Source: Streptomyces sp. NA04227 (lineage in GTDB: Bacteria > Actinomycetota > Actinomycetes > Streptomycetales > Streptomycetaceae). Taken from it: DNA of 64,000 nt. A program made the position numbers and the translations under genes. The notes below the pieces were generated by a model. That model worked only from the letters and a program-made list of their open reading frames with translations. It searched no databases and was not told the origin of the DNA. How positions within the stretch are numbered: position 1 is the first letter of the stretch; each line of letters starts with the position of its first letter. Shown here one piece after another: positions 1-64,000 of the stretch. The stretch lies in assembly GCF_013364195.1 (NCBI RefSeq), contig NZ_CP054918.1, positions 2,221,001-2,285,000 of the forward strand. The letters are read 5' to 3'.

Positions 1-923
1 GAGCCGAGTCCCGAGTCGAGGGTGTCGACCGCGGCACGGGCCGTCGGCAGCAGGTGGCGGTCCTCCGGCCACAGGCACACCTTGCTACGACCGCTCGCGG
101 CGCAGAGCGGCTGGGCGGGCTGGGGCTTGCGCACCGCCCAGTACGAGTCGGGCGTCGGGGTCCGGAAGGCCACCAGCGTGCTGCCCGCGACCAGCGCGAC
201 CAGCGCGAGCGCTCCGGCGGCGAGGGGCCGTGGGGCCAGGGCGGCGCGGCGCCACAGTCCCGGCAGGGCGGTGAGCAGGAGGGCGAGTGCCAGGCACCAG
301 ACGACGGCGATCAGCATGCGGGACCGGTTCGGCTCGAACTCCGAGCTCCAGAACTCGTCTATCGCCGGGAACAGTTTGTCCAGAGCGGTGTTCGGGACGA
401 ACGCCACGCAGACGAAGAAGCCGTACCAGAGGATCCCCGCGAAGGGTGCGACCGCGCGTGAGGGGAACGCCGAGCCGATGGCGACCCCGAGGGCGATCTG
501 CACGCCCATCATCGCGGCGCCGAGCAGCAGCGGTGTCCAGGACGGTTCGCTGACGTCACTGACCGAGGCGGTCCGCGAGAAGGCGAGGGCGATGAGCACG
601 GCGTAGGCGATCAGTGCCCACAGCCAGACCGCGAACCACTGCAACAGCGCCTGCGCCCAAGCACTTTGGGCTGCGGTGTCGGCCCAGACCCGGGTGCGGT
701 GGCGGAAGGCACGGCCCGCTCCCCAGGCCGCCGCCGCGCTCATCGTCGAGCCCATCACGATCACCGAGTAGAGCTGGACCTGGAGACTGGTCTGGGTCCA
801 CCAGCCGATCCAGTCGCTCTGCTCCGGGTCCTCGGCGGTGAAGTAGTAGATACCGATCGCGCACATCAGGGCGGCGGCCCATTTCGCCTCGCCGCGCCGC
901 ATCTCGGTGAGCAGCAGGCGCAT
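1..923 (-). CDS. ABC-2 type transporter permease, C-terminus beyond window edge
   Basis: Membrane subunit of an ABC-2 type exporter. The frame starts at an ATG at 923 whose A is shared with the TGA stop of the ATPase gene (TGATG), so the two are translationally coupled. About 307 codons stay open to the window edge. About seven hydrophobic stretches are visible (roughly residues 14-28, 49-70, 85-110, 130-150, 153-170, 203-225, 235-255), followed by an exported-looking stretch with a Cys pair around VCLWPEDRH. The substrate is unknown. The ATPase and permease fit a drug, lipid or peptide exporter or an integral membrane regulator; nothing here separates these. The opposite-strand open frames in this stretch are shadows. 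Confidence 0.8.
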   Translation of the reverse strand, partial: MRLLLTEMRRGEAKWAAALMCAIGIYYFTAEDPEQSDWIGWWTQTSLQVQLYSVIVMGSTMSAAAAWGAGRAFRHRTRVWADTAAQSAWAQALLQWFAVWLWALIAYAVLIALAFSRTASVSDVSEPSWTPLLLGAAMMGVQIALGVAIGSAFPSRAVAPFAGILWYGFFVCVAFVPNTALDKLFPAIDEFWSSEFEPNRSRMLIAVVWCLALALLLTALPGLWRRAALAPRPLAAGALALVALVAGSTLVAFRTPTPDSYWAVRKPQPAQPLCAASGRSKVCLWPEDRHLLPTARAAVDTLDSGLG

Positions 924-1774
924 CAGCGCACCGTCCCGGGTCCGGCGAGATGCAGGTATCCGGCTTCCACGGCGCCGCCGTCGACTTCCGTGACTGCCTC
1001 TTCTCCACCCGCCTCTTCTCCGCCCGCCCCTTCCGTACTCGCCTCGGCCTCGGCCTTGCTGCGGGGCAGGGCGCACAGTTCGGCGACCGTGCCCGTGAAG
1101 CGGACCGTCCCGTCGAGCAGTACGGCCACCCGGTCGCACACCCCCGCGACGTCCTCGGCCAGATGTGTGCTCATCACGACCGCACAGCGTTCGCTCAACT
1201 CCCGTATCAGGGACCGGAATCCGACCCGCTGGGCGGGATCCAGTCCTACCGTCGGTTCGTCGAGGAGCACCAGCGAGGGCTCGTTGACCATGGCCTGGGC
1301 GATACCGGCCCGGCGCAGCATGCCACCGGACAGGGCGCCCATCCGGCGGTCGGCGTACTTCTCCATCTCCACCAGGCGCAGTGCCGCCAGGGCACGTTCA
1401 CGGCGCTTGGCGGCGGGCACCTTGCGCAGCCAGGCGGCGTACTCGGTGAACTCCAGGACGGTGAAACGGGGGTAGAAACCGAAGCTCTGCGGCAGCACCC
1501 CGATCCGCTGTCGCAGCCGCCGCACCCCCGCACGGCCCGAGGCCGCTTCGCCGAGCAGCGTGACCGCGCCCGACCTGGGTCTGGTCGCGGTACTCAACAG
1601 GGACAACAGGGTGCTTTTTCCGGCCCCGTTGGGCCCCAGCAGGCCGGTGACCCCGGCGGGGAAGTCGAGTGAGACGTCGTCGAGGGCGCGCGTGGACCCG
1701 TAGGTGACCGACACGCCCGCCACCGCCGCGACCGGCTGGTCGTCGGTCTCGGCAGCGCTGTGGGGGGAGGACAC
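923..1774 (-). CDS. ABC transporter ATP-binding protein
   Basis: ATPase of an ABC-2 exporter, 283 aa, cytoplasmic. Walker A (GPNGAGKST), signature (LSGGM), Walker B (LVLLDEPTVGLDP) and the switch His (STH) are all present in order, so it should be active. The C-terminal ~50 residues after the ABC domain are Glu/Ala/Gly-rich and vary in the family. The start is a GTG at 1774 with GGGA just upstream, 11 nt after the stop of a 28-codon ORF. Its stop overlaps the permease start. It belongs to the CcmA/DrrA-like group by motif; the substrate cannot be read from sequence. Confidence 0.9.
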   Translation of the reverse strand: MSSPHSAAETDDQPVAAVAGVSVTYGSTRALDDVSLDFPAGVTGLLGPNGAGKSTLLSLLSTATRPRSGAVTLLGEAASGRAGVRRLRQRIGVLPQSFGFYPRFTVLEFTEYAAWLRKVPAAKRRERALAALRLVEMEKYADRRMGALSGGMLRRAGIAQAMVNEPSLVLLDEPTVGLDPAQRVGFRSLIRELSERCAVVMSTHLAEDVAGVCDRVAVLLDGTVRFTGTVAELCALPRSKAEAEASTEGAGGEEAGGEEAVTEVDGGAVEAGYLHLAGPGTVR

Positions 1775-1785
1775 GTGATTCCCGA

Positions 1786-1872
1786 TCAGCTCTGCGCGTC
1801 CGCGGCCGCGCCCTCATCCGCGCCCGCGTCCACGGCCGCCGACTTGGGCTTCCTTACCGAGATGTTGCCCAT
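1786..1872 (-). CDS. 28-aa leading peptide ORF in front of the ABC exporter
   Basis: Short ORF with an ATG at 1872 and a strong ribosome binding site (AGGGGGA, 4 nt before ATG). It encodes MGNISVRKPKSAAV followed by an Ala/Asp/Glu tail that ends in DAQS. It stops 11 nt before the ATPase GTG, so it looks like the first cistron of the exporter operon. There is no signal peptide, Cys or membrane segment. The N-terminus is basic and the C-terminus acidic. It could be a leader peptide, a small regulator or a peptide substrate of the exporter. I do not recognise a family. Confidence 0.55.
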   Translation of the reverse strand: MGNISVRKPKSAAVDAGADEGAAADAQS

Positions 1873-2076
1873 CAATCCCCCTGAAAGCAGGACTACTTGG
1901 TCGTTGATCAAGCTATCCGAGGGGGTGGGGATCCGCTGACGCAGGGGTCAGTTGTAGGCGTGGTCACTCGGAGGCGCGGGCGACTCCAACTCCCCATCCG
2001 TACAAGAGACATAGGGACACCGAGACACAGGGGAACAGGCCCCAGGGCCCCAGGGCCCCAGGAGCACCGGAAAACA

Positions 2077-2114
2077 CCGAGACGCCCGGCGCAGGGGGCA
2101 GCCGGGCGTCTCGG
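2077..2114 (-). terminator. Rho-independent type terminator after the aminopeptidase gene
   Basis: Perfect 14-bp inverted repeat (arms 2077-2090 and 2101-2114, CCGAGACGCCCGGC) with a 10-nt loop. On the minus strand it is followed by TGTTTT. It lies 50 nt after the stop of the aminopeptidase gene. The rest of 1873-2163 holds the likely promoter region of the ABC operon plus short CAGGGCCC repeats, and no gene. Confidence 0.8.
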
Positions 2115-2163
2115 TCGGGTTGTACGAGTCCCCACCCCCGCACAACCCGGTTCAGCGGATCCG

Positions 2164-3750
2164 TCAGCAGGTGGCGCCCGCGCGGATCTTCTTGCGGTGC
2201 AGGAAGTAGTCGTCGACGATCTTGCTCACGCAGGAGCCGCCGCGGCCGTAGGCCGTGTGGCCGAGGCCCTCGTAGGTCAGGAGCATGCCCTTGGGCAGCT
2301 GCTTCGCCAGGCTCCGGGCCTCGTGGTACGGGGTGGCCGGGTCGCCGGTGGTGCCGATGACCAGGGCCGGGGCCATGCCGGGGGTCTTGGCGCGGTGCGG
2401 CTTGGTGGTGCCCTTGGGCCAGTTGCGGCAGCTCATCTCGTCGACGATGGACTGGGTGCCGAAGACGCCGGCCTTGCGGTGGGCGCCGCCGAGCGCCTTC
2501 CAGTACGCCCCCGGGTCCTTCGGGTGCGGTATGTCCAGGCAGTTGATGGCGAGCAGGGCGTCGCCGCTGTTGTCCTCCGCCTTGGCAGCGGCCCGCGCCG
2601 CCGTCCGTTCCATCGTCCGTGCCGCCGTCCGTGCCGTCTCCGTCTCGGGTTCCTCACCGTCGGAGAGCTTCTGGAGCTTGGTGCCGTCGCCCTGGTCGTA
2701 GGCCTCCCACAGGGCGTCGGACAGGCCCTCCCACTGGTCCTCGGGCGAGTACATGGCGTCGGTGATCACACCGTGCAGGGTCTGGATGTCGACGGTGGTC
2801 TCGGAGCCCTGGACCGGCAGCGGCTCGGCCTCGACGTCGCGGTAGAGGGTGTCGACGACGTCGCGTATCTCCTCCGGCGTGGTGCCGGGGCAGCGGTCGC
2901 CCGCGAGGTCGGGGCAGAACTGTGCGTAGTCGTCGATGGACTTGGCGAAGGCGGTGCCCTGACTCAGCGCGCGCTGCTGCCAGTTGAGGCTCGGGTCGAC
3001 GGCGCCGTCCAGGACCATGGTGCGCACCCGGTGCGGGAACAGTTCGCCGTAGGTGGTGCCGAGGCTCGTACCGTAGGACCAGCCGAGGAAGTTGATCTTC
3101 TTGTCGCCGAGTACGGAGCGCAGGACGTCGACGTCGCGCGCGGCGTCCGGGGTGCCGACGTGGCGCAGTACCTCGCCGGTGCCCTTGCGGCAGTTCTTCG
3201 CCTCCGCGTCGGCGCCCGCGAGCGCGGTCCGCCGCTCCTGCGCGTCGTCCGGGTAGAGGGTGGGGGCACTCGCCTCGCCGCCGCCCGAACCCCCTTCCTT
3301 CCAGGGGCACTTGATGGCGGGCTTGCTGCCGCCGACGCCGCGCGGGTCGAAGGAGACCACATCGAAGCGGGCACGCACCTTCTTGCCGAAGGTGGTGATG
3401 GTGCCGCCCTTGAGGTCCTCGACTCCGGAGGCGCCGGGGCCGCCGGGGTTGTAGACGATGGCGCCGATGCGCTTCTTCCTGTTCTCGGCCGGGTGCTTCA
3501 CCAGCGGCAGCGTGAAGGTCCTGCCCTTGGGCTTCTTGTAGTCCATGGGGACCTTCAGCGAGGCGCACTGCAAGCCGTCGCCGCAGTTCTTCCAGCGCGG
3601 CTTCTGGTTGTAGAACTTCTGCAGCTTCGCGGAATGCGCGGGGTCGTTGTCGGCCCCGGCCGAGGCGACCTGGCAGGCGGTGAGCAGCAACGAGCCGGAG
3701 GCGGCGAGGGCCACGAGCGTGGCGGTACGCCGTCGAACGCCGAAGATCAT
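2164..3750 (-). CDS. Secreted lipoprotein tripeptidyl aminopeptidase (S33 alpha/beta hydrolase)
   Basis: Extracellular, probably lipid-anchored peptidase of the Streptomyces Slp/Tap family, expected to remove tripeptides from N-termini. The chosen ATG at 3750 gives a lipoprotein signal ending in LLTAC (Cys26) and has GGAG 8 nt upstream; the longer frame to 3786 adds 12 residues before the signal. The nucleophile motif GWSYG puts Ser225 in the active site. A TTGDPATP segment (acid) and GHTAYGRGGSC (His) near the C-terminus complete the triad, and the C-terminal half matches the TAP-like domain. Length 528 aa is normal for the family. It stands alone and ends at the 2077-2114 hairpin. Confidence 0.9.
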   Translation of the reverse strand: MIFGVRRRTATLVALAASGSLLLTACQVASAGADNDPAHSAKLQKFYNQKPRWKNCGDGLQCASLKVPMDYKKPKGRTFTLPLVKHPAENRKKRIGAIVYNPGGPGASGVEDLKGGTITTFGKKVRARFDVVSFDPRGVGGSKPAIKCPWKEGGSGGGEASAPTLYPDDAQERRTALAGADAEAKNCRKGTGEVLRHVGTPDAARDVDVLRSVLGDKKINFLGWSYGTSLGTTYGELFPHRVRTMVLDGAVDPSLNWQQRALSQGTAFAKSIDDYAQFCPDLAGDRCPGTTPEEIRDVVDTLYRDVEAEPLPVQGSETTVDIQTLHGVITDAMYSPEDQWEGLSDALWEAYDQGDGTKLQKLSDGEEPETETARTAARTMERTAARAAAKAEDNSGDALLAINCLDIPHPKDPGAYWKALGGAHRKAGVFGTQSIVDEMSCRNWPKGTTKPHRAKTPGMAPALVIGTTGDPATPYHEARSLAKQLPKGMLLTYEGLGHTAYGRGGSCVSKIVDDYFLHRKKIRAGATC

Positions 3751-3980
3751 GTGAGGGACTCCGTCGAAGGTGTGAGGGATGCCCACACCCTGGCGGGAGG
3801 AACCTGAGGAAATGCTGAGTGGCCGGGGGCCGCCGCGGACGGCCTGCGGCCGGATGTCCGGGTTTTGGACCTATGGGCCGGTCCGGGTGCGACATGAATC
3901 ACAGGGCGGCGGGAGCGGGGGAATCATCCCGTCCGCGCTCGCGGTCGCGAAGGAGCACGGCCCGCCGTCGCTTCCGTCGC

Positions 3981-4655
<675 letters not shown>

Positions 4656-4714
4656 GGTGACCAGCCTAGACCGGCCGAGGGCAGCCCCGGACACCACGGG
4701 CGTACGGGACCCCC

Positions 4715-5353
4715 TCAGGGCCGTACGACCATGAGCTCCCGGATCCGCGCCCAGCGCTCCTCATCGCCGATCGCGCCGCCCGCCAGGTCGTAGAAGCTGC
4801 GCTCGCACATGTCGGTCAGCTCCTCCTTGGTGCACAGGGGGTTCGCTATCCAGCCGAGGACGACCTCCTCCATGTACGCGAGCCAGCCCGCCACGGTGAG
4901 CCGCAGCGGGCCGGTGACCTCCACACCCACCTGCTCGATGCCGTCGAGGATCCAGTCGGCGATGGTGCCGCGCACCGAGGAGTGCAGGGTCTTCACGTCC
5001 GAACCGCGGCCGAGGCTGACCACGGCCCGGTAGATCGTCGGGAAGCGGGTGACGTAGTCGATGAAGGTCACCACACCGGCGTTGAGCTGCTCGGCGAGGC
5101 TGAGGGCGGGGTCGGGGCGGACGTGGCTGAGCAGTTCCTCGGCGGCCATGGTGAGGACCGCGTGCCGGAACTTTCGCTGCGATCCGAAGTAGTGGAAGAG
5201 CAGTCCTGGGGAGACTCCCGCCTCGGCGGCGACCGCGTCGACGGAGACCTCGTCGATGGGTTTGTGCTCCAGGATGCGCCTGGCCGCGGCCAGGATCTGG
5301 GCCTGGCGGTCGGTCGGCAGCATGCGCGAGCGGGAAGCGGAAGTTCTGGGCAT
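4715..5353 (-). CDS. TetR/AcrR-family transcriptional regulator
   Basis: 212-aa one-component repressor. The N-terminal TetR helix-turn-helix (about residues 16-62) contains VAAEAGVSPGLLFHYFGSQR; the rest is a helical ligand-binding domain. GGGAG precedes the ATG. It is transcribed away from the four-gene oxidation operon starting at 5525, and the shared 170-bp region carries inverted repeats over a good promoter, so the operon is its likely target. The operon content suggests a lipid or hydrophobic ligand, which is inference. Confidence 0.88.
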   Translation of the reverse strand: MPRTSASRSRMLPTDRQAQILAAARRILEHKPIDEVSVDAVAAEAGVSPGLLFHYFGSQRKFRHAVLTMAAEELLSHVRPDPALSLAEQLNAGVVTFIDYVTRFPTIYRAVVSLGRGSDVKTLHSSVRGTIADWILDGIEQVGVEVTGPLRLTVAGWLAYMEEVVLGWIANPLCTKEELTDMCERSFYDLAGGAIGDEERWARIRELMVVRP

Positions 5354-5364
5354 GGCTCCCAGTG

Positions 5365-5410
5365 TATTGACAGCGACTCAATAACTCCTACTGTTGAGTA
5401 AACATCAATA
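5365..5410. promoter_or_regulatory. Divergent promoter with TetR operator-like inverted repeats
   Basis: TATTGA-N7-TCAATA (5365-5383) and CTCAA-N12-TTGAG (5377-5398) are inverted repeats, with a further TCAATA at 5405. They overlap a plus-strand promoter-like pair, TTGACA (5367-5372) and TACTGT (5389-5394) with a 16-nt spacer, which would drive the operon at 5525. Binding by the adjacent TetR is inferred from position. Confidence 0.6.
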
Positions 5411-5524
5411 AGCCTGAGCCGCCTCACCCCGGATGGCTCCCCGGCCGAGGCCCGCCCCCCAGCCTTCGTGCCCGCCTCGCCTCCCCCCAAGCCTTCGCCT
5501 CAGTCTTCGCCCGAAGGAGCCGCC

Positions 5525-6415
5525 ATGAGCAAGACCGTTGCCACCGATGAGCACGAGGATCTGGTCCTCACCCCGCGTGACGTGCGCTTCGACTGGAGCA
5601 GTGTCCCCGTGCACTGGATCCCGAACGAGCCCACGGCCACCCATGTGATCAATGTGCTGCACATGCTGCTGCCGGAGGGCGAGCGCTGGTTCGTGCGCGT
5701 CTTCCAGCAGGCCGTGCCGCTGATCACCGACGACGAGCTGCGCGAGCGGGTGCTCGGCTTCACCGGCCAGGAGGCCATGCACGCCAGCGCCCACCAGGAG
5801 GTGCTCGACGACCTGTTCACGGCCAAGGGCGTGGACATCGGCCCGTACCTCACGCAGATCGAGTACCTCTTCAACCACCTGCTCGGCGACCGGCCGGGGC
5901 TGAGCCCGACCCGCGAGCGCGAGTTCCTCATCGAGCGGGTCGCGATCATCGCGGGCATCGAGCACTTCACCGCCTTCCTCGGCGACTGGATCCTCAACGC
6001 CAAGGCCCTCGACCGGCGCGGCGCCGACGCGATGATGCTGGACCTGCTGCGCTGGCACGGCGCCGAGGAGGTCGAGCACCGCAGCGTCGCCTACGACCTG
6101 CTCAGGCACCTCGACCCGGGCTACGTCCGGCGCGCCCGCACCATGATCATCTCCATCACCGCGCTGCTCCAGCTCTGGGTGCGCGGCACCCGCCACCTGC
6201 TCGCCGTCGACCCCGAGCTCGGGGGTTCGGTGGAGCCCTCGGTCAAGCTCGCCCTGTCGGCCGCCCGGCGCGGTCTGCTGCCCAACCCGGTCAAGCTCGG
6301 CATCTCGGCGCTGCGCTACTTCAGCCGCGGCTACCACCCGAGCCAGGAGGGCTCGACCCGGCAGGCCATCGCCTACCTGGGTGCTTCCCCCGCGGCCCGC
6401 GCCGCCGCACACTGA
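5525..6415 (+). CDS. PF10118-type metal-dependent (ferritin-like) protein
   Basis: 296-aa protein of the family annotated as 'metal-dependent hydrolase' (PF10118). The ATG at 5525 has GAAGGAG 6 nt upstream; the longer upstream frame lacks coding character. Carboxylate and His residues sit in helical contexts: GQEAMHASAH, AGIEHFTAFLGD and AEEVEHRSVA, each an ExxH or EH pattern of the kind that binds two irons in ferritin-like oxygenases. It is first in an operon with a phthalate-dioxygenase-type reductase 37 nt downstream, so an iron oxygenase role is as plausible as hydrolysis. This interpretation is inference; the fold call is from family knowledge. Confidence 0.75.
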   Translation: MSKTVATDEHEDLVLTPRDVRFDWSSVPVHWIPNEPTATHVINVLHMLLPEGERWFVRVFQQAVPLITDDELRERVLGFTGQEAMHASAHQEVLDDLFTAKGVDIGPYLTQIEYLFNHLLGDRPGLSPTREREFLIERVAIIAGIEHFTAFLGDWILNAKALDRRGADAMMLDLLRWHGAEEVEHRSVAYDLLRHLDPGYVRRARTMIISITALLQLWVRGTRHLLAVDPELGGSVEPSVKLALSAARRGLLPNPVKLGISALRYFSRGYHPSQEGSTRQAIAYLGASPAARAAAH

Positions 6416-6452
6416 CGCCCGCCGAGCCGCGAACCCGAGGAAGAGCAGCGCC

Positions 6453-7565
6453 ATGAGCCGCCAGCACGAAAGCATCGCCCCGCTGGACAGACTGACTCCA
6501 CCACCGGACCTGTACGGCCGCCCCCGTCCGGACCGCTACCTCGCGGGCCTGGACTGGATCGCGTCCAAGTACGTGCCGCTGGTCACCAGGAAGGACCGGT
6601 ACGGCTCGCGGCCCCTCGAGCCCGGCAATCCGCAGGAACTCGTCGTCGCCACACGGGAGTTCGTCGCCGACGACGTGGTCTCGCTGCGGCTGACGGCGCC
6701 GGGCGGCGGGCTGCTGCCGCGCTGGCAGCCCGGTGCGCACCTGGACCTGCACCTGGCCTCGGGACTCAAGCGCCAGTACTCGCTGTGCGGTGACCCGGCC
6801 GACCGGTACGCGTACCGGATCGCGGTACGGCTCCTCGCGAACGGCGGGGGCGGCTCGGCGGAGGTGCACAAGGAGCTGACCGTGGGCGCCCGGGTGGAGA
6901 TCCGCGGGCCGCGCAACGCCTTCCCGTTCGCGGCCGACAAGAAGGTCCTGCTGATCGCGGGCGGCATCGGGCTCACCCCGATCCTGCCGATGGCGCGGGA
7001 GGCGGCCTGGCGGGGCATCGACTGGCAGCTGATCCACACCGGCCGTACCCGGGACTCGCTGCCCTTCGCCGAGGAAGTGGCCCGGCTCGGGCGGCGTCAC
7101 CCCGGCAAGGTGACCGTACTCACCGACGACGAGCACGGCATGCCCAGCGCCGCCGAACTGCTCGCCCGCGCGCCCGAGGGCGCGGCCGTGTACTGCTGCG
7201 GCCCCACCCCGATGCTCGACGCGCTCCAGGCCGCCTTCCCGGCGAGCGGCGGCAAGGCGCTGCACTTCGAGCGCTTCAGCGCCGCGCCGATCGTCGACGG
7301 CAAGCCCTTCACACTGAAGCTGCGCAGCGGACGCGAACTGCCGGTGCCCGCCGACAAGAGCGCCCTCGAAGTGCTGCGCGACGACAACCCCGGCACCCCC
7401 TACTCCTGCCAGCAGGGCTTCTGCGGCGTGTGCAAGCTGCGGGTGCTCTCCGGCACCGTGGACCACCGCGACCGCAAACTCACCGATCGAGAGCGCGCGA
7501 ACGGTGAGATGCTCGTCTGCGTCTCCCGCGCCGACGAGGGCGAATGCCTCGAACTGGACGTCTGA
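6453..7565 (+). CDS. Phthalate-dioxygenase-type ferredoxin reductase (FNR plus 2Fe-2S)
   Basis: 370-aa soluble electron-transfer protein. Domains in order: FAD/FMN-binding barrel (RQYSLCGDP), NAD(P)-binding domain (IAGGIGLTPILPM, YCCGPTPMLDAL) and a C-terminal plant-type 2Fe-2S domain with the spacing Cys-x4-Cys-x2-Cys (CQQGFCGVC) and a distal Cys (EMLVC). The start ATG at 6453 has GAGGAAG upstream. It should pass electrons from NAD(P)H to an oxygenase. The only candidate partner in the operon is the preceding PF10118 protein, with no Rieske oxygenase or P450 nearby. Confidence 0.9.
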   Translation: MSRQHESIAPLDRLTPPPDLYGRPRPDRYLAGLDWIASKYVPLVTRKDRYGSRPLEPGNPQELVVATREFVADDVVSLRLTAPGGGLLPRWQPGAHLDLHLASGLKRQYSLCGDPADRYAYRIAVRLLANGGGGSAEVHKELTVGARVEIRGPRNAFPFAADKKVLLIAGGIGLTPILPMAREAAWRGIDWQLIHTGRTRDSLPFAEEVARLGRRHPGKVTVLTDDEHGMPSAAELLARAPEGAAVYCCGPTPMLDALQAAFPASGGKALHFERFSAAPIVDGKPFTLKLRSGRELPVPADKSALEVLRDDNPGTPYSCQQGFCGVCKLRVLSGTVDHRDRKLTDRERANGEMLVCVSRADEGECLELDV

Positions 7566-7644
7566 GCCCAGCCGTCACCCCTCCCAGCCGTTACCGCCCC
7601 CGGCACCGCCGAGGCGACGTACGACGAAGGCGAGATACCAGACC

Positions 7645-8514
7645 ATGAGCACCGCAACCCCCGTGAAGCCGACCGCCCCGCTGCCCGCGTTTCCCTTCGA
7701 CGAGGCCGACCTGGACCGCTTCCGCGAGCTCCAGCAGCTCTCCTACCGCTGCGCCGAGAAGGTCGCGGCCTGGCTGGAGCCGGGCGTCACCGAGCGCCAG
7801 GCCGCGGCCCGGCTGCGCAAGGAACTCGTCGCCGAGGGCGTCCAGGACTTCTTCCACGTCCCCTTCGCCTGGTTCGGCGACCGCACCGCCTTCCGCCACT
7901 TCCGCACCCCGCTCCAGTTCTTCGCCACCGGGCGGCGCCTTGAAGAGGGCATGTCCTACGTGCTCGACTGCGCGCCCGTCGTCGACGGCTACACCGCCGA
8001 CATCGGCTACGCGGGCGTGATCGGCGAGAACCCGCTGTGGGAGCGCATCGCCCAGGACCTGCTGGTCTACCGCGAGCTGATCGTGGAGCTGGTACGCCAG
8101 CGCAAGACCCTCGACGAGGTCTACGCCGCCGTCGACGCGCAGATCGCCAAGCACGGCTACGACAACCGGCACAAGGTCTACCCGGGCCGGGTCATCGGCC
8201 ACCAGGTGACCCGGATGCAGAACGTCCGCGGCCGCGAGGGCCTGACCCTGTTCGGCTTCGGCGTACGCACCCTGCAGACCCTCGGCCGCGAGCTGATCAG
8301 CGAGCGCGTCCAGGGCCGTTCCCCGCTGTGGGCCGACGGCCGCGCCTCCCGGCACGCGCCGACCCCCGGCCTGTGGGCGGTCGAGCCGCACGTCGGATTC
8401 CGCGACGTGGGCCTGAAGTTCGAGGAACTGCTCGTGGTCACCGAGGACGATGCGTACTGGCTCGACGACGACCTGCCGCACGTGCACCGGGGCCGCGCCC
8501 TGGCCGCCAAGTAG
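7645..8514 (+). CDS. M24-family 'pita-bread' metallopeptidase-like protein
   Basis: 289-aa homologue of aminopeptidase P/methionine aminopeptidase-fold enzymes. The five expected metal ligands can be followed: two Asp in VLDCAPVVDGYTADIGY, His in VIGHQV, Glu in AVEPHV and Glu in KFEELLVV, so a metal site is likely kept. The chosen ATG gives the N-terminus MSTATPVKP. It is co-directional with, and 79 nt after, the reductase gene. Members of this fold also act on non-peptide substrates (creatinase), so with its oxygenase-like neighbours the substrate may not be a peptide. Confidence 0.8.
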   Translation: MSTATPVKPTAPLPAFPFDEADLDRFRELQQLSYRCAEKVAAWLEPGVTERQAAARLRKELVAEGVQDFFHVPFAWFGDRTAFRHFRTPLQFFATGRRLEEGMSYVLDCAPVVDGYTADIGYAGVIGENPLWERIAQDLLVYRELIVELVRQRKTLDEVYAAVDAQIAKHGYDNRHKVYPGRVIGHQVTRMQNVRGREGLTLFGFGVRTLQTLGRELISERVQGRSPLWADGRASRHAPTPGLWAVEPHVGFRDVGLKFEELLVVTEDDAYWLDDDLPHVHRGRALAAK

Positions 8515-8583
8515 GGCCGCGCGAACCGCCGTACACGTGCCGATCACCACCCCGCCCGAGGGACCGAGGACGACGAGGACTCC

Positions 8584-10434
8584 GTGACATCCGACGACAA
8601 CACCGAGAAGAAGTCCCTTCTGCGCAAGGGGCGTTCAGGCCGCGGCAAGAAGGCGCCCGAGGCGAGCGGCCCCGAGGTGGTGCGCTCCTCCCGCGTACAG
8701 TCCGGCGCGCTGTCGCTGGCCGTGTACGAGCAGGGCGACCCCGAGCGACCCACCGTGCTCCTGGTGCACGGCTACCCGGACACCCACCGCGTATGGGACG
8801 ACGTCGCCGCCGAACTCGCCGTGGACCACCACGTGGTCCGCTACGACGTGCGCGGCGCCGGCGACTCCGACAAGCCCAGGCACAAGAGCGACTACCGTCT
8901 CGAACTCCTCGCCCAGGACCTGTTCGCGGTGGCCGACGCCACCAGCCCGAACCGTCCGGTGCACGTCGTCGCGCACGACTGGGGCTCCATCCAGTCCTGG
9001 GAGGCGGTGACCGAGCCGGAGGCGGCGGTACGGATCGCCTCGTACACCACGATGTCGGGGCCGAGCCTGGACCACATGGGCCACTGGCTGCGCCGCCGGA
9101 TGCGCAAGCCCAGCCCGCGCAACCTGGGCCAGCTCCTCAACCAGAGCCTGCACTCCTGGTACATCTACCTGTTCCACCTGCCGGTCCTCGCCCCCGCCGC
9201 CTGGCGTCTGGGCCTGGCCCGCAACTGGGGCACCGTGCTGCGCACCCTGGAGGACGTCACCCCGCGCGAGGGCCACCCGCACGACACCCTCGCCGGGGAC
9301 GCCGCCCGGGGCGTCATGCTCTACCGCGCCAACATGCTGCCCCGGCTGCTCAATCCGGGCGAGCGTCCGACCTCGGTGCCGGTGCAGATCATCACGCTCA
9401 CCGAGGACAACTACGTCAGCCCGACGCTGTCCGAGGGGCTCGAGGAGTGGGCACCGCACCTGTGGCGCCGCGAACTCAAGGCAACCCACTGGTCGGCGCT
9501 GCTGGAGAAGGGACCCACCGTGGCCCGCATGATCCGTGAGTTCACCGAGCACCTGGAGGGCGCACCGGCGGCCCGGGCGCTCGCCGCCGCCCAGCAGGGC
9601 CGCGAGGGCGCCCGCGAGGGCGACTTCGCGGGCAAGCTCGTCGTGGTCACCGGCGCGGGCAGCGGCATCGGCCGCGCCACCGCCCTGGCCTTCGCCGAGC
9701 GGGGCGCCGAACTCGCCCTGTGCGACCTGGACATGGACGGCCTGGAGCGCACCGCCGAACTCGCCGGGTACCTCGGCGCCACGTCCACGCTGCACCGCGT
9801 CGACGTCTCCGACGGCCCCACCGTGGATGCCTTCGCCGCCACCGTCGCCGAGCAGCAGGGCGTCCCCGACATCGTGGTGAACAACGCGGGCATCGGCCAC
9901 TCCGGCACCTTCCTCGACACCACCGAGAAGGAGTGGGAGCGCATCCTGGACGTCAACCTGTGGGGCGTCATCCACGGCTGCCGCGCCTTCGGCACCCTGA
10001 TGAAGGAGCGCGGCGAGGGCGGCCACATCGTCAACGTCTCCTCGGCGGCGGCGTACACCCCCTCGAAGGTCCTCGCGGCCTACGCCACCAGCAAGGCGGC
10101 GGTGTACATGCTCTCCGACTGCCTGCGCGCCGAACTCGCCAAGGACCGGATCGGCGTCAGCACGATCTGCCCCGGCATCATCAACACCAACATCACCCGC
10201 ACCACCACCTTCTCCGGCATCGACGACGCCGAACAGGCCAAGAAGCGGGCCAAGTTCAGCGGCATGTACGCCCGTCGCAACTTCCCCCCGGAGAAGGTCG
10301 CCAACGAAATCGTCGAGGCGGTGCGCACCAACCGCGCCATCGTCCCGGTGACCGTCGAGTCCAAGGCGTCACGGCTGCTGAGCCGGGTGGCGCCGGGGGC
10401 GATGCGGCTGGCGGCGCGGCTCGGGGTGGGCTGA
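8584..10434 (+). CDS. Fused alpha/beta hydrolase - short-chain dehydrogenase
   Basis: 616-aa bifunctional protein starting at a GTG with GAGGAC upstream. Residues about 40-325 form an alpha/beta hydrolase of the epoxide-hydrolase/haloalkane-dehalogenase type: HGYP, nucleophile Asp132 in VAHDWGS, and a late His in ATHWSALL. Residues about 345-616 form a classical SDR: TGAGSGIG cofactor loop, NNAG, catalytic Ser in NVSSAAAY and YATSK. An epoxide opened by the first domain could be oxidised by the second, which fits the preceding oxygenase-like pair. The same domain order occurs in other actinobacterial proteins annotated as SDR oxidoreductases. It is the last gene of the operon. Confidence 0.88.
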   Translation: MTSDDNTEKKSLLRKGRSGRGKKAPEASGPEVVRSSRVQSGALSLAVYEQGDPERPTVLLVHGYPDTHRVWDDVAAELAVDHHVVRYDVRGAGDSDKPRHKSDYRLELLAQDLFAVADATSPNRPVHVVAHDWGSIQSWEAVTEPEAAVRIASYTTMSGPSLDHMGHWLRRRMRKPSPRNLGQLLNQSLHSWYIYLFHLPVLAPAAWRLGLARNWGTVLRTLEDVTPREGHPHDTLAGDAARGVMLYRANMLPRLLNPGERPTSVPVQIITLTEDNYVSPTLSEGLEEWAPHLWRRELKATHWSALLEKGPTVARMIREFTEHLEGAPAARALAAAQQGREGAREGDFAGKLVVVTGAGSGIGRATALAFAERGAELALCDLDMDGLERTAELAGYLGATSTLHRVDVSDGPTVDAFAATVAEQQGVPDIVVNNAGIGHSGTFLDTTEKEWERILDVNLWGVIHGCRAFGTLMKERGEGGHIVNVSSAAAYTPSKVLAAYATSKAAVYMLSDCLRAELAKDRIGVSTICPGIINTNITRTTTFSGIDDAEQAKKRAKFSGMYARRNFPPEKVANEIVEAVRTNRAIVPVTVESKASRLLSRVAPGAMRLAARLGVG

Positions 10435-10492
10435 GGCCGGACGGCGTTCGGGACGTACTACCGCTGACGGAAACGCTGACTGAACGCTGAAA

Positions 10493-10538
10493 GCCTCGTG
10501 CCGGGGCGGTGGTTGGGACCACTGCCCCGGCACGAGGC
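10493..10538. terminator. Bidirectional hairpin terminator between convergent genes
   Basis: Perfect 15-bp arms (GCCTCGTGCCGGGGC at 10493-10507, complement at 10524-10538), extended by seven more pairs including one G-T to a 4-nt loop. It sits between the stops of the fusion gene (10434) and the phosphatase gene (10563). Confidence 0.85.
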
Positions 10539-10562
10539 AGGTCCCAGCCGGTCAGGTTGAGG

Positions 10563-11204
10563 TCAGCCGTCTCGGGCGGAGTCGAGATGAAGGGTGCAAC
10601 CGAGGCCGACGACTTGACGGTTGTGGAAGAAGTCGTCCTCGCGGAGCGTGGTGATGCTGCCGGAGGGGGCCCGAAAACTGGCGTAGCCGGCCGACTCGAT
10701 CGGCATCTTGATCCAGGACGCCACGACGAACGTCAGGGAGCCGCCGTGCGTCACGACGATCTGGTGTTCGCAGGTGCTCCGCAGAATCTCGTCCATGGCC
10801 GCGTAGACGCGCCGCGCCCACGCGGCCTTGGTCTCGGAACCCGCCACGCCCTCGTCGTGGTCCATTCGCTCCCCGACAGCCGGCGGTGGGACGAAGCGCC
10901 GGTCCAGCCACTCCTGCGGCTTCCCCCCGGCCTCACCGTAGGACTTCTCCCGCAGCCTGCGATCCAGGACCGGCTTCACGCCGAACAGTTCGGCCACCTC
11001 GTCGGCCGTCCGCAGGGTGCGCCGCAGATCCGAGGAGAACAGCTCCACCTCGGCGCCGTCCGGGATCTGGGCCCGCAGCGCCCGGGCGAGGGAGACCGCG
11101 GCACGGACTCCGGCGGGCGTCAGCTGCGAGTCGTGCCATCCGCCGACGACTCCCTCGACGTGGTGCGTCGCCTCGGGATGGGTGACGACGTAAAGAGTCC
11201 GCAT
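10563..11204 (-). CDS. Histidine phosphatase family protein
   Basis: 213-aa protein of the phosphoglycerate-mutase-like superfamily. The N-terminal catalytic motif reads [10 protein letters not shown] rather than the usual RHG, so the nucleophile His is kept but the preceding Arg is Thr. The second Arg region ([16 protein letters not shown]) and the C-terminal His (VVTHGGSL) are intact. GGAGGG lies upstream of the ATG. Phosphatase activity is likely but the substrate is unknown, and the motif change may define a subfamily. It is a single gene ending at the shared terminator. Confidence 0.8.
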
Positions 11205-11304
11205 GCGTGCGTGCCCTCCTGTAGGTGGCGTCCTGCCTGGCGATGGTCTGGTTCAGCCACTTCTCGTCGGCGGCCTCGACGCCGCTGCTCGTAATTCTGG
11301 CCAC
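11205..11304 (-). other. Coding-like fragment just upstream of the phosphatase
   Basis: Starting at a GTG at 11304, the minus strand reads [20 protein letters not shown] and on to [13 protein letters not shown] with G/C in nearly every third position, then runs out of frame into the phosphatase gene. It looks like the start or remnant of a small gene. No Shine-Dalgarno is obvious. I do not recognise it. Confidence 0.3.
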
Positions 11305-11501
11305 GTGCCGGTTCGGCCACATACCGGCACGGCCATACACCGGTACGGCCGCCTGCCCGTACGGCTGCCTGCCGACCCGGACTTCGACGACCGTTTGTGA
11401 GCATCCGGTGGCGACGTTATGCCCCGCCTTGCGGGGTCACCTATCGTGACCACAATCCGTTCACGTGCGAAAACGGTCAGCAGTCAGCAGGGAGGATCAC
11501 C

Positions 11502-12584
11502 ATGACGTCCGCGCCGCACCGCCACGACTTAACCGGCCGGCTCTCCAGGAGGCGCCTCGCCCGCCTCGCCGTCCTCGGACTCGCCGCCGGCACGGGCTCA
11601 CTCGGCCTCGCCTCGTCGGCCACCGCCACCGGGCGGCATGGACTGGACTCCGGGGGCGGGAAGCGCCCCGGGGAGGGGCAGGTCCACTACGACCGCGCCC
11701 GCGCGCTGGCGGGCGACGACCCGGTCCTGAGCACACTCGCGGCGTCACTGATGCCCGACTTCGAGTTCCCCCGCCCGCCCGCACCCGAGCCGCTGAAGCT
11801 CTTCGACAACCTCGCCTTCCTGAGCACGGGTTGGGTCTCCGCCATGGCGGTCCTGACCGACGACGGCATCATCCTGATCGACGCGCTCACCTCCGCCGCC
11901 GAGGCCGAGACCGTCCTCGTTCCCGGGCTGCGCGCACTGGGGGCCGACCCGCAGGCCATCAAGTACGTCGTCGCGACGCACGGCCACCACGACCACTTCG
12001 GCGGCGCGAAGTACCTGAGCGACCACTTCGGCACCCGCGTACTGATGACCCCGACCGACTGGGACCTCGTCGAGCGAACCGGTCCGGCGGACTCCCCCTC
12101 CCGGGACCTGGAGATCGCGGACGGGCAACGGCTCACGCTCGGCGGCACCACGATTCGGCTGCACCGCACCCCGGGCCACACCTCGGGCACCGTGTCACCG
12201 ATCATCCCGGTCAGGGCGAACGGCGCATGCCACACCGCCATGCTGTGGGGCGGCACGAACCCCCCGGAGACGCTGCCCGAACTGCACACCTACCGCCGCT
12301 CCGTACGCTCCTTCCGCGCCCGGATGCGACAGGCCGACGTGGACGTGGAACTGTCCAACCACCCCAACGACTACGGCCTCCAGCGCGTCGAGCAGCTTCG
12401 AGAACGGCCCGAAGGACCCAACCCCTTCGTACTCGGCCGGGCGCGGACCCAGCGCTACATGCAGGTCCTGGACCTCATGCTGCAAGGGAGGATCGCCGAC
12501 GCCGAAGCGGCCGGGGCCCGTGGTGCCTCAAGTACGCGCGGGTCGGCGGCCTCGCGCGGCGCGGCAGTGCACGGATGTTGCTGA
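11502..12584 (+). CDS. Tat-exported metallo-beta-lactamase-fold hydrolase with a TTA codon
   Basis: 360-aa MBL-superfamily enzyme. GGGAGG precedes the ATG. The N-terminus has a twin-arginine signal (LSRRRLARLAVLGLAAG). The zinc motif HGHHDHFGG and the later RTPGHTSGT are intact, so hydrolase activity in the cell wall space or outside is likely. Codon 10 is TTA (11529-11531), rare in Streptomyces and read by the bldA tRNA, which would tie expression to development. The last ~25 residues (ARGASSTRGSAASRG and on) look unlike a folded C-terminus, and the DNA just beyond is patchwork, so the 3' end may have been rearranged. A decayed copy lies at 13808. Confidence 0.82.
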   Translation: MTSAPHRHDLTGRLSRRRLARLAVLGLAAGTGSLGLASSATATGRHGLDSGGGKRPGEGQVHYDRARALAGDDPVLSTLAASLMPDFEFPRPPAPEPLKLFDNLAFLSTGWVSAMAVLTDDGIILIDALTSAAEAETVLVPGLRALGADPQAIKYVVATHGHHDHFGGAKYLSDHFGTRVLMTPTDWDLVERTGPADSPSRDLEIADGQRLTLGGTTIRLHRTPGHTSGTVSPIIPVRANGACHTAMLWGGTNPPETLPELHTYRRSVRSFRARMRQADVDVELSNHPNDYGLQRVEQLRERPEGPNPFVLGRARTQRYMQVLDLMLQGRIADAEAAGARGASSTRGSAASRGAAVHGCC

Positions 12585-12605
12585 CTCCCACGAAAGCTCA
12601 GCGCA

Positions 12606-12720
12606 CACGAGCACGCGGCCCCGGGGCAATCAGCGGTCGGCGGTCGGCCGGTGCCGGCACGCTGCGGCAGTGCGCCCAGGCCGGCCCGCGCCGCTCCCAG
12701 TAGTCCGCCACCGCCGTCCG
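12606..12720 (-). pseudogene. Mosaic of two 3'-end gene fragments
   Basis: 12606-12685 matches 16275-16354 (77 of 80 bases), i.e. the 3' end of the DUF6817-type gene (PAWAHCRS then a changed tail). Next to it, 12690-12708 is identical to 18285-18303, the 3' end of the DUF6879 gene (ADYWER). On the minus strand the two tails are fused as ADYWERRGPAWAHCRS. Neither has its own 5' part here. Confidence 0.7.
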
Positions 12721-12748
12721 ACCTGCTGATGACGTTCCCAGCCGCAGT

Positions 12749-13318
12749 TCAGCAGGGCGTCACCTCGGGGTCGAAAATGCGCAGGCCCCAGGGTTCCAGT
12801 GTGCTGTCGCAGAGTTCGGCCAGGAATTGCACCGCCCCGCCCTCGTAGTGCCACCAGGCTCCGCCGCGGCCCGCCACGGTAACGAACCACTCCTGGGGGG
12901 TCTCTCCGGCAGTGCTCCACATGAACTTGTCGCTCTCGTCCGACTCCGACCACGGCAGAAGGCCACCCGGTGCGGGATAGGCCAGCAGGCCGAGATCGGG
13001 TTCCAGCGAGGCATCGACGAGTACCTCCAGCGCGCTCTGAAAGCCACGGTGCGCGAGGGGCTCTTCGCCTGGTTCGGGCAGGCTCACGAGAATGTAGTCG
13101 CCGATGGCGAACGTGGGGTACCACTCGGCGAGGTGCTTGTAGTCGGAGGGCAGTGCGGTGCCCAAGCTCTCCTCGACCAAGGCCCAGTCGAGCACAGCCG
13201 GCGCTGATCGGCGATGGTCGGCCAAGCCTGGGACAGCGCGCTCAAGCGCTGCAAGCGCCTCTGCCGGATCCGTGATGCGGCGCTTCGGTGTCTGTGTCTC
13301 GATGGGGTCATCCGCCAT
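12749..13318 (-). CDS. SMI1/KNR4 (SUKH) family immunity-like protein
   Basis: 189-aa protein of the SUKH superfamily, recognised from VDWALVEESLGTALPSDYKHL and the following beta-rich region, the usual SUKH signature. I chose the ATG at 13318 (MADDPIETQ) because the longer frame adds non-conserved residues; the ribosome site is weak. SUKH proteins are commonly immunity proteins to secreted polymorphic toxins, but no toxin gene is adjacent. A second SUKH-like gene lies at 15336. Regulation is not visible. Confidence 0.75.
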   Translation of the reverse strand: MADDPIETQTPKRRITDPAEALAALERAVPGLADHRRSAPAVLDWALVEESLGTALPSDYKHLAEWYPTFAIGDYILVSLPEPGEEPLAHRGFQSALEVLVDASLEPDLGLLAYPAPGGLLPWSESDESDKFMWSTAGETPQEWFVTVAGRGGAWWHYEGGAVQFLAELCDSTLEPWGLRIFDPEVTPC

Positions 13319-13446
13319 GGGCAGCAGCCTGCCAGACCCGTGTGACACCCCCTTGAGCGGAACCGACCGCAGCACCTCCGTCGCCGACCCGGCAAGGGAC
13401 GTTCAGCCAGGCAAGTAATGCTGAGGACAACGGATCGAAGCCATGA

Positions 13447-13644
13447 GAAAGTACGCGGACGCCGGAACCCGCGCACGCCACCGAGAACGACGAAAGCGGC
13501 CTGGGACTCGCCCTGTTCGCCGCGCCGGCGGACGGGTTCGGGCACCGGCCGCGCAAGCATCTCGGCAAGACGGTGCGGAACGGTTCCACCCCGGACCCGT
13601 ACGTCGTCGAGCCGCCGAACCGGGCAACCTGCCCGCTGAGTTGA
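13447..13644 (+). pseudogene. 5'-truncated coding fragment of unknown family
   Basis: Open frame from a stop at 13444 to TGA at 13642 with no ATG or GTG near its beginning but strong third-position G/C. It reads ESGLGLALFAAPADGFG, HRPRKHLGKTVRNGS and VVEPPNRATCPLS. This looks like the C-terminus of a lost protein. I do not recognise the family. The rest of 13319-13807 holds the copied promoter region of the MBL remnant. Confidence 0.4.
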
Positions 13645-13807
13645 GGAGGGGACGAAGCCGGACATGAAACCGCAAACGAACCGGAGCAAGTCGGACCCCA
13701 GGTACCGCTTGTGAGTATCCCGTGGCGACTTGGCCAGTGTCGCGCGGCCGTACGTATCGTGGCACCGCCCGCGCACGCGTGAGGAACGGTCGGCAAGGAG
13801 GATCACC

Positions 13808-13945
13808 ATGACGTCTTCGGCCCATCAGGACAGGGTGGCCGACCACCTCTCCAGGAGGTGCTTCGCGGCGCGACGCCGCCCTCGGACCGGCCCCCGGTAC
13901 GGGCCCGTTCGGAGTGGCGCATGGAAGGATCGCTGACGCCGAAAT
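13808..13945 (+). pseudogene. Internally deleted, decayed copy of the MBL-fold gene
   Basis: The upstream region (from 13708, TTGTGAGTATCC) resembles that of the gene at 11502 (11394, TTGTGAGCATCC), including AAGGAGGATCACCATGACGTC. The first codons align (MTSSAHQDRVADHLSRR against MTSAPHRHDLTGRLSRR), then a frameshift occurs near codon 20. At 13922-13942 the sequence jumps to match 12486-12506, the 3' part of the parent gene, so roughly 0.9 kb of the middle is missing. Confidence 0.72.
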
Positions 13946-14035
13946 GCCCACCGAACGGCCGAGGGAGCGGAGCCGTCGGGTCCGCCCAGACGGCACGTCG
14001 GCGACGCGCTGCGCTGAACAAGTCCCTTGTCCCAC

Positions 14036-14075
14036 AGGTGTTTTCCACTCCCCAGCACCAGGTGTTTTCCACTCC
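14036..14075. repeat. Two 16-bp direct repeats 24 bp apart upstream of the prenyltransferase
   Basis: AGGTGTTTTCCACTCC occurs at 14036-14051 and again at 14060-14075. A TTGACG at 14084 follows. These lie in the 313-bp gene-free stretch 13937-14249 and could be activator or repressor half-sites for the gene at 14250. Confidence 0.5.
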
Positions 14076-14098
14076 TTAGTACATTGACGTCCCTTCAG

Positions 14099-14130
14099 AA
14101 AGGTCCCCGGAAACCACGGGCCTTTTCTTT
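14099..14130 (+). terminator. Possible terminator or attenuator in the prenyltransferase leader
   Basis: AAAGG and CCCG pair with CGGG and CCTTT around a GAAACCA-type loop, followed by TTCTTT. It lies 120 bp before the ATG at 14250. It could end transcripts coming from the pseudogene side or act as a leader attenuator. Confidence 0.4.
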
Positions 14131-14249
14131 GCCCGGAGACCGGCGCCCAGGGCCCCGCACGGCGGAACCAGGCCTGCGTCTCGGCAACAACCACCCGCCG
14201 GGGACACCAGATCCCTCGCACGTGACCGAATCGAAAGGCCCACTTCTCG

Positions 14250-15290
14250 ATGGCTCGCACTGAACCACGCGCCGAAGCGCCATCCACCAAGGACCAGCTC
14301 ACCAAGATATTCACGGACGACGGAGACACCGCGGGAGCCACCGGCGGCACGGACGGCAACGGAGCCGCCTCACGCCCGTCGCTCGGCACCCGCCTGAAGT
14401 ACGCCTGCGTCATCCGCCGCGTCGAGTTCCTCCCGGGTCACATTCCGCAGGTCATCGGCCCGGCCATGCTCGGTGCCGCCTCCTGGGGCGAGTTCGCCTC
14501 ACTGAACAGCGTGCTCGCCATGCTCTGGATGATCTCCGGCCTCCAGATCGGCAACATGATCAACGCGCTGGCCGACCGGGAAGTGGACCTTCAGCTCAAG
14601 TCCCGTCAGTCGGACGCCATTTACGGCATCGGGGTCTCCCGGGTCATCACCCATATCGCGCTCTCCACCGCGCTCTTCGTCGCGGTGGCGGCCTTCCTGG
14701 CCGTCCGCACCCAGCACTGGGACCTGCTCGCCTACGCCGCCGCGTTCCTGGTCCTCGCCTTCAGCTACTCCCTGCCGCCGCTCTTCCTGAAGAGTTCGGG
14801 CGCTCCCCAGCTCCCCACTCTCCAGGTCACCTGCTGCCTCATCCCCGGGATAGCGATCGTGCGCTCCTTCGACGGGGCCACCGACTGGACCCTCGCATTC
14901 ACGATCGTCGGCATCGCCATGCTCGTCACCTCGCTCTTCGTCACGAGCCACGCCGAGGACTACGTGGAGGACGCCAAGTTCGGCATCCGTACCTACGTCC
15001 ATGCCTTCGGCCTGACCGGAACCATGCTCGTCCAGTCCGCGATGCTCTTCTTCGGCTCGATCATCGTGCTGGGCACGGTCTGGGCACAGTCCGGCCTGAA
15101 CTGGGGCTTCGTGCCGTTCATCATCGCCTGGGCCATGAGCCAGCGACTGATGTGGGCCGCGACGTCGGTGGCACGCCGCGCTCCGCTGGACGAAGCGATG
15201 GAGTACTTCCACAAGAAGTCGCTGCTGGGTCCCTACCACTCGGCGTTGATGAGCTGGACGCTCGTCATCCTGGCGGCGTTCACCGTGTAG
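14250..15290 (+). CDS. UbiA-family prenyltransferase
   Basis: 346-aa integral membrane protein of the UbiA superfamily, which joins a prenyl diphosphate to an aromatic or other acceptor. The first Asp-rich motif is NALADREVD (NxxxDxxxD) around residue 105; the second is HAEDYVEDAKFG. About eight or nine hydrophobic helices follow a ~45-residue soluble N-terminus. The ATG has AAAGG upstream. It is monocistronic, flanked by decayed genes and immunity-like proteins, not by menaquinone or haem genes, so a specialised-metabolite or lipid acceptor is possible. It ends at a strong shared hairpin. Confidence 0.82.
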   Translation: MARTEPRAEAPSTKDQLTKIFTDDGDTAGATGGTDGNGAASRPSLGTRLKYACVIRRVEFLPGHIPQVIGPAMLGAASWGEFASLNSVLAMLWMISGLQIGNMINALADREVDLQLKSRQSDAIYGIGVSRVITHIALSTALFVAVAAFLAVRTQHWDLLAYAAAFLVLAFSYSLPPLFLKSSGAPQLPTLQVTCCLIPGIAIVRSFDGATDWTLAFTIVGIAMLVTSLFVTSHAEDYVEDAKFGIRTYVHAFGLTGTMLVQSAMLFFGSIIVLGTVWAQSGLNWGFVPFIIAWAMSQRLMWAATSVARRAPLDEAMEYFHKKSLLGPYHSALMSWTLVILAAFTV

Positions 15291-15298
15291 ACCGCGCC

Positions 15299-15334
15299 GG
15301 GCCCCTTCCGTCGAGACGTCGACGGAAGGGGCCC
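15299..15334. terminator. Perfect 16-bp hairpin between convergent genes
   Basis: Arms 15299-15314 (GGGCCCCTTCCGTCGA) and 15319-15334 with a GACG loop. It starts 9 nt after the prenyltransferase stop and ends 2 nt before the stop codon of the SUKH gene on the other strand, so it serves both. Confidence 0.88.
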
Positions 15335-15335
15335 G

Positions 15336-16205
15336 TCATTCGCTCTCCCCGTCCCTCACGTAACTCATGAACCAGTGAGTGTCGAAGTAGTGGGCCATCG
15401 TCCACGGGTGGTCCGGCTCGGTGAGGATGCGGCAGACGAACTCCGCGGCCCCACACGCGAAGGTGAAGTCCTCCCCGTCGGAGGACCGGACCACCACCGG
15501 CCAGCGGTCGGGATCGTCGCCGTCGGCCCGCCAGCAGTACAGGTTCTCGTGCTCGGTGCTCGCCCAGACCAGCAGGCTGTCGTCCCGGAAATGTGTCCAC
15601 GGCTCCTGGTTCAGGCTCAGAAACCCGTCGAAAGCGCCCTCGCCGAACGTCTCGACCATGCGTCTGTAGTCGCTCGGCAGCGCGGAGCCGAGGCGCGCCT
15701 CCACCTGTGCCCAGTCCACGTCCGGCCGCCGGGCTGGCCCTGCCCAGTCGGTGATCCGCAGGAGCCGCTCCGCCCAGTGGGCGTAGTCCCCTTCGTCACC
15801 GTCCTCGGCCTCCCACGGGACGCCGGCCGGTGCTTCCGGCACCACCCTGCAAGCGGCAACCGCCAACACCGGCCGCTCGACCCCCTCGTCGTCCCGCGCG
15901 ATACCCCCACCGATCCACCGGTCCCCGTACGCCCACGCACGGAGGAACACGGCCCGGTCGGCGAAGGGTACGAGAAGTGCCGCACCCCTCGACTCGTCGA
16001 CCGTCGGATCGCTGAAGCCGTCGAGGACGAGAGTGCGCGGTGCGCCGTACATGTGCCCGAGCAGGTGCATCAGACCCTGCGGGTCCAGGTCGGCGGACAG
16101 GTACAGGTGGTCGTTCCCCGGGATGTGCTCGTTCCCCGGCATGTGGTCGTTCCCCGGGCCGAGTTGATCCAGCAGGTCGGCGATGGCGGCGTACGTGAGC
16201 TCCAT
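15336..16205 (-). CDS. SUKH/SMI1-KNR4-like protein with N-terminal extension
   Basis: 289-aa protein. The C-terminal half carries a SUKH-like signature (VDWAQVEARLGSALPSDYRRM, then FDGFLSLNQEPW), close to that of the protein at 12749. The N-terminal half is a separate region with an in-frame six-residue repeat (PGNDHM, PGNEHI, PGNDHL) coded by 18-bp DNA repeats. The ATG at 16205 has no clear Shine-Dalgarno. An immunity-type role is the family expectation; no cognate toxin is visible. Confidence 0.68.
   Translation of the reverse strand: MELTYAAIADLLDQLGPGNDHMPGNEHIPGNDHLYLSADLDPQGLMHLLGHMYGAPRTLVLDGFSDPTVDESRGAALLVPFADRAVFLRAWAYGDRWIGGGIARDDEGVERPVLAVAACRVVPEAPAGVPWEAEDGDEGDYAHWAERLLRITDWAGPARRPDVDWAQVEARLGSALPSDYRRMVETFGEGAFDGFLSLNQEPWTHFRDDSLLVWASTEHENLYCWRADGDDPDRWPVVVRSSDGEDFTFACGAAEFVCRILTEPDHPWTMAHYFDTHWFMSYVRDGESE
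16110..16163. repeat. 18-bp tandem repeat inside the SUKH-like gene
   Basis: About three units of GTCGTTCCCCGGGATGTG-like sequence (16110-16127, 16128-16145, partial 16146-16163). They keep the reading frame and add a PGNDH-type motif to the protein. Copy number could vary without a frameshift. Confidence 0.7.
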
Positions 16206-16274
16206 ACGGACAGTGAAGCGCGCCGCACCGACAAGGGGCGTGCTCGCCTACGTCATGGGGAGTCCGCCAGAACG

Positions 16275-16354
16275 CACGAGCACGCGGCCCAGGGGCAATC
16301 AGCGGTCAGCGGTCGGCCGGTGCCAGCACGCTGCGGCAGTGCGCCCAGGCCGGC
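16275..16354. repeat. 80-bp direct repeat shared with 12606-12685
   Basis: 77 of 80 bases match the second copy 3.7 kb away. Here the repeat is the 3' end and flank of an intact gene; there it is an orphan fragment, so this copy is the likely source. Confidence 0.85.
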
Positions 16355-16845
16355 TCGGACAGGAGCGGCCGCCATCGGGTGAAAAGGTCGAGCAGGTCCG
16401 CCCCGAAGCGGGCATGGACCTCTGGGCTGATCGCGGCGATGTCCAACTCATTGGCGGCGGTGAGTTCGGCGAAGTCCCGACGCGCTTCGAGGCTCGGACA
16501 CGACCGTGTGCCGGTGAACCGGTCGACGAACATGCCCCGTTCATCGGCCAGCCCCCGGTAGGAGGACTCGCGATCGCAGGAGGCGTAGAAGTAGACGAGC
16601 GCTTCGGCCTCGACACCGACCACCTCGACCAGCTCCGCCCGGCGCCCCAAGTCAAGCAGTGCGACCGGGAATCCGTCGGTCCCGTAGAACGCGTGACACA
16701 GCCCGGCCGAGGCCAGCGCCGGGCGAGCGCCCCACGAGGTGAGAAGCGCACTGACCCGCCGCAGATGCGCCAGCAGTGTTCCACCGGGATGCTCGATCTC
16801 CCCGGCCCCGGCCGCCCGCAATTTCTCCAGCGCTGCTGCGGTCAC
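16306..16845 (-). CDS. DUF6817-like HD-type protein of unknown function
   Basis: 179 aa from a GTG at 16845. The HPGGTLLAHLRRV and LCHAFYGTDGF region, with spaced His residues, resembles the DUF6817 family, which looks HD-phosphohydrolase-like. The start is uncertain because the only purine-rich run, GGACGGG, is about 10 nt upstream. Its 3' end is duplicated as a fragment at 12606. No function can be assigned. Confidence 0.65.
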   Translation of the reverse strand: MTAAALEKLRAAGAGEIEHPGGTLLAHLRRVSALLTSWGARPALASAGLCHAFYGTDGFPVALLDLGRRAELVEVVGVEAEALVYFYASCDRESSYRGLADERGMFVDRFTGTRSCPSLEARRDFAELTAANELDIAAISPEVHARFGADLLDLFTRWRPLLSEPAWAHCRSVLAPADR

Positions 16846-16894
16846 TCGACATCACCCGTCCGAACTCTCGCTGTCCCAGGGAAAGCATCGTGCA

Positions 16895-16970
16895 CGCGGC
16901 TCACGACGTCAGCCGGTTTCGATGCCTCCCGCAACGCCCGTAGGCGCTCCCGATCGACTCCGTGGCTTGC
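16895..16970 (-). pseudogene. Remnant of a second Scr1-type HTH gene 5' end
   Basis: The minus strand here aligns with the start of the regulator gene at 17447-18280. The 16 bases ACGGAGTCGATCGGGA (16948-16963) are identical to 18259-18274, and the match continues with scattered changes for about 60 bp before ending. No full gene follows. The rest of 16846-17054 holds nothing else I can support. Confidence 0.5.
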
Positions 16971-17054
16971 CGAATTCACGCAATACCCTCGGAAATCAGT
17001 TCCGCATGGCGCCCTCCAACAGGGACTTGAAGGCTGGGGTTTTGAGGCTGTCCT

Positions 17055-17279
17055 TCACTCTTCGCGTACGACCACGGCGAAGGAGGTGCAGATGCGCCGG
17101 TAACTCTTGTGTCCGCTCCGGCCGGTATGGCTCAGGCACTCGACATCAACTGTTGCACCGTCTGGCGAGGGCGTTGCCTTCCAACCGCACCACAGGCACT
17201 CGGCCTCGAAGCTTGCGTCCGTGTCCGGGTGCCGCGTGATCCTGTGCCTCACGTAACGAAGAACAGCTCGACTTTCCAC
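17055..17279 (-). CDS. DUF7848-type small protein
   Basis: 74-aa protein from a GTG with GGGAG upstream. It shows the pattern of a common Streptomyces family: HRITRHPDTDASFEAEC, CGWKATPSPDG and ECLSHTGRSGHKSYRR, then FAVVVRE. Conserved Cys and His residues may bind a metal. Such genes accompany Scr1/DUF397/DUF6879 clusters, as here. Function is unknown. Confidence 0.75.
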   Translation of the reverse strand: MESRAVLRYVRHRITRHPDTDASFEAECLWCGWKATPSPDGATVDVECLSHTGRSGHKSYRRICTSFAVVVREE

Positions 17280-17446
17280 GGTCTCCCTTGCCCTGTAGAG
17301 CTTGCCAGGGCACGGCGGGCTTCAGCTCGCCCAAAGCCCACGTGCCGATTCTTCGCCATGTCCTTGTGCCCACCGCGGTCAACGCCCCCGCTCCCCGGTT
17401 CGGATCTCGGTGCACACCCAATCCTTGGGGCTCCGGCTGAGCGGAC

Positions 17447-18280
17447 CTACCCTCTTTCCCGTTCAGGCAAAAACCCGTCGCGGATGCCCTCGACGAGAGC
17501 GCGCATCTCGTCGCCGTGGAGTGCCACTCCGGCGAACCGTTCAAAGGTGTCGACGTAGGTCTGTATGTCCCTCGGGTCCCGCGTCGTGATCTCCGAGTGG
17601 AACGTCTCGACGATGACCAACCTGTCGTCGTGGATGCTGAAGCACGTCATGGGGAAGTCCGGCATCCTGCCGGTCAGGGGCACAACCCCGATGGCGACAT
17701 TGGGCAGTCGGGACAGGGACACGATCCGGTCGAGTTGGACTGCCATGACGGCCGACTCGCAGATGAGCCACCGCAGGACGTGCTCACAGATCACAAAGCG
17801 GAACGTCCGGCCTCCGTCGTAGAGCGTGGCCTGACGCTCAAGCCTCGCCGCTACCATCCGGGCCATGCTCTCGTGTGGCAGCGCGGGAGGCAACGAGAAC
17901 ACCGCCGTCGCGTATTCCGGGGTCTGGAGGAGTCCGGGGACGAGTTGGCCTTGGAAAAGCCTGAGAACAACAGTGTTGGCCTCAATGGCCTTGATGGTGT
18001 TCTGGTGCTTCCACTGTCCTGTACGGCGCAAGAGGCGCCAGGCCGTAGCCTCCGTGACCTCTGCTCGGGCAGTGGCAAGAAGCCGCTCTTTCACCTGCGC
18101 CGAGACGCCCAGTGCGAAAAGGATCAAGTCGACGTCCTGCAAGGTCGGCAGTGTCCGGCCGTTCTCGATCTTCGAGAGCTTTCCTGCGGACATGGAGGCC
18201 CTGCGGGCCACGGTTTCACCGGTCAGTCCCGATGCAGCACGCAGAGCCCGCAGGGCTCTCCCGATCGACTCCGTCGTCAG
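17447..18280 (-). CDS. Scr1/WhiJ-type XRE regulator (HTH plus DUF5753)
   Basis: DNA-binding protein with an XRE helix-turn-helix (ESIGRALRALRAASGLT, then MSAGKLSKIENGRTLPT) followed by a DUF5753 domain (FQGQLVPGLLQTPEYA to the C-terminus). The HTH needs residues upstream of the first ATG or GTG (GTG at 18211), so I extend to a CTG at 18280 that overlaps the DUF6879 stop (CTGA) in the manner of an ATGA junction, giving 277 aa. With the GTG the product would be 254 aa and lack helix 1. This family pairs with DUF397 proteins; the local DUF397 gene is truncated. It is probably involved in development or antibiotic regulation as in WhiJ clusters. Confidence 0.75.
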   Translation of the reverse strand: MTTESIGRALRALRAASGLTGETVARRASMSAGKLSKIENGRTLPTLQDVDLILFALGVSAQVKERLLATARAEVTEATAWRLLRRTGQWKHQNTIKAIEANTVVLRLFQGQLVPGLLQTPEYATAVFSLPPALPHESMARMVAARLERQATLYDGGRTFRFVICEHVLRWLICESAVMAVQLDRIVSLSRLPNVAIGVVPLTGRMPDFPMTCFSIHDDRLVIVETFHSEITTRDPRDIQTYVDTFERFAGVALHGDEMRALVEGIRDGFLPERERG

Positions 18281-18786
18281 TTGTGCCGCTCCCAGTAGTC
18301 CGCGAACGGCACGGCATGAGCGCGCGCAACGTCGCGGTAGCCCTGATACTTCCTCAGCCGGTCGGGAGGCAGGAGCTCGCCGCCCACGAACTTGCCCTCA
18401 GGGGTGTAGTGCATCCGGTACGCGTCGCGCTCGTCGAAGAGCCAGAAGTCGTGATCGGGCAGACCGGTCACTTCCTGCTCGGCGAGATCGATGATCCCGA
18501 TGGACTCCCCGGCCGTGATGTTGCCCGGGTAGGCCGACAGCTCGTAGCGCAAGTAGTCGGTCAGGGGAGAGCGAAGGACATGGACGCGGGACACGGTCTT
18601 GCCCTTGTCCGTCATCGAGCGCACCCACGGATTGTCGTCCCACTCCGGCCCCATGTCGTCGCCCGCGAAGAACCGCGCGATCTCCTCGCGCTCTTCCGCC
18701 ACGTCGTACTCGGCGAGTGTCTCCAGCCGGAACGCGGTCCGCTCGAAGTTCTCGAAGAGGCGGCCGAACTCCTCACCTGCGAGCAC
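18277..18786 (-). CDS. DUF6879 family protein
   Basis: 169-aa soluble protein from a GTG at 18786 with GGAG 8 nt upstream. The family pattern is clear: FGRLFENFERTAFRLETL at the N-terminus, RVHVLRSPLTDYLRYEL, then LAEQEVTGLPDHDFWLFD and a final ADYWERHN. DUF6879 proteins travel with Scr1-type regulators and DUF397 proteins. It overlaps the upstream gene by 14 bp and the regulator by 4 bp, so the three are one operon. Its last 19 coding bases are copied at 12690-12708. Confidence 0.82.
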   Translation of the reverse strand: MLAGEEFGRLFENFERTAFRLETLAEYDVAEEREEIARFFAGDDMGPEWDDNPWVRSMTDKGKTVSRVHVLRSPLTDYLRYELSAYPGNITAGESIGIIDLAEQEVTGLPDHDFWLFDERDAYRMHYTPEGKFVGGELLPPDRLRKYQGYRDVARAHAVPFADYWERHN

Positions 18787-19042
18787 TGAAGTACTCCTCC
18801 AGCACCGCAGCCGGGACCACGACTGCCAACTCTCCTTCGGGGAGGGCCAGCTGCGCCAGCCGCTCAGGGTCGGTGACCAGGTGACCCTGCACGACGTAGT
18901 CCTTCCCGTCGCCGGTACCCCACAGTGTGGGGCACGTGCCGTTCTTGCAATCCGGGTCTCCGGACAGCTTCCGCAGCGGTGCGCCCACGGTTTCTCCCTC
19001 GCCTCGACAGTCCGCGTCGTAGTCGATGCTTCTGGTCCGCAT
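18773..19042 (-). CDS. Small conserved protein of the WhiJ-type cluster
   Basis: 89-aa protein starting at ATG 19042 (MRTRSIDYDADCRGEG). It contains GDPDCKNGTCPTLW with two Cys and a central YVVQGHLVTD, then LALPEGELAVVVPAAVLEEY. It sits directly upstream of, and overlaps, the DUF6879 gene. I recognise this arrangement from other Streptomyces loci but know no function. Confidence 0.7.
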   Translation of the reverse strand: MRTRSIDYDADCRGEGETVGAPLRKLSGDPDCKNGTCPTLWGTGDGKDYVVQGHLVTDPERLAQLALPEGELAVVVPAAVLEEYFSARR

Positions 19043-19190
19043 GCGGCTCGGTCAAGGTTCCCGGCTTTCCACAACGGGAAAGCGGAGCAGTCGATGTCTC
19101 CCGCTCGCGATGCGCTGGTGGGGGCTCAACCCCGGACTGTGCGGGACAGACGGGCACCTTGCCAACAGGACTGTCCGCCCGGCGCTCTTG

Positions 19191-19422
19191 TCAGAGCTCG
19201 CCTGTCTTGACGGCGTCGATGAACGACATCCAGCCCTGGGCCCCGAAGACCATCACCGGGCTGCTCGCTTGCTTGCTGTCCATGGAGTCGTCCGGGCTGA
19301 GGGCGGACGAGCTCCAGCTCCCGGCGCTTCGACCGTTCCGCACCCCGATGGGAGAGCAGTGACGCCCCAAGGGTTCCCGCGACACCCGCCACCGCGATGA
19401 TCACCGAGCTGAAATCCACCAA
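19191..19422 (-). pseudogene. Hybrid remnant: membrane protein start joined to a DUF397 tail
   Basis: From an ATG at 19422 the frame reads MVDFSSVIIAVAGVAGTLG then KRRELEL, a typical small membrane protein start. It then shifts into another frame that ends with DSKQASSPVMVFGAQGW and AVKTGEL, the conserved C-terminus of DUF397 proteins. Neither gene is complete. A DUF397 partner would be expected for the Scr1-type regulator nearby. Confidence 0.6.
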
Positions 19423-19473
19423 GGCACTCCGTGAACGTATTCGGCTCGGGACGGTGGTCTTCGCCGGCCGCCC

Positions 19474-20319
19474 TCAGCCCTTCTTCAAGGCCGCCAGCGT
19501 CTCCTTGACATCCGCCTTCAGCATCTTCTCGATCTCGGTCCGCGACGGCGCGTCGTCGTCCGTGCCGCCGTAGTAGCTCCAGCGCATCTCCATGGTGAAC
19601 CAGCCCTCGCGTACCGCGAGTCGCATGCCGCCGAACTCCTTCTTGCCCACGTCGCCGCGTTCCTCGACGGTCAGGATCGCCTCGTCGCCGAGGCCTTCGA
19701 CGGACTCGGTCTTGTAGGAGTACGACTTGGTGGAGAAGTCCTCGTAGGCCTTGCTGGTGGCGAGGAACTCCTCTGTCGGGTCCACCTTCTTGTGCCAGAC
19801 GGCCGAGGTGTAGAGGTAGGTGCTCGCGTACGAGGAGCTGGTGTTCTCGTTGTCCTTGAGGCTGCGGTTGCACTGGCTCTGGTCGATGGCGGGCTGCCGT
19901 GAGGAGGCGCTGTCGTCGTCATCGTTCATGTCGTCGATCTCGTACTTCTCGTCCGTGAACGCGCTCAACTCGGCGGCGCCGCACAGGTCCTTGGCGAACT
20001 TGTTGCCGCCGAAGTCGGGATCGTCGTCGGAGCCGCCGAGGGTGCCGGTCGCGAACAGCGCGCCCGCCCATACGGCCGAGGCCACCACGATGCCGCCCAG
20101 CGCCCACAGCCAGCCGCGCGACTTCCCGCTCCCGGCGCCGGGCGGCGCCGGGGGCAGCGGCGGTCCGAACTGCTGCCCGGGCGGCTGCGCCGGAGGCTGG
20201 CCGGGCGGCGTGGCGGGCGGCTGGTACGGGCTGGGGATGCCCGCGCCCTGCGTCGGCTGATACGGCGCCTGGTACGGGTTGGGCTGGTTCGGATTCGGCT
20301 GCGAGCCCGGAATCGACAT
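19474..20319 (-). CDS. Single-pass membrane protein with Pro/Gln-rich N-terminus
   Basis: 281 aa from ATG 20319 (MSIPGSQPNPN). The first ~75 residues are Pro/Gln/Tyr-rich and cytoplasmic. A transmembrane helix follows (WLWALGGIVVASAVWAGALFA). The remaining ~180 residues are extracytoplasmic, rich in Asp/Ser/Lys, with two Cys (LCGAAEL and QSQCNRS) that could pair. The layout is common in Streptomyces membrane proteins of unknown function. The 8-bp tandem array lies upstream in its promoter region. Confidence 0.7.
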   Translation of the reverse strand: MSIPGSQPNPNQPNPYQAPYQPTQGAGIPSPYQPPATPPGQPPAQPPGQQFGPPLPPAPPGAGSGKSRGWLWALGGIVVASAVWAGALFATGTLGGSDDDPDFGGNKFAKDLCGAAELSAFTDEKYEIDDMNDDDDSASSRQPAIDQSQCNRSLKDNENTSSSYASTYLYTSAVWHKKVDPTEEFLATSKAYEDFSTKSYSYKTESVEGLGDEAILTVEERGDVGKKEFGGMRLAVREGWFTMEMRWSYYGGTDDDAPSRTEIEKMLKADVKETLAALKKG

Positions 20320-20495
20320 GTCCCGTAATTTACCGGCGGCGCCGCCCACCGGTCCCACCGGTACAGGTCTTCATTTTGGCCAAGTACGTTGCCGGGTGCG
20401 CTCGTTCGGGCACGGAGCGCAAGGTGGCGGCAGCGACAGGGCGCGGAGCGCAAGTCCCCTCACCGGCGGCCGGACGGGGCCAGAGGGCCATAGGG

Positions 20496-20608
<113 letters not shown>

Positions 20609-20719
20609 GCGATACGAGCAGACGGGGCCATACGAGCAGACAGACGCGACAGGCCCGGAAGCCGCAGTTGCCCGTGCCCCCGGGCCGCGCCCGCCGCAGG
20701 TCCGCCCCGCCCGCCCGGA

Positions 20720-21484
20720 TCAGGCCAAGCTGAACACGGCCACGTCGTAGCGCTCCGTCACCGGCATCGGCTCGCCCTCGGACTCCCTCTCGACGGCCGC
20801 CTCCAGGCGCCGCAGGCCGTCCTGGAACTGCCGGGTGGTCAGGTGGGTGAACTTGGACTGGGGGCGGGTCACCAGGCGGTCGTGGTACTCGCGGAGGCTC
20901 GCGGTCACCGGCTGGGCGAACGAGGCGACCTCCTGGAGTACGAAACCGGCCGTCACGAAGTCGTTGACCAGTTCCTTCTCGCCGGGGAAGCGGCGCTGGT
21001 CGGTCACCCTGAGCTGCGGCCAGTAGTCGTAGACGAGGGCGTCCAGGTGTTCGCGGAAGGTCGTGCGGATGATCAGTTTGCCGTCGGCGCGCAGTACCCG
21101 GGCCAGTTCCCGGGCGGCGGCCTTGCGGTCCGTGACGTGGTGGATGACGCGGGAGAGGAAGACGCCGTCGAAGCTGTCCGCGGGGGCGGGTACGGCCTCG
21201 GCCGAGCCGGGTTCGTAGCGTACGGACGGGTGCGGGTTGTGCCGCCGCGCCTCGGCGAGCATGGGCTCGGAGGGATCCACGGCGAGGAGGTCGGCGCCCT
21301 CGATCCAGCGGGCGAGACCGGCGGCGAACATGCCGGTACCGGTGCCCACTTCGAGCAGGGCGGGCGAGGTGCGGTCCAGTCGGGAGGCGATCAGGTCGAC
21401 CCAGCTCCGGAGGGATTCGACGGGCATCTCGTTGCCGCGCTCATAGGCGCCTGCGAGCCGTTCATCGTCATAGACACGGTTCAT
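20720..21484 (-). CDS. Class I SAM-dependent methyltransferase
   Basis: 254-aa protein from ATG 21484. The SAM-binding motif LLEVGTGTGMFAAGLA is followed by an acidic loop (LLAVDPSEPML), DSFDGVFLSRVIHH and an RADGKLIIRT strand, the order of the UbiE/Methyltransf_11 fold. AGGAT lies upstream of the start; longer frames reach into non-coding sequence. The substrate is unknown. Monocistronic. Confidence 0.8.
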   Translation of the reverse strand: MNRVYDDERLAGAYERGNEMPVESLRSWVDLIASRLDRTSPALLEVGTGTGMFAAGLARWIEGADLLAVDPSEPMLAEARRHNPHPSVRYEPGSAEAVPAPADSFDGVFLSRVIHHVTDRKAAARELARVLRADGKLIIRTTFREHLDALVYDYWPQLRVTDQRRFPGEKELVNDFVTAGFVLQEVASFAQPVTASLREYHDRLVTRPQSKFTHLTTRQFQDGLRRLEAAVERESEGEPMPVTERYDVAVFSLA

Positions 21485-21729
21485 GGCAACCGATCCTGGC
21501 TCAGCGCCCGCACCCCGACAAGATCGTGGCCGCGCCATATCGAATGCGCCGTACACCCACATTCCGGTTGACGCGGAGCGCACCCGTTCGGCCCACGGAA
21601 AAACGTTGCGGCTAGGGGCATTCGGGGGTGTCCCACGCGTCGCGGGACCGGATCGGTGCGGCGGCCGAACAGCCTGTGACCGGTTCAGTCCCTGCACCGC
21701 TTCCCCGCATGACACGAAAGGACACTCCC

Positions 21730-22074
21730 GTGCGCGTTCGTACCACCCTGGGTGCCGCTGCCGGCGCCGCCGCCCTCCTGCTCGCGCTGCCGACCTCGGC
21801 CAGTGCCGCCGACGGCGACTTCAGCTACGTCTACACCGACTCGGCCGGAGAGCGGCAGACCCAGACCCTTGAGGACCCGCCGAACGAGGAGTGCATCACC
21901 CTGGCGGAGGCCGCCTCCAACGACGTCAAGGCCGCCCACACTCCGCGGAACGACACCGACGCCAAGGCCACGGTCTACAGCGAGCCCAACTGTCAGGGCC
22001 GGCACTTCGAGCTCCGGCCCGAGGGCGGCCACGCCTCGGAGCGGCTGGAGGTGCGCTCGGTCGTCTTCAGCTGA
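21730..22074 (+). CDS. Small secreted protein, beta/gamma-crystallin-like
   Basis: 114 aa from a GTG with AAAGGA 7 nt upstream; an in-frame ATG at 21709 is worse placed. A Sec signal (TTLGAAAGAAALLLALPTSA, cleaved near SASA-AD) is followed by an ~85-residue mature domain with two Cys (EECITL and PNCQG) and ending TVYSEPNCQGRHFELRPEGG, a pattern like beta/gamma-crystallin or I36 inhibitor domains. Its stop lies within a 17-bp tandem repeat. Confidence 0.72.
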   Translation: MRVRTTLGAAAGAAALLLALPTSASAADGDFSYVYTDSAGERQTQTLEDPPNEECITLAEAASNDVKAAHTPRNDTDAKATVYSEPNCQGRHFELRPEGGHASERLEVRSVVFS

Positions 22075-22168
22075 AACTCGGCCCTACCTGAGGCTCGGCC
22101 CTACCTGAGGCTCGGCCCTACCTGGGGTTCGGCTTCACCTGAGACTCGGCTTCACGTGGGACTCGGCC
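22071..22168. repeat. 17-bp tandem repeat covering the stop codon and 3' flank
   Basis: CTGAAACTCGGCCCTAC at 22071-22087 is followed by four degenerate 17-bp copies and a partial sixth to 22168. The first unit contains the TGA of the preceding gene, so the repeat is in its 3' untranslated region. Confidence 0.85.
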
Positions 22169-22268
22169 ACCGCCGGTCCTCGACCAGCACCGAGCCCTCG
22201 CCTCAGCCTCAACTTCCCCTTCCCGCACTGGCGTTCACCCCGGACACGCCACCCGGCCCGGACGCACC

Positions 22269-22312
22269 GCCCGGCCCGGTACGAGCCCCACAAGGTTCGT
22301 ACCGGGCCGAAA
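22269..22312. terminator. Bidirectional hairpin between secreted protein and rubredoxin genes
   Basis: Arms CGGCCCGGTACGA (22272-22284) and 22297-22309 pair perfectly and extend inward by three pairs including one G-T. On the plus strand AAATCGG follows. It closes the plus-strand secreted protein gene and the minus-strand desaturase operon. Confidence 0.8.
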
Positions 22313-22332
22313 TCGGTTCCGGGCAAGGGTGA

Positions 22333-22515
22333 TTACAGCTCCTCCATGACGAAGTCCTCCTTGGCCGCGCCGCATTCGGGGCACTCCCAGTCGTCCGGGA
22401 TGTCCTCCCACCGGGTGCCCGGCGGGATGCCCTCCTCGGGCAGTCCCAGCTCCTCGTAGTACACCCAGCCGCACAGGAGGCACATCCATGCCCGTTTACC
22501 GGAGCGGTCGCTCAT
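22333..22515 (-). CDS. Rubredoxin
   Basis: 60-aa one-iron electron carrier. The two Cys pairs are intact: MCLLCGWVY and [12 protein letters not shown], with the usual [13 protein letters not shown] between. The ATG overlaps the stop of the preceding hydrolase (ATGA), so it is the last gene of the desaturase operon. It should feed electrons to the membrane desaturases. Rubredoxin at this position is a regular feature of bacterial polyyne clusters. Confidence 0.93.
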
Positions 22516-23378
22516 GAAATTCCTTCTTTTTCCCTGTTCGCGTGTTCGGCTACGAAGTCGGACACGGTGGCTCTGACCTCCCTGGACATGAGGATGCCGA
22601 TGTGTCCGACGCCGTGCGCCCGTTCCAGCCGGACATGCGTCAGGCCCGCCGCGATCGCCTCCGCGTCGGAGTACGGGACCATGTCGTCGTCCGGGTCGTG
22701 CAGGGTGAGCTTGGGAACGTCGAGGCCGGGGCCGAGGGCGACGGCGTCCCAGTGGCTGACCGGTACGCCGTTGCGGCGGTGCAACTCCGCGTAGACGCCC
22801 TCGACTTTGGCGCGGTTCAGCTTCAGGCCGTCGCCCTCCCAGCGTTCCAGGACCCCGCCGAGGGTGGCCGCCGGGGCGATGAACGCCATGCAGTGCAGGG
22901 CGAGCCCGGGCCGCTGGGCGGCGGCGCCGATGGAGGCGATGGTGCCCAGTGAATGGGCCACGATCACCCGGACGTCGCCGAGGGTGTCCAGGACCGCGCC
23001 GACCGCCCGGGTGTACTGGGTCATCGTGGCCTGCGAACCGGGCCGTACGCCGTGGGCGGGAGCGTCGAACGCGGCTACCCGGAAGCCGAGTTCACGCATC
23101 GGCGTGACCAGCGAGTGCATGCTGGAGCTGTCCGAGGCCCAGCCGTGCACGAGCAGTGCCGTACCGCGCGGGGACCGCTCGCCCCAGAGGTAGCCGTTCG
23201 GGGCGTCGGGGCTGTTGTCGACGGCGAACTCCCGTGCGCCGATGGGCAGTACGTTGTCCGGGCGGATGCCGAGAGTGCGCGTACTGCTGAAGACGTCCGT
23301 CGTCCAGCGCGCACCCGCCCCCGGGGCGACGGCTCCGAGGGCGGAGTGCGCGAGGCGGCGCAGGCCGCGCGCCGTCAT
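22512..23378 (-). CDS. Alpha/beta hydrolase, probable product-releasing thioesterase
   Basis: 288 aa. Oxyanion region [11 protein letters not shown], nucleophile Ser143 in [10 protein letters not shown], acid in HDPDDDMV and His in GVGHIGI form a complete triad. ATGA overlaps join it to the desaturase before and the rubredoxin after. In polyyne clusters a hydrolase in this place frees the finished chain from the ACP; that role is inferred here by position. The long apparent frame to 24557 is a shadow beyond 23378. Confidence 0.82.
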
Positions 23379-24520
23379 GCGGCCGCGCCCTTCGTGTTCT
23401 TCGTGTTCGTGGCGTTGTCGGTCCCCGGTCCTGCGTGGCCGGTGGCCACACGCGTGGGGTCGACCTTCTCGCGGGACAGGTCGGAGTAGTAGCCCGACTC
23501 GGTGTCGTAGAAGTGCAGATGGCGCACGATCCTGAACATCTGCCCGAAGCTGAACCGCTGTTCGCGGACCATGCCCGGATATGTGTCCTTCAGCGCCTGC
23601 TGGGCCTTCGGCAGGTTGTAGAAGGGGATGACCGGGGCGACGTGGTGTGCGGTGTGGATGGAGATGTTGTGGGTGAGGAAGAGCAGCCACTTCGGGTACG
23701 TGTAGTCCGTGGTGAGCAGCAGACGGCTGGCGTTGCGGGTCCAGTAGTCGGCGGTCAGGTACGGCACGTCGGAGGCGCTGTGGTGCATCAGCGTGGTGGC
23801 GCTGAACCAGGCGTGGGTGGCCAGCCACGGGGCCACGAAGTAGAGCAGGATGCCCTGCCAGCCGGTGAACCAGGCGAGCGCTGCGAGGTAGGGCAGGGCC
23901 ACCGCGGCGACGAAGGCCATCGAGCGGCGGACCTCCTTGCGCTGGCCCGCCTTCGGGTAGAAGCCGGGCCGAAAGCCGGACTCCACCCAGTAGTTGATGG
24001 TGCCGCCCCAGAAGGCCCAGGTGCGGGTGGACATGTAGACGAGCTTGTCGAGGAACGACATGCGGTCGTACATGGGGGCGGGGATGGGCCGCCAGTCGGT
24101 GTCCAGCTCCAGGTGGTTGGTGCTGGAGTGGTGCATGTTGTGGACGTGCCGCCAGGCGTGGAACGGATAGACCAGCGGCAGCAACGAGACATGCCCGATC
24201 GCGTAGTTGAGCTTGCGGGAACGGGAGAAGGATCCGTGTCCGCAGTCGTGCGCGATGCAGTGCAGTCCCCAGCCGCCGAGTCCGGCGACGATCCACAGCG
24301 GGATCCACAGCAGCCAGTGCGGCGAGAAGGCCACACCGACGATGGCTCCCGCGTACAGCGCCCAGCTCACCACGAAGCCCAGGACGCCACGAGCCGTACG
24401 CGGCTCGAAGTACTCCTTCGGTATCGCGTTCTGCAGCCGCTCGCCCTCGATGGCCTCGGACTTGAGCAGAAACGCCTCGAAGGTCTTGTCGGGTGCCGAG
24501 GGAAAGTCGAACGCTCCCAT
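23375..24520 (-). CDS. Membrane fatty acid desaturase (omega-6/DesA-like), third of the cluster
   Basis: 381-aa integral membrane di-iron desaturase/acetylenase. The His boxes are HDCGH (91-95), HNMHH (127-131) and HTAHH (289-293), with about four to six helices between. AAGGAG precedes the ATG at 24520. The box spacing is of the plant-like delta-12/omega type, different from the two SCD-type desaturases upstream, as in polyyne clusters. It should act on an acyl-ACP to add double or triple bonds near the methyl end (inference). Confidence 0.88.
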   Translation of the reverse strand: MGAFDFPSAPDKTFEAFLLKSEAIEGERLQNAIPKEYFEPRTARGVLGFVVSWALYAGAIVGVAFSPHWLLWIPLWIVAGLGGWGLHCIAHDCGHGSFSRSRKLNYAIGHVSLLPLVYPFHAWRHVHNMHHSSTNHLELDTDWRPIPAPMYDRMSFLDKLVYMSTRTWAFWGGTINYWVESGFRPGFYPKAGQRKEVRRSMAFVAAVALPYLAALAWFTGWQGILLYFVAPWLATHAWFSATTLMHHSASDVPYLTADYWTRNASRLLLTTDYTYPKWLLFLTHNISIHTAHHVAPVIPFYNLPKAQQALKDTYPGMVREQRFSFGQMFRIVRHLHFYDTESGYYSDLSREKVDPTRVATGHAGPGTDNATNTKNTKGAAA

Positions 24521-24592
24521 GGGTGACCGTCTCCTTGTTTGAAGGACCCTTCGCCAACTACGGGACAGGTATTGCCTGTTGGGGCGCCGGCA

Positions 24593-24877
24593 CTAGAGCT
24601 TGAGCTCCTTGGCCAGGTACCCGCTCAGCTCGTCGATGGACTGGTACTCGTAGAGCAGTCCGGGCGACAGACGGCGTTCGACGACCTTCTCCAGGGCGCC
24701 GGAGACCTGGACGGCCACGCGGGAGTCGAGGCCGTAGGACTCGAAGGTCTTCTGGGTGTCGATCTCGTCGCGCGGCACCTCGATGTGCATGGCCAGGTAG
24801 TCGGCCAGCCACTCCTTGAGCGATTCCTCGGTGAGCTTGCCCTCGGGCTTGGCAACCGTCTTCTTGCGCTTGAACAC
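24593..24877 (-). CDS. Acyl carrier protein
   Basis: 94 aa from a GTG with CAGGAG upstream. The phosphopantetheine site is GLDSRVAV (Ser52), where DSR replaces the usual DSL/DSM. The N-terminus is basic (FKRKKTVAKPEGK) and helices follow the ACP pattern (LTEESLKEWLADYLA, YQSIDELSGYLAKEL). It lies 114 bp after the second desaturase and 72 bp before the third, within the cluster. It should carry the fatty chain loaded by the AMP ligase. A dedicated carrier next to desaturases distinguishes polyyne/alkyne pathways from ordinary lipid desaturation. Confidence 0.88.
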   Translation of the reverse strand: MFKRKKTVAKPEGKLTEESLKEWLADYLAMHIEVPRDEIDTQKTFESYGLDSRVAVQVSGALEKVVERRLSPGLLYEYQSIDELSGYLAKELKL

Positions 24878-24991
24878 CTGTTGCTCCTGTCGGCGAGTGT
24901 CACGGTGAAGGCTGTGCGGGGGGGGCGGCGGGCCGGTCGTGCGAGGGCCTGCCGCGGGGGGTGAGGTGGCGCTGTGAGGTGGCGCAGGCGC

Positions 24992-25975
24992 TCAAGTGCC
25001 TTGGCTGGCAGCTGCCTTGGCCTTCTTCTCCCTGCGTTTGGCGATGGTCGCCTTGTCCGGCTCGCGCAGGCTCCAGACGACGCCCGTCCTGCCGAGTCCG
25101 GCGATCAGCCAGCCGCTGAGGTCCGGCTCGTACCAGGTCACGCCGTGTCGGAAGGAGCCGGGGAAGGCGTGGTGGTTGTTCTGCAGGCCCTCGCCGAAGG
25201 TGAGGACGGCGACGGGCCAGTTGTTGGCGCTCTTGTCCTCGTTGTCGAAGGGCCGTCCGCCGAAGGCGTGGCAGACCGAACCGACGCACCAGGCCGCCTG
25301 GTTGGCGACGAAGATGCGGGCCAGACCGCCGAAGACCAGGCCGGTGACGAGGGACATCCAGGTCTGCTGGACCGCGAAGGAGATCACCATCGGGATGACC
25401 AGGCCGAGGGTCACCCACTGCGGGTAGGTGCGGTTGTAGAACATCAGGCGGCGGTTGCGCAGGACGTCCGGGCCGAACACGGTCCACTTGGTGGTCTCCG
25501 CGCTGAGCATCCAGGGCATGTGGGCGTACCACAGTCCGCGCATCCGGCCGCGGAAGGTGCGGCCGTGCAGGTTGGGCGAGTGCGGGTCGCCCTCCTGGTC
25601 GCTGAAGCGGTGGTGCCTGCGGTGGGTGGTCACCCAGAACATCAGCGGGCCCTGGGCGCCCATCGAACCGGTGATCATCATGACGCCCTCGAACCAGGCC
25701 GAGGTCTTGAACGCCTTGTGCGCCAGATAGCGGTGGAAGCCGACCGTGATGCCGAACATGTGCACGAAGTACATGGCGGCGAAGAGCCACAGGTCGGTCG
25801 CCGAGAACTGCCCGGTGGCCAGGAAGTACACGGCGGCCGCGGTGCCGAGCAGGGGCAGGGTCATGGTGGTCAGGGCCGAGAAACGCTTGATCCTGAGGCT
25901 TACGGGATCAAGCCGGACGATCGCGGCGGACAGTGCGCCGGAACCGCCCGGGCCGACGTCGGCGGCAGAGGTCAT
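24992..25975 (-). CDS. SCD-type fatty acid desaturase, second of the cluster
   Basis: 327-aa membrane di-iron desaturase. First boxes HRYLAH (81-86) and HRRHH (118-122) are intact; the third reads QNNHH (265-269), with Gln where most family members have His (HNNHH). The ATG overlaps the stop of the first desaturase (ATGA). The basic C-terminus (KRREKKAKAAA) is cytoplasmic. The Gln substitution might alter iron binding or mark a subgroup with acetylenase chemistry. Confidence 0.88.
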   Translation of the reverse strand: MTSAADVGPGGSGALSAAIVRLDPVSLRIKRFSALTTMTLPLLGTAAAVYFLATGQFSATDLWLFAAMYFVHMFGITVGFHRYLAHKAFKTSAWFEGVMMITGSMGAQGPLMFWVTTHRRHHRFSDQEGDPHSPNLHGRTFRGRMRGLWYAHMPWMLSAETTKWTVFGPDVLRNRRLMFYNRTYPQWVTLGLVIPMVISFAVQQTWMSLVTGLVFGGLARIFVANQAAWCVGSVCHAFGGRPFDNEDKSANNWPVAVLTFGEGLQNNHHAFPGSFRHGVTWYEPDLSGWLIAGLGRTGVVWSLREPDKATIAKRREKKAKAAASQGT

Positions 25976-26919
25976 CGCCTCGCTCCTTTCTCTTTGATCC
26001 GTTCGCGGTCGGGATAGCGCGCGTCGGAGACCAGGCCCACGCGGTCCAGGGCCCGGATGAACGCACCGGTCGGGTCGATCTGCCACAGTCCGTGCCGGTT
26101 GTGGGCGAGCGCGGGCCGGGCGTGGTGGTTGTTGTGCCAGGAGCCGCCCACCGAAAAGGCCGCGAGCGGCGCGAAGTTACGGCTGTTGTCGCGGGTGCGG
26201 TACGGGCGGTTGCCGATGAGGTGGCCGACCGAGTTGACGCCCCAGGTGACGTGGTCGAGCAGGAAGATCCGGGCCAGGCCGCCCCACAGGAAGCCGCTCG
26301 TCGCGGCCTTGGGGTCGCCGCCGCTGAGGGCGAGGCCGAGCAGGGCGGGCAGCAGGAGGCCGCCGAGTACCCACAGGAAGTAGTACTGGTTCAGGCGCAT
26401 CACCAGCCGGTCGCGCACCAGGTCGGGGACGCGCTTGCTCCAGTTCTGCCGCTGGACCACGAACAGCCAGCCGACGTGTCCGTGCCAGAAGCCGCGCACC
26501 TTGCCCTTGAAGCCGGTGCCGAGCGGGCGCGGCGAGTGCGGGTCGCCGTCCTTGTCGGTGAAGGCGTGGTGCTGGCGGTGGGTGGCGACCCAGAAGAGGA
26601 CCGGGCCCTGGGCGGCCATGCTGCCCGCGATGCCCCACAGCGAGGTCACCACCGGGCCCGCCGAGAAGGACTTGTGGGAGAAGAAGCGGTGGAAGCCGCC
26701 TTCGACGCCGAGCGAGGTGACGACGTAGAAGAAGAGGAGGAGGGTGGCGTCGATCCAGCTGAAGCCGTAGGTGACGGCCCAGACGACGGCGGCGGCGAAG
26801 CCGAGGGTGGGCAGGCCCACGGTGAGGTAGGCGAGCCGCCGGGCCGCCGTGTCGATGTCGGCGGGTTCGGGGGCCGCCGCCGCGGCCGCCTCGTCGGCCC
26901 CTGTGTGTGCAGTGGTCAT
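25972..26919 (-). CDS. SCD-type fatty acid desaturase, first of the cluster
   Basis: 315-aa membrane di-iron desaturase with all three boxes: HRFFSH (77-82), HRQHH (114-118) and HNNHH (262-266). About four helices are visible. It is joined by ATGA overlaps to the AMP ligase before and the second desaturase after. It is related to delta-9 stearoyl desaturases; with a dedicated ACP in the cluster the substrate is more likely acyl-ACP than acyl-CoA (inference). Confidence 0.9.
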   Translation of the reverse strand: MTTAHTGADEAAAAAAPEPADIDTAARRLAYLTVGLPTLGFAAAVVWAVTYGFSWIDATLLLFFYVVTSLGVEGGFHRFFSHKSFSAGPVVTSLWGIAGSMAAQGPVLFWVATHRQHHAFTDKDGDPHSPRPLGTGFKGKVRGFWHGHVGWLFVVQRQNWSKRVPDLVRDRLVMRLNQYYFLWVLGGLLLPALLGLALSGGDPKAATSGFLWGGLARIFLLDHVTWGVNSVGHLIGNRPYRTRDNSRNFAPLAAFSVGGSWHNNHHARPALAHNRHGLWQIDPTGAFIRALDRVGLVSDARYPDRERIKEKGARR

Positions 26920-28685
26920 GACACCGGCACCTTTTCCGTCGAGGGTCGGAAGGCCTTGATGCTGCCGTCGAGATAGGCGGCCCTGGTCGCGCGGCGACGG
27001 ACCTTGCCGCTGGTCGTCATGAGGATGGTTCCGGGCGGGCCGAAGTAGAGCCGGGCAGGGCGGACGCCGTGCTCGGCGGTGACCGCGGCGGTGACCAGGT
27101 CGCGCAGTTCGCTCTCGCTGCTCTCGAACTCCCGTGGCGTGCCCCGGAATTCGGCGACGACTACCACGTCCTCCCCCTCGTCGCGCGCGCTCGGCACGGA
27201 GAAGGCGACGCTACGGCGCAGCAGTTCGTGGGCCCGCTCCACGGACTCCTCGATGTCCTGCGGGTAGAGGTTGCGCCCGGCCACGATGATGACGTCCTTG
27301 AGGCGGCCGGTGACGTACAGCTCGCCGTCGAGCAGGAAGCCGAGGTCGCCGGTGCGCAGGAAGCCGGGACCCTTGGGCTTGCCGGCGAGCCGGGCGTCGA
27401 AGGTGCTCGCGCTCAGCTCGGGCCGGTTCAGATAGCCCTGGGCAACGTTGGCACCGCTCACCCAGACCTCGCCGACTCGGCCTGCCGGCACGGGAGTCGC
27501 GGTGTCCGGGTCGACGACCACGACCCGGTGCCGGTTGGCGAAGACGCCGCAGCTGACGACACCGATCGCGCCCTCGGTGCCCGGGCCCGGAACCCGGACC
27601 GCCTCGCCGAGTTCGAGGGCGGCCTTGTCCAGCCACTCGGTGCGTACGGGCGTCTTCTCCTGTTTGCCGGTGACGAAGAGCGTGGCCTCGGCGAGTCCGT
27701 AACAGGGGATGATCGCGTCGGGGTTGAAGCCGGCGCTCGTACCGAAGCGCTCGTTGAAGCGGTCCAGGGTGGCGCCGGAGACCGGTTCGCTACCGCAGAA
27801 GACCTGGCGCAGGGTGCTGAGGTCCAGGGTGGCCAGTTCCTCGTCGGTGATCTGGGTGGCGCACATGTCGAAGGCGAAGTTGGGGCCGACGCTGATGGTC
27901 ACCTTGTGGTCGGTGATCGCCTTGAGCCAGCGGTAGGGGTCCTGCACGAAATGGACTGGCGAGAGCATGACAAGAGGCCAGCCCCCGTGCACGGCGAGCA
28001 GGATCGTGCCCATCAGGCCCATGTCGTGGTACGGGGGCAGCCAGGAGCAGCCGACCCGGTCCGCCTCGAAGCCCATGTGCTCGTCGAGCACCCGGCAGTT
28101 GCTCACCAGGTTGTCGTGGCTGAGCACGATGCCCTTGGGTTCGCCGGTGGAGCCCGAGCTGTACTGGAGCAGGGCCTGCTCGGCGAGCCGGACCGGCCCG
28201 GGGGTGGCGCTCGGGCGGGTCTCGAAGAAGTCGGCCTCGGGAAAGATCCACCGCAACTTCTCTTCGCCGACCGGCAGTTGCTCCTCGAACTGGCCCACCT
28301 GACCGGCGAAGCGCGGGTCGGTGAGGACGGCGCCGGGGGCGCAGTCCTCCACGATCGAGACGAAGCGCTGCATCGCGCGGCGGCCGATGGGCGGGAAGGA
28401 CGGGACGGCGGTGCAGCCCGCCCGCAGGATGCCGAACAGGCCTGCCACGTAGTCGAGTCCGGGGTCGAGCGCGAGCACGACCCGGCCTCGCGTGATGCCG
28501 CGCTCGGCGAGCTGCGCGGCCACCGCGGCCGCGCGCTCGGAGAGTTGCGCGTAGCTCCAGTCCACGATCTGCTCGCTGGTGCCGTCCGGCAGGAAGCGGA
28601 AGGCGAGCGCATCGGGTTGGTTCTGTGCACGCTGCTCGAGGATCTCAGGCAGCGAGGTTCCCAGGGACGTGCTTGACGACTCCAC
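26916..28685 (-). CDS. Fatty acyl-AMP ligase, cluster starter enzyme
   Basis: 589-aa adenylate-forming enzyme. The P-loop is YSSGSTGEPKG (175-185), followed by SWLPPYHDMGLMG, CYGLAE, FLRTGDLGFL and a C-terminal catalytic Lys region (TTSGKVRRR). The long mid-domain and PPYHDMG are typical of fatty acyl-AMP ligases that load ACPs rather than make CoA esters. The start is a GTG at 28685 with AAAGG about 11 nt upstream; it is the only start giving the family N-terminus. Its stop overlaps the first desaturase (ATGA). The 218-bp leader contains TAGGGCAC twice. Confidence 0.88.
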   Translation of the reverse strand: MESSSTSLGTSLPEILEQRAQNQPDALAFRFLPDGTSEQIVDWSYAQLSERAAAVAAQLAERGITRGRVVLALDPGLDYVAGLFGILRAGCTAVPSFPPIGRRAMQRFVSIVEDCAPGAVLTDPRFAGQVGQFEEQLPVGEEKLRWIFPEADFFETRPSATPGPVRLAEQALLQYSSGSTGEPKGIVLSHDNLVSNCRVLDEHMGFEADRVGCSWLPPYHDMGLMGTILLAVHGGWPLVMLSPVHFVQDPYRWLKAITDHKVTISVGPNFAFDMCATQITDEELATLDLSTLRQVFCGSEPVSGATLDRFNERFGTSAGFNPDAIIPCYGLAEATLFVTGKQEKTPVRTEWLDKAALELGEAVRVPGPGTEGAIGVVSCGVFANRHRVVVVDPDTATPVPAGRVGEVWVSGANVAQGYLNRPELSASTFDARLAGKPKGPGFLRTGDLGFLLDGELYVTGRLKDVIIVAGRNLYPQDIEESVERAHELLRRSVAFSVPSARDEGEDVVVVAEFRGTPREFESSESELRDLVTAAVTAEHGVRPARLYFGPPGTILMTTSGKVRRRATRAAYLDGSIKAFRPSTEKVPVS

Positions 28686-28903
28686 AGACTTACGGCCTTT
28701 CAGCTGGGTCCGACTGAGACTGACGGAACTGCTGCTGTGCCCTACGAGCTGCTGGCTGCCGATGAGAAGCGTTGGTGCCCTATGAACGCTGTGAACGGTT
28801 CGCGCGGTGTTGAGTTGTGAGTTGGGGTGGTGCGCTGGGGTTGTGCGGTGAGTCGTGGGTTGCGGTTGTGAGGCGGCCGCTTGCCCGGCGGCGCGCCCCG
28901 GAC

Positions 28904-29707
28904 TCAGATCTTGCGGACCACGCGGAGCTGGTGCGCGGTGCCGAGGTGGGTGCCGTCGAGCCCCCAGGCGTCGATCTGTTCGTCGATCCAGCCGCCGGAG
29001 GTGGCCGCCAGGGTGCTCGCGCGGAGCAGGATCCAGGGCGAGGTCGCGGTGGCCAGGCCCTCGCCGGGGCGGACGGTCAGTTCGACGGTCGGTACGAAGA
29101 CGAGTTCCGAGAGCATCGCCGCGTAGGAGGGGGCGAGTGCGTCCATCAGGAAGACGAAGCGCGCGGCGTCGGGCGCCTCGTCGTCCTCCAGGAGGCGGAT
29201 CCAGGCGACGAGTTCGGGCTCGGGCCCACCCGCGTAGGGGCGCGCCGAGCCGACCGGCCGGATCTCCATGCTCTGCGAGATCGGCACGAACTCCTTGGGA
29301 ATGGCGAAGACCTCGCAGTCCTCGGGCGGAGGTGCCTGCGGGGGCTTCGGTGCGACAAGGGGCCACCGCTGCTCGCCGGGCACCGAGAAGACACCCGTGG
29401 CCTCCAGGTGCACGCCCTTGGGTGACTCGGCCTTGGCGCTCACCGTGGAACTGGTCCGGCCGGAACGCACCAGCGCGCTCTCGATACCGAAACCGCCGTC
29501 GATGATCCGCCCGAACCGTCCGGTGATGCTCTGAAGTTGTAGCCCTGGCACATGCGCCGACATAGCGGAGGAAAGCATTCCGAGCGCGAGCCCGCCGTGA
29601 AATCCCCCGAAGCCTTTCAAATGCTCCGCCGTTTCGACCCACTCACCGGCAGGCTTACGCAGCAGCATTCCAGGTCGAATTGATTCCTGAATATGCTCAC
29701 TAGACAT
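28904..29707 (-). CDS. TesB-like acyl-CoA thioesterase domain protein
   Basis: 267 aa from ATG 29707. The N-terminal half resembles a hot-dog thioesterase (FGGFHGGLALGMLSSAM, then LQLQSITGRFGRIIDGG) and the C-terminal half a second copy (DALAPSYAAML, WIDEQIDAWGLDGTHLGTA), the double hot-dog layout of TesB. It is upstream of and co-directional with the ligase operon, 218 bp away, so it is probably part of the cluster. It could supply free fatty acid for the ligase or clear misloaded chains. TAGGCT 7 nt before the ATG, with no Shine-Dalgarno, suggests a leaderless message. Confidence 0.75.
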   Translation of the reverse strand: MSSEHIQESIRPGMLLRKPAGEWVETAEHLKGFGGFHGGLALGMLSSAMSAHVPGLQLQSITGRFGRIIDGGFGIESALVRSGRTSSTVSAKAESPKGVHLEATGVFSVPGEQRWPLVAPKPPQAPPPEDCEVFAIPKEFVPISQSMEIRPVGSARPYAGGPEPELVAWIRLLEDDEAPDAARFVFLMDALAPSYAAMLSELVFVPTVELTVRPGEGLATATSPWILLRASTLAATSGGWIDEQIDAWGLDGTHLGTAHQLRVVRKI

Positions 29708-29714
29708 GAACGGG

Positions 29715-29744
29715 AGCCTAGCGGCCGGAAGTTGACCCGAACAA
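29715..29744 (-). promoter_or_regulatory. Candidate leaderless promoter of the thioesterase gene
   Basis: On the minus strand TTGTTC (29744-29739), an 18-nt spacer and TAGGCT (29720-29715) are followed by 7 nt and the ATG at 29707, so transcription would start at or next to the start codon. Confidence 0.45.
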
Positions 29745-30544
29745 GGGTGGCGACTATGACGCACGCCACAGCAACCGAGCGTGTATTTATGGGCCACGGA
29801 GGTTTAATGACCACCTTTACCGAGCCGGTGATCCAGGGACTCACCTCGGCAACAACCACCGAGGCCACACATTCCCTGAACCCATCAAATGCCCTGGTCA
29901 GCAAGGTTTCTGGGGCCTCGGAAGTGACCCGTAACGGCCGTTCGAGTATACGAAACGCGCCCTTGATCGCGCCCTGCGCCGACCGCCACCCGGGCCAGCT
30001 AAAAGCTGGATCTTGGGTGTCGGGCACCATCTCCGAGTTTCTTATCGCACTTACTGTCCACCCAAATGAATTCCCCGGACAATCCGCCCCCGGAAGCCTC
30101 ATAACCCATGGCCACGGAGAGGCTCGGAACGCTTTCCCCGGAACGGCACCGCTTCACGTTCCGGCAACACCACAAGCCCCGGAGGGGCGAATTCCGCCAC
30201 GGCGCGCGCCCGGCTCGGTGCATCCGCAACCGAATACCGGACGACCGGACGGTACGGACGGGGAACGAGTCCCGATATCCGCCCCGACTCTACTGCCGCC
30301 CCCGCTGACCTGCGAGGCGGCGAGGGGCCCTGTCCGGCTCGCTCGGACGCCCGGATTTCCGTGCTCGTCACGACGGGAGCATCGGTAACAGCCGTACCGG
30401 GGAAGGGAATTCGGAGCCTCCGGGTCCGGATTTAACCTACCGGCATTCCGGCCGGGCAGCACCTTCCGGGGACGGACACCCTCCGTATCCGGCCACCTAC
30501 GAATTGGGGTGGGGACACCGCGCGGGCGGCCGGTACGGCCGGGC
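29745..30544. other. 800-bp gene-free stretch, more A/T than its neighbours
   Basis: Between the thioesterase promoter and the TauE/SafE stop I find no frame with Streptomyces-type third-position bias or a recognisable protein. Open frames exist on both strands but read as non-coding. It may hold promoters, a small RNA or a decayed gene. Confidence 0.6.
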
Positions 30545-31300
30545 TCAGGTCGCGAGCAGGACGACGGACGCGGTCAGACCCACGACGACGATCAGGCCGC
30601 GCAGTACGACCGGCGGCAGCTTGCGGCCCACGCGCGCGCCGACGAGGCCGCCGATGGTGGAGCCGACCGCGATCACCCCCGCTGCCCACCAGTCGACGTC
30701 GGCGACACAGACGAAGACGACGGCGGCGACCCCGTTGACGATGCTGGCGAGGACGTTCTTCACGGCGTTCAGACGCTGGAGGTCGTCCTTGAGGAAACTG
30801 CCGAACAGGCCCATCAGGAGCACCCCTTGGGCCGCCCCGAAGTACCCGCCGTACACGCCCGCCGCGGCCACCCCGCACCACATGGGCACGCCGCCGTCCT
30901 TCTCGCCGTGGTTCTCGCGCTTGGCCAGCCACTTGTTGAGGCGGGGCTGGAGGACCACCAGGAGGCAGGCGAGCAGGATGAGCGCGGGGACCACCGCGTC
31001 GAAGGTGCTGGACGGCAGCTGGAGCAGGAGTATCGCGCCGATGAGCCCGCCGATCAGGGAGCCCGAGCCGAAGATCAGGACCCGCCTGAGCTGTCCCTTG
31101 AGTTCGCGCCGGTAGCCGTAGGCCGCGCTCAGCGAGCCCGGAACGAGTCCGATGTTGTTGGAGACGTTGGCGAGAACCGGGGAGTACCCGAAGGCGAGCA
31201 GCGTCGGGAAGGTGATCAGGGTTCCCGAGCCGACCATGGCGTTGATGCCCCCGGCGGCCACGCTGGCGGCCCCGATGGCCACTGCCTCGATCGCGTCCAC
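30545..31300 (-). CDS. TauE/SafE-family sulfite/anion exporter
   Basis: 251-aa integral membrane protein with about eight helices in two halves. The repeated signature is visible as GGINAMVGSGTLITFPTLL near the N-terminus and GVYGGYFGAAQGVLLM in the middle. The GTG at 31300 has GGAAGG 7 nt upstream and is preferred over the upstream GTG at 31330. The family exports sulfite, sulfoacetate or other organic anions. It is divergent from a LysR gene, which may control it. Confidence 0.85.
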   Translation of the reverse strand: MDAIEAVAIGAASVAAGGINAMVGSGTLITFPTLLAFGYSPVLANVSNNIGLVPGSLSAAYGYRRELKGQLRRVLIFGSGSLIGGLIGAILLLQLPSSTFDAVVPALILLACLLVVLQPRLNKWLAKRENHGEKDGGVPMWCGVAAAGVYGGYFGAAQGVLLMGLFGSFLKDDLQRLNAVKNVLASIVNGVAAVVFVCVADVDWWAAGVIAVGSTIGGLVGARVGRKLPPVVLRGLIVVVGLTASVVLLAT

Positions 31301-31554
31301 CCGTACACCTTCCGTCGCTGTGTGCCGCACTCGTGCCGGACGGTCGTGGTCCGTGCGCGATGCCGCAGGTCACCGTACCCGCCGAGGCCCCCACAGGTCT
31401 GTGTGCTGCACAACTAGTCTCGAATCAGATCCCGGATCGGCCGCCGCGCGGGGCAGTTGGGGCGCCGCCGGATACGTACGCGCGCGTGCGCGCCGCCGCA
31501 CGTCGCCTTGGCCCCTGCCTCACGTTCTGCAATCGAGATCAGGTTTCCGCGTCC

Positions 31555-31583
31555 TTGAGGAGGTGCGCGGGGGCCGCTATATC
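31555..31583 (+). promoter_or_regulatory. Promoter of the LysR gene, probably leaderless
   Basis: TTGAGG (31555-31560), a 17-nt spacer and TATATC (31578-31583) lie 8 nt before the GTG at 31592, which has no separate Shine-Dalgarno. The 290-bp region to 31300 also serves the divergent TauE/SafE gene; no gene is seen in it. Confidence 0.55.
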
Positions 31584-31591
31584 GTGATCGG

Positions 31592-32503
31592 GTGACCCTA
31601 GACGACCTGAGGGTGTTCGCGGCGGTGTGCAGGGTTCGAAATCTGAGTGCGGTGGCGCGTGAGATGAACTGCAGCCAGTCCGCCGTGAGTCAGCACGTCA
31701 GACGGCTGGAGAAGGAGGTCGGCCTGCCGCTGGTGGAGCGCAGGCCCCGCGGGGTGGTGCCCACCTCGGCGGGCGAGATCCTCTATCGCAGCGCGGCCGA
31801 GGGCCTCACCGCGCTCAGCGACGGTCTGCGGCAGATCGAGGAGCTGCGCACCGGCCGGTCGGGGACCGTCGCGGTCGCCGCGGGCTCCGCCTCGATACGG
31901 CATTTCATGGGTGGCGCCGTGCAGGCCTTCCGGAAGCGGTATCCGCAGGTGGAGCTGGAGTTCCGGCCGGAGACCACCAGCGAGCAGTGCTTGCGTGCGC
32001 TGCGCGCAGGGGCGGTGGATCTGGCCTGGATCATGTTCACCGCGCCCGCGCCGGGCCTGGAGCTGCGGCCGGTCACCGAACTGGACTGGGTGCTCGCCGT
32101 ACGCGCGGACGATCCGCTCGCCCGGCTCGGCAGTCTGCGCCCGGCGGACCTGGTCCGGGACCGGCTGATCCATCCGCCCTGCGGCCCCGACGACGGCTCC
32201 GGGCAACTGGATCCGCCCGAACGCCAGGCCGCCATCGACTGGGAGACGGCCCTGCTGCTGACCGAACTGGGCCTCGGGCACGCACTGGTGCCCGCGGTGG
32301 CCGGTCTGCACGAGCGGTCCGACGGGCTGGTCCTGCTGCCACTGGAGGGTGTCGCCCCGCTCACCGTGGGGTGGGCGGCCCGGCAGTGGTCGGCGTTGCC
32401 GCCGCCGTCGCGCGACTTCGCCGAGCAGGTCGCGAAGCTGGCGGGTGAGTCGAAGCTCGCCACCGGCGGCCCGCCCGCACAACCAGCCGAGTGGGGACGG
32501 TAG
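31592..32503 (+). CDS. LysR-family transcriptional regulator
   Basis: 303 aa. The N-terminal winged HTH (LRVFAAVCRVRNLSAVARE, then CSQSAVSQHVRRLEKEVG) is followed by a LysR substrate-binding domain starting at GTVAVAAGSAS. It uses a GTG start. Divergent from the TauE/SafE permease, the common arrangement for a LysR regulator and its target. The C-terminal 15 residues are Gly/Pro-rich and extra. The ligand is unknown. Confidence 0.9.
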   Translation: MTLDDLRVFAAVCRVRNLSAVAREMNCSQSAVSQHVRRLEKEVGLPLVERRPRGVVPTSAGEILYRSAAEGLTALSDGLRQIEELRTGRSGTVAVAAGSASIRHFMGGAVQAFRKRYPQVELEFRPETTSEQCLRALRAGAVDLAWIMFTAPAPGLELRPVTELDWVLAVRADDPLARLGSLRPADLVRDRLIHPPCGPDDGSGQLDPPERQAAIDWETALLLTELGLGHALVPAVAGLHERSDGLVLLPLEGVAPLTVGWAARQWSALPPPSRDFAEQVAKLAGESKLATGGPPAQPAEWGR

Positions 32504-32543
32504 TTGGGGCCCTCCACCCAACCAGCGGCGCGCAGAGGGAAGT

Positions 32544-33008
32544 TCAGCTCTCCCCGACCCGGACCGGCTCGGTCAGCGCTCCCCTGCCGCTGGGCGAGTG
32601 GGCGCCTTCGCGGGCCTTCTCGCCGCAGTGTCTGCACACCACCTCGGGTTCCAGGGTGTTGCCACAGGAGTGCTGCCAACGCAGCGGCGGGTCCTCGGGG
32701 TTGAGGTGTTTGTCGCCCCATTGCATCAGGGTGATCAGTACGTCGCACAGCTCGGCACCGGCGGGGGTGAGGTGGTACTCGTAGCGCGGCGGCCGGGTGC
32801 TGTACAGCTCGCGGCGTACCGCGCCCACGGCTTCCAGCTTGCGCAGCCGGACGGTGAGGATGTCGCGCGAGGTGCCGGTGTTGCGGACGATCTGGTCGAA
32901 CCGGCGTACCCCATGGCTGAGTTCGCGTACCACGAGAAGGGTCCAGCGCTCGCCCACCAGGTCGAGCGCGTCGGCGATGGAGCACTCTCGGGGGATGGGT
33001 TTCGACAT
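32544..33008 (-). CDS. HxlR-family transcriptional regulator
   Basis: 154 aa from ATG 33008 (MSKPIPRECSI). The HxlR winged helix is clear (DALDLVGERWTLLVVREL, RFDQIVRNTGTSRDILTVRL, then EYHLTPAGAEL). A C-terminal extension has CGNTLEPEVVCRHCGEKA with Cys pairs that could bind zinc, a known variant. TACGAT lies 6 nt before the ATG. It runs in the same direction as the thiolase upstream, so its target is not obvious. Confidence 0.88.
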   Translation of the reverse strand: MSKPIPRECSIADALDLVGERWTLLVVRELSHGVRRFDQIVRNTGTSRDILTVRLRKLEAVGAVRRELYSTRPPRYEYHLTPAGAELCDVLITLMQWGDKHLNPEDPPLRWQHSCGNTLEPEVVCRHCGEKAREGAHSPSGRGALTEPVRVGES

Positions 33009-33177
33009 GAATCCATCGTAGGGCAGTGAGTTGTGTTTTCGAATGCTCTCGACGGACACCCCTTGCCTTCCGGCCGTGCACTCGATCAGGGCGTGTTCTG
33101 ACGGCCCCGGACCGGTCCACCCGGACTCTGCCGGAACTCCGGCCCCCTCCGGCGCCCGCCCGGGTCACGGCCGCTGC

Positions 33178-34341
33178 TCACAGCCTCTCGATGATCGTGG
33201 CGTTGGCGACGCCGCCGGACTCGGACATCGTCTGGAGGCCGTAACGGGCGCCTCTGTCCTCCAGGTTGTGCAGCAGCGTGGTCATCACACGGGCACCGCT
33301 GCCGCCCAGCGGATGGCCGAGGGCGATGGCGCCGCCGCGTACGTTGAGCTGGTCGAAGTCGACGCCGGTCTCGCGCTGCCAGGCGAGGACGACGGCGGCG
33401 AAGGCCTCGTTGACCTCGAACAGGTCGATGTCCGCCAGGGTGAGCCCGCCCCGGTCCAGGACCCGTTCGGTCGCGGGGATGATCGCGGTGAGCATCAGCA
33501 GCGGGTCGTCCCCGGCGACCGCGAAGGAGTGGAAGCGGGCGCGCGGGCGCAGGCCGAGCCGTTCGGCCACGTCCTCCCCCATGATGAGCAGGGCCGCGGC
33601 GCCGTCGCCCACGGAGGAGGAGTTGCCCGCGGTGATGTGCCAGCGGATCTCCGGGAAGCGCTCCTCCAACTCCGGCTCGTAGTAGGCGGGTTGGAGTGAG
33701 GCCAGCGCCTCGGCACTGGTGTCGGGGCGGACCGCCTCGTCGGGCATCCCGGTCCAGATCACCTCACGGTCGAATTCGCCGGCCTCCCATGCCGCCGCCG
33801 CCCTGCGGTGCGAGACCAGGGCGTAGGCGTCCTGCTCGGCGCGGCTCACCTTCCAGCGGGCGGCGATGAGTTCGGCGCTGATGCCGTGGCCGACCAGGCC
33901 TTCGGAGTAGCGGCTCGCGTGCCGGGAGCCGTAGGGGTCGGCGTGCCGGGCGTGGCCGGAGTTCTTCGGTACGCGGGACATCGACTCCACCCCGCAGGCG
34001 ACCACGATGTCGTACGCGCCGCTGATGACGCCCTGGGCCGCGATGTGCGCGGCCTGCTGGGAGGAGCCGCACTGGCGGTCGACGGTCATCCCGGGCACGG
34101 TCTGCGGGAGTCCGGCGGCGAGCACCGCGTTGCGGGTGATGTTGAGCGACTGCTCGCCGACCTGGCTGACGCAGCCGCCGACCACGTCGTCGATCAACTC
34201 AGGGTCGAGGTCGGCGCGTTGGACCAGCTCCTGGAGGGTGCGGGCGAGCAGGTCGACGGGATGGGTCTCGTGCAGCGCCCCGGTGGGGCTGCCCCTGCCC
34301 ACCGGCGTGCGCACCGCTTCGACGATCACGGCGTCCCGCAC
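33178..34341 (-). CDS. Thiolase-family acetyl-CoA acyltransferase, second active-site Cys missing
   Basis: 387-aa thiolase fold protein. The nucleophile Cys91 (DRQCGSSQQA), NEAFA and GGAIALGHPLGGSGAR are intact. The C-terminal motif, usually Cys-x-Gly-Gly (for example TMCEGGG), reads TMSESGG, so the second catalytic Cys is Ser. It could still condense or cleave poorly, or do another acyl transfer. The start is the second of two GTG codons (34341), which has better spacing from AGGAGG. It is a single gene between HxlR and the P450 operon. Confidence 0.82.
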   Translation of the reverse strand: MRDAVIVEAVRTPVGRGSPTGALHETHPVDLLARTLQELVQRADLDPELIDDVVGGCVSQVGEQSLNITRNAVLAAGLPQTVPGMTVDRQCGSSQQAAHIAAQGVISGAYDIVVACGVESMSRVPKNSGHARHADPYGSRHASRYSEGLVGHGISAELIAARWKVSRAEQDAYALVSHRRAAAAWEAGEFDREVIWTGMPDEAVRPDTSAEALASLQPAYYEPELEERFPEIRWHITAGNSSSVGDGAAALLIMGEDVAERLGLRPRARFHSFAVAGDDPLLMLTAIIPATERVLDRGGLTLADIDLFEVNEAFAAVVLAWQRETGVDFDQLNVRGGAIALGHPLGGSGARVMTTLLHNLEDRGARYGLQTMSESGGVANATIIERL

Positions 34342-34344
34342 CAC

Positions 34345-34991
34345 AGCCTCCTCGGCCCGGCGACGCCGTCACATCCGGCGCCACTGCTACGTCATGAGAC
34401 CGGAGGGCCGCTCGGCCACCGCCGCGCGCCTCCGGGCTCCGGGCCCCCGTCACAGTTCCGCTTGCCGGGGCGGGAGCGGGTTCCGGCGGCCCCGGCCGGC
34501 GACCGTCGCGGCCGCCCAACTCCTTTTCAGGGCCACCGAGTTGCCCTTTCCAACGCACTCGGCCCGTCGACCGTATCAATCGTTAGTTTGATTCCACAAC
34601 CCTGACCGGGTGAGCTTTTCGCACACAGGTGCGCACGGAAGCACACGCCGGAGTGCGCGCCATGCCGCGAGCGCTGGGCGCACCACACCTGTGAAACCCG
34701 CCCGACTCGCCCTCGTAAAGCCTTCGTCAGCAGGCGAGACACCCCTTGTCCGGCCGGAAGTGATGTTGTTATGTTCATGCCTTCTGGATCCGTTTGAAGT
34801 TCCAACCCACTGGACAGGACACTTCTCCAGGACCGGCCGCGCCCGGTCCGCGGCGATCAGCGGCACCCGCCGACCCGCATCGGCAATCACTCACCACACC
34901 CCACGACCGCACCCGCCCCCGAGCCGTGTGCGGTCGTCAACTCCGACTTCGTCAGGGCGCACGGCCCGGCGATACGACATCCGGGAGTGAA
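34345..34991. other. 650-bp gene-free region upstream of the P450
   Basis: I see no supported gene. It contains an inverted repeat, ATCAA-N8-TTGAT at 34575-34592, in a locally A/T-rich patch, which is a candidate regulator site for the P450 operon or for the divergent thiolase. Confidence 0.5.
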
Positions 34992-36230
34992 GTGACGACT
35001 CAGAGCGACGCCCTGGCAGATCCGCTGGACATCATGGGCCGCCTGCTGGCCCCGGCCGGAAAGCAGAACCCGTACCCGCTGTACGAGGAGATGCGCGCAC
35101 ACGGCTCCCTGGTCGACGTGGCCTCGGGCACGCACGTCTTCGCCACCGGCTACGCCGAGTGCTCGCGGGCCCTGCGCGAACCCGACCTGCTCTCCACCGA
35201 CGGCGCGGTGCAGGACCTCAAGCTGCCCGGCTGGCGCGAGCACTCCTCGTGGCGGTGGCTGACCCGGAACATGCTGTTCTCCAACGACCCGACCCACGAG
35301 CGCCAGCGCCGCTTCTTCGGCAGCGCCTTCTCCGCGCGCGCCGTGGCGGGCCGCCGGGCGATGATCGAGCGCCTGTCCGACGAGGCCGTCCGGCACGTGG
35401 CCCAACTCGGCCGGGACGGCGCCGAGATCGACCTGGTCCCCGAACTCACCTACCGCTTCGCCACCGCCGTCATCGGCGAACTCCTCGGCGTACCGCCGAA
35501 GGACCAGGCCCCGATGCGCGCCGGGATCGGCGACATCACCCTGGCCCTGGACCCGATCGCCGACATGAGCCAACTGGAGCCGGGCGACGCGGCGATGGAC
35601 ACCTTCGCCGAGTACTTCTACGAGCTGGTCGCCCAGCGCCGTGCCGAGCCGCGCGAGGACCTCACCAGTACCTGGGTGAAGGTCTGCGACGACAGCGGCG
35701 ACATCAGCGAGGAGGAACTGGTCGCCAACCTGATGCTGTTCCTGGTCGCGGCGGCCGAGGCCCCGATGGACCTGTTCAGCAACACGGTCCGGCTCGCCCT
35801 GGAACACCCCGAGCACGCCGAGCGGCTGCGCGCGGACCCCGCGTACGCGGCCGGTTTCGTCGACGAGACGCTGCGCTACGAGCCCGCCGTGCACGCCCTG
35901 AACCGGGTCGCCGCCAAGGATATGGAGTTCTTCGGCCTGAAGATCACCGAAGGCACCGCGGTCACCCTGATGCTGGGCGCGGGCAACCGCGACCCGCAGC
36001 GCTACCCGGACCCGGCGGCCTTCGACCCGCAGCGCACGGACATCCAGCCGCTGACCTTCAGCGCGGGCGCGCACTACTGTCTGGGCGCCAATGTGGCCCG
36101 GATGTCCGCCGAGACGATGGTCCCCCAACTCCTGCGCGAGATCCCGCGGTTGAAGCTCACCGAGGAAGCCGTCTGGCGCGATCAGCTCGTCCAGCGCGGC
36201 CAGGCGCGAATGCTCGCCACGACGGTCTGA
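34992..36230 (+). CDS. Cytochrome P450 with altered I-helix
   Basis: 412-aa soluble P450 from a GTG with GGGAG upstream. Haem motif FSAGAHYCLG with Cys363 and the ExxR motif (ETLR, 292-295) are intact. The I-helix reads FLVAAAEAPMD (about 250-260): the acid is kept but the conserved Thr of the acid-alcohol pair is Ala, followed by Pro. P450s without this Thr, such as EryF, may use substrate-assisted oxygen activation. It is followed 223 bp later by an alpha/beta-hydrolase-fold gene. The P450 could act on the product of the desaturase cluster 5 kb away, but nothing shows this. Confidence 0.88.
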   Translation: MTTQSDALADPLDIMGRLLAPAGKQNPYPLYEEMRAHGSLVDVASGTHVFATGYAECSRALREPDLLSTDGAVQDLKLPGWREHSSWRWLTRNMLFSNDPTHERQRRFFGSAFSARAVAGRRAMIERLSDEAVRHVAQLGRDGAEIDLVPELTYRFATAVIGELLGVPPKDQAPMRAGIGDITLALDPIADMSQLEPGDAAMDTFAEYFYELVAQRRAEPREDLTSTWVKVCDDSGDISEEELVANLMLFLVAAAEAPMDLFSNTVRLALEHPEHAERLRADPAYAAGFVDETLRYEPAVHALNRVAAKDMEFFGLKITEGTAVTLMLGAGNRDPQRYPDPAAFDPQRTDIQPLTFSAGAHYCLGANVARMSAETMVPQLLREIPRLKLTEEAVWRDQLVQRGQARMLATTV

Positions 36231-36453
36231 ACGAACCGGCTCGCGGCCCGCGACCGCGAACGGCCCGGTCGGGGGCCGGCCGCGGGCCGTCGCACGCGGC
36301 ACCGCACGCCGCCCAACTCCCCTGTTTCCGACGCTACTTGCACGTGCGGCGGGCAGCTGAGCCATGCCCGTACGCCTCCATGCCCGTACACCCCCCACCC
36401 CACCCCCACGTACGACCCGGCCCGCGCCGGGCGGACACGTAAGGAGAGACCAC

Positions 36454-37350
36454 GTGCCCAGTAACTCCGAGGTACCCGGCAACGCCGAGCTCGCCTCCTT
36501 GCTGGACGGCGACTTCACCAGTGAGACCGCCGAGGTCAACGGCGTACGACTGCACTATGTGCGGGGCGGGCAGGGAGACCCGCTCTTCCTGCTGCCCGGC
36601 TGGCCCGAGACCTGGTGGGAGTACCGCAAGGTCATGCCCGCTCTGGCGCGGCGGTTCACGGTGCACGCGATCGACATCCGCGGCATGGGCGGCTCCGCGA
36701 AACCGGAGTCCGGGTTCGAGAAGAAGTCGATGGCCGCGGACATCCGGGCGCTCGCCGCGCACATCGGATACGAGCGGATCAGCATCGCCGGGCACGGCAT
36801 CGGTTCGATGGTCGCGTACGCCTTCGCGGCGAACCACCCCGAGGCGACCGACAAGCTGGTCATGCTCAACACCACGCACATAGACGAGAGTTACTACGGA
36901 TTCACGCTGATGCCCCGGCCCGGCACCCCGGGTCCGCACCGCTGGTGGCTGGCCTTCAACACCGTGGAGGGCTTCCCGGAGAAGGTGCTCGCGCACAACT
37001 ACCGCCCGATGACGGACTTCATGTTCGACCTGAGCCTGCTGAACCCGGGCGCCGTGGGCGAGTTCGACCGCCGGGTCTACGCCGAGGCGTACTCCTCCCC
37101 CGCCGCGGTACGCGCCAGCTCCGGCTGGTTCAAGACCTACCAGCAGGACATCGCGGACTTCGCCTCGTACGAGAAGATCCGGGTCCCGGTCCTCGGCCTC
37201 GCGTACGGCGGCTTCTACGCGTACATGAGTGAGGTGCTGCCGCGGCACGGTGTGGACGTGCGCGTCGCGGAGATCACCGACAGCCGCAACTATCTCGTCG
37301 AGGAACAGCCCGAGCAGGTGACGCACCATCTGCTGGAGTTCCTCGGCTGA
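36454..37350 (+). CDS. Epoxide-hydrolase-like fold protein without a catalytic triad
   Basis: 298 aa from a GTG with AAGGAG 8 nt upstream. The fold is clearly epoxide-hydrolase/haloalkane-dehalogenase-like (LPGWPETWWEYRKVMPAL, then DIRGMGGSAKPES). But the nucleophile elbow is GHGIG (113-117), so Gly sits where Asp or Ser should be; the C-terminal GH-type His region is DSRNYLVEEQP with no His; and no acid is seen after YGG. HGxP is PGWP. It is probably not a hydrolase; a lyase, isomerase or binding role is possible. It follows the P450 gene. Confidence 0.82.
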   Translation: MPSNSEVPGNAELASLLDGDFTSETAEVNGVRLHYVRGGQGDPLFLLPGWPETWWEYRKVMPALARRFTVHAIDIRGMGGSAKPESGFEKKSMAADIRALAAHIGYERISIAGHGIGSMVAYAFAANHPEATDKLVMLNTTHIDESYYGFTLMPRPGTPGPHRWWLAFNTVEGFPEKVLAHNYRPMTDFMFDLSLLNPGAVGEFDRRVYAEAYSSPAAVRASSGWFKTYQQDIADFASYEKIRVPVLGLAYGGFYAYMSEVLPRHGVDVRVAEITDSRNYLVEEQPEQVTHHLLEFLG

Positions 37351-37391
37351 TCAACTCGCCTCTTCCGTACGGGCGTTGACACGTGCGACCG

Positions 37392-37539
37392 GCCCCCGGC
37401 CTGCGGTTGCGGGCCGGGGGCAGACGGGGTCGCGCGGGTGGCGTGCGGAGGGGCGAAGGGGGAAAGGGGGACCTCCCGGCCCTGTCGGGGGATCCGCCGC
37501 CGGAGTCGGGGGAGGCGGCGGAAACAGGGCCGGGAGGTC
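37392..37539. terminator. Two hairpins between convergent genes
   Basis: First, GCCCCCGGCC (37392-37401) pairs with 37412-37421. Second, a large structure: 16-bp perfect arms GACCTCCCGGCCCTGT (37470-37485) and 37524-37539 enclose an inner 9-bp stem TCCGCCGCC (37493-37501) with 37513-37521. They separate the hydrolase-fold gene (stop 37350) and the MFS gene (stop 37576). Confidence 0.8.
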
Positions 37540-37575
37540 TGGGGGTGGTGGTCCGGGGTGTCTCCCGCGTAGGGG

Positions 37576-39036
37576 TCAGCTCTTGGCAGCGGGTTCGGTG
37601 GACGGTTTGGCGGCCGGTGCGGCGCCCGGTTTGGTGGCGCGGAGCAGGAGCAGGCAGCTGAGTCCGGCGGCGAGGGTGACCGCGGCGGTGAACCACCAGC
37701 CGTTGTCGAAGGAGTCGGCCACCTCGTGCGGCCCGGGGGTGCCGAGTACGGCGACCAGTCCGGACACCCCGATCACACCGCCGGTCTGGCGGGCCATGGT
37801 GACGGCGGCCGACCCGGTGGAGAAGCTGGCCGGGGGCACCTTGCTGAGCGCCGCGCCGATCAGGGTCGGCATGGCGAAGCAGACGCCGACGCCGGTGAGC
37901 AGCATGCCGGGCAGCAGGCCGAGTACGTAGTCGTGGTCGGTGACATCGAGCGCGGCGATCCACCAGCCGATGCCGACCGCGAACAGCACACAGCCGACGG
38001 CCGCCACCACTCCGGCACCCAGCCGGGCCGAGAGCTTGCCCGCGTACGGGGTGAGCAGCGGGACCATCATCGGGCCCGGGCTGATCGCGAGGCCGGTCTC
38101 CAGGGCGGACCAGCCCCAGACGTCCTGGCACCACAGGGTGGCCGAGAGCAGCATCGCGCTGAAGGCCACCGCGAACACCAGGTTGGCCAGCATGGCCGGG
38201 CTCATGGCGGGGAGTTTGAGCAGGCCGAGCGGGAAGACCGGGCTCGGGTGGCTCGCGGAGCGCCGGGTGAACAGGGCCACCAGGACCACCGAGGCGGCCA
38301 GGGTGCCGAGCGTGGAGGCCGTGCCCCAGCCCCAGTCGGTGCCCTTGACCAGGCCGAGCGCCAGCGCGCCGATGCCGAGGGTGAGCAGGACGGCGCCGAG
38401 GTAGTCGACCCGGCCCACCTCGGTGCGGCGCGGGGTGTCCGCGATGATCTTCCGTCCGGCGAGCACCGCGGCGATGCCCACGGGGACGTTGATCAGGAAG
38501 ATCCAGCGCCAGTCGAGTTCGGTGAGCGCACCGCCGATCACCGGTCCGAGCGCGGCGGCCAGTCCGCTGACCGCCGCCCAGTTGCGTACGGCGGCGGGCC
38601 GCTGCTCGGGCGGGGCCACACTCAGCAGGATGCCGAGCGAGGAGGGGATCAGCATCGCCGCGCCCACGGCCTGGAGGACCCGGAAGCCGACCAGGGACCA
38701 GACCTCGGGGGCCACCGCACACAGCACGGAGGCGACGGTGAACAGCGCGACTCCCTGGAGATAGGCGCGCTTCGAGCCGAGCCGGTCGGCGTAGCTGCCC
38801 GCGGGGACCAAGAGCGCCGCGAAGACCACCGAGTAGGCGTTGAGCACCCAGGACAGCGAGGACAGGGAGGCGCCGTCGAAGTCGGTGGCGATGTCCGGAA
38901 GGGCGACGTTGACGACGAAGAGGTCGAGGTTCGACATCGCGACGCCTGCGGCGACGATGAGGAAAACGCGTCGGTAGTGGGCCGCGGCGGCCGCCGGTGT
39001 CTTCTCCCCGACGCCTGGGGCTGCTTGCTGGGACAT
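37576..39036 (-). CDS. MFS drug exporter, DHA2 (14-helix) type
   Basis: 486-aa multidrug-type proton antiporter. Motif A variant (GSYADRLGSKRAYLQG), motif B region (GFRVLQAVGAAMLIPSSL) and motif C (LGPVIGGALTELDWRWIFLINVP) fit the DHA2/EmrB family with 14 helices. ATG 39036 (MSQQAAPG) has AAGGA upstream. A perfect palindrome lies 185 bp upstream. It may export a product of the nearby P450 pair or of the desaturase cluster; this is inference from position only. Confidence 0.9.
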   Translation of the reverse strand: MSQQAAPGVGEKTPAAAAAHYRRVFLIVAAGVAMSNLDLFVVNVALPDIATDFDGASLSSLSWVLNAYSVVFAALLVPAGSYADRLGSKRAYLQGVALFTVASVLCAVAPEVWSLVGFRVLQAVGAAMLIPSSLGILLSVAPPEQRPAAVRNWAAVSGLAAALGPVIGGALTELDWRWIFLINVPVGIAAVLAGRKIIADTPRRTEVGRVDYLGAVLLTLGIGALALGLVKGTDWGWGTASTLGTLAASVVLVALFTRRSASHPSPVFPLGLLKLPAMSPAMLANLVFAVAFSAMLLSATLWCQDVWGWSALETGLAISPGPMMVPLLTPYAGKLSARLGAGVVAAVGCVLFAVGIGWWIAALDVTDHDYVLGLLPGMLLTGVGVCFAMPTLIGAALSKVPPASFSTGSAAVTMARQTGGVIGVSGLVAVLGTPGPHEVADSFDNGWWFTAAVTLAAGLSCLLLLRATKPGAAPAAKPSTEPAAKS

Positions 39037-39220
39037 GATCCTTGGTCTCAATTCTCTCGGGATGACGCTTGGTTCATGTGGTTCATGGCAAGGACGGCCC
39101 TCGGGCCTGGGTCGCGGGGCGGCGGTGGGGCGGCGGCGTCGGCGCCCCGTACGGAACTGTTCGGCTCGGCTGTGTCCGGTCCGGTTCGGTTCGGTTCGGA
39201 TCGGTTCGGATCACCTCGGC

Positions 39221-39247
39221 CATTGAGTTGGAAAATCCAACTCAATG
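39221..39247. promoter_or_regulatory. Perfect 12-bp palindrome upstream of the MFS gene
   Basis: CATTGAGTTGGA (39221-39232), AAA, then TCCAACTCAATG (39236-39247). It looks like an operator for a dimeric repressor such as a TetR or MarR protein; no regulator gene is adjacent. Just before it are short GGTTC/GGATC direct repeats (39182-39212). Confidence 0.65.
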
Positions 39248-39302
39248 ACGCGGCGTCATCCTAGGGAAGTCGGTTGGAAGTGGCAACCCACTGGCCGACG
39301 CG

Positions 39303-39407
39303 CGGACTTGAGGGGCTGTGGGCCACCTCAAGTCCGTGCGAGCCGGTACGCCCAACGGCAACGGCCCCCGCCCCGCGGACCGAAAGGTCCGCGCGACAGG
39401 GGCCGTT
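39303..39407 (-). terminator. Terminator hairpins after the acyl-CoA synthetase gene
   Basis: AACGGCCCC (39360-39368) pairs with 39399-39407, enclosing CGCGGACC-GAAA-GGTCCGCG (39374-39393). A second hairpin, CGGACTTGAGG (39303-39313) with 39326-39336, follows in the minus direction. Both lie 20-120 nt after the stop at 39427. Confidence 0.72.
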
Positions 39408-39426
39408 CCCGTACCCGAGTACGTAC

Positions 39427-41346
39427 TCAGCCGCCGTAGAGCTCCTCGATCTCGCTCGCGTAGGCGGCGACGATCGCATGCCGCTTGATCTTCAGAGACG
39501 GCGTCAGCAGGCCGTTCTCCTCGGTGAACTCCCCCGGAACCAGGGCGAATTTACGGATGGACTCGGCGCGCGAGACGGCCTCGTTGGCGTAGTCGACGGC
39601 CTTCTGGACCTCCGCGATCAGCTCCGGGTCGCGGACCACCTCGGCCATCGGGGTGTCCCTCGGGCGCTTGCGCACCGACAGCCAGTGCTGGACGGCGTCC
39701 GGCTCCAGGGCGATGACGGCGGAGACGAAGGACCGGTTGTCGCCGACGACGATGCACTGGCCGACCGGCGGACGGCTGCGCAGCCGGTCCTCCAGGACCG
39801 CGGGCGAGACGTTCTTGCCGCCGGAGGTGACGATGATGTCCTTCTTGCGCCCGGTGATCGTCAGGTATCCGTCGTCGTCGAGGGCGCCGAGGTCACCGGT
39901 GGTGAACCAGCCGTCGTGGAGCACCTCGCCGGTCGCCGCCGGGTTGGCCCAGTACGAGTCGAAGACGGTGCCGCTCCTGAGGAGCACCTCGCCGTCGTCC
40001 GCGATGCGCACCCCGGAACCGGGCACCGGCTGGCCGACGGCGCCCGGGCGCGGCCCCAGCGGCGGAGCGAGGGTGACGGCACCGCAGGTCTCGGTGAGGC
40101 CGTAGCCCTCGAAGATGGTGATACCGGCCGCGAAGAAGAAGTGGTTGAGACGGCTGTCGAGCGGGGAGCCGCCGCTGATCGCGTAGTTGAGGTTGCCGCC
40201 GAGCTCCTTGCGGATGCGGCGGTAGACGAGCAGGTCGTACAGGCCGTGCGCGAGCCTGAGTTTCAGGCCCGGACCCTTGCCCTTGCCGAGGAACCGCGCG
40301 AGTTCGGCCTCGCCGTAGGCCACGGCGATCCGGTCGGCGCGCTCGAAGGAGGAGCCGCGGCCCATCTTCTCGGCGGTGGCGCGTCCGGTGTCATGGATCT
40401 TCTCGAAGAGGTACGGCACCGCCACCACGAACGTCGGCTTGAACGACTGGAGTTGGGGACGCAGATCGTCCGGCTTGATGCTCGGGCAGTGTCCGACCAC
40501 GATGCGCGCGTACAGGCAGGCGACCTGGAGGCTGCGGCCGAGGATGTGCGCGAGGGGGAGGAAGAGCAGCGTGGACGGTTCGACTCCGGTGATCTCCTTG
40601 AACACCGGGAGCGACAGTTCGCTGGAGTTGGTGGCCCCCGCGTAGAGGTTGGCGTGGGTGAGCACACAGCCCTTGGGGCGTCCGGTGGTGCCGGAGGTGT
40701 AGCAGAGGGTGGCCACGCTGTCGCCGGTCAGGGCGGCGCGGCGCTTGGTGACCTCGTCCTCGGGGACGTCCCGGCCGAGCCCGACGATGTCGGCGACGCC
40801 GCCCGTGTCGAGTTCCCAGATCCGCGGTGGTTCGGTGTGCTGCGCGCAGCCCTCGCGGACCACGGCCGTGTTGTCCGCGGTCTCGGTGATCACGAGGCGG
40901 GCGCCGGAGTCGCGCACGATCCACTCGACCTGACCCGGCGAGGACGTCGGGTAGATCGGGACCGTCTGGCCGCCCGCCGCCCAGATCGCGAAGTCGAGGA
41001 CGCACCACTCGTAGCGGGTACGCGACATCACGGCGACCCGGCCGCCCGGTTCGAGACCGGCGGCGATCAGTCCCTTCGCGGTGGCCGACACCTCGCGCGC
41101 GAACTGCGCGGCGGTCACCGGCTGCCAGGTGTCCCCTTCCAGGCGCCGGATCACCACCTGGTCGGGTACCTCGGCGGCGTTCACGTACGGGATGTCGGGG
41201 ACGCCCGCCCCCGCCGCCGGGGCGACCAGCGGCTCCGCGTGCGCCTCGCGCACCACGCCGTTGTCGTCCCGGATCAGCCTGATCTTCACGCGCCCGGTGA
41301 GATCCGGGCGGCTCTGTGCGGTCTTCAGGTCCTGGCGAACGCCCAT
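39427..41346 (-). CDS. Long-chain acyl-CoA synthetase (AMP-forming)
   Basis: 639-aa enzyme that activates long-chain fatty acids to CoA esters. Motifs: CYTSGTTGRPKGCVLTH (P-loop), FEGYGLTET, FTTGDLGALDDDG and GRKKDIIVTSGGKNVSP, the FACS signature order; the C-terminus ends in the Lys-containing LTPSLKIKR. The ATG at 41346 has GGGAG upstream. The promoter has CTTAC-N6-GTAAG, the site also found twice at the divergent TetR/SCP2 promoter, so it is probably controlled by that TetR. Confidence 0.92.
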   Translation of the reverse strand: MGVRQDLKTAQSRPDLTGRVKIRLIRDDNGVVREAHAEPLVAPAAGAGVPDIPYVNAAEVPDQVVIRRLEGDTWQPVTAAQFAREVSATAKGLIAAGLEPGGRVAVMSRTRYEWCVLDFAIWAAGGQTVPIYPTSSPGQVEWIVRDSGARLVITETADNTAVVREGCAQHTEPPRIWELDTGGVADIVGLGRDVPEDEVTKRRAALTGDSVATLCYTSGTTGRPKGCVLTHANLYAGATNSSELSLPVFKEITGVEPSTLLFLPLAHILGRSLQVACLYARIVVGHCPSIKPDDLRPQLQSFKPTFVVAVPYLFEKIHDTGRATAEKMGRGSSFERADRIAVAYGEAELARFLGKGKGPGLKLRLAHGLYDLLVYRRIRKELGGNLNYAISGGSPLDSRLNHFFFAAGITIFEGYGLTETCGAVTLAPPLGPRPGAVGQPVPGSGVRIADDGEVLLRSGTVFDSYWANPAATGEVLHDGWFTTGDLGALDDDGYLTITGRKKDIIVTSGGKNVSPAVLEDRLRSRPPVGQCIVVGDNRSFVSAVIALEPDAVQHWLSVRKRPRDTPMAEVVRDPELIAEVQKAVDYANEAVSRAESIRKFALVPGEFTEENGLLTPSLKIKRHAIVAAYASEIEELYGG

Positions 41347-41447
41347 TGCGGCTCCCGGGTGGGTGTCTGGCCTGCGGAGCGCGACTGGGCGGCAGGGGTC
41401 CCGCGTTCGGTCCCGCCCCTGGGACCCCGCCGGAGCCACGCTTACTT

Positions 41448-41476
41448 ACTCATGAGTCAACTTACTCACGCGTAAG
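41448..41476. promoter_or_regulatory. TetR-type operator at the acyl-CoA synthetase promoter
   Basis: CTTAC-TCACGC-GTAAG at 41461-41476, with the palindrome ACTCATGAGT at 41448-41457 next to it. The 371-bp region 41347-41717 holds otherwise only GATGCGGTGA-like short repeats and no gene. Confidence 0.6.
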
Positions 41477-41717
41477 CGAAATTCAATGGGCAGCGCGCAG
41501 GGAAATTCCTCGCCGACCCCCACAAACAAGGGGGTGGGCTCATTGACCGAGACGGTTGGAAACGATGCGCGGTCGGGGCGTCACTCAGCGGATGCGTGAG
41601 CGGGTGCGGTGAGCGGATGCGATGAAGGATGCGGCGAAGGGCGCAGTGAAGAGTGCGGCCGCCGCCGGGGGCGCCCGGGCGGCACTCCCTGGTGAGGGGC
41701 GGTACGGGCGCCCGGGT

Positions 41718-42419
41718 TCAGCCGGAGCGAGGCGCCGGCGTCCAGGTCTCGCCCTCCAGGACATGACTCATGCCCACCCAGACCATGTTCATCAGACGCA
41801 GCGCGACGGCCTCCGGGGACTGCCCGGGGTTGCGGTCCATCCAGTCGGTGAGGGTGTCGGCGGCTCCGACCAGGGCGTGCGCGACGAAGTCGGCCTCCCC
41901 GTCGCCGAGTTGGACCTTGGGGCCCGCCTCGGCGATGCCGTGCCGTACGAGTCCGGCCACCTGAGCCATCACCGCACGGCGCGCCTCGGCGACCGCGGCG
42001 GCTATCGCCTCACTGAGCTCGGACGCCTGCCGGTGCAGGACCACCCAGCTGTCACGGCTCTCGGCGACGAAGCGGAAGAAGGCCACCAGGGCGGCGTGCA
42101 ACTGGAGTTCAGGAGTGCCGCCCTGGCTCGCGGCGCCCTGGAACGCCTCGACGAGCCGGTCCGCCTCCCGGCGCAGGCAGGCGAGGAACAGCCCCTCCTT
42201 GGAGTCCAGGTAGAGGTACACCATCGGCTTCGAGATGCCCGCGAGCTCGGCGATCTCGTCGACCGAGGCGGCGTGGTAGCCACGCTTGGCGAACACCTGG
42301 ATCGCCACGTCGATGATCTGCTGCTCGCGCACCTCGCGCGGGACACGGCGGCGCCCCTTCTGCCCGGACGCCTCCTTACGGCCCTTGTGGCCTGGAGGTT
42401 TTCCCGTTTCGTCGCTCAC
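41718..42419 (-). CDS. TetR-family regulator of the fatty-acid module
   Basis: 233 aa from a GTG. After a basic, Gly-rich N-terminus (GKPPGHKGRKEASGQKGRRR) the TetR HTH follows (IDVAIQVFAKRGYHAASVDE, GISKPMVYLYLDSKEGL). TAGGCT lies 7 nt before the GTG with no Shine-Dalgarno. It is divergent from the SCP2/acyl-CoA dehydrogenase operon, with two operator copies between them and one at the synthetase promoter, so it probably represses lipid degradation genes and responds to an acyl-CoA (inference). Confidence 0.88.
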   Translation of the reverse strand: MSDETGKPPGHKGRKEASGQKGRRRVPREVREQQIIDVAIQVFAKRGYHAASVDEIAELAGISKPMVYLYLDSKEGLFLACLRREADRLVEAFQGAASQGGTPELQLHAALVAFFRFVAESRDSWVVLHRQASELSEAIAAAVAEARRAVMAQVAGLVRHGIAEAGPKVQLGDGEADFVAHALVGAADTLTDWMDRNPGQSPEAVALRLMNMVWVGMSHVLEGETWTPAPRSG

Positions 42420-42447
42420 CCTTGCCAGCCTACCCAGCTCGTCGTAC

Positions 42448-42479
42448 CTTACTTCTTAGTAAGTTTACTACGCGGTAAG
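42448..42479. promoter_or_regulatory. Two adjacent TetR-type operators
   Basis: CTTAC-TTCTTA-GTAAG at 42448-42463 and TTTAC-TACGCG-GTAAG at 42464-42479, both with the 5-6-5 layout seen at 41461. They lie between the TetR gene and the SCP2 operon and would cover both promoters. Confidence 0.65.
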
Positions 42480-42567
42480 AAAGCTCGGCAGGGGACGGAC
42501 CGACGGACCCGCCGGGAGACCCGCGTCCCACAAACCCACAGCAAGAACCCGAAGGGCAGGGGTTTCC

Positions 42568-43029
42568 ATGGCCGAAGGCATCGACGCACTGGCCGGACTC
42601 GACTTCGCGAGCGTGACTCCGGAGGAGTTCGCCAGGATCGTGAAGAAGCTCTCCACCAAGGAGATCAACGAGCTGGCGCAGGACGCACCGCTGCGCAACC
42701 GCGTCCTGGAAGAGGTCTTCGGCCGGATGGGCCGCCAGTTCAAGCCCGAAACCGCGGGCTCCCTGAAGGCCCTGATCCGCTGGAAGATCACGGGCGTCGA
42801 GGAGAAGGTCTACGAGACGGACATCGCCGACGGCACCTGCACGGTCAGCGAGGGCCGCAGCGAGGCCGAGCCGCGCGTGACGATCATCCTGGGCGACGCG
42901 GAGTTCCTGAAGCTGGCCTCAGGCAACGCCAGCCCCGTGACGATGTTCATGATGCGCAAGCTCAAGCTCGCGGGTGACGTCGGCTTCGCCTCCGGACTGA
43001 CCCGCTACTTCGACATCCCGAAGGCCTGA
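42568..43029 (+). CDS. SCP2 sterol-binding domain protein
   Basis: 153 aa, ATG with GGGCAGGGG upstream. The lower half matches the SCP2 lipid-binding fold (LKALIRWKITGVEEKVYE, then VTIILGDAEFLKLASGNASP and LKLAGDVGFASGLTRYFD). It stands 4 nt before the acyl-CoA dehydrogenase gene, so the two are cotranscribed. It probably binds a fatty acyl or sterol chain for the dehydrogenase. Confidence 0.85.
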   Translation: MAEGIDALAGLDFASVTPEEFARIVKKLSTKEINELAQDAPLRNRVLEEVFGRMGRQFKPETAGSLKALIRWKITGVEEKVYETDIADGTCTVSEGRSEAEPRVTIILGDAEFLKLASGNASPVTMFMMRKLKLAGDVGFASGLTRYFDIPKA

Positions 43030-43033
43030 CTCC

Positions 43034-44245
43034 ATGCCGTACTCCTTTGAACTCACCGAAGAACAGCAGGACTTGAAGGAATGGGTGCACGGCTTCGCCA
43101 AGGAGGTCGTACGCCCGGCCGCCGCGGAGTGGGACGAGCGCGAGGAGACTCCCTGGCCGGTCATCCAGGAGGCCGCGAAGATCGGCCTGTACGGATTCGA
43201 GTCGCTGGCCGACCTGTTCGGCGACCCCTCGGGCATCTCCCTGCAGATCGCCAACGAGGAGCTGTTCTGGGGTGACGCCGGTATCGGCATGGCCCTGTTC
43301 GGCACCTCCCTCGCGGTCGCCGGAATCTTCGCCTCGGGCACCCCCGACCAGCTCGCCGAGTGGGTACCGCAGTGCTTCGGCGACGAAGACGACCCCAAGC
43401 TGGCCGCCTTCTGCGTCTCCGAGCCACAGGCCGGGTCCGACGTCTCGGGCATGCGCACCCGCGCCCGCTACGACGAGGCCAAGGACGAGTGGGTGATCAA
43501 CGGCCAGAAGGCCTGGATCACCAACGGCGGCATCGCCAACATCCACGTCGTGGTCGCCTCCGTGGACCCCGAGCTCGGCGCCCGCGGCCAGGCCGCGTTC
43601 ATCGTGCCGCCGAACACCCCCGGCCTGGACGGTTCCAAGAAGATCAAGAAGCTCGGCCTGCGCGCCTCGCACACCGCCGAGGTCTTCCTGGACGACGTCC
43701 GTGTCCCCGGCGAATGCCTCCTCGGCGGCAAGGAGAAGCTGGACGCCCGGCTGGCCCGGGCCCGCGAGGGCACCAGGTCCGCGGGCCAGGCGGCCATGGC
43801 CACCTTCGAGGTCAGCCGTCCGACCGTGGGCGCCCAGGCCCTGGGCATCGCCCGCGCCGCCTACGAGTACGCCCTGGAGTACGCGGGCGACCGCGAGGCC
43901 TTCGGCCGCCCCATCATCGAGAACCAGGCCATCGCCTTCGCCCTCGCCGACATGCGCACCGAGATCGAGGCCAGCCGTCTGCTGATCTGGCAGGCCGCCT
44001 GGATGGCCCGCAACAACAAGCCCTTCGACGCGGGCCAGGGCTCGATGTCCAAGCTCCGCGCGGGCGAACTCGCCGTCTCCGCAACGGAGAAGGCGGTCCA
44101 GATCCTCGGCGGGGCGGGCTACAGCCGCGAACACCCCGTGGAGCGCATGTACCGCGACTCCAAGATCTACACGATCTTCGAGGGGACGAGCGAGATCCAG
44201 CGGTTGGTGATCGCTCGGGCGATTTCCGGGCGGCACATTCGCTGA
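43034..44245 (+). CDS. Acyl-CoA dehydrogenase
   Basis: 403-aa FAD enzyme for alpha,beta-oxidation of acyl-CoA. Visible features: AAFCVSEPQAGSDVSGMRT (FAD/substrate motif), WITNGGIANIHVV, QAMATFEVSRPTVGAQALG-like helices and the C-terminal QILGGAGYSREHPVERMYRD, with the catalytic Glu in IFEGTSEIQ. The ATG at 43034 follows the SCP2 stop by 4 nt. With the acyl-CoA synthetase and TetR it forms a fatty-acid catabolic module. It ends at a hairpin. Confidence 0.92.
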   Translation: MPYSFELTEEQQDLKEWVHGFAKEVVRPAAAEWDEREETPWPVIQEAAKIGLYGFESLADLFGDPSGISLQIANEELFWGDAGIGMALFGTSLAVAGIFASGTPDQLAEWVPQCFGDEDDPKLAAFCVSEPQAGSDVSGMRTRARYDEAKDEWVINGQKAWITNGGIANIHVVVASVDPELGARGQAAFIVPPNTPGLDGSKKIKKLGLRASHTAEVFLDDVRVPGECLLGGKEKLDARLARAREGTRSAGQAAMATFEVSRPTVGAQALGIARAAYEYALEYAGDREAFGRPIIENQAIAFALADMRTEIEASRLLIWQAAWMARNNKPFDAGQGSMSKLRAGELAVSATEKAVQILGGAGYSREHPVERMYRDSKIYTIFEGTSEIQRLVIARAISGRHIR

Positions 44246-44281
44246 GTCCGGGCGGCACATTCGCCGATAGCGACAACGGCT

Positions 44282-44321
44282 CAATGCCCGCTCTCCACCC
44301 ATGGGTTGAGAGCGGGCATTG
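44282..44321. terminator. Hairpin between the acyl-CoA dehydrogenase and PRC-barrel genes
   Basis: CAATGCCCGCTCTCCACCC (44282-44300) pairs with 44303-44321 with one mismatch. It lies 36 nt after the dehydrogenase stop and serves the convergent gene as well. Confidence 0.78.
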
Positions 44322-44413
44322 GCCTTCGGTCCTCTTCAGCTGGCTTCAGCCGGCTTCAGCTGGTCCTGTGCGGCGAGCTCGCAGGAGGCCCGCACGCACT
44401 CCCCCTGCGCCCC

Positions 44414-44758
44414 TCAGCGCCGAGCCAACCGCCGCTCCCCGCTCGCCCCCCGGTGGTACGGCAGCTCGTAGTGCTCGAAGACCTGGGGTTCGTCGTCAGC
44501 GAGGAGTTCGCCGTCGACGTCCATGGAGGGGCAGCTCTTGACGAGTTTGCCGCCGTAGGCGACCTGCAGGTACCCCGGGCCGACCTTGGCGCCGCCCAGC
44601 GGGACGAAGACCAGTTTGCGCTGGAGGGGCAGGCCGATGGTGACGGTGGCGAAGGAGGGCTCGTCGCTGGCCGTGTCCACGTAGATCGCCTCCAGACTGC
44701 CGATTTTGCGCTTCTCCTCGTCGACCACATCGTGGCCCACCCACTCACGAATGCTCAC
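44414..44758 (-). CDS. PRC-barrel domain protein
   Basis: Small cytoplasmic beta-barrel protein. The PRC pattern runs IREWVGHDVVDEEKRKIGSL, YVDTASDEPSFATVTIGL, then KLVFVPLGGAKVGPGYLQV and a tail ending GERRLARR. The start is uncertain: I take the GTG at 44758 (VSIREW), where GGAGG is close upstream; GTGs at 44767 and 44815 are alternatives. PRC-barrel proteins occur in RNA processing, photosynthesis and stress contexts; none is indicated here. Confidence 0.72.
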   Translation of the reverse strand: MSIREWVGHDVVDEEKRKIGSLEAIYVDTASDEPSFATVTIGLPLQRKLVFVPLGGAKVGPGYLQVAYGGKLVKSCPSMDVDGELLADDEPQVFEHYELPYHRGASGERRLARR

Positions 44759-45260
44759 AACCTCCACCACAGCGCCCACGCCGTCACCACTTTCCGCTCG
44801 ATGCCTCGATGCCACTCGCCGAACCTCGGCAAGAGCCCCGGATACGTCCTTGGCACCTGCGAGGGCAACGGGACACCCCGGCGGGGCGTACGGGTTCGCC
44901 GTATCGAGCGAGGGTTACGTACGGAAGACGGCAGCAGGGGAGGCGAGAGGAGAGGCGCGCGGGTGGCGCATCGAGGCCCGTGGACCGTAGGCCGTGCTGC
45001 GGCTGCGGCCGACGCGGGGCGCGCGTCGGCCGCAGCCTGCCGCCGGGCCCCGCACAAGGTGGGGGGAAGAGGAGCCGGGCGGCTGATCTGTGGAGTGCGG
45101 AGTCCAACGGGTCCGCTGGTTCCGTCGGTTCCGTTGGGTCCGTCACTCGGGGCTTGCGCCCTGTTAGAGGGAGTTGGCCGGGTGAGCGTTCCCTTTCCGA
45201 GCAGGAAATTTTCCGCGTCTGGTGGGCTGCTTACGGACAGTTCTGCCCATATGCGGCTCG
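44759..45260. other. 500-bp gene-free region with a long perfect hairpin
   Basis: No supported gene. GGCTGCGGCCGACGCG (45001-45016) pairs perfectly with 45022-45037 around a 5-nt loop, a very stable structure about 220 nt after the vWA gene stop. It could be a late terminator for that gene or a structured leader of the PRC-barrel gene. It is not followed by a T run. Confidence 0.6.
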
Positions 45261-47075
45261 TTACCGCAACTCTCCTTCTGGTTCGTCAGTTTCGGCACCG
45301 GCGTCTTGCGGTCGCCCCGGCCCCGCCGTACTCCCGCCCCCGTCCTCGTGCGCCGTCTCCTCCGGCACCGGCCGGTCCCTCAGTCCGGCCGCCGTGTGTA
45401 TCGCCTCCGCGAGTTCGTCCACGTCCCGGTCGCCCGAGTCGTTCGCCAACTCCTCGGCGCGGCCGTCGAGTTCGGCGAGGGTGAGGGGTTCGGGCAGGGA
45501 CGGGTGGTGGGGGTCGTCGGCGCGGAGGGCTTCGGCGAAGTAGGCGGCGACCGCGACGGTGCGCAGGCTCGTGGAGGAGTTCCACAGGTCCGGGTCGAGG
45601 TCGTCGCTGTGGACGGTGGACGCCTTCTCGTGGGGCTTGCGGGTGTCGGGGTCGAGCCAGCGGACGCGGGCGGTGGCCAGCGGTCCCTCGGCGCCCTCCT
45701 TCGTACGTACCGCGTACAGCGCGGTCACCGTGTGGCCGGGGCCCACCTCGCCGCCGTCCACCCGGTCGTTGCGGAAGTCGTCGTCGGCGACCTCGCGGTT
45801 GTCGTAGCCGATGAGCCGGAAGGCGCGCACCGTCTTCGGGTCGAAGGCCACCTGGGCCTTGGCGTCCCGGGCGCGCAGGCCCACGTTGGCGGGCAGCCGC
45901 TCGGTGAACAGGGCGCGGGCCTCGGCGCGTTCGGAGACGTAGGTGGTGTGGCCGTCGCCCTTGTCGGCAAGGTCCTCCATCAAGGAGTCGCCGTACTCGC
46001 TGCCCACACCGACACCGAAGAGGGTGATGCCGTGTTCGCGGCGCTCGTCCTCGATGCGGTCGAGGATGCGCGCCGAGTCGGTCTCGCCAGTGTTCGCGAG
46101 CGCGTCGGAGAGCAGGACGACACGGTTCGTGACGCCCTTGCGGTGTCCCTCGGCGGCGACGTCGTAGCCGGTGCGTACGCCCGCGTCCAGGTTGGTGGAG
46201 TCGGTGGGTTCGAGCGTTTCGATACGGGAGTGGATACGGTCGCGGTTACCGTCCAGCCGGGTCATGTCCAGGACCACCTCGGCCTCGTTGCTGAAGGCGA
46301 CGATGGCCAGCGAGTCGTCGTCGCGCAGCCCGTCGGCCGCCGCCTTCAGCGCGTCCCGTACGAGGTCGAGCCTGCCCGGCTCCGCCATCGAGCCCGAGAC
46401 GTCCACGACGAACGTCAGCGCGGCGGGCGGGCGTTCCTTCTGCGCCACGGGGCGGGTCGCGAGGCCGACCCGGAGCAGGGACCAGTCCTCGTCCTCGGTA
46501 CGGGCGCCGTCCACGGTGACCGAGAAGCCGTCGCCCTTGGGCTTGCGGTAGTCCTGCCGGAAGCTGTTGACGAATTCCTCGGGGCGTACGGTGCCGGGGT
46601 CCGGCAGCCGCCCGTCCTCGAGCGACCTGCGGGCGAAGCCGTACGAGGCGGTGTCCACATCCAGCGCGAAGGTCGACAGGAAGTCCGGGGCCGGCGGCTT
46701 CGAGGGCGCCTCGTCGCCCTCGGTACCGGGCGCTTGCTCCTGCGCCTCGCCCGGTGACCAGGGTGCCCGGGTCGCCGAGGGGCCGGGCAGTCCGTCCGCC
46801 CTGTCCCCGCCCGAACCGTCGGCGGCGCTCTCCTTCGTGGAGCCCCCGCTCGTGCACCCCGTCAGCAGCACGGCGGCCGCGGCTCCGACCGCTACCAGCG
46901 CGCGCAGCGGGCCGAGGCGCCGGGCGCCGCGCTTCCTGCTCCGGGCGGTGCGGTCACTCCCGCCCGCGCTCCCGCTCCCGTTCTCGTTCCCGTCCTCGCT
47001 GGTGCGTTGGTGCGTACGGTCGCTCTCGCGTCCGTTGACGCGCCGGTTCGCGCGCTGTTCCATCCCGGCCCCCAT
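45261..47075 (-). CDS. Lipoprotein with von Willebrand factor A domain
   Basis: 604-aa exported protein. A basic, low-complexity N-terminus of ~55 residues precedes a lipobox LLTGC (Cys74). An N-terminal vWF-associated domain (FALDVDTASYGFARRSL) is followed by the vWA domain with MIDAS motif DVSGSM, then a C-terminal DUF3520-like part, the YfbK layout. The ATG at 47075 is the longest option; an ATG at 47063 also fits. The stop is TAA at 45261. It is upstream of nothing obvious and downstream of an ABC permease gene in the same direction. Role probably adhesion or assembly at the cell surface. Confidence 0.85.
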   Translation of the reverse strand: MGAGMEQRANRRVNGRESDRTHQRTSEDGNENGSGSAGGSDRTARSRKRGARRLGPLRALVAVGAAAAVLLTGCTSGGSTKESAADGSGGDRADGLPGPSATRAPWSPGEAQEQAPGTEGDEAPSKPPAPDFLSTFALDVDTASYGFARRSLEDGRLPDPGTVRPEEFVNSFRQDYRKPKGDGFSVTVDGARTEDEDWSLLRVGLATRPVAQKERPPAALTFVVDVSGSMAEPGRLDLVRDALKAAADGLRDDDSLAIVAFSNEAEVVLDMTRLDGNRDRIHSRIETLEPTDSTNLDAGVRTGYDVAAEGHRKGVTNRVVLLSDALANTGETDSARILDRIEDERREHGITLFGVGVGSEYGDSLMEDLADKGDGHTTYVSERAEARALFTERLPANVGLRARDAKAQVAFDPKTVRAFRLIGYDNREVADDDFRNDRVDGGEVGPGHTVTALYAVRTKEGAEGPLATARVRWLDPDTRKPHEKASTVHSDDLDPDLWNSSTSLRTVAVAAYFAEALRADDPHHPSLPEPLTLAELDGRAEELANDSGDRDVDELAEAIHTAAGLRDRPVPEETAHEDGGGSTAGPGRPQDAGAETDEPEGELR

Positions 47076-47359
47076 TTCCGGCTCGCTTCGTGCTCCGGCT
47101 CACGCGCCTGTGCGCGCCCGCCGGTGGCACTCACCACTGTCCGAGCGCCGATGCGCTCAGTACTCCGACGCCGGGGGGACCGATTTCGCTCGGACGGAAA
47201 TGTTGCGAGCCGGTCACAAGGCGGACTTGGCCGATCAGGGGCAGGGGGCAAGGGGGCAGGGTCAGGGCCCTGGCTCACAAGACTCTCGGCTCAGAGCCCT
47301 CAGCGAGGCCTCGTCCGGCATCCGGCGGGCACTGCCCGGCACCGGGGGGCAGGCAGGGC

Positions 47360-48214
47360 CTAGGAAACGACGTCCTTCCCCCGGAACCCCCTGAACGCCA
47401 GCGCGACCAGGACCATCGCATACGTCACCGACACCACCATGCCCTGGGTCATGCCGCCCCACTCCGGCCGGGTCTGGAGTGCGTCGGCCCAGGCGAACTG
47501 CCAGTGTGCGGGCAGGAAGTCGCGCCAGCTGCCGAGGGCGGTGACCGCGTCCAGGACGTTGCCGACGATGGTCAGGCCCACCGCGCCGCCGACCGCGCCG
47601 AGCGGTGCGTCGGTACGTGTCGACAGCCAGAACGCCAGTCCCGCGGTGACGAGTTGGGAGACGAAGATGTATCCGGTGGCGATCAGGAGGCGCTGTACCG
47701 CGGTCCCGGCGGGCAGGGTGCCGCCGGTGGGGATCTCCAGTGGGCCCCAGCCGTAGGCGGCCGTACCGACCGCGAGGGCGACCAGGGGCAGCAGCACGAT
47801 CGCGGCCAGGCTCAGACCGAGGGCCACGGTCAGTTTGGAGACGAGCAGCCGGGCGCGCGGGACCGGCGCGGCGAGGAGATAGCGCAGCGAGGACCAGCCC
47901 GCCTCGGAGGCGACCGTGTCCCCGCAGAACAGCGCCACGGGGATGACGAGCAGAAAGCCCGCCGAGACGAACAGACAGGTCGCGGTGAAGTTGGCGCCGG
48001 AGGCGGTCGCCGTGTCGAGCAGCGTCACCCGGCCGTTCCTGCTGCTCGGTTCGCCGCCGACCGCGAAGGCCGTGACGAGGACGAACGGCAGTACGGCCAG
48101 TACGCCCGCCATGACCAGGGTGCGGCGGCGCCGCAACTGCCGCGCCAGTTCGACGCGCAGCGGCAGGGTGCGCAACGGCCGGTAGCCGTGCGCCAGTTCG
48201 GTCGGCGCGCTCAT
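47360..48214 (-). CDS. ABC-2 type transporter permease
   Basis: 284-aa membrane protein with six or more helices (LVMAGVLAVLPFVLVTAFAV, LFVSAGFLLVIPVALFCGDT, VALGLSLAAIVLLPLVALAV and others) and the EAGWSSLRYLLAAPVPRARLL cytoplasmic loop typical of ABC-2 permeases. GGAAGGGG precedes the ATG. It lies 79 bp downstream of the hydrolase-ABC fusion gene in the same direction, which supplies the ATPase. The 284 bp to the vWA gene hold no gene. Confidence 0.88.
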   Translation of the reverse strand: MSAPTELAHGYRPLRTLPLRVELARQLRRRRTLVMAGVLAVLPFVLVTAFAVGGEPSSRNGRVTLLDTATASGANFTATCLFVSAGFLLVIPVALFCGDTVASEAGWSSLRYLLAAPVPRARLLVSKLTVALGLSLAAIVLLPLVALAVGTAAYGWGPLEIPTGGTLPAGTAVQRLLIATGYIFVSQLVTAGLAFWLSTRTDAPLGAVGGAVGLTIVGNVLDAVTALGSWRDFLPAHWQFAWADALQTRPEWGGMTQGMVVSVTYAMVLVALAFRGFRGKDVVS

Positions 48215-48293
48215 CGCGAACCCCTTCCGTTTCGGTGGCTCACGCGCCCACCCGGTTCTCGGCAGCTCACGTGTTCTCCCCGGTCTCGGCGGC

Positions 48294-50990
48294 TCACGCG
48301 CCCTCCCCGATCAGCGTCAGGAAGGCGTCCTCCAGGCGGCGGTGCGGGCCCATGGACTCCACCGGGATGTCCAGGCGCACCAGTTCGGCGAGCAGTCCGG
48401 CCGCGGTGGTGGTGCCCGTTCCGTCCAGGCGTACGAGGAGTCCGTCCTCGGCGCGTACGGCGGAGGCGATGCCGGGCAGGGCGCCGATCTTGTCGACGAG
48501 CGGCTGCGGCACCTCGGTGACCGTGCCCACCCGCAACTCCTCGCCGTTGCCGATGATTTGGGCGACCGGGCCCGCCTGGACCAGGGCGCCGCGGTCCATC
48601 ACCACGAGGTGGGTGCAGGACTGTTCGACCTCGGCGAGCAGATGGCTGGAGACGATGACGGTGCGCCCGGCCGCCGCGTACCGGATCAGGACCTCGCGCA
48701 TCTCGCGGATCTGTGGCGGGTCGAGGCCGTTGGTGGGTTCGTCCAGGATCAGCAGATCGGGCAGGCCGAGCATGGCCTGGGCGATGGCCAGGCGCTGGCG
48801 CATGCCCTGGGAGTAGGTGCGCACCGCGCGTTCCAGTGCGTTGCCGAGTCCGGCGATCTCCAGTGCCTCTTCGGCGTGCGCGTCCTCGGCGGGGCGGCCG
48901 GTCGCCGCCCAGTACAGATCGAGGTTGGCCCGGCCGGACAGGTGCGGCAGGAAACCGGAGCCCTCGACGAAGGCACCGACCCGCGAGAGCACCGGGGCGC
49001 CCGGCCGGATGGCGTGGCCGAAGACGCGGATCTCGCCCTCGTCGGGGCGGATGAGGCCCATGAGCATGCGCAGGGTGGTGGTCTTTCCGGCGCCGTTGGG
49101 TCCGAGCAGGCCGAGGACCTGGCCCTTCTCGACCCGGAACGACAGCTCGCGTACCGCGTACCGGTCGGCCGACTTGGCGTAGCGCTTGCTCAAGTCGCTG
49201 ATTTCCAGGGGGACTTCGGCAAGTGCGGGGTCGGGCGGCGGGGCCACGGTGACCCGGCGGCGTCCGGTGACGAGCAGGCCGAGGGCGAGCAGCGCACCGG
49301 CGGCCGGCAGCCACCAGATCCAGTCGGGAAGCGGGGCGGCCGCGGTGTCCACGCCGGGCGCGGTCGGCACTCGCAGCGGACCGGCGAGGGAGGCGGTGTA
49401 GAGGGCTGGCTCGGCCGGGGAGGCGTGGCCGAGGTCGGTGCTGGCCAGGACGAGCCGCAGCCGGTGGCCCCGCTGGACCTCGTGGTCCACGGCGGGCAGC
49501 GTGAGCTCCACCTCCTTGCCTCGGTCGGTGCCCTCGACCCGCACCGGGGCGACGAGTCCGGCGGGCAGTACCTGGCCGTCGCCGCCGGGCGCGACGTCGT
49601 ACACCTTGCCGAAGAGCACCATGTCCGCGCTGCTCGACTTCAGCCGCACCTTCACCTTCGGGGAGCCGGTGACCCGCAGATCGCGCCCCAGGGGCGCGGA
49701 GTCGAAGCGGGCGTGCTGGCCGGGGAAGTCGAAGGAGATGCCGACGCCGAGCGAGGAGAGCTGGGCCAGGCCGGGCGCGCCGCCTCCGCCCTCGCCGCCT
49801 CCGCCACCGCCACCGAGGCCGGGGAGTGCCGATATGGCGGGCGGGTTGCCGCCCGGCGGGTTCTGGAACCGCTGGGTACCGCCGCCGAGTTCGAACGTCC
49901 GGGGCCGGTTGCCGAGGCCGGGATAGCGGTCCGCCGTCGCGCCGCGCACGGTCGCCGCGCCGTCGGTCGAGTCCACTCCCCCGGTCCGGGTCACCCGGAA
50001 CCCGGGCCCGGTGTCCTGGCTTTCGTCGCCCTTGAGGTGGCGGTCGAACCAGTCGGTCACCCGGCCCGCGACGCGTCCCGTCTCCAGGTCGCCGCCGTCG
50101 TGCCCGCCCGCGATCCAGTCGACGTCGACGGGCGCGCCGCCGGAACGGATCGTCCGCGCCGCCGCGTCCGCCTGGCCGAGGGTGAACAGCGAGTCGTTCT
50201 GGCCCTGTACGAGCAGCGTGGGCACCTTGATGCGCTTCCCGACGGCCACCGGACTGCGTTCGGTGAGCAGCCGCCGCGCCTCGGCGTCCGGGCGGCCGGT
50301 GCGCGCCACGCGCTCGTACATCCGGCACAGCCGCGGCTCGAAGCGTTGGCAGCCGCCGCCGGTGTTGATGAACAGCCCGGCCCAGGTCTTCTTGAACACC
50401 CCGGCGGGGAACAGCGCTTCGCCGAGATCCCAGTAGGTGATGAGCGGCGCGAGGGCGTCGACCCGTTTGTCGTGCCCGGCCGTGAGGAGCGCGACGGCCC
50501 CGCCGTACGAGGCGCCGGTGATGCCGACCCGCGGGTCTCCGGCGCGGTCCAGGCGCACCTCGGGACGCTTCGCGAGCCAGTCGATCAGCCGGGAGACATC
50601 GGCCACTTCACCGCGCGGGTCGTTGAGACCGATGCGCCCGCCGGACTTGCCGAAGCCGCGGGCGGACCAGGTGAGGACCGCGTACCCGTCCCGGGCCAGC
50701 CGCTCCGCCTGCTCGCGTACGTCGTCCTTGCTGCCACCGAACCCGTGGGTGAGGAGAACGGCGGGACGACGGCCGGGACCCGAGGTGAAGTACGAGGTGT
50801 CCAGGCGGGTGCCACCGGTGTCCAGCACCCGGTCGCTGCGGTGCACCGGCGCCGCCTCGTCCGAGGCCACGGCGTTCCAGGTACCGGCTCCCGCGAGCAC
50901 CGCGACGGCCGCCCCGGCGGCCAGCCACCGCCGGGGCGCACGCGCCTTGGCCCACGGTCCGCGCCACGGACCGGGCAGTCTCAGTCTCAT
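48294..50990 (-). CDS. Membrane-spanning fusion of S15-type hydrolase and ABC ATPase
   Basis: 898-aa protein with two unrelated parts. An N-terminal helix (about 22-42) is followed by an extracytoplasmic alpha/beta hydrolase of the X-Pro peptidase/CocE group: GASYGG with Ser161, QGQND with Asp266 and GGHDGG with His297, then a PepX_C-like jelly roll to ~540. A second helix (about 556-576) leads to a cytoplasmic ABC ATPase with Walker A GPNGAGKTT (630-638), SQGMRQRLA and LLILDEPTNGLDP. The ATG at 50990 fits the first helix. The ATPase should pair with the permease at 47360. The hydrolase may process what is transported, a link not shown by sequence. Confidence 0.85.
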   Translation of the reverse strand: MRLRLPGPWRGPWAKARAPRRWLAAGAAVAVLAGAGTWNAVASDEAAPVHRSDRVLDTGGTRLDTSYFTSGPGRRPAVLLTHGFGGSKDDVREQAERLARDGYAVLTWSARGFGKSGGRIGLNDPRGEVADVSRLIDWLAKRPEVRLDRAGDPRVGITGASYGGAVALLTAGHDKRVDALAPLITYWDLGEALFPAGVFKKTWAGLFINTGGGCQRFEPRLCRMYERVARTGRPDAEARRLLTERSPVAVGKRIKVPTLLVQGQNDSLFTLGQADAAARTIRSGGAPVDVDWIAGGHDGGDLETGRVAGRVTDWFDRHLKGDESQDTGPGFRVTRTGGVDSTDGAATVRGATADRYPGLGNRPRTFELGGGTQRFQNPPGGNPPAISALPGLGGGGGGGEGGGGAPGLAQLSSLGVGISFDFPGQHARFDSAPLGRDLRVTGSPKVKVRLKSSSADMVLFGKVYDVAPGGDGQVLPAGLVAPVRVEGTDRGKEVELTLPAVDHEVQRGHRLRLVLASTDLGHASPAEPALYTASLAGPLRVPTAPGVDTAAAPLPDWIWWLPAAGALLALGLLVTGRRRVTVAPPPDPALAEVPLEISDLSKRYAKSADRYAVRELSFRVEKGQVLGLLGPNGAGKTTTLRMLMGLIRPDEGEIRVFGHAIRPGAPVLSRVGAFVEGSGFLPHLSGRANLDLYWAATGRPAEDAHAEEALEIAGLGNALERAVRTYSQGMRQRLAIAQAMLGLPDLLILDEPTNGLDPPQIREMREVLIRYAAAGRTVIVSSHLLAEVEQSCTHLVVMDRGALVQAGPVAQIIGNGEELRVGTVTEVPQPLVDKIGALPGIASAVRAEDGLLVRLDGTGTTTAAGLLAELVRLDIPVESMGPHRRLEDAFLTLIGEGA

Positions 50991-51355
50991 GCGCCCACCG
51001 TACGGGCGCGCACCGACAGCCGCGGCAGCCCCCGGGCGGAACTCAGCCGTCTTCCCGGGCAGTACGGCGGCGGGGGTGTGTACGGCAGGTGGTGTACGGA
51101 GTCGGTGCGGGCCGCGGGACCAAGTGGCGGAAGCGGGACGGGTGGTGCGGGCACGTGGTGCGCGCCGGTGGTGCGCGTGACGCCGTACGCCCCACTTGGC
51201 GCCCGGCCGCCTCGGAACGATCGGTGTGAAACCAGCCACAACGGGCCTCGCGGGAGGGCACTTCGGACATCCCTCGCGGGTCCGCGCGCAACCGTCACCG
51301 CCCCGCCACGATCCGGGCAGGCGTGCGACCACGCTCAAGTGGTAGGAAACCGCTC
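50991..51355. other. Divergent intergenic region
   Basis: 365 bp between the fusion gene and the acetyltransferase gene. Short GGTGGTGCGCG-like repeats occur near 51139-51180. I see no gene and no clear operator. Confidence 0.5.
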
Positions 51356-51793
51356 ATGGACATCCGCCGTGCCACGACCGTGTTCCAGATACTTTCCGCG
51401 AGCCGCCTCTACGACGCGCCCGCGAACCCCGACTGGGCCCGCCGCTTCCACGACAACCACGGGCACCACCTCTTCCTGGCGTACGGCACCGAGGACCGCG
51501 CCAGCAAGACGGAACCCATCGGATTCGTCAGCGGAGTGGAGACCGTCCACCCCGACAAGGGCACCGAGATGCTGCTGTACGAACTCGGCGTCGCCGAGCC
51601 GCACCGGCGCCGCGGTGTCGGCACCGCCCTGGTGCACGCGCTCGCCGAGTACGCCCGCAGTCACGGCTGTTACGGCATGTGGGTCGGCGTCGACCCGGAC
51701 AACGAGGCGGCCCTCGCCACGTACGCCAAGGCGGGCGCCCGCGACGAAGGCCGGTTCGCGATGCTGGGGTGGGCGTTCAGGAAGAACGTGTGA
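51356..51793 (+). CDS. GNAT acetyltransferase, AAC(3)-I-like
   Basis: 145 aa from ATG 51356 with TAGGAA upstream. The acetyl-CoA motif is RRRGVGTALVHALAEYA, after LLYELGVAEPH, and the end is ATYAKAGARDEGRFAML. The YELGVAEPHRRRGVGTAL stretch resembles aminoglycoside 3-N-acetyltransferases type I, but the resemblance is general and substrate cannot be assigned. It is alone, 94 bp before a Tat-exported beta-helix gene. Confidence 0.78.
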   Translation: MDIRRATTVFQILSASRLYDAPANPDWARRFHDNHGHHLFLAYGTEDRASKTEPIGFVSGVETVHPDKGTEMLLYELGVAEPHRRRGVGTALVHALAEYARSHGCYGMWVGVDPDNEAALATYAKAGARDEGRFAMLGWAFRKNV

Positions 51794-51887
51794 CGCGGAC
51801 CGCGGAACCGGGAACAGAGCAAGGGACCGCCCCGCCCCGCGCCCCGACTCGTCACCGCGACCGCACCCGCGACCCGGAAGGCCACCG

Positions 51888-53021
51888 ATGACCGCTTTCA
51901 GGCCCGCCGCCCCCGAACCGCACCGGCCCGCGGTCTCCCGTCGCCGCGCCCTGACCGGTCTCGGCTTCACCTCCGCCTCCGCCGCACTGCTCGGCGGGGC
52001 CGCCGCCCCGGCCTCGGGTGCCGCGGCGGACGGTCCGCTGCCGGTGCTCCCGGTGGACACGGCCGACTGGACCGCCGCCCTGCGCGCCACCCCGCAGGTG
52101 CAGTTGGTGCCCGGCGCCACGTATGTCCTGCCGCAGCGGGCCGAGTTGCCGAGCGGGTGCTACATCGCGGGCAACGGGGCCACGGTCACCGTCACGGGAA
52201 CGGCCCACGGGGCGCTCTCCGTCAACGGGCAGCGTGATGTGACGCTGACGGACATCCGGCTGCGCGGGCAGACGGCCGACCCGATCGACACCGGGATCGT
52301 CACCGGGCATGTGGGGCTGCGGTTGACCCGCAGTACCAACGTCCGGGTACTTGACTGCGACTTCACCCACTGGCGGGGCGCCGGGATCACGGTGACCGGC
52401 TCGGTGCAGGACGACTACTACGCGTACCGCGTCAAGATCTCCGGATGCGCCTTCCACCGCTGCTACTTCGGCGTCTCCACCGCCGACCGCAGCGAGTACT
52501 CCCAGCTGACCGCGAACAGCTTCGCCTACTGCCGGCTCGCGATCTGGAACTCCTCGGGCAACTGGACGGTCAACGACAATACGGTCGTGGGCTGTTACGG
52601 CGCCTACTACTCCTTCTCGAAGTCGAGCCCGTACGGCACGGCGAACGGTCCCGGCGGCGACAACTGGGGCCACGGCGCACTGACCGGCAACACCTTCAAC
52701 CACTCCAACAACGGTGGTTCCGGGGGGCTTTGGGACGGCGGCGCAGCCTTCCCGCTGGGCGGTACGGTCACCGATCCGGGGCGCGGCGTGGTCGTCGACG
52801 GCGTGCTGCCGCCCACCTTCAGCGGCAACACGCTCTGGTACACCAACCTGCGCGCCACCAACCTGCTCGGCACCCGCTGGCTGCTCTCCGGCAGTACCTT
52901 CTCCAACCTCAACATCACGTGCAGCGGCGCGACTTGGGTACACCTGGCCGGTACTCAGTCACGCAGCGCGGCGGAGGCGCCCAAGCTGAGCGGGAATGTG
53001 AAGGACCTGCTGCCGGGGTAA
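51888..53021 (+). CDS. Tat-exported right-handed beta-helix protein
   Basis: 377 aa from ATG 51888 with GGAAGG upstream. A twin-arginine signal (SRRRALTGLGFTSASAALLG) is followed by a parallel beta-helix: VTLTDIRLRG, VRVLDCDFTHW, VKISGCAFHRC, SQLTANSFAYC, WTVNDNTVVGC, ALTGNTFNHS turns at ~22-residue spacing. Such proteins are polysaccharide lyases/hydrolases or surface binders. It lies inside a very long plus-strand open frame from 48342, most of which is antisense to the fusion gene. Confidence 0.82.
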   Translation: MTAFRPAAPEPHRPAVSRRRALTGLGFTSASAALLGGAAAPASGAAADGPLPVLPVDTADWTAALRATPQVQLVPGATYVLPQRAELPSGCYIAGNGATVTVTGTAHGALSVNGQRDVTLTDIRLRGQTADPIDTGIVTGHVGLRLTRSTNVRVLDCDFTHWRGAGITVTGSVQDDYYAYRVKISGCAFHRCYFGVSTADRSEYSQLTANSFAYCRLAIWNSSGNWTVNDNTVVGCYGAYYSFSKSSPYGTANGPGGDNWGHGALTGNTFNHSNNGGSGGLWDGGAAFPLGGTVTDPGRGVVVDGVLPPTFSGNTLWYTNLRATNLLGTRWLLSGSTFSNLNITCSGATWVHLAGTQSRSAAEAPKLSGNVKDLLPG

Positions 53022-53125
53022 GGCGGGTGGAGATCTGACGGCCAACTGACCGCTGTCCATTGGTGGTTGGCGGACGCCCACTGACTGTTGACTGATGCCC
53101 ACTGGCTGTTGGCTACTGCTGGCTG

Positions 53126-53476
53126 CTACCGCCCCTCGGTACGGGCCTCGCGCAGGGCGGCCGCGGTGCGCCGGGCGTCGTAGTCCGCGGGTACGCCGTC
53201 GACCAGGATCGCCTCTCCGGGCACGTTACGGGTGCGCAGCGGCAGGATCTCCTGGTACGCCTCGGAGCCGTACCACTCCCGGGCGGCCCGTATGTCGGGG
53301 AAGCCGATGACGACGATGGTGCCCGGCCACGGGCCCTCGACCACTTCCACCTCCGCGCCGTGCACCAGGAACCGGCCGTCGTAGGGGTCCAGGGTGGCCT
53401 GGATGCGGTCGATGTACTCGATGACCTCGTCGTTGCGGGCGTCGGGACGGATGTGGGCGATGGCGTACGCGGTCAT
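53126..53476 (-). CDS. DUF1330 family protein
   Basis: 116-aa dimeric alpha/beta-barrel-type protein: YAIAHIRPDARNDEVIEYID, then FLVHGAEVEVVEGPWPG, IVVIGFPDIRAAREWYGSEA and YQEILPLR, the DUF1330 signature. GAGGAGG precedes the ATG. Function of the family is unknown. Upstream are a 24-bp direct repeat and a 9-bp palindrome. Confidence 0.88.
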   Translation of the reverse strand: MTAYAIAHIRPDARNDEVIEYIDRIQATLDPYDGRFLVHGAEVEVVEGPWPGTIVVIGFPDIRAAREWYGSEAYQEILPLRTRNVPGEAILVDGVPADYDARRTAAALREARTEGR

Positions 53477-53504
53477 GGTGACCTCCTCGGTCTACGGGCC
53501 ATTC

Positions 53505-53553
53505 GGCGGCTCGGCTGCCGCCCGGTGCTGGCGGCTCGGCTGCCGCCCGGTGC
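53505..53553. repeat. 24-bp exact direct repeat upstream of the DUF1330 gene
   Basis: The 24 bases at 53505-53528 (starting GGCGGCTCGGCTGCCG) recur at 53530-53553, with one base between. Confidence 0.9.
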
Positions 53554-53586
53554 GTAACTCCAGGCTGTCGCAGTGGGCCCGGGGGC

Positions 53587-53609
53587 GCGATTACCCGTGA
53601 GGTAATCGC
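53587..53609. promoter_or_regulatory. Palindromic operator candidate
   Basis: GCGATTACC (53587-53595), CGTGA, then GGTAATCGC (53601-53609). It lies about 110 bp upstream of the DUF1330 ATG and next to the alcohol dehydrogenase terminator. Confidence 0.5.
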
Positions 53610-53620
53610 CGGGGACGCGA

Positions 53621-53663
53621 ACGGCTCCCGCGTACCGGACGAACACCGGTACGCGGGAGCCGT
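53621..53663 (-). terminator. Perfect 18-bp hairpin after the alcohol dehydrogenase gene
   Basis: ACGGCTCCCGCGTACCGG (53621-53638) pairs with 53646-53663. It is 27 nt after the stop at 53690 on the minus strand. Confidence 0.85.
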
Positions 53664-53689
53664 CGGTACTCCGTCGGCACCACTGGGCC

Positions 53690-54730
53690 TCAGATCGTCG
53701 CGGTGTCGATCACGAACCGGTAGCGGACGTCGCTGGCGAGGACACGCTCGTACGCCTCGTTGACCTGCTCGGCGCGGATCAGTTCGATCTCCGCGCCGAG
53801 GCCGTGCTCGGCGCAGAAGTCGAGCATCTCCTGGGTCTCGGCGATGCCGCCGATCATGGAGCCCGCGAGGGTCCTGCGGCCGGTGACCACCGAGCCGAGG
53901 CCGAGCGAGACCGGCTCCTCGGGCATGCCGACGTTCACCAGGGCGCCGTCGATCCTGAGCAGCGAGAGGTAGGCGTCGAAGTCCAGGGGCGCCGAGACGG
54001 TGGAGACGATCAGGTCGAAGGTGCCCGCCAGGTCCTCGAAGGTCTTCGGGTCGCTGGTCGCGTAGTAGTGGTCGGCGCCCAACTTCAGGCCGTCCTCGCG
54101 CTTGCGCAGCGACTGGCTGAGCACGGTCACCTCGGCGCCGAGGGCGTGCGCGATCTTGACGCCCATGTGCCCGAGGCCGCCCATGCCGACGATGGCGACC
54201 TTCTTGCCGGGGCCCGCGTTCCAGTGGCGCAGCGGGGAGTACAGGGTGATGCCCGCGCACAGGAGCGGGGCGGCGACGTCCAGGGCGAGGCCGTCGGGGA
54301 TGCGGACGGCGTAGTTCTCGTCGACGACGAGGTGGGTGGAGTAGCCGCCGTGGGTGGGCTCGCCGTTCTTGTCGCGGCCGTTGTAGGTGGGGGTCATGCC
54401 CTGGACGCAGTACTGCTCCAGGCCCTGTTCGCAGTACTCGCACACGCGGCAGGAGTCGACGAAACAGCCGACGCCGACCCGGTCGCCGACGGCGTACCGG
54501 GTGACCGCGGGGCCCACTTCGGCGACGACACCGGCTATCTCGTGGCCGGGCACCATCGGGAAGATGCCCGCGCCCCAGCCGTCGGTGGCCTGGTGGATGT
54601 CCGAGTGGCAGATACCGGCGTACTTGATCTCGATCAGGATGTCGTGCGCGCCGACCGCACGGCGCTCGATGGTGGTGCGCTCCAGCGGGGCCTTGGCGGC
54701 GGGTGCTGCGTAGGCGGCAACGGTGGTCAT
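53690..54730 (-). CDS. Zinc-dependent NADP alcohol dehydrogenase (CAD/YahK type)
   Basis: 346-aa medium-chain dehydrogenase. Catalytic zinc ligands lie in CHSDIH and GHEIAG; structural zinc Cys cluster in [15 protein letters not shown]; cofactor loop [11 protein letters not shown]. The ATG at 54730 has GAGGAG 9 nt upstream. The overall layout matches the cinnamyl-alcohol/aldehyde reductase group, which reduces aldehydes with NADPH. It is divergent from an MmyB-type regulator, a frequent pairing for oxidoreductases. Confidence 0.92.
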
Positions 54731-54830
54731 GCCGGATTCTCCTCGGGTTCGCTGTGTGCCGTCACGTGCGGACGGGCACGGAGTCGAATGTGCCGCAGAC
54801 GCGAAGGGGCACCCAGCCCACTGTTGTGCC

Positions 54831-54847
54831 TAGGACCCGGGGTCCTA
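54831..54847. promoter_or_regulatory. Palindrome between dehydrogenase and MmyB-type regulator genes
   Basis: TAGGACC-CGG-GGTCCTA, perfect 7-3-7. It is centred between the two divergent starts (54730 and 54907) and is a likely binding site of the regulator. GATACT at 54895-54900, 6 nt before the regulator ATG, looks like a leaderless -10. Confidence 0.6.
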
Positions 54848-54906
54848 CCACTGGCAGGGTCAGGCTGTCGAGGCTGGTCACAGATGGTGTCGGTGATACT
54901 GGCAGC

Positions 54907-55833
54907 ATGGACGAGCAGCCCGCCGAGGAGAGGGAGCCCGGCTCCGGCGCCGAGGAGGCACTGGACCCACGGGCGGAGCTGAGCGAGTTCCTGCGCAGCC
55001 GCCGTGCCCGGCTGAAGCCGGAGGACGTCGGACTGCCCTCGTACGGCAGGCGCCGCCGGGTGCCGGGGCTGCGGCGTGAGGAGCTGGCGCAGCTCGCCGG
55101 GGTGTCCGTGGCCTACTACACGCGGCTGGAACAGGGCAACGGACGCAATGTGTCCGGCGAGGTACTGAACGCGATCGCCCGCGCGCTGCGGCTGACCGAC
55201 GCCGAGCACGCCCATCTGCTCCATCTGACCAAGCCCAAGCAGCACCGCCGCCGCAAGACCTCCCGCCCGCAGCAACTACGGCCCGCCCTGCGGCAGTTGC
55301 TGGACTCCATGGACTCCGTACCGGCGTATGTGGTCGGCCGGCGCACCGATGTGCTCGGCTGGAACCGGCTCGCCTCGGCCCTGTTCGGCGACTGGGGCAC
55401 GCTGCCGGGCGAGCAGCGCAACTGGGCGCGGCTGGTCTTCCTGCACGAGGAGTTCTCACGCGAGCTGTTCGTGGACTGGGAGGCGAAGGCCTCCGACATC
55501 GTGAGCTTTCTGCGGATGGACGCGGGCTGCCATGCGGATGACCCGCGGCTCGCCGCCCTGGTCGGCGAACTCTCCGTGAAGAGCGCGGACTTCAGACGGC
55601 TGTGGGCCGCCCACGACGTCCGCGAGAAGGGCTACGGCACCAAGCAGCTGCGGCACGCCCTGGTCGGTGAACTCACCCTCTCCTTCGAGACGTTCAAGCT
55701 CGCCGCGGACGAGGACCTGCACCTGGTCACCTACCACGCCGAGCCGGGCTCCGCCTCGGCCGAGTCCCTGCGCCTGCTGGCCAGTTGGGGCGCGGACGCG
55801 AGCCGCGCGGGGACGGCTTCGCGGGAGGGCTGA
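54907..55833 (+). CDS. MmyB-type XRE regulator
   Basis: 308 aa from ATG 54907. After an acidic N-terminus the HTH reads LSEFLRSRRARLKPEDVGLP, RRVPGLRREELAQLAGVS, then YYTRLEQGNGRNVSGEVL. The C-terminal part (VPAYVVGRRTDVLGWNRLA, NWARLVFLHEEF, FETFKLAADEDLHLVTY) is the MmyB-like PAS-type ligand domain. Such regulators often sit opposite the oxidoreductase they control, as here. The C-terminus is followed by GGGGAGGGGCGCG repeats (55838-55880) and no gene to 56050. Confidence 0.9.
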   Translation: MDEQPAEEREPGSGAEEALDPRAELSEFLRSRRARLKPEDVGLPSYGRRRRVPGLRREELAQLAGVSVAYYTRLEQGNGRNVSGEVLNAIARALRLTDAEHAHLLHLTKPKQHRRRKTSRPQQLRPALRQLLDSMDSVPAYVVGRRTDVLGWNRLASALFGDWGTLPGEQRNWARLVFLHEEFSRELFVDWEAKASDIVSFLRMDAGCHADDPRLAALVGELSVKSADFRRLWAAHDVREKGYGTKQLRHALVGELTLSFETFKLAADEDLHLVTYHAEPGSASAESLRLLASWGADASRAGTASREG

Positions 55834-56022
55834 GCGGCGCGGAGAGGGGCGCGGGGAGGGGCGCGGGGAGGGGCGGCGCCAGGAGAGTGCCCACGACACC
55901 CACGGTCGCGGTGATCATGCCGGGTATCGCGGGGTCCATGCGCGGGACCTTACTCGGCGGGCCACCGGAAACGGACGACGGGCCCGCCCCCGTGAGGAGC
56001 GAGCCCGTGCCGTGCCCATCAG

Positions 56023-56041
56023 TGCCGACCGTGGGTCGGCA
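56023..56041 (-). terminator. Short hairpin after the L,D-transpeptidase gene
   Basis: TGCCGACC-GTG-GGTCGGCA, 8-bp arms, 9 nt beyond the stop at 56051. Confidence 0.6.
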
Positions 56042-56050
56042 GGTGCCGGA

Positions 56051-57328
56051 TCAGATCGCCGAACCGGCCTTCCACTGCGCCCAGTCCATGTTCCAGCCGT
56101 TGAGGCCGTTGTCGGGCTGGACCGTCTTGTCGCCGGTGTTCTGGACCACGACGACATCGCCGATCAGGGAGTTCTTGTAGAACCAGCCGCCCGGGGTGCC
56201 CTCGTCCTTGGCGCCCTTGGCGTCCTGCAGGCCGACACAGCCGTGGCTGGTGTTGACCTTGCCGAAGATGGAGTCGGCGCCCCAGTAGTTGCCGTGGATG
56301 AAGGTGCCGGAGTTCGACAGACGCATCGCGTGCGGCACGTCCTTGATGTCGTACTCACCCTTGCCGTCGTCATCGGTGAAGCCGACGGTCGCGCCGTTCA
56401 TCCGGGTCTCCCGGAACTTCTCCGAGATCACCATCTGCCCCTCGTAGGTGGGGTTGTCGGGCGAACCGGCGGAGATCGGGATGGTCTTGACGGTCTGGCC
56501 GTCGCGCGTGACCTTCATGGTCTTGGTCTTCGCGTCGACGACCGAGACCTGGTTGCGGCCGACGGTGAAGGTGACCGTCTTCTGCTGGACACCGGTCACG
56601 CCCTCGGCACCCTCGACGCCGTCGAGGTTGAGCTTCATGGTGACGGTGGCCCCGGCCTGCCAGTAGCCCTCGGGGCGGAAGTCCAGGCGGTTGGCGCCGA
56701 ACCAGTGCCCGACGACCTCCTGGCCGCTGCTGGAGGTGACCTTGATGCCGCGCTGGACATCGGCCTTGTTGGTGATGGCCTTGTCGAAGTTGATCGACAC
56801 CGGGTGGCCGACACCGACGGTCGAGCCGTCCTCGGGGGTGAAGTTGCCTATGAAGCTGTTGTCGGGCGAGACCGTGGTGAACGAGGCGTTCTCGTGCGCG
56901 GCACGGCCCTCGGAGTCCTCGGCGGAGGCGCTGATCCGGTAGGTGGTGGCGCGCTTGAGCTGGCCGTTGGGCTTCCAGCTCGTGCCGTCGGCGGAGATCT
57001 CGCCCGGCACCGCGGTGCCGTCGGCGGTCTCCAGTGTCACCTCGGTGAGCTTGCCGTCGCTGACCGTGACCTTCGCGGCATTGTTGATGCCCGCGTTGTC
57101 CGCGCCGTCCTTGGGCGTGATCTCGATCTGAGCAGCGGAGCTCTTCTTGGCGGCAGCCTCGTCGACCTGAGCCTGGTCCTTGTGGGCACCAGCGCTGCTC
57201 TCGGGCTTGGAGTCACTGCTGTCGTCCCCGCCGCCACAGGCCGTGAGCGCCAGCACTCCGCCGAGCAGCGCGGACGCGGCCGCCAGGCCCTTGCGTCGTC
57301 TGCTGTCCGTCATCACACGCTTCTCCAT
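56051..57328 (-). CDS. L,D-transpeptidase lipoprotein (YkuD with Ig-like domains)
   Basis: 425-aa cell-wall enzyme that makes 3-3 peptidoglycan cross-links or attaches proteins. Lipobox LTAC (Cys31) follows a basic N-terminus; two Ig-like repeats (about 75-260) precede the YkuD domain with HGNYWG and SHGCVGL (catalytic Cys364). The layout is that of mycobacterial LppS/LdtMt2 homologues. The ATG at 57328 (GGGGA upstream) and the ATG at 57313 (GGAGAAG upstream) are both possible. Monocistronic. Confidence 0.9.
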   Translation of the reverse strand: MEKRVMTDSRRRKGLAAASALLGGVLALTACGGGDDSSDSKPESSAGAHKDQAQVDEAAAKKSSAAQIEITPKDGADNAGINNAAKVTVSDGKLTEVTLETADGTAVPGEISADGTSWKPNGQLKRATTYRISASAEDSEGRAAHENASFTTVSPDNSFIGNFTPEDGSTVGVGHPVSINFDKAITNKADVQRGIKVTSSSGQEVVGHWFGANRLDFRPEGYWQAGATVTMKLNLDGVEGAEGVTGVQQKTVTFTVGRNQVSVVDAKTKTMKVTRDGQTVKTIPISAGSPDNPTYEGQMVISEKFRETRMNGATVGFTDDDGKGEYDIKDVPHAMRLSNSGTFIHGNYWGADSIFGKVNTSHGCVGLQDAKGAKDEGTPGGWFYKNSLIGDVVVVQNTGDKTVQPDNGLNGWNMDWAQWKAGSAI

Positions 57329-57509
57329 CGTCGACTGTCCCCTGAGGCCCGGGGGTCCGAAGCCTTCGAAGCCCGAGCTCATTTCCCGAACCCGTAGGTC
57401 CCCTGCAATCCACTAGAACATGCACGCCGCCCGATTCCGGACGTTTTGTGGGCAAAGCCACGTACCGGCAGACGGGGCCGAGGGGATCACTCCCCTCTAA
57501 GACGACGAA

Positions 57510-57536
57510 ACCCCGGACACGGTTGCCGTCCGGGGT
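57510..57536 (-). terminator. Hairpin terminator after the small acidic protein gene
   Basis: ACCCCGGAC (57510-57518) pairs with 57528-57536; TTTCGTCGTC follows on the minus strand. A second small hairpin, GAGGGGA-TCAC-TCCCCTC (57480-57497), is next in the same direction. Confidence 0.7.
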
Positions 57537-57581
57537 CGGCGTCTTCCTCTTTCCGCGTTCCCGTCTTCCGCTTCCGTATCC

Positions 57582-57944
57582 CTACCGGCCGTCCGCGCCT
57601 TCGGTCACATGCTCCGCGTCATCTTCCTCGTCCAGGTCCCAGTCCGGCGAATCGGGGTCGTAGTCGATCCGTTCGCTGCTCCACGAGGCCTGTGCGAGCT
57701 CCACCCCCGGCACCTCGCTGACCAGGTCGTACGGATCCACGAGATAGGCGAGGGCCTCTGCCTCGTCCTCTTGTACCGCACTCTCCGCGTGCTCACGCTC
57801 GGAACGAGCCATGTCGTCCCCGCGCACCGCCGCGTCATCCGCGATCCGTTGCATCGCCGCTCCGGTGACGGCTTCCGGATCGGCGATCTCGACCACGAGC
57901 TCGACGCGTAGCCGGACGAACCGTGAAGTTTCAGTTGGGGTCAT
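57582..57944 (-). CDS. Small acidic conserved protein of unknown function
   Basis: 120 aa from ATG 57944 (MTPTETSRFVRLRVELVVEI). An alpha/beta N-terminal half is followed by a very acidic C-terminus (VDPYDLVSEVPGVELAQASW, then DYDPDSPDWDLDEEDD). TACGCT lies 7 nt before this ATG; an upstream in-frame ATG near 58005 would add ~20 residues including a TTA codon. No function known; similar proteins are frequent in Streptomyces. Confidence 0.68.
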   Translation of the reverse strand: MTPTETSRFVRLRVELVVEIADPEAVTGAAMQRIADDAAVRGDDMARSEREHAESAVQEDEAEALAYLVDPYDLVSEVPGVELAQASWSSERIDYDPDSPDWDLDEEDDAEHVTEGADGR

Positions 57945-58054
57945 AGGACGGAGCGTACGGCCCTCGTACACCGTGACTTTTCCGCGACCCGCGGCTTTCA
58001 CTAACATCGGTCCACCCTGCCAATTCACCAGCGCCACAAGGGGATCGATATTCC

Positions 58055-58378
58055 GTGTCCGCACGCCGCCCGTTGCTGACCGCCGCCGCCGCGGGCACTC
58101 TGCTCGGCGCCCTCTGGTTCGTTCCGTCGGCCGGTGCGACCCCGGGCGGCGGCGACCACCGCCCCACCCCGGCGCCGTCCCCGACGGCCACCGGCAACGC
58201 GGCGATCTCCGTGACGGCGGACACCAGCGGCCCGGCCGACGCCGACGACCGCCTCGACCTCGCCGAGACCGGCAGCATGGACACCACCCCGTACATCGTG
58301 GGCGGCAGCGTCTTCCTGGGCGTGGGCGCGGGTTTCGTGGCGTATTCGGTACGGCGTCGGCGTACGGACGCGGAGTAG
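58055..58378 (+). CDS. Small cell-wall protein with LAETG sortase signal
   Basis: 107 aa from a GTG with AAGGGG 12 nt upstream. A signal peptide (LLTAAAAGTLLGALWFVPSA) is followed by a Pro/Thr-rich stretch, then LAETGS, a membrane helix (YIVGGSVFLGVGAGFVAYSV) and RRRRTDAE. This is the classic order of a sortase substrate, and LAxTG is recognised by class E sortases of Streptomyces. The mature protein is only ~60 residues. No sortase gene is in the window. Confidence 0.8.
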   Translation: MSARRPLLTAAAAGTLLGALWFVPSAGATPGGGDHRPTPAPSPTATGNAAISVTADTSGPADADDRLDLAETGSMDTTPYIVGGSVFLGVGAGFVAYSVRRRRTDAE

Positions 58379-58698
58379 GCACCGGTCCGGAGTACGGGGC
58401 GGGCAGCCGGAGTTGAGGGCGGTTTCGGTGGCTGGATCCGGACCGCGTGAGGGGCGCGGGGTTGACACGGGGCGCGCGCCGCTCTGCGCCCCGGCGTACC
58501 GGCCGGGGCAGTCAAGTCACCGAGTTTGTAGGTGCGTTGGAGCCCCGTACGTGAGCTGGAGCCCTGTGTGCGAGCGGAAGCCCTCGGCGGTGGCTCGCGG
58601 TGGGCGTCGGCGGCGGGAACACATGCGGCGACCCCGCCCGGTGACCGGACGGGGTCGCGAAGTCGCACTCGGTAGTGCCGACCGGAGGTGGCCCTCAC
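58379..58698. other. Gene-free region with hutH terminator
   Basis: No gene seen. CGACCCCG (58629-58636) pairs with CGGGGTCG (58650-58657) and is the probable terminator of histidine ammonia-lyase, 42 nt after its stop. GTGGAGCCC-type short repeats lie near 58533-58568. Confidence 0.6.
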
Positions 58699-60282
58699 TC
58701 AGGCCAGGCGCCCGGTGACCGGTTCCACAGCCTCGACCAGGCGGCCCTCGGCCACGAAGGTCTCGGCGGCGGCGAGGTCGGGGGACAGGAAGCGGTCCGG
58801 GCCGGGGCCCTCCACTCCGGCGGCGCGTACGGACTCCAGGACGGCCCGGGTGGCCGGGGCCGGGGTGAGGCCCTCGCGCAGTTCGACGGCGCGGGTGGCC
58901 GCGTACAGCTCGATCGCCAGGACGCGCGTCAGATTGCCGACCGTGGTGCGCAGCTTGCGCGCCGCGGACCAGCCCATCGAGACGTGGTCCTCCTGCATCG
59001 CCGAGGAGGGGATCGAGTCGGCCGAGGCGGGCACCGCGAGCCGCTTCATCTCGCTGACCAGGGCGGCCTGGGTGTACTGGGCGATCATCAGGCCCGAGTC
59101 GACCCCGGCGTCGTCGGCCAGGAAGGGCGGCAGGCCGTGGCTGCGGTTCTTGTCGAGCAGCCGGTCGGTACGGCGCTCCGCTATCGACGCGAGGTCGGCG
59201 GCGGCGATCGCCAGGAAGTCGAGTACGTAGGCGACCGGGGCCCCGTGGAAGTTGCCGTTCGACTCGACCCGGCCCCCGGGCAGGACTACCGGGTTGTCCA
59301 CGGCCGAGGCGAGTTCGCGCTCGGCGACCAGGCGGGCGTGCGCGAGGGTGTCCCGGCCGGCGCCCGCGACCTGGGGGGCGCAGCGTACGGAGTAGGCGTC
59401 CTGGACGCGCGGGGCGTCGTCCTGGATGGGGGTCCCCCCTGCTCGAGCGGAGCCGAGAGCTTGGGGGCGGCCGGTGAGGCCCGAACCGGCAAGCACGGCA
59501 AGCATGTTGGCGGCCGAGGCGGCCTGGCCGGGGTGCGGGCGGATGGTGTGCAGCTCGGGCGCGAGCACCTTGTCCGTACCGAGCAGCGCCTCGAGCGAGA
59601 GGGCGGCCGTGATGTCCGCGGACTTGTACAGGGTGTCGAGGTCGGCGAGGGCCATGACCAGCATGCCGAGCATGCCGTCGGTGCCGTTGAGGAGGGCGAG
59701 GCCCTCCTTCTCACGCAGTTCGACGGGCGTGATGCCGGCCGCGGCGAGCAGGTCGGCGGCGGGCGCCACGGTTCCGTCCGGGCCCTCCGCGTCGCCCTCG
59801 CCCATGAGCGTCAGCGCACAGTGCGAGAGCGGCGCGAGGTCGCCGGAGCAGCCGAGGGAACCGTACTCGTGGACGACCGGGGTGATGCCCGCGTTGAGGA
59901 CGTCGGCCATGGTCTGCGCGACCTCGGGGCGCACGCCCGTGTGGCCCGAGCACACCGTCTTCAGGCGCAGGAACATCAGCGCCCGGACGACCTCGCGCTC
60001 CACCCGGGGGCCCATGCCCGCGGCGTGCGAACGCACGATGTTGCGCTGCAACTGCGCCCGCAGGTCGTGTCCGATGTGCCGGGTCGCCAGGGCGCCGAAC
60101 CCGGTCGAGACGCCGTAGACCGGCTCGGGCTTCGCGGCCAGCGCCTCCACGATCTCGCGGGCCGCGGCCACCGCGGCCAGCGCGTCCGCGGACAGCTCGA
60201 CCCGCGCGTCCTGGCGCGCCACGGCAACCACGTCCTCGGCACTGACGCCGGACGTCCCCACCACCACAGTGTGCATATTCAT
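58699..60282 (-). CDS. hutH: Histidine ammonia-lyase with an in-frame insertion
   Basis: 527-aa enzyme that converts L-histidine to urocanate and ammonia, first step of histidine degradation. The MIO prosthetic group motif is CSG (145-147) in GSLGCSGDLAPLSH; other signatures are NGTDGMLG, HTIRPHPGQ, QDAYSVRCAPQV and GNFHGAP. It is about 15 residues longer than usual because of an insertion (PQALGSARAGGTPIQ) between LTGR and DDAPRVQ, coded by a palindromic element at 59424-59468. The start ATG 60282 lies 7 nt after TAGGCT; a second ATG at 60276 is also possible. No other hut gene is in the window. Confidence 0.93.
   Translation of the reverse strand: MNMHTVVVGTSGVSAEDVVAVARQDARVELSADALAAVAAAREIVEALAAKPEPVYGVSTGFGALATRHIGHDLRAQLQRNIVRSHAAGMGPRVEREVVRALMFLRLKTVCSGHTGVRPEVAQTMADVLNAGITPVVHEYGSLGCSGDLAPLSHCALTLMGEGDAEGPDGTVAPAADLLAAAGITPVELREKEGLALLNGTDGMLGMLVMALADLDTLYKSADITAALSLEALLGTDKVLAPELHTIRPHPGQAASAANMLAVLAGSGLTGRPQALGSARAGGTPIQDDAPRVQDAYSVRCAPQVAGAGRDTLAHARLVAERELASAVDNPVVLPGGRVESNGNFHGAPVAYVLDFLAIAAADLASIAERRTDRLLDKNRSHGLPPFLADDAGVDSGLMIAQYTQAALVSEMKRLAVPASADSIPSSAMQEDHVSMGWSAARKLRTTVGNLTRVLAIELYAATRAVELREGLTPAPATRAVLESVRAAGVEGPGPDRFLSPDLAAAETFVAEGRLVEAVEPVTGRLA
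59424..59468. repeat. REP-like palindromic element inserted in hutH
   Basis: About 45 bp reading GGGGGTCCCCCCTGCTCGAG, then CGGAGCCGAGAGCTTGGGGG on the plus strand. CTCGAG..CGAGAG and CCCCC..GGGGG form an imperfect hairpin. Elements of this type are scattered through Streptomyces genomes, usually between genes. Its length is a multiple of three, so the frame is kept. Confidence 0.75.
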
Positions 60283-60289
60283 ATTCAGG

Positions 60290-60318
60290 AGCCTACGCAG
60301 TGAATCGCTTGCTGTCAC
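60290..60318 (-). promoter_or_regulatory. hutH promoter, probably leaderless
   Basis: On the minus strand GTGACA (60318-60313), a 17-nt spacer and TAGGCT (60295-60290) are followed by 7 nt and the ATG at 60282, placing the transcript start at or beside the start codon. Confidence 0.65.
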
Positions 60319-60365
60319 GGGTGGAGTGCGGGGGCGGGGGTTACGGGCGAGGGCGGGGGCGCGGC

Positions 60366-60413
60366 CACGGGCGGGGATAAGGGTGGAGACACGGGCGGGG
60401 ATACGGGTGGAGC
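60366..60413. repeat. 24-bp tandem repeat upstream of hutH
   Basis: CACGGGCGGGGATAAGGGTG and four more bases at 60366-60389, repeated with two changes at 60390-60413. No gene lies between 60283 and 60526. Confidence 0.75.
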
Positions 60414-60526
60414 GCCCGGGGCTCCGTCCGACGGTGGATCGCCGTCTCGCGGAGCCGCCGTGCCGGGGGTGGTGCCGGGGGCGGTGCCGGGGTGGGTTCA
60501 CGAGGGGGGTCACCTGGAGATGAGGG

Positions 60527-61294
60527 TCACCAGGAGAGGGCGTCCTCCATCTCCTGCTGCCAGTAGGTGACCTTGAGGGAGTCGTCGATGTAGACGCCCT
60601 CGGCGGGCAGCGGCGGGCGGGCGGGCGAGAGGTCTTCCTCGTGGTCCTGGTCACGGCCCTGGAAGTGGACCTCGAGGGACTTCTCGGTACGGCCGTCGGT
60701 ACCGGTGCCGTCGGCCGCCGACAGGTTCACCGAGGCGTAGCCGGACTCACCCGGGGCGAGCGTGACGACGGCCTGCGGCTGCGAGTCCTCGATCACCGGC
60801 GGGACCGACTGGGCCTCGCCGAAGCGGACGGCCGGGTAGTAGTACAGGAAGCACGGGACGCTGCCCGTGTTGGTCACCGTGAGCAGCATGTGGTTCACGG
60901 GGCGGTTCACGGGTGCCGCGACGGTCTTGGTGTTGGAGCCCTGGCAGGTGACGAACTTGTCGGGGTCGGTGCCGGAGTCGTCGGTCCGGGAGCCGCCGTT
61001 GCCGGTGGCCTGGTCGCCCGAACCGCCGGAGGTCTTTCCTGCGGCGCCTCCGTTGCCGGTGCCGTCGGCGTTGGCGGTCGGCTTCGAGCCGTCGGGGGCG
61101 GGCTTCGCGCCCTCCTCGCCGGACGCGCCGGAGCCGGAGGCGGAGCCCGGCGAGGCGGTCGCCGAGGAACTCGTCGACGCCCCTTCGTCGCGCACACCCG
61201 TGTTGTCCTCGTTGCAGGCGGTCAGGGAGAGGGCGGCGAGCGCGACGCTCGCGGCGGCGGTGAGCAGACGGGTACGGGAGTTGCGGACGGACAT
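60527..61294 (-). CDS. DUF4232-type lipoprotein
   Basis: 255-aa exported protein. The lipobox is LTAC (Cys27) after MSVRNSRTRLLTAAASVALA. A low-complexity Ser/Gly/Ala/Asp linker (about 35-110) leads to a beta-rich DUF4232-like domain with two Cys (FVTCQGSNTK and SVPCFLYYYP). The ATG at 61294 has GAAGGGG upstream at rather long spacing. It is divergent from the membrane-spanning HTH gene, which may sense or regulate it. Confidence 0.82.
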   Translation of the reverse strand: MSVRNSRTRLLTAAASVALAALSLTACNEDNTGVRDEGASTSSSATASPGSASGSGASGEEGAKPAPDGSKPTANADGTGNGGAAGKTSGGSGDQATGNGGSRTDDSGTDPDKFVTCQGSNTKTVAAPVNRPVNHMLLTVTNTGSVPCFLYYYPAVRFGEAQSVPPVIEDSQPQAVVTLAPGESGYASVNLSAADGTGTDGRTEKSLEVHFQGRDQDHEEDLSPARPPLPAEGVYIDDSLKVTYWQQEMEDALSW

Positions 61295-61493
61295 GTGGGT
61301 GAGCCCCTTCGGTGCTGCGGTGGGTGTGCTGCTTGGATGGCAGGAGCCTGTGGGGTGATCCGTCCCAGCCGCCACGCCTGCCGTGCAGTCAGGGACGCTG
61401 GAACGTTGAAACGGGCTTTGACCAGGGGAAACACAGGGTGCCTGGAACGCGGGAACGGGACGCGTCCGGGTCGCCGGGGGAAGGGGAACAACG

Positions 61494-63170
61494 GTGTCAG
61501 GGGCGACAGGGGCCACCGGATCGACGGGAGCCACCGGGGATGCGGAGGCATTCGCGGAACTGCTGCGGCAACTCAAGGAGCGCTCGGGCCTGAGCTACGG
61601 CGCGCTCGCCAAGCGACTGCACATGAGCACCTCCACGCTGCACCGCTACTGCAACGGCAGCGCGGTCCCGGCCGACTACGCACCGGTCGAGCGACTGGCC
61701 CGCGTCTGCCGCGCGAGCCCCGACGAACTGGTCGCGCTGCACCGGCGGTGGATCCTGGCGGACGCGGCGCGGGGGCGTAAGGGGTCGGAGGCGGGGGGTG
61801 GAGGGCCGTCGCCGGAGGCGGGGGGTCGAGCGTCATCGCCGGAGGCGGGTGGCGGATCGCGGGAGACGGGTGGCGGGTCGGCGGAGGCCGGTGGATCGCC
61901 CGAAGCCGGTGGCGGATCGCGGGAGGCGCGTGAGGGATCGCGGGAGGCCGGTGGTGGATCGCCCGAGACGCACAGCGGATGGCCCGAGGCGGCGCCGAAC
62001 AGCCGTGCCGGTTCACGGCGCGGACCCTCGGCGGCCGGGAACTCCGCCGATGGGGGCGGCGCAGCGCTCGCAGGGACGGATCCGGGGACGCATGCGGGTA
62101 CGGACCGGTCGGAGCAGGCGTACGCGGGCGGCTCGGGCGCAGGGGGCGCGGGGAGCACCGGGGACGCCGAAGACAGCGCGGGCGGCGCGCCCTTCGCCAG
62201 CAGCGAGCCGCTCGTCGGCACGACCGCCGCGTCCGCGCGCGTACGGCCCCGCAAGCGCCGTACCGCGCTCCTGGCCGCCGTCGCCTCGGCGGCCGTCCTG
62301 GGCATCGTCGTACTCACCGTGACGCTGCCGTCCGGGGACGACGGCGGCGGCGGCAAAGCCTCCGGCACCGTGGGCCCGACCGCCGACGACGGCATCGGGG
62401 TCGGCACCGGCCCGGAGGGCCACGGACGGCCGTCCGGGTCGGCCTCGCCCTCCCCGTCCAAGAGCGGAAAAACGGACAAGGACAAGGACGAGGACAACGA
62501 CAAGGACAAGCCCTCCGCCCCGGCGACGGAGGCCCCCGCCAACGGCGGCGGCGCCGACGACTCCACCGGCGGTGCGGCGGTCAACGTCGCCACCCGGCCC
62601 TTCGTCTACGAGAGCCCGTGCAGCCAGCACTTCCTCGTCGACAGCGAGCCCGAACAGGTCGGCCCGCCCGCCACCGAGCCGAACGCGCCGCGCTGGGCCG
62701 CCGCGTACGGCGCGGTCTCCTCCGGGGAGCAGCGGGTTGCCCTCACCGTGCAGGGCACCGGGAAGGACACCGTCGTCCTGGAGGCCCTGCACGTACGGAT
62801 CCTCTCCAAGGGCGCCCCGCTCGCCTGGAACGACTACTCGATGGGCGTCGGCTGCGGCGGCAACGTCGACACCAAGGTGTTCGACGTCGACCTCGACAAC
62901 GGCAGCCCCTCCGTCACCGTCAAGGGCGGTCAGCGCGACTTCCCGTACAAGGTGAGCGAGTCCGACCCCGAGGTCTTCTACGTCAACGCCCGCACCAAGG
63001 CGCACGACGTCCGCTGGGACCTCACCCTGGAGTGGTCCAGCGGCAACCGCCGGGGCACCGTCCACATCGACAACGCCGGGACGCCGTTCCGCACCAGCGC
63101 CAACTCCGGCCGCCCCGGCTACGACTACCCGTTGGGCGCGAGTGAATGGAGCGAGCGGGTGGACGGCTGA
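61494..63170 (+). CDS. Membrane-spanning XRE HTH protein with extracytoplasmic domain
   Basis: 558 aa from a GTG with GGGGAAGGGG upstream. The N-terminal HTH (FAELLRQLKERSGLSYGALA, then MSTSTLHRYCNG) is followed by a 160-residue Gly/Ser/Glu linker of EAGGGSRE-type repeats, a membrane helix (257-278, preceded by RPRKRR), a Lys/Asp-rich stretch and a ~170-residue outer domain starting at VATRPFVYESPCSQHFL with two Cys. The order suggests a one-piece receptor that carries signals from the wall to DNA, or an HTH used for protein contacts as in RodZ. The lipoprotein gene opposite is a plausible partner. Confidence 0.8.
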   Translation: MSGATGATGSTGATGDAEAFAELLRQLKERSGLSYGALAKRLHMSTSTLHRYCNGSAVPADYAPVERLARVCRASPDELVALHRRWILADAARGRKGSEAGGGGPSPEAGGRASSPEAGGGSRETGGGSAEAGGSPEAGGGSREAREGSREAGGGSPETHSGWPEAAPNSRAGSRRGPSAAGNSADGGGAALAGTDPGTHAGTDRSEQAYAGGSGAGGAGSTGDAEDSAGGAPFASSEPLVGTTAASARVRPRKRRTALLAAVASAAVLGIVVLTVTLPSGDDGGGGKASGTVGPTADDGIGVGTGPEGHGRPSGSASPSPSKSGKTDKDKDEDNDKDKPSAPATEAPANGGGADDSTGGAAVNVATRPFVYESPCSQHFLVDSEPEQVGPPATEPNAPRWAAAYGAVSSGEQRVALTVQGTGKDTVVLEALHVRILSKGAPLAWNDYSMGVGCGGNVDTKVFDVDLDNGSPSVTVKGGQRDFPYKVSESDPEVFYVNARTKAHDVRWDLTLEWSSGNRRGTVHIDNAGTPFRTSANSGRPGYDYPLGASEWSERVDG

Positions 63171-63247
63171 TCGGCAGCCCCCGGCCGCGTCCGCGAAGTC
63201 CCGCTCAGCTCACCACGCGGGCCCCGGCGCCTGGCACGCTCTCCCGA

Positions 63248-63312
63248 GCTCTTCCGGCTAGCCCTTCCGGCGAGCTCTTCCGGCAAGCACTTCCGTCAAG
63301 CCCTCCCGGCAG
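63248..63312. repeat. 13-bp tandem repeat, five copies
   Basis: GCTCTTCCGGCTA and four degenerate copies at 13-bp spacing, in the 220-bp region between the HTH gene and the split-barrel gene. It may form alternate hairpins as a terminator. Confidence 0.7.
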
Positions 63313-63392
63313 GGCCCCGGAGAGCACGCGCCGGACGCCGCAGGGTCCGTCCTCTGGCGAACCGCACCCAGGCGCCCGCACCGGGGCACGCC

Positions 63393-63854
63393 CTACGCCA
63401 GCCACACCCCGTCACGCATGACGACCCGGCCGCGCAGCTCCGGCTCGCCGCGCCAGGCGCGGATCGTCCGCGGCGCGACGCACAGGTACACGAAGGGGGC
63501 CTCTTCCGTACGCGGATCCCAGCCGAACTTGCCCGCGAACGCGTCCGCCGGGCCCTTCGGCACCTCCGGCGCGGGATGACACTCCGCCTCCCCTTGCAGC
63601 AGCACCACATCGAAGGTGTCGGGCAGTGCCAGCCGTACGCGAGGTTCCGCTCGTACGTTGCGTGCGGTCGCGGAGTTCACGCCGGTGCACATCCACACCG
63701 CCTGCCCGTCCCACCGGAACCACAGCGGCACTTGATGCGGGCCGTGCTCGGGGTGGGACGTCGACAGCCATATGTCGCGCTCCGCGCCGAGCCGTTCCAG
63801 GGTGTCCCGCCTGCGCTCCGCCCCGTCGCGGCGGGTGATCTCCGTACTGTGCAT
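63393..63854 (-). CDS. Pyridoxamine-phosphate-oxidase-like split-barrel protein
   Basis: 153-aa flavin- or F420-binding type protein. Visible pattern: LGAERDIWLSTSHPEHGPHQ, VPLWFRWDGQAVWMCTG, then ARNVRAEPRVRLALPD and a C-terminal FVYLCVAPRTIRAWRGEPEL. The double Trp-rich strand and ALP tract are usual for F420-dependent relatives. TAGGGT lies 8 nt before the ATG with no Shine-Dalgarno. Substrate unknown. From 63855 to the window end I see no gene. Confidence 0.82.
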   Translation of the reverse strand: MHSTEITRRDGAERRRDTLERLGAERDIWLSTSHPEHGPHQVPLWFRWDGQAVWMCTGVNSATARNVRAEPRVRLALPDTFDVVLLQGEAECHPAPEVPKGPADAFAGKFGWDPRTEEAPFVYLCVAPRTIRAWRGEPELRGRVVMRDGVWLA

Positions 63855-64000
63855 GGGCGCCGACCCTAGCCAGCGCGGGCGCCGCGCACATGGGGCGCGG
63901 GGCGTAGGCCCGGCGACGGACCGTCGCCCGAGCGGCCCGAAACTGCACCGTCCGCGGTCCTAGGCCGGGCGCCGCCCCCGGATCCGGCGCCGTTCCCCCT

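Follow-up and report, generated by a model that had tools for sequence, protein, structure and literature searches.

Genes of the locus

The window, that is, the whole analysed stretch of 64,000 nucleotides from Streptomyces sp. NA04227, carries eight core genes on the minus strand at 22333-29707 (Table 1). These are the genes that a preliminary description made from the sequence letters had proposed, and all eight have intact frames and family matches. This description counted ATGA overlaps at five junctions. On recounting, there turned out to be four (FAAL/desaturase 1, desaturase 1/desaturase 2, desaturase 3/hydrolase and hydrolase/rubredoxin), and the remaining three junctions are gaps of 218 nt (TesB-FAAL), 114 nt (desaturase 2-ACP) and 72 nt (ACP-desaturase 3).

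Table 1. Predicted genes of the cluster and its surroundings, with positions in the window
Feature	Position	Strand	Evidence and remarks
Rubredoxin, presumably supplying the desaturases with electrons	22333..22515	-	Rubredoxin E 1.6e-21
Alpha/beta hydrolase (H/TE), the core-set thioesterase	22512..23378	-	Abhydrolase match
Desaturase 3, omega/FA_desaturase type (CayE/PgnH-like)	23375..24520	-	FA_desaturase E 6.7e-35
Dedicated ACP, JamC-like, GTG start	24593..24877	-	PP-binding E 6.6e-12
Desaturase 2, SCD/DesA type, QNNHH third box	24992..25975	-	Family match and tree clade
Desaturase 1, SCD/DesA type, HNNHH third box	25972..26919	-	Family match and tree clade
FAAL, JamA-like	26916..28685	-	AMP-binding E 1.3e-67; NCBIfam fatty-acid--AMP ligases E 4e-132; start codon uncertain
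TesB-like acyl-CoA thioesterase (4HBT_3/4HBT_3C)	28904..29707	-	Pfam; first gene of the core operon
TauE/SafE-family membrane protein, probably outside the conserved cluster	30545..31330	-	
LysR-type regulator, probably outside the conserved cluster	31592..32503	+	
HxlR-family regulator	32544..33059	-	HxlR E 4e-25; beside the thiolase
FadA-type thiolase, candidate self-protection gene	33178..34344	-	Thiolase_N/C
Cytochrome P450, likely tailoring oxygenase	34992..36230	+	p450 E 2e-28; haem motif FSAGAHYCLG
Pseudo-epoxide hydrolase, Cif-like alpha/beta fold	36454..37350	+	PDB 7clz/6kxh/6kxr E about 1e-93
MFS transporter, candidate exporter	37576..39051	-	MFS_1 E 7e-43

The limits 22333..29707 given earlier hold for the core. 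The cluster itself extends to 39051, since the genes at 32544-39051 (HxlR, thiolase, P450, epoxide-hydrolase-like alpha/beta hydrolase and MFS transporter) recur in related clusters beside the same core. Among the 23 actinobacterial loci with a full core, the P450 was found at an identity of at least 40% in 19 and the MFS transporter in 18. The HxlR gene accompanies the thiolase in L062, L088, L111, L113 and G174 and occurs without it in L061 and G285; at the thresholds used, L080 and L083 carry the thiolase without HxlR. The LysR and TauE/SafE genes were rejected as conserved parts of the cluster (each 0/23 of the actinobacterial full-core loci at 50% identity). Because these two genes intervene in the window and are absent from related clusters, we assign the P450, the epoxide-hydrolase-like gene and the thiolase to the cluster by synteny elsewhere. 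The reading frame of the P450 opens at 34794 and that of the pseudo-epoxide hydrolase at 36364; both likely start at the GTG codons used in Table 1.

Core gene set and desaturases

Polyynes are reactive fatty acids with several triple bonds, often antifungal, potent and unstable. The comparison of loci showed that the core matches loci of Pseudomonas protegens, Collimonas and Burkholderia in all seven genes and in their order. The cluster names of these fetched proteobacterial loci were inferred from species and gene order rather than taken from records, and no cay or mas locus is knowingly among them. The core agrees in content and order with the published seven-gene set, as described in the available parts of PMC8406139 and PMC9098870. 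In line with the seven-gene definition in the accessible text of PMC8406139, homologues of JamABC (FAAL, desaturase and ACP) are present together, two further desaturases are homologous to those of known clusters, and a thioesterase/hydrolase and a rubredoxin adjoin the core. Against P. protegens, desaturases 1, 2 and 3 gave E-values, calculated for one small target, of 1e-102, 7e-121 and 5e-147. The FAAL is 45% identical to that of P. protegens and 50% to that of the B. latens cluster. Desaturase 1 shares 57% with its P. protegens counterpart, and desaturase 3 shares 56% with P. protegens, 66% with B. latens and 65% with Collimonas. For the P. protegens and B. latens clusters, the identities are 53-59% (ACP), 43-49% (H/TE in the same position) and 61-66% (rubredoxin).

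FAAL, desaturase and ACP also make up the JamABC core, and the locus could be a terminal-alkyne starter cassette of this type, which passes a mono-alkyne acyl chain to a PKS/NRPS instead of giving a free polyyne. Parts of the gene set do serve other pathways, as can be seen from S. cyaneus (L073), which has FAAL-desaturase 1-desaturase 2-ACP-rubredoxin without desaturase 3 or the hydrolase, and from S. longispororuber (L090), where desaturase 2 and rubredoxin lie inside a PKS cluster. In the window, however, all three desaturases, the hydrolase and the rubredoxin are present in the published polyyne order. Given the two extra desaturases, the thioesterase and the rubredoxin, and since no PKS/NRPS was found among the 39 ORFs scanned (a part of the ORFs of the window), we consider a starter cassette improbable.

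SCD-type desaturases are common in Streptomyces, and the genes might form an operon for desaturation of membrane or storage lipids. It turned out that desaturases 1 and 2 fall inside starred polyyne-cluster clades together with the P. protegens, Collimonas and Burkholderia loci, whereas nine ordinary Streptomyces desaturases form a separate 100* clade in this quick tree with SH-aLRT support only. For desaturase 3, two own-genome paralogues gave weak partial matches only and are too distant to root a tree, so this enzyme was assigned by identity. The phylogenetic check suggested in the preliminary description, applied to desaturases 1 and 2, sets these two apart from ordinary lipid desaturases. 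The cluster desaturase 2 was found in 12 of 295 Streptomyces genomes, the window's own included, with 66-100% identity and more than 480 bits. The remaining 283 genomes still match, but more weakly: their best hits stay under 235 bits, with 36-41% identity in the listed cases, and are ordinary desaturases. This split indicates that the arrangement is not a chance one. With the separate clades, the occurrence in 12 of 295 genomes and the dedicated FAAL and ACP, a lipid desaturation operon is extremely improbable, and we retain the polyyne reading.

The third-box Gln of desaturase 2 and the TesB-like gene had been regarded as possible signs of a different product. The Gln is real: the box reads QNNHH at residue 265, and in the alignment to SCD1 the Gln stands where SCD1 has His. 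It is typical rather than odd, since 120/120 homologues among the matches listed share QNNHH. This count is free of the bias in the Gln count of the tree set, which arises because the locus scan used QNNHHAF as one of two search patterns. The TesB-like gene is present in 22 of 23 actinobacterial versus 2 of 17 proteobacterial full-core loci. Since both features are standard for the actinobacterial clade, we rejected them as marks of a different product, and the suggestion is unsupported as it was worded.

Pseudo-epoxide hydrolase and thiolases

The hydrolase-like protein encoded next to the P450 is strongly similar to solved proteins of the epoxide hydrolase family. The structures 7clz, 6kxh and 6kxr, which we take to be Alp1U, match it with E about 1e-93, and Alp1U/Cif-type enzymes share its fold family and overall sequence. 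It could therefore be a working epoxide hydrolase making a diol. However, the nucleophile Asp is replaced by Gly and the catalytic His by Asn (GHGIG, RNY) in all 12 polyyne-linked copies examined, whereas both residues are intact in 24/24 other Streptomyces relatives examined. The 12 copies exclude a spurious S. somaliensis row (31%) and a second S. griseofuscus copy (L072). Hydrolysis to a diol is thus very unlikely. In G060 and G241, the gene lies on another contig, and the other cluster genes are unmatched within 20 kb; this weakens strict linkage but not co-occurrence. Peptidase genes flank the G060 copy. The AlphaFold2 model of the protein, based on nine close rows, had a mean pLDDT of 43, too poor for fold searches. 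As far as the compared sequences indicate, the loss of the catalytic Asp/His in a polyyne-linked epoxide hydrolase relative looks new.

According to the available part of PMC9098870, MasL of Massilia (PDB 7EI3), an acetyl-CoA acetyltransferase, has been demonstrated to be targeted by a polyyne and to act as a resistance gene. As in Massilia, a thiolase gene lies within the cluster of the window, beside the polyyne core. It is of the FadA type, however, and not an orthologue of MasL, a biosynthetic type II thiolase. The nucleophile Cys and the His are kept, and the C-terminal catalytic Cys is replaced by Ser, which occurs in the window copy alone among the 120 closest sequences listed. Because of this loss, the window copy may be decaying. 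Orthologues at 70-77% lie beside seven other actinobacterial polyyne clusters, and a thiolase of this type was found within 10 kb in only 6 of the 23 actinobacterial full-core loci. The family is broad and actinobacterial, with many members not known to adjoin a polyyne cluster.

It is possible that this thiolase is a chain-shortening biosynthetic enzyme of the beta-oxidation type or an unrelated neighbour, and not a self-protection gene. The FadA type, the 48% identity to an own-genome paralogue and the breadth of the family point in this direction, as does a thiolase of the FadA-like group that adjoins TesB upstream of FAAL in Burkholderia stagnalis and SRS-46. However, the adjacency recurs in Streptomyces and Actinomadura in differing arrangements, HxlR is paired with the thiolase in 4 of 6 thiolase loci, and the window copy has no C-terminal Cys. 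Furthermore, a thiolase at an identity of at least 77% occurs in 3 of the 12 genomes with the polyyne desaturase 2 versus 1 of the 283 others; the Fisher values for such counts take no account of how closely the genomes are related and are therefore approximate. The lone thiolase of G157 has no HxlR match within its 20 kb. A second thiolase, of the MasL class, also speaks against this explanation, which in our estimate falls somewhat short of even odds.

Thus, two thiolase classes recur beside these polyyne clusters. The additional thiolase of the acetyl-CoA acetyltransferase type was found beside the core in four Streptomyces clusters, two of which have it immediately behind the rubredoxin, as in Burkholderia latens. 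These second thiolases group with an own-genome-type enzyme, apart from the Burkholderia MasL orthologues. We rejected a single cluster-specific clade of polyyne-cluster thiolases, because the label would have to change 7 times on the tree, and starred branches force at least 5 of these changes. Judging by their positions, the thiolases beside actinobacterial clusters may extend the MasL self-resistance idea to Actinobacteria, a point that looks new.

Proposed pathway and comparison with known clusters

We interpret 22333-39051 as a predicted polyyne biosynthetic cluster, with a probability of about 0.87, belonging to the actinobacterial clade described by Mullins et al. 2021 (PMC8406139). The polyyne inference of the preliminary description is thus supported by the match in content and order and by the separation of desaturases 1 and 2 from ordinary lipid desaturases. 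Gene set, order, phylogeny and co-occurrence are read directly from the sequence. We infer the core chemistry from published knockouts in other species. According to the accessible parts of PMC8406139 and PMC9098870, the polyyne is abolished by knockouts of the desaturases in pgn, of the desaturases and thioesterase in cay, and of FAAL, desaturases and H/TE in mas, where loss of the rubredoxin lowers the yield.

The FAAL would adenylate a fatty acid and load it onto the ACP. The two SCD-type desaturases and the omega-type one, supplied with electrons by the rubredoxin, would turn one single bond after another into a triple bond, giving a conjugated series that includes a terminal alkyne, and the alpha/beta hydrolase would free the chain. 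The role of TesB, tailoring, export and self-protection we can only infer. The TesB-like enzyme might act on the thioester before or after chain release. The free polyyne might then be modified by the P450 and the epoxide-hydrolase-like protein and exported by the MFS transporter. The thiolase, under HxlR control, would protect the producer, since terminal polyynes alkylate thiolase active-site cysteines.

A joint reading is tentative and on the whole rather doubtful: the P450 and the former epoxide hydrolase would finish actinobacterial polyynes, and thiolases of the host itself would have been recruited repeatedly to act as decoys for the polyyne. The former hydrolase would hold or reshape a reactive oxygenated polyyne without hydrolysis, e.g., by isomerisation, intramolecular ring closure or as a carrier/protection. 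The window thiolase would be a decoy one step further, with the catalytic Cys lost and the reactive Cys kept.

The extra genes suggest how an actinobacterial polyyne may be finished and its producer protected. With them it can be tested whether polyynes generally target thiolases, and whether these serve for self-protection, outside Proteobacteria, and what role the dead epoxide hydrolase plays beside a P450. The genome is a single contig that holds the entire cluster, and close relatives of the cluster occur in named strains (e.g., Streptomyces sp. ISL-10, S. hygroscopicus NBRC 3401 and S. malaysiense MUSC 136), so that product and genes are directly linkable. As of 2021, no actinobacterial polyyne had an assigned gene cluster, according to the available text of PMC8406139, where the actinobacterial clade is described without products.

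The clusters pgn (protegencin), cay (caryoynencin), ccn (cepacin), col (collimonin) and mas (massilin) share with the window the order FAAL-two desaturases-ACP-desaturase-H/TE-rubredoxin. Unlike them, the window adds the TesB-like gene, the P450 with the pseudo-epoxide hydrolase, and the FadA-type thiolase with HxlR. The actinobacterial clade, as outlined in the accessible part of PMC8406139, is dominated by Streptomyces and has the seven-gene set found here; its subset with a P450 and without TE/rubredoxin is matched by six of our loci. TesB, pseudo-epoxide hydrolase, thiolase and HxlR, which are not described for this clade in that part of the source, are all present in the window.

Core operon and its desaturases

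All eight genes that the preliminary description had assigned to a candidate polyyne or terminal-alkyne cluster are present and intact in the window, in one orientation and led by a TesB-like gene. The ATGA overlaps noted earlier exist at four junctions rather than the five claimed; the remaining three are separated by 218, 114 and 72 nt.

Coordinates of the core genes and of two accessory genes in the window
Feature	Position	Strand	Remark
TesB-like thioesterase	28904-29707	-	most upstream of the eight
FAAL	26916-28685	-	
Desaturase 1	25972-26919	-	
Desaturase 2	24992-25975	-	
ACP	24593-24877	-	
Desaturase 3	23375-24520	-	
Alpha/beta hydrolase	22512-23378	-	
Rubredoxin	22333-22515	-	most downstream of the eight
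Thiolase	33178-34344		accessory
Epoxide-hydrolase-like gene	36454-37350		P450 neighbour; PDB 7clz, 6kxh, 6kxr (E about 1e-93), then Cif-type epoxide hydrolases

The relationships of the desaturases were assessed in a tree of 91 SCD-type sequences, built by a quick method with SH-aLRT support only; the program flagged several long branches. Desaturase 1 of the window belongs to a starred group of 26 cluster desaturases including those of Collimonas, Xenorhabdus and Burkholderia, which nests in a wider starred group of 30 with P. protegens added. Desaturase 2 belongs to a starred group of 33, in which all four of these taxa are represented. Nine ordinary Streptomyces desaturases stand apart in a clade of their own (100*). 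Taken together, the 32 desaturase 1 rows, some of them long-branched, have a support of just 48. Desaturase 3 is 56% identical to its counterpart in P. protegens, 66% in B. latens and 65% in Collimonas; two FA_desaturase relatives in its own genome match it only partially (E 0.002 or worse).

The third histidine box has H in 32/32 cluster desaturases 1 and Q in 35/35 cluster desaturases 2, the latter count being biased because the GTDB scan used QNNHHAF as a pattern. QNNHH occurs in 120/120 desaturase 2 homologues among the matches listed. Gln is also found in 4 of the 24 ordinary or distant rows of the tree, one of them cyanobacterial, and is not exclusive to polyyne clusters. It aligns with the His of EGFHNYHH in SCD1 (4ymk, 4zyo), which we take to be a di-iron ligand; front-end desaturases likewise have Gln at this position.

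Distribution of the gene set

We searched for desaturase 2 in 295 Streptomyces genomes, the window's own included. It turned out that 12 carry it at 66-100% identity (>480 bits), and in the remaining 283 the top match stays under 235 bits (identity 36-41% where listed). Eight of the 12 have the full core: the window genome, G174, G030 (Streptomyces sp. ISL-10), G285, G003, G009, G060 and G241. The FAAL of G174 may hold a frameshift, since its match is split in two pieces. A P450 replaces the hydrolase and rubredoxin in G125 and G062. Neither desaturase 3 nor hydrolase is present in G252, and in G213 the set consists of desaturase 2, rubredoxin and a distant FAAL alone.

From a GTDB scan with the desaturase 2 alignment, the best 80 of 333 relatives were taken, and loci matching FAAL, desaturases 1-3, ACP and hydrolase at set identity thresholds were counted as full-core. 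These are 23 actinobacterial loci, both S. griseofuscus copies included, and 17 proteobacterial ones. Rubredoxin is present at 20 of the 23 and TesB at 22, together with P450 (19), MFS (18), the epoxide-hydrolase-like gene (9), HxlR (5), the window-type thiolase (6) and a second thiolase (3); accessory counts are lower bounds because flanks did not exceed 10 kb and the contig sometimes stopped before that. The proteobacterial loci have rubredoxin in 17, MFS in 4 and TesB in 2, with no other accessory at the set thresholds. Six more actinobacterial loci among the best 80 carry the P450 and lack hydrolase and rubredoxin.

Several replicons deserve mention. S. griseofuscus (NZ_CP051006.1; L071, L072) has two polyyne clusters, nearly alike in their window matches. 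They lie towards the two ends of the chromosome record and face opposite ways, the arrangement expected of terminal inverted repeats. In Streptomyces sp. ADI95-16 (L060, NZ_CP033582.1 215332-252396) the cluster, P450 and MFS included, sits on a linear megaplasmid, and its neighbours there are DAHP synthase, pabB, AMP-binding, monooxygenase and aminotransferase genes. Six further plasmid records, from Streptomyces sp. Mg1 and S. goshikiensis (five records), have a matching desaturase 3 (81%).

Partial sets occur as well. S. longispororuber (L090 9959-10942) has a lone QNNHH desaturase, 67% identical to window desaturase 2. Around it lie a rubredoxin, a distant FAAL, a ketosynthase and a methyltransferase-containing reducing PKS. 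In Streptosporangium (L076), desaturase 2 and rubredoxin are present and the rest of the set is absent. It is possible that in these two sets one desaturase installs the alkyne. S. cyaneus (L073) has FAAL, desaturases 1 and 2, ACP and rubredoxin with no match to desaturase 3 or hydrolase. Its opposite strand holds another FAAL-like gene, close to an aminotransferase and a ketosynthase. Going by the S. longispororuber and S. cyaneus sets, rubredoxin may be the partner of desaturase 2 in particular.

Accessory genes

Judged by gene neighbourhood, the cluster extends past the eight-gene core: the window genes at 32544-39051 are found again beside the core in other genomes. ISL-10 and G174 share the order HxlR, thiolase, MFS, P450, epoxide-hydrolase-like gene, TesB, FAAL and onward, whereas in the window the same accessory genes are rearranged and LysR and TauE genes intervene. 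Neither of these two was found at any of the 23 actinobacterial full-core loci (flanks up to 10 kb, set thresholds). Past the MFS gene, 39427-44245 holds a gene of the AMP-binding acyl-CoA ligase type, a TetR gene and an acyl-CoA dehydrogenase gene, which gave only weak or partial matches near the 11 related Streptomyces clusters. An aromatic amino acid lyase gene (PF00221, E 2e-182; 58699-60654, minus strand) lies in the same window and is not known to be related to the cluster.

The closest structures to the epoxide-hydrolase-like protein are presumably those of Alp1U of kinamycin/fluostatin chemistry. Alp1U is described as an epoxide hydrolase in the available text of PMC9391479, which names none of the three PDB entries. 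Aligned with them, the window protein has Gly for the Asp of GHDIG and Asn for the His before YLPEE. Both replacements occur in 12/12 distinct polyyne-linked copies examined, 10 in clusters and 2 in the polyyne genomes G060 and G241. The 295 Streptomyces genomes contain 33 matches, and all six at ≥68% lie in genomes with polyyne desaturase 2 (6/12 vs 0/283); the catalytic Asp and His are kept in 24/24 examined of the other 27. Because this conserved loss tracks the polyyne pathway, it argues for a new, non-hydrolytic role. Two observations speak against strict linkage to the cluster. In G060 and G241 the gene is on another contig (adjoined by peptidase genes in G060), and 14 of the 23 full-core loci from Actinobacteria show none within flanks of up to 10 kb.

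Beyond what is reported for MasL, the roles of the two catalytic Cys and the His of thiolases are general enzymology. MasL, an acetyl-CoA acetyltransferase of Massilia, is a demonstrated polyyne target and resistance gene product whose Cys90 carries the bound polyyne, according to passages of PMC9098870, whose main text contains neither Streptomyces nor a word starting with Actino. The P. protegens cluster reportedly has no MasL-like gene (PMC12016544, as excerpted). The window thiolase has orthologues (70-77%) next to seven further clusters of Actinobacteria, of which two are in Actinomadura. A second thiolase in four Streptomyces clusters (ISL-10, G174, phyllanthi, ureilyticus) forms a 98* clade adjoining the window genome's own acetyl-CoA-acetyltransferase-type paralogue and does not group with Burkholderia MasL orthologues. 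In Burkholderia latens, Nafp2 and Bp9142, a MasL-type gene directly follows rubredoxin (B. latens vs 7EI3, E 2.5e-141). From these comparisons, thiolases appear to have been recruited several times. This reading is weakened by the wide spread of the window-type family (121/295 Streptomyces at E 1e-130), by cluster thiolases not forming one clade, by the lack of any thiolase within about 20 kb in 5 of the 8 full-core Streptomyces genomes, and by G157, which has a thiolase at ≥77% and no polyyne desaturase 2 (3/12 polyyne genomes vs 1/283 others at this level). The window thiolase has Ser (codon TCC) for the C-terminal Cys, which is Cys in the other 119/120 among the closest matches listed, and differs at four further columns that do not vary among eight other cluster thiolases. 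This copy may act as a decoy, its reactive Cys being preserved, or may be decaying. Separately, in B. stagnalis and Burkholderia sp. SRS-46 (L084, L086, about 3400-5400) FAAL is preceded by genes for a TesB-like protein (44-46%) and a FadA-like thiolase (43%), an arrangement that the remaining Burkholderia clusters retrieved do not share.

Proposed route and known clusters

Most likely, FAAL would load a fatty acid onto the ACP, desaturases 1-3 with rubredoxin would form conjugated alkynes, and the hydrolase would release the chain. The P450 and its epoxide-hydrolase-like partner would then oxygenate or reshape it, the MFS protein would export the product and the thiolase would protect the producer. 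The core steps are proposed by analogy with knockouts of homologues in the protegencin (pgn), caryoynencin (cay) and massilin (mas) clusters; in known cases the fatty acid is C16 or C18 (PMC9098870, in part).

Clusters of this type, and the Streptomyces clade among them, are already published. Searches of the open-licence literature, supplements aside, listed no polyyne of Streptomyces that had been linked to one, nor any thiolase or pseudo-epoxide hydrolase within an actinobacterial polyyne cluster. The six loci with P450 in place of hydrolase and rubredoxin resemble a subset noted in the available text of Mullins et al. 2021 (PMC8406139), and the core order of the window exactly matches FAAL-2xFAD-ACP-FAD-H/TE-Rd, the published polyyne order as given in passages of Lin et al. 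2022 (PMC9098870).
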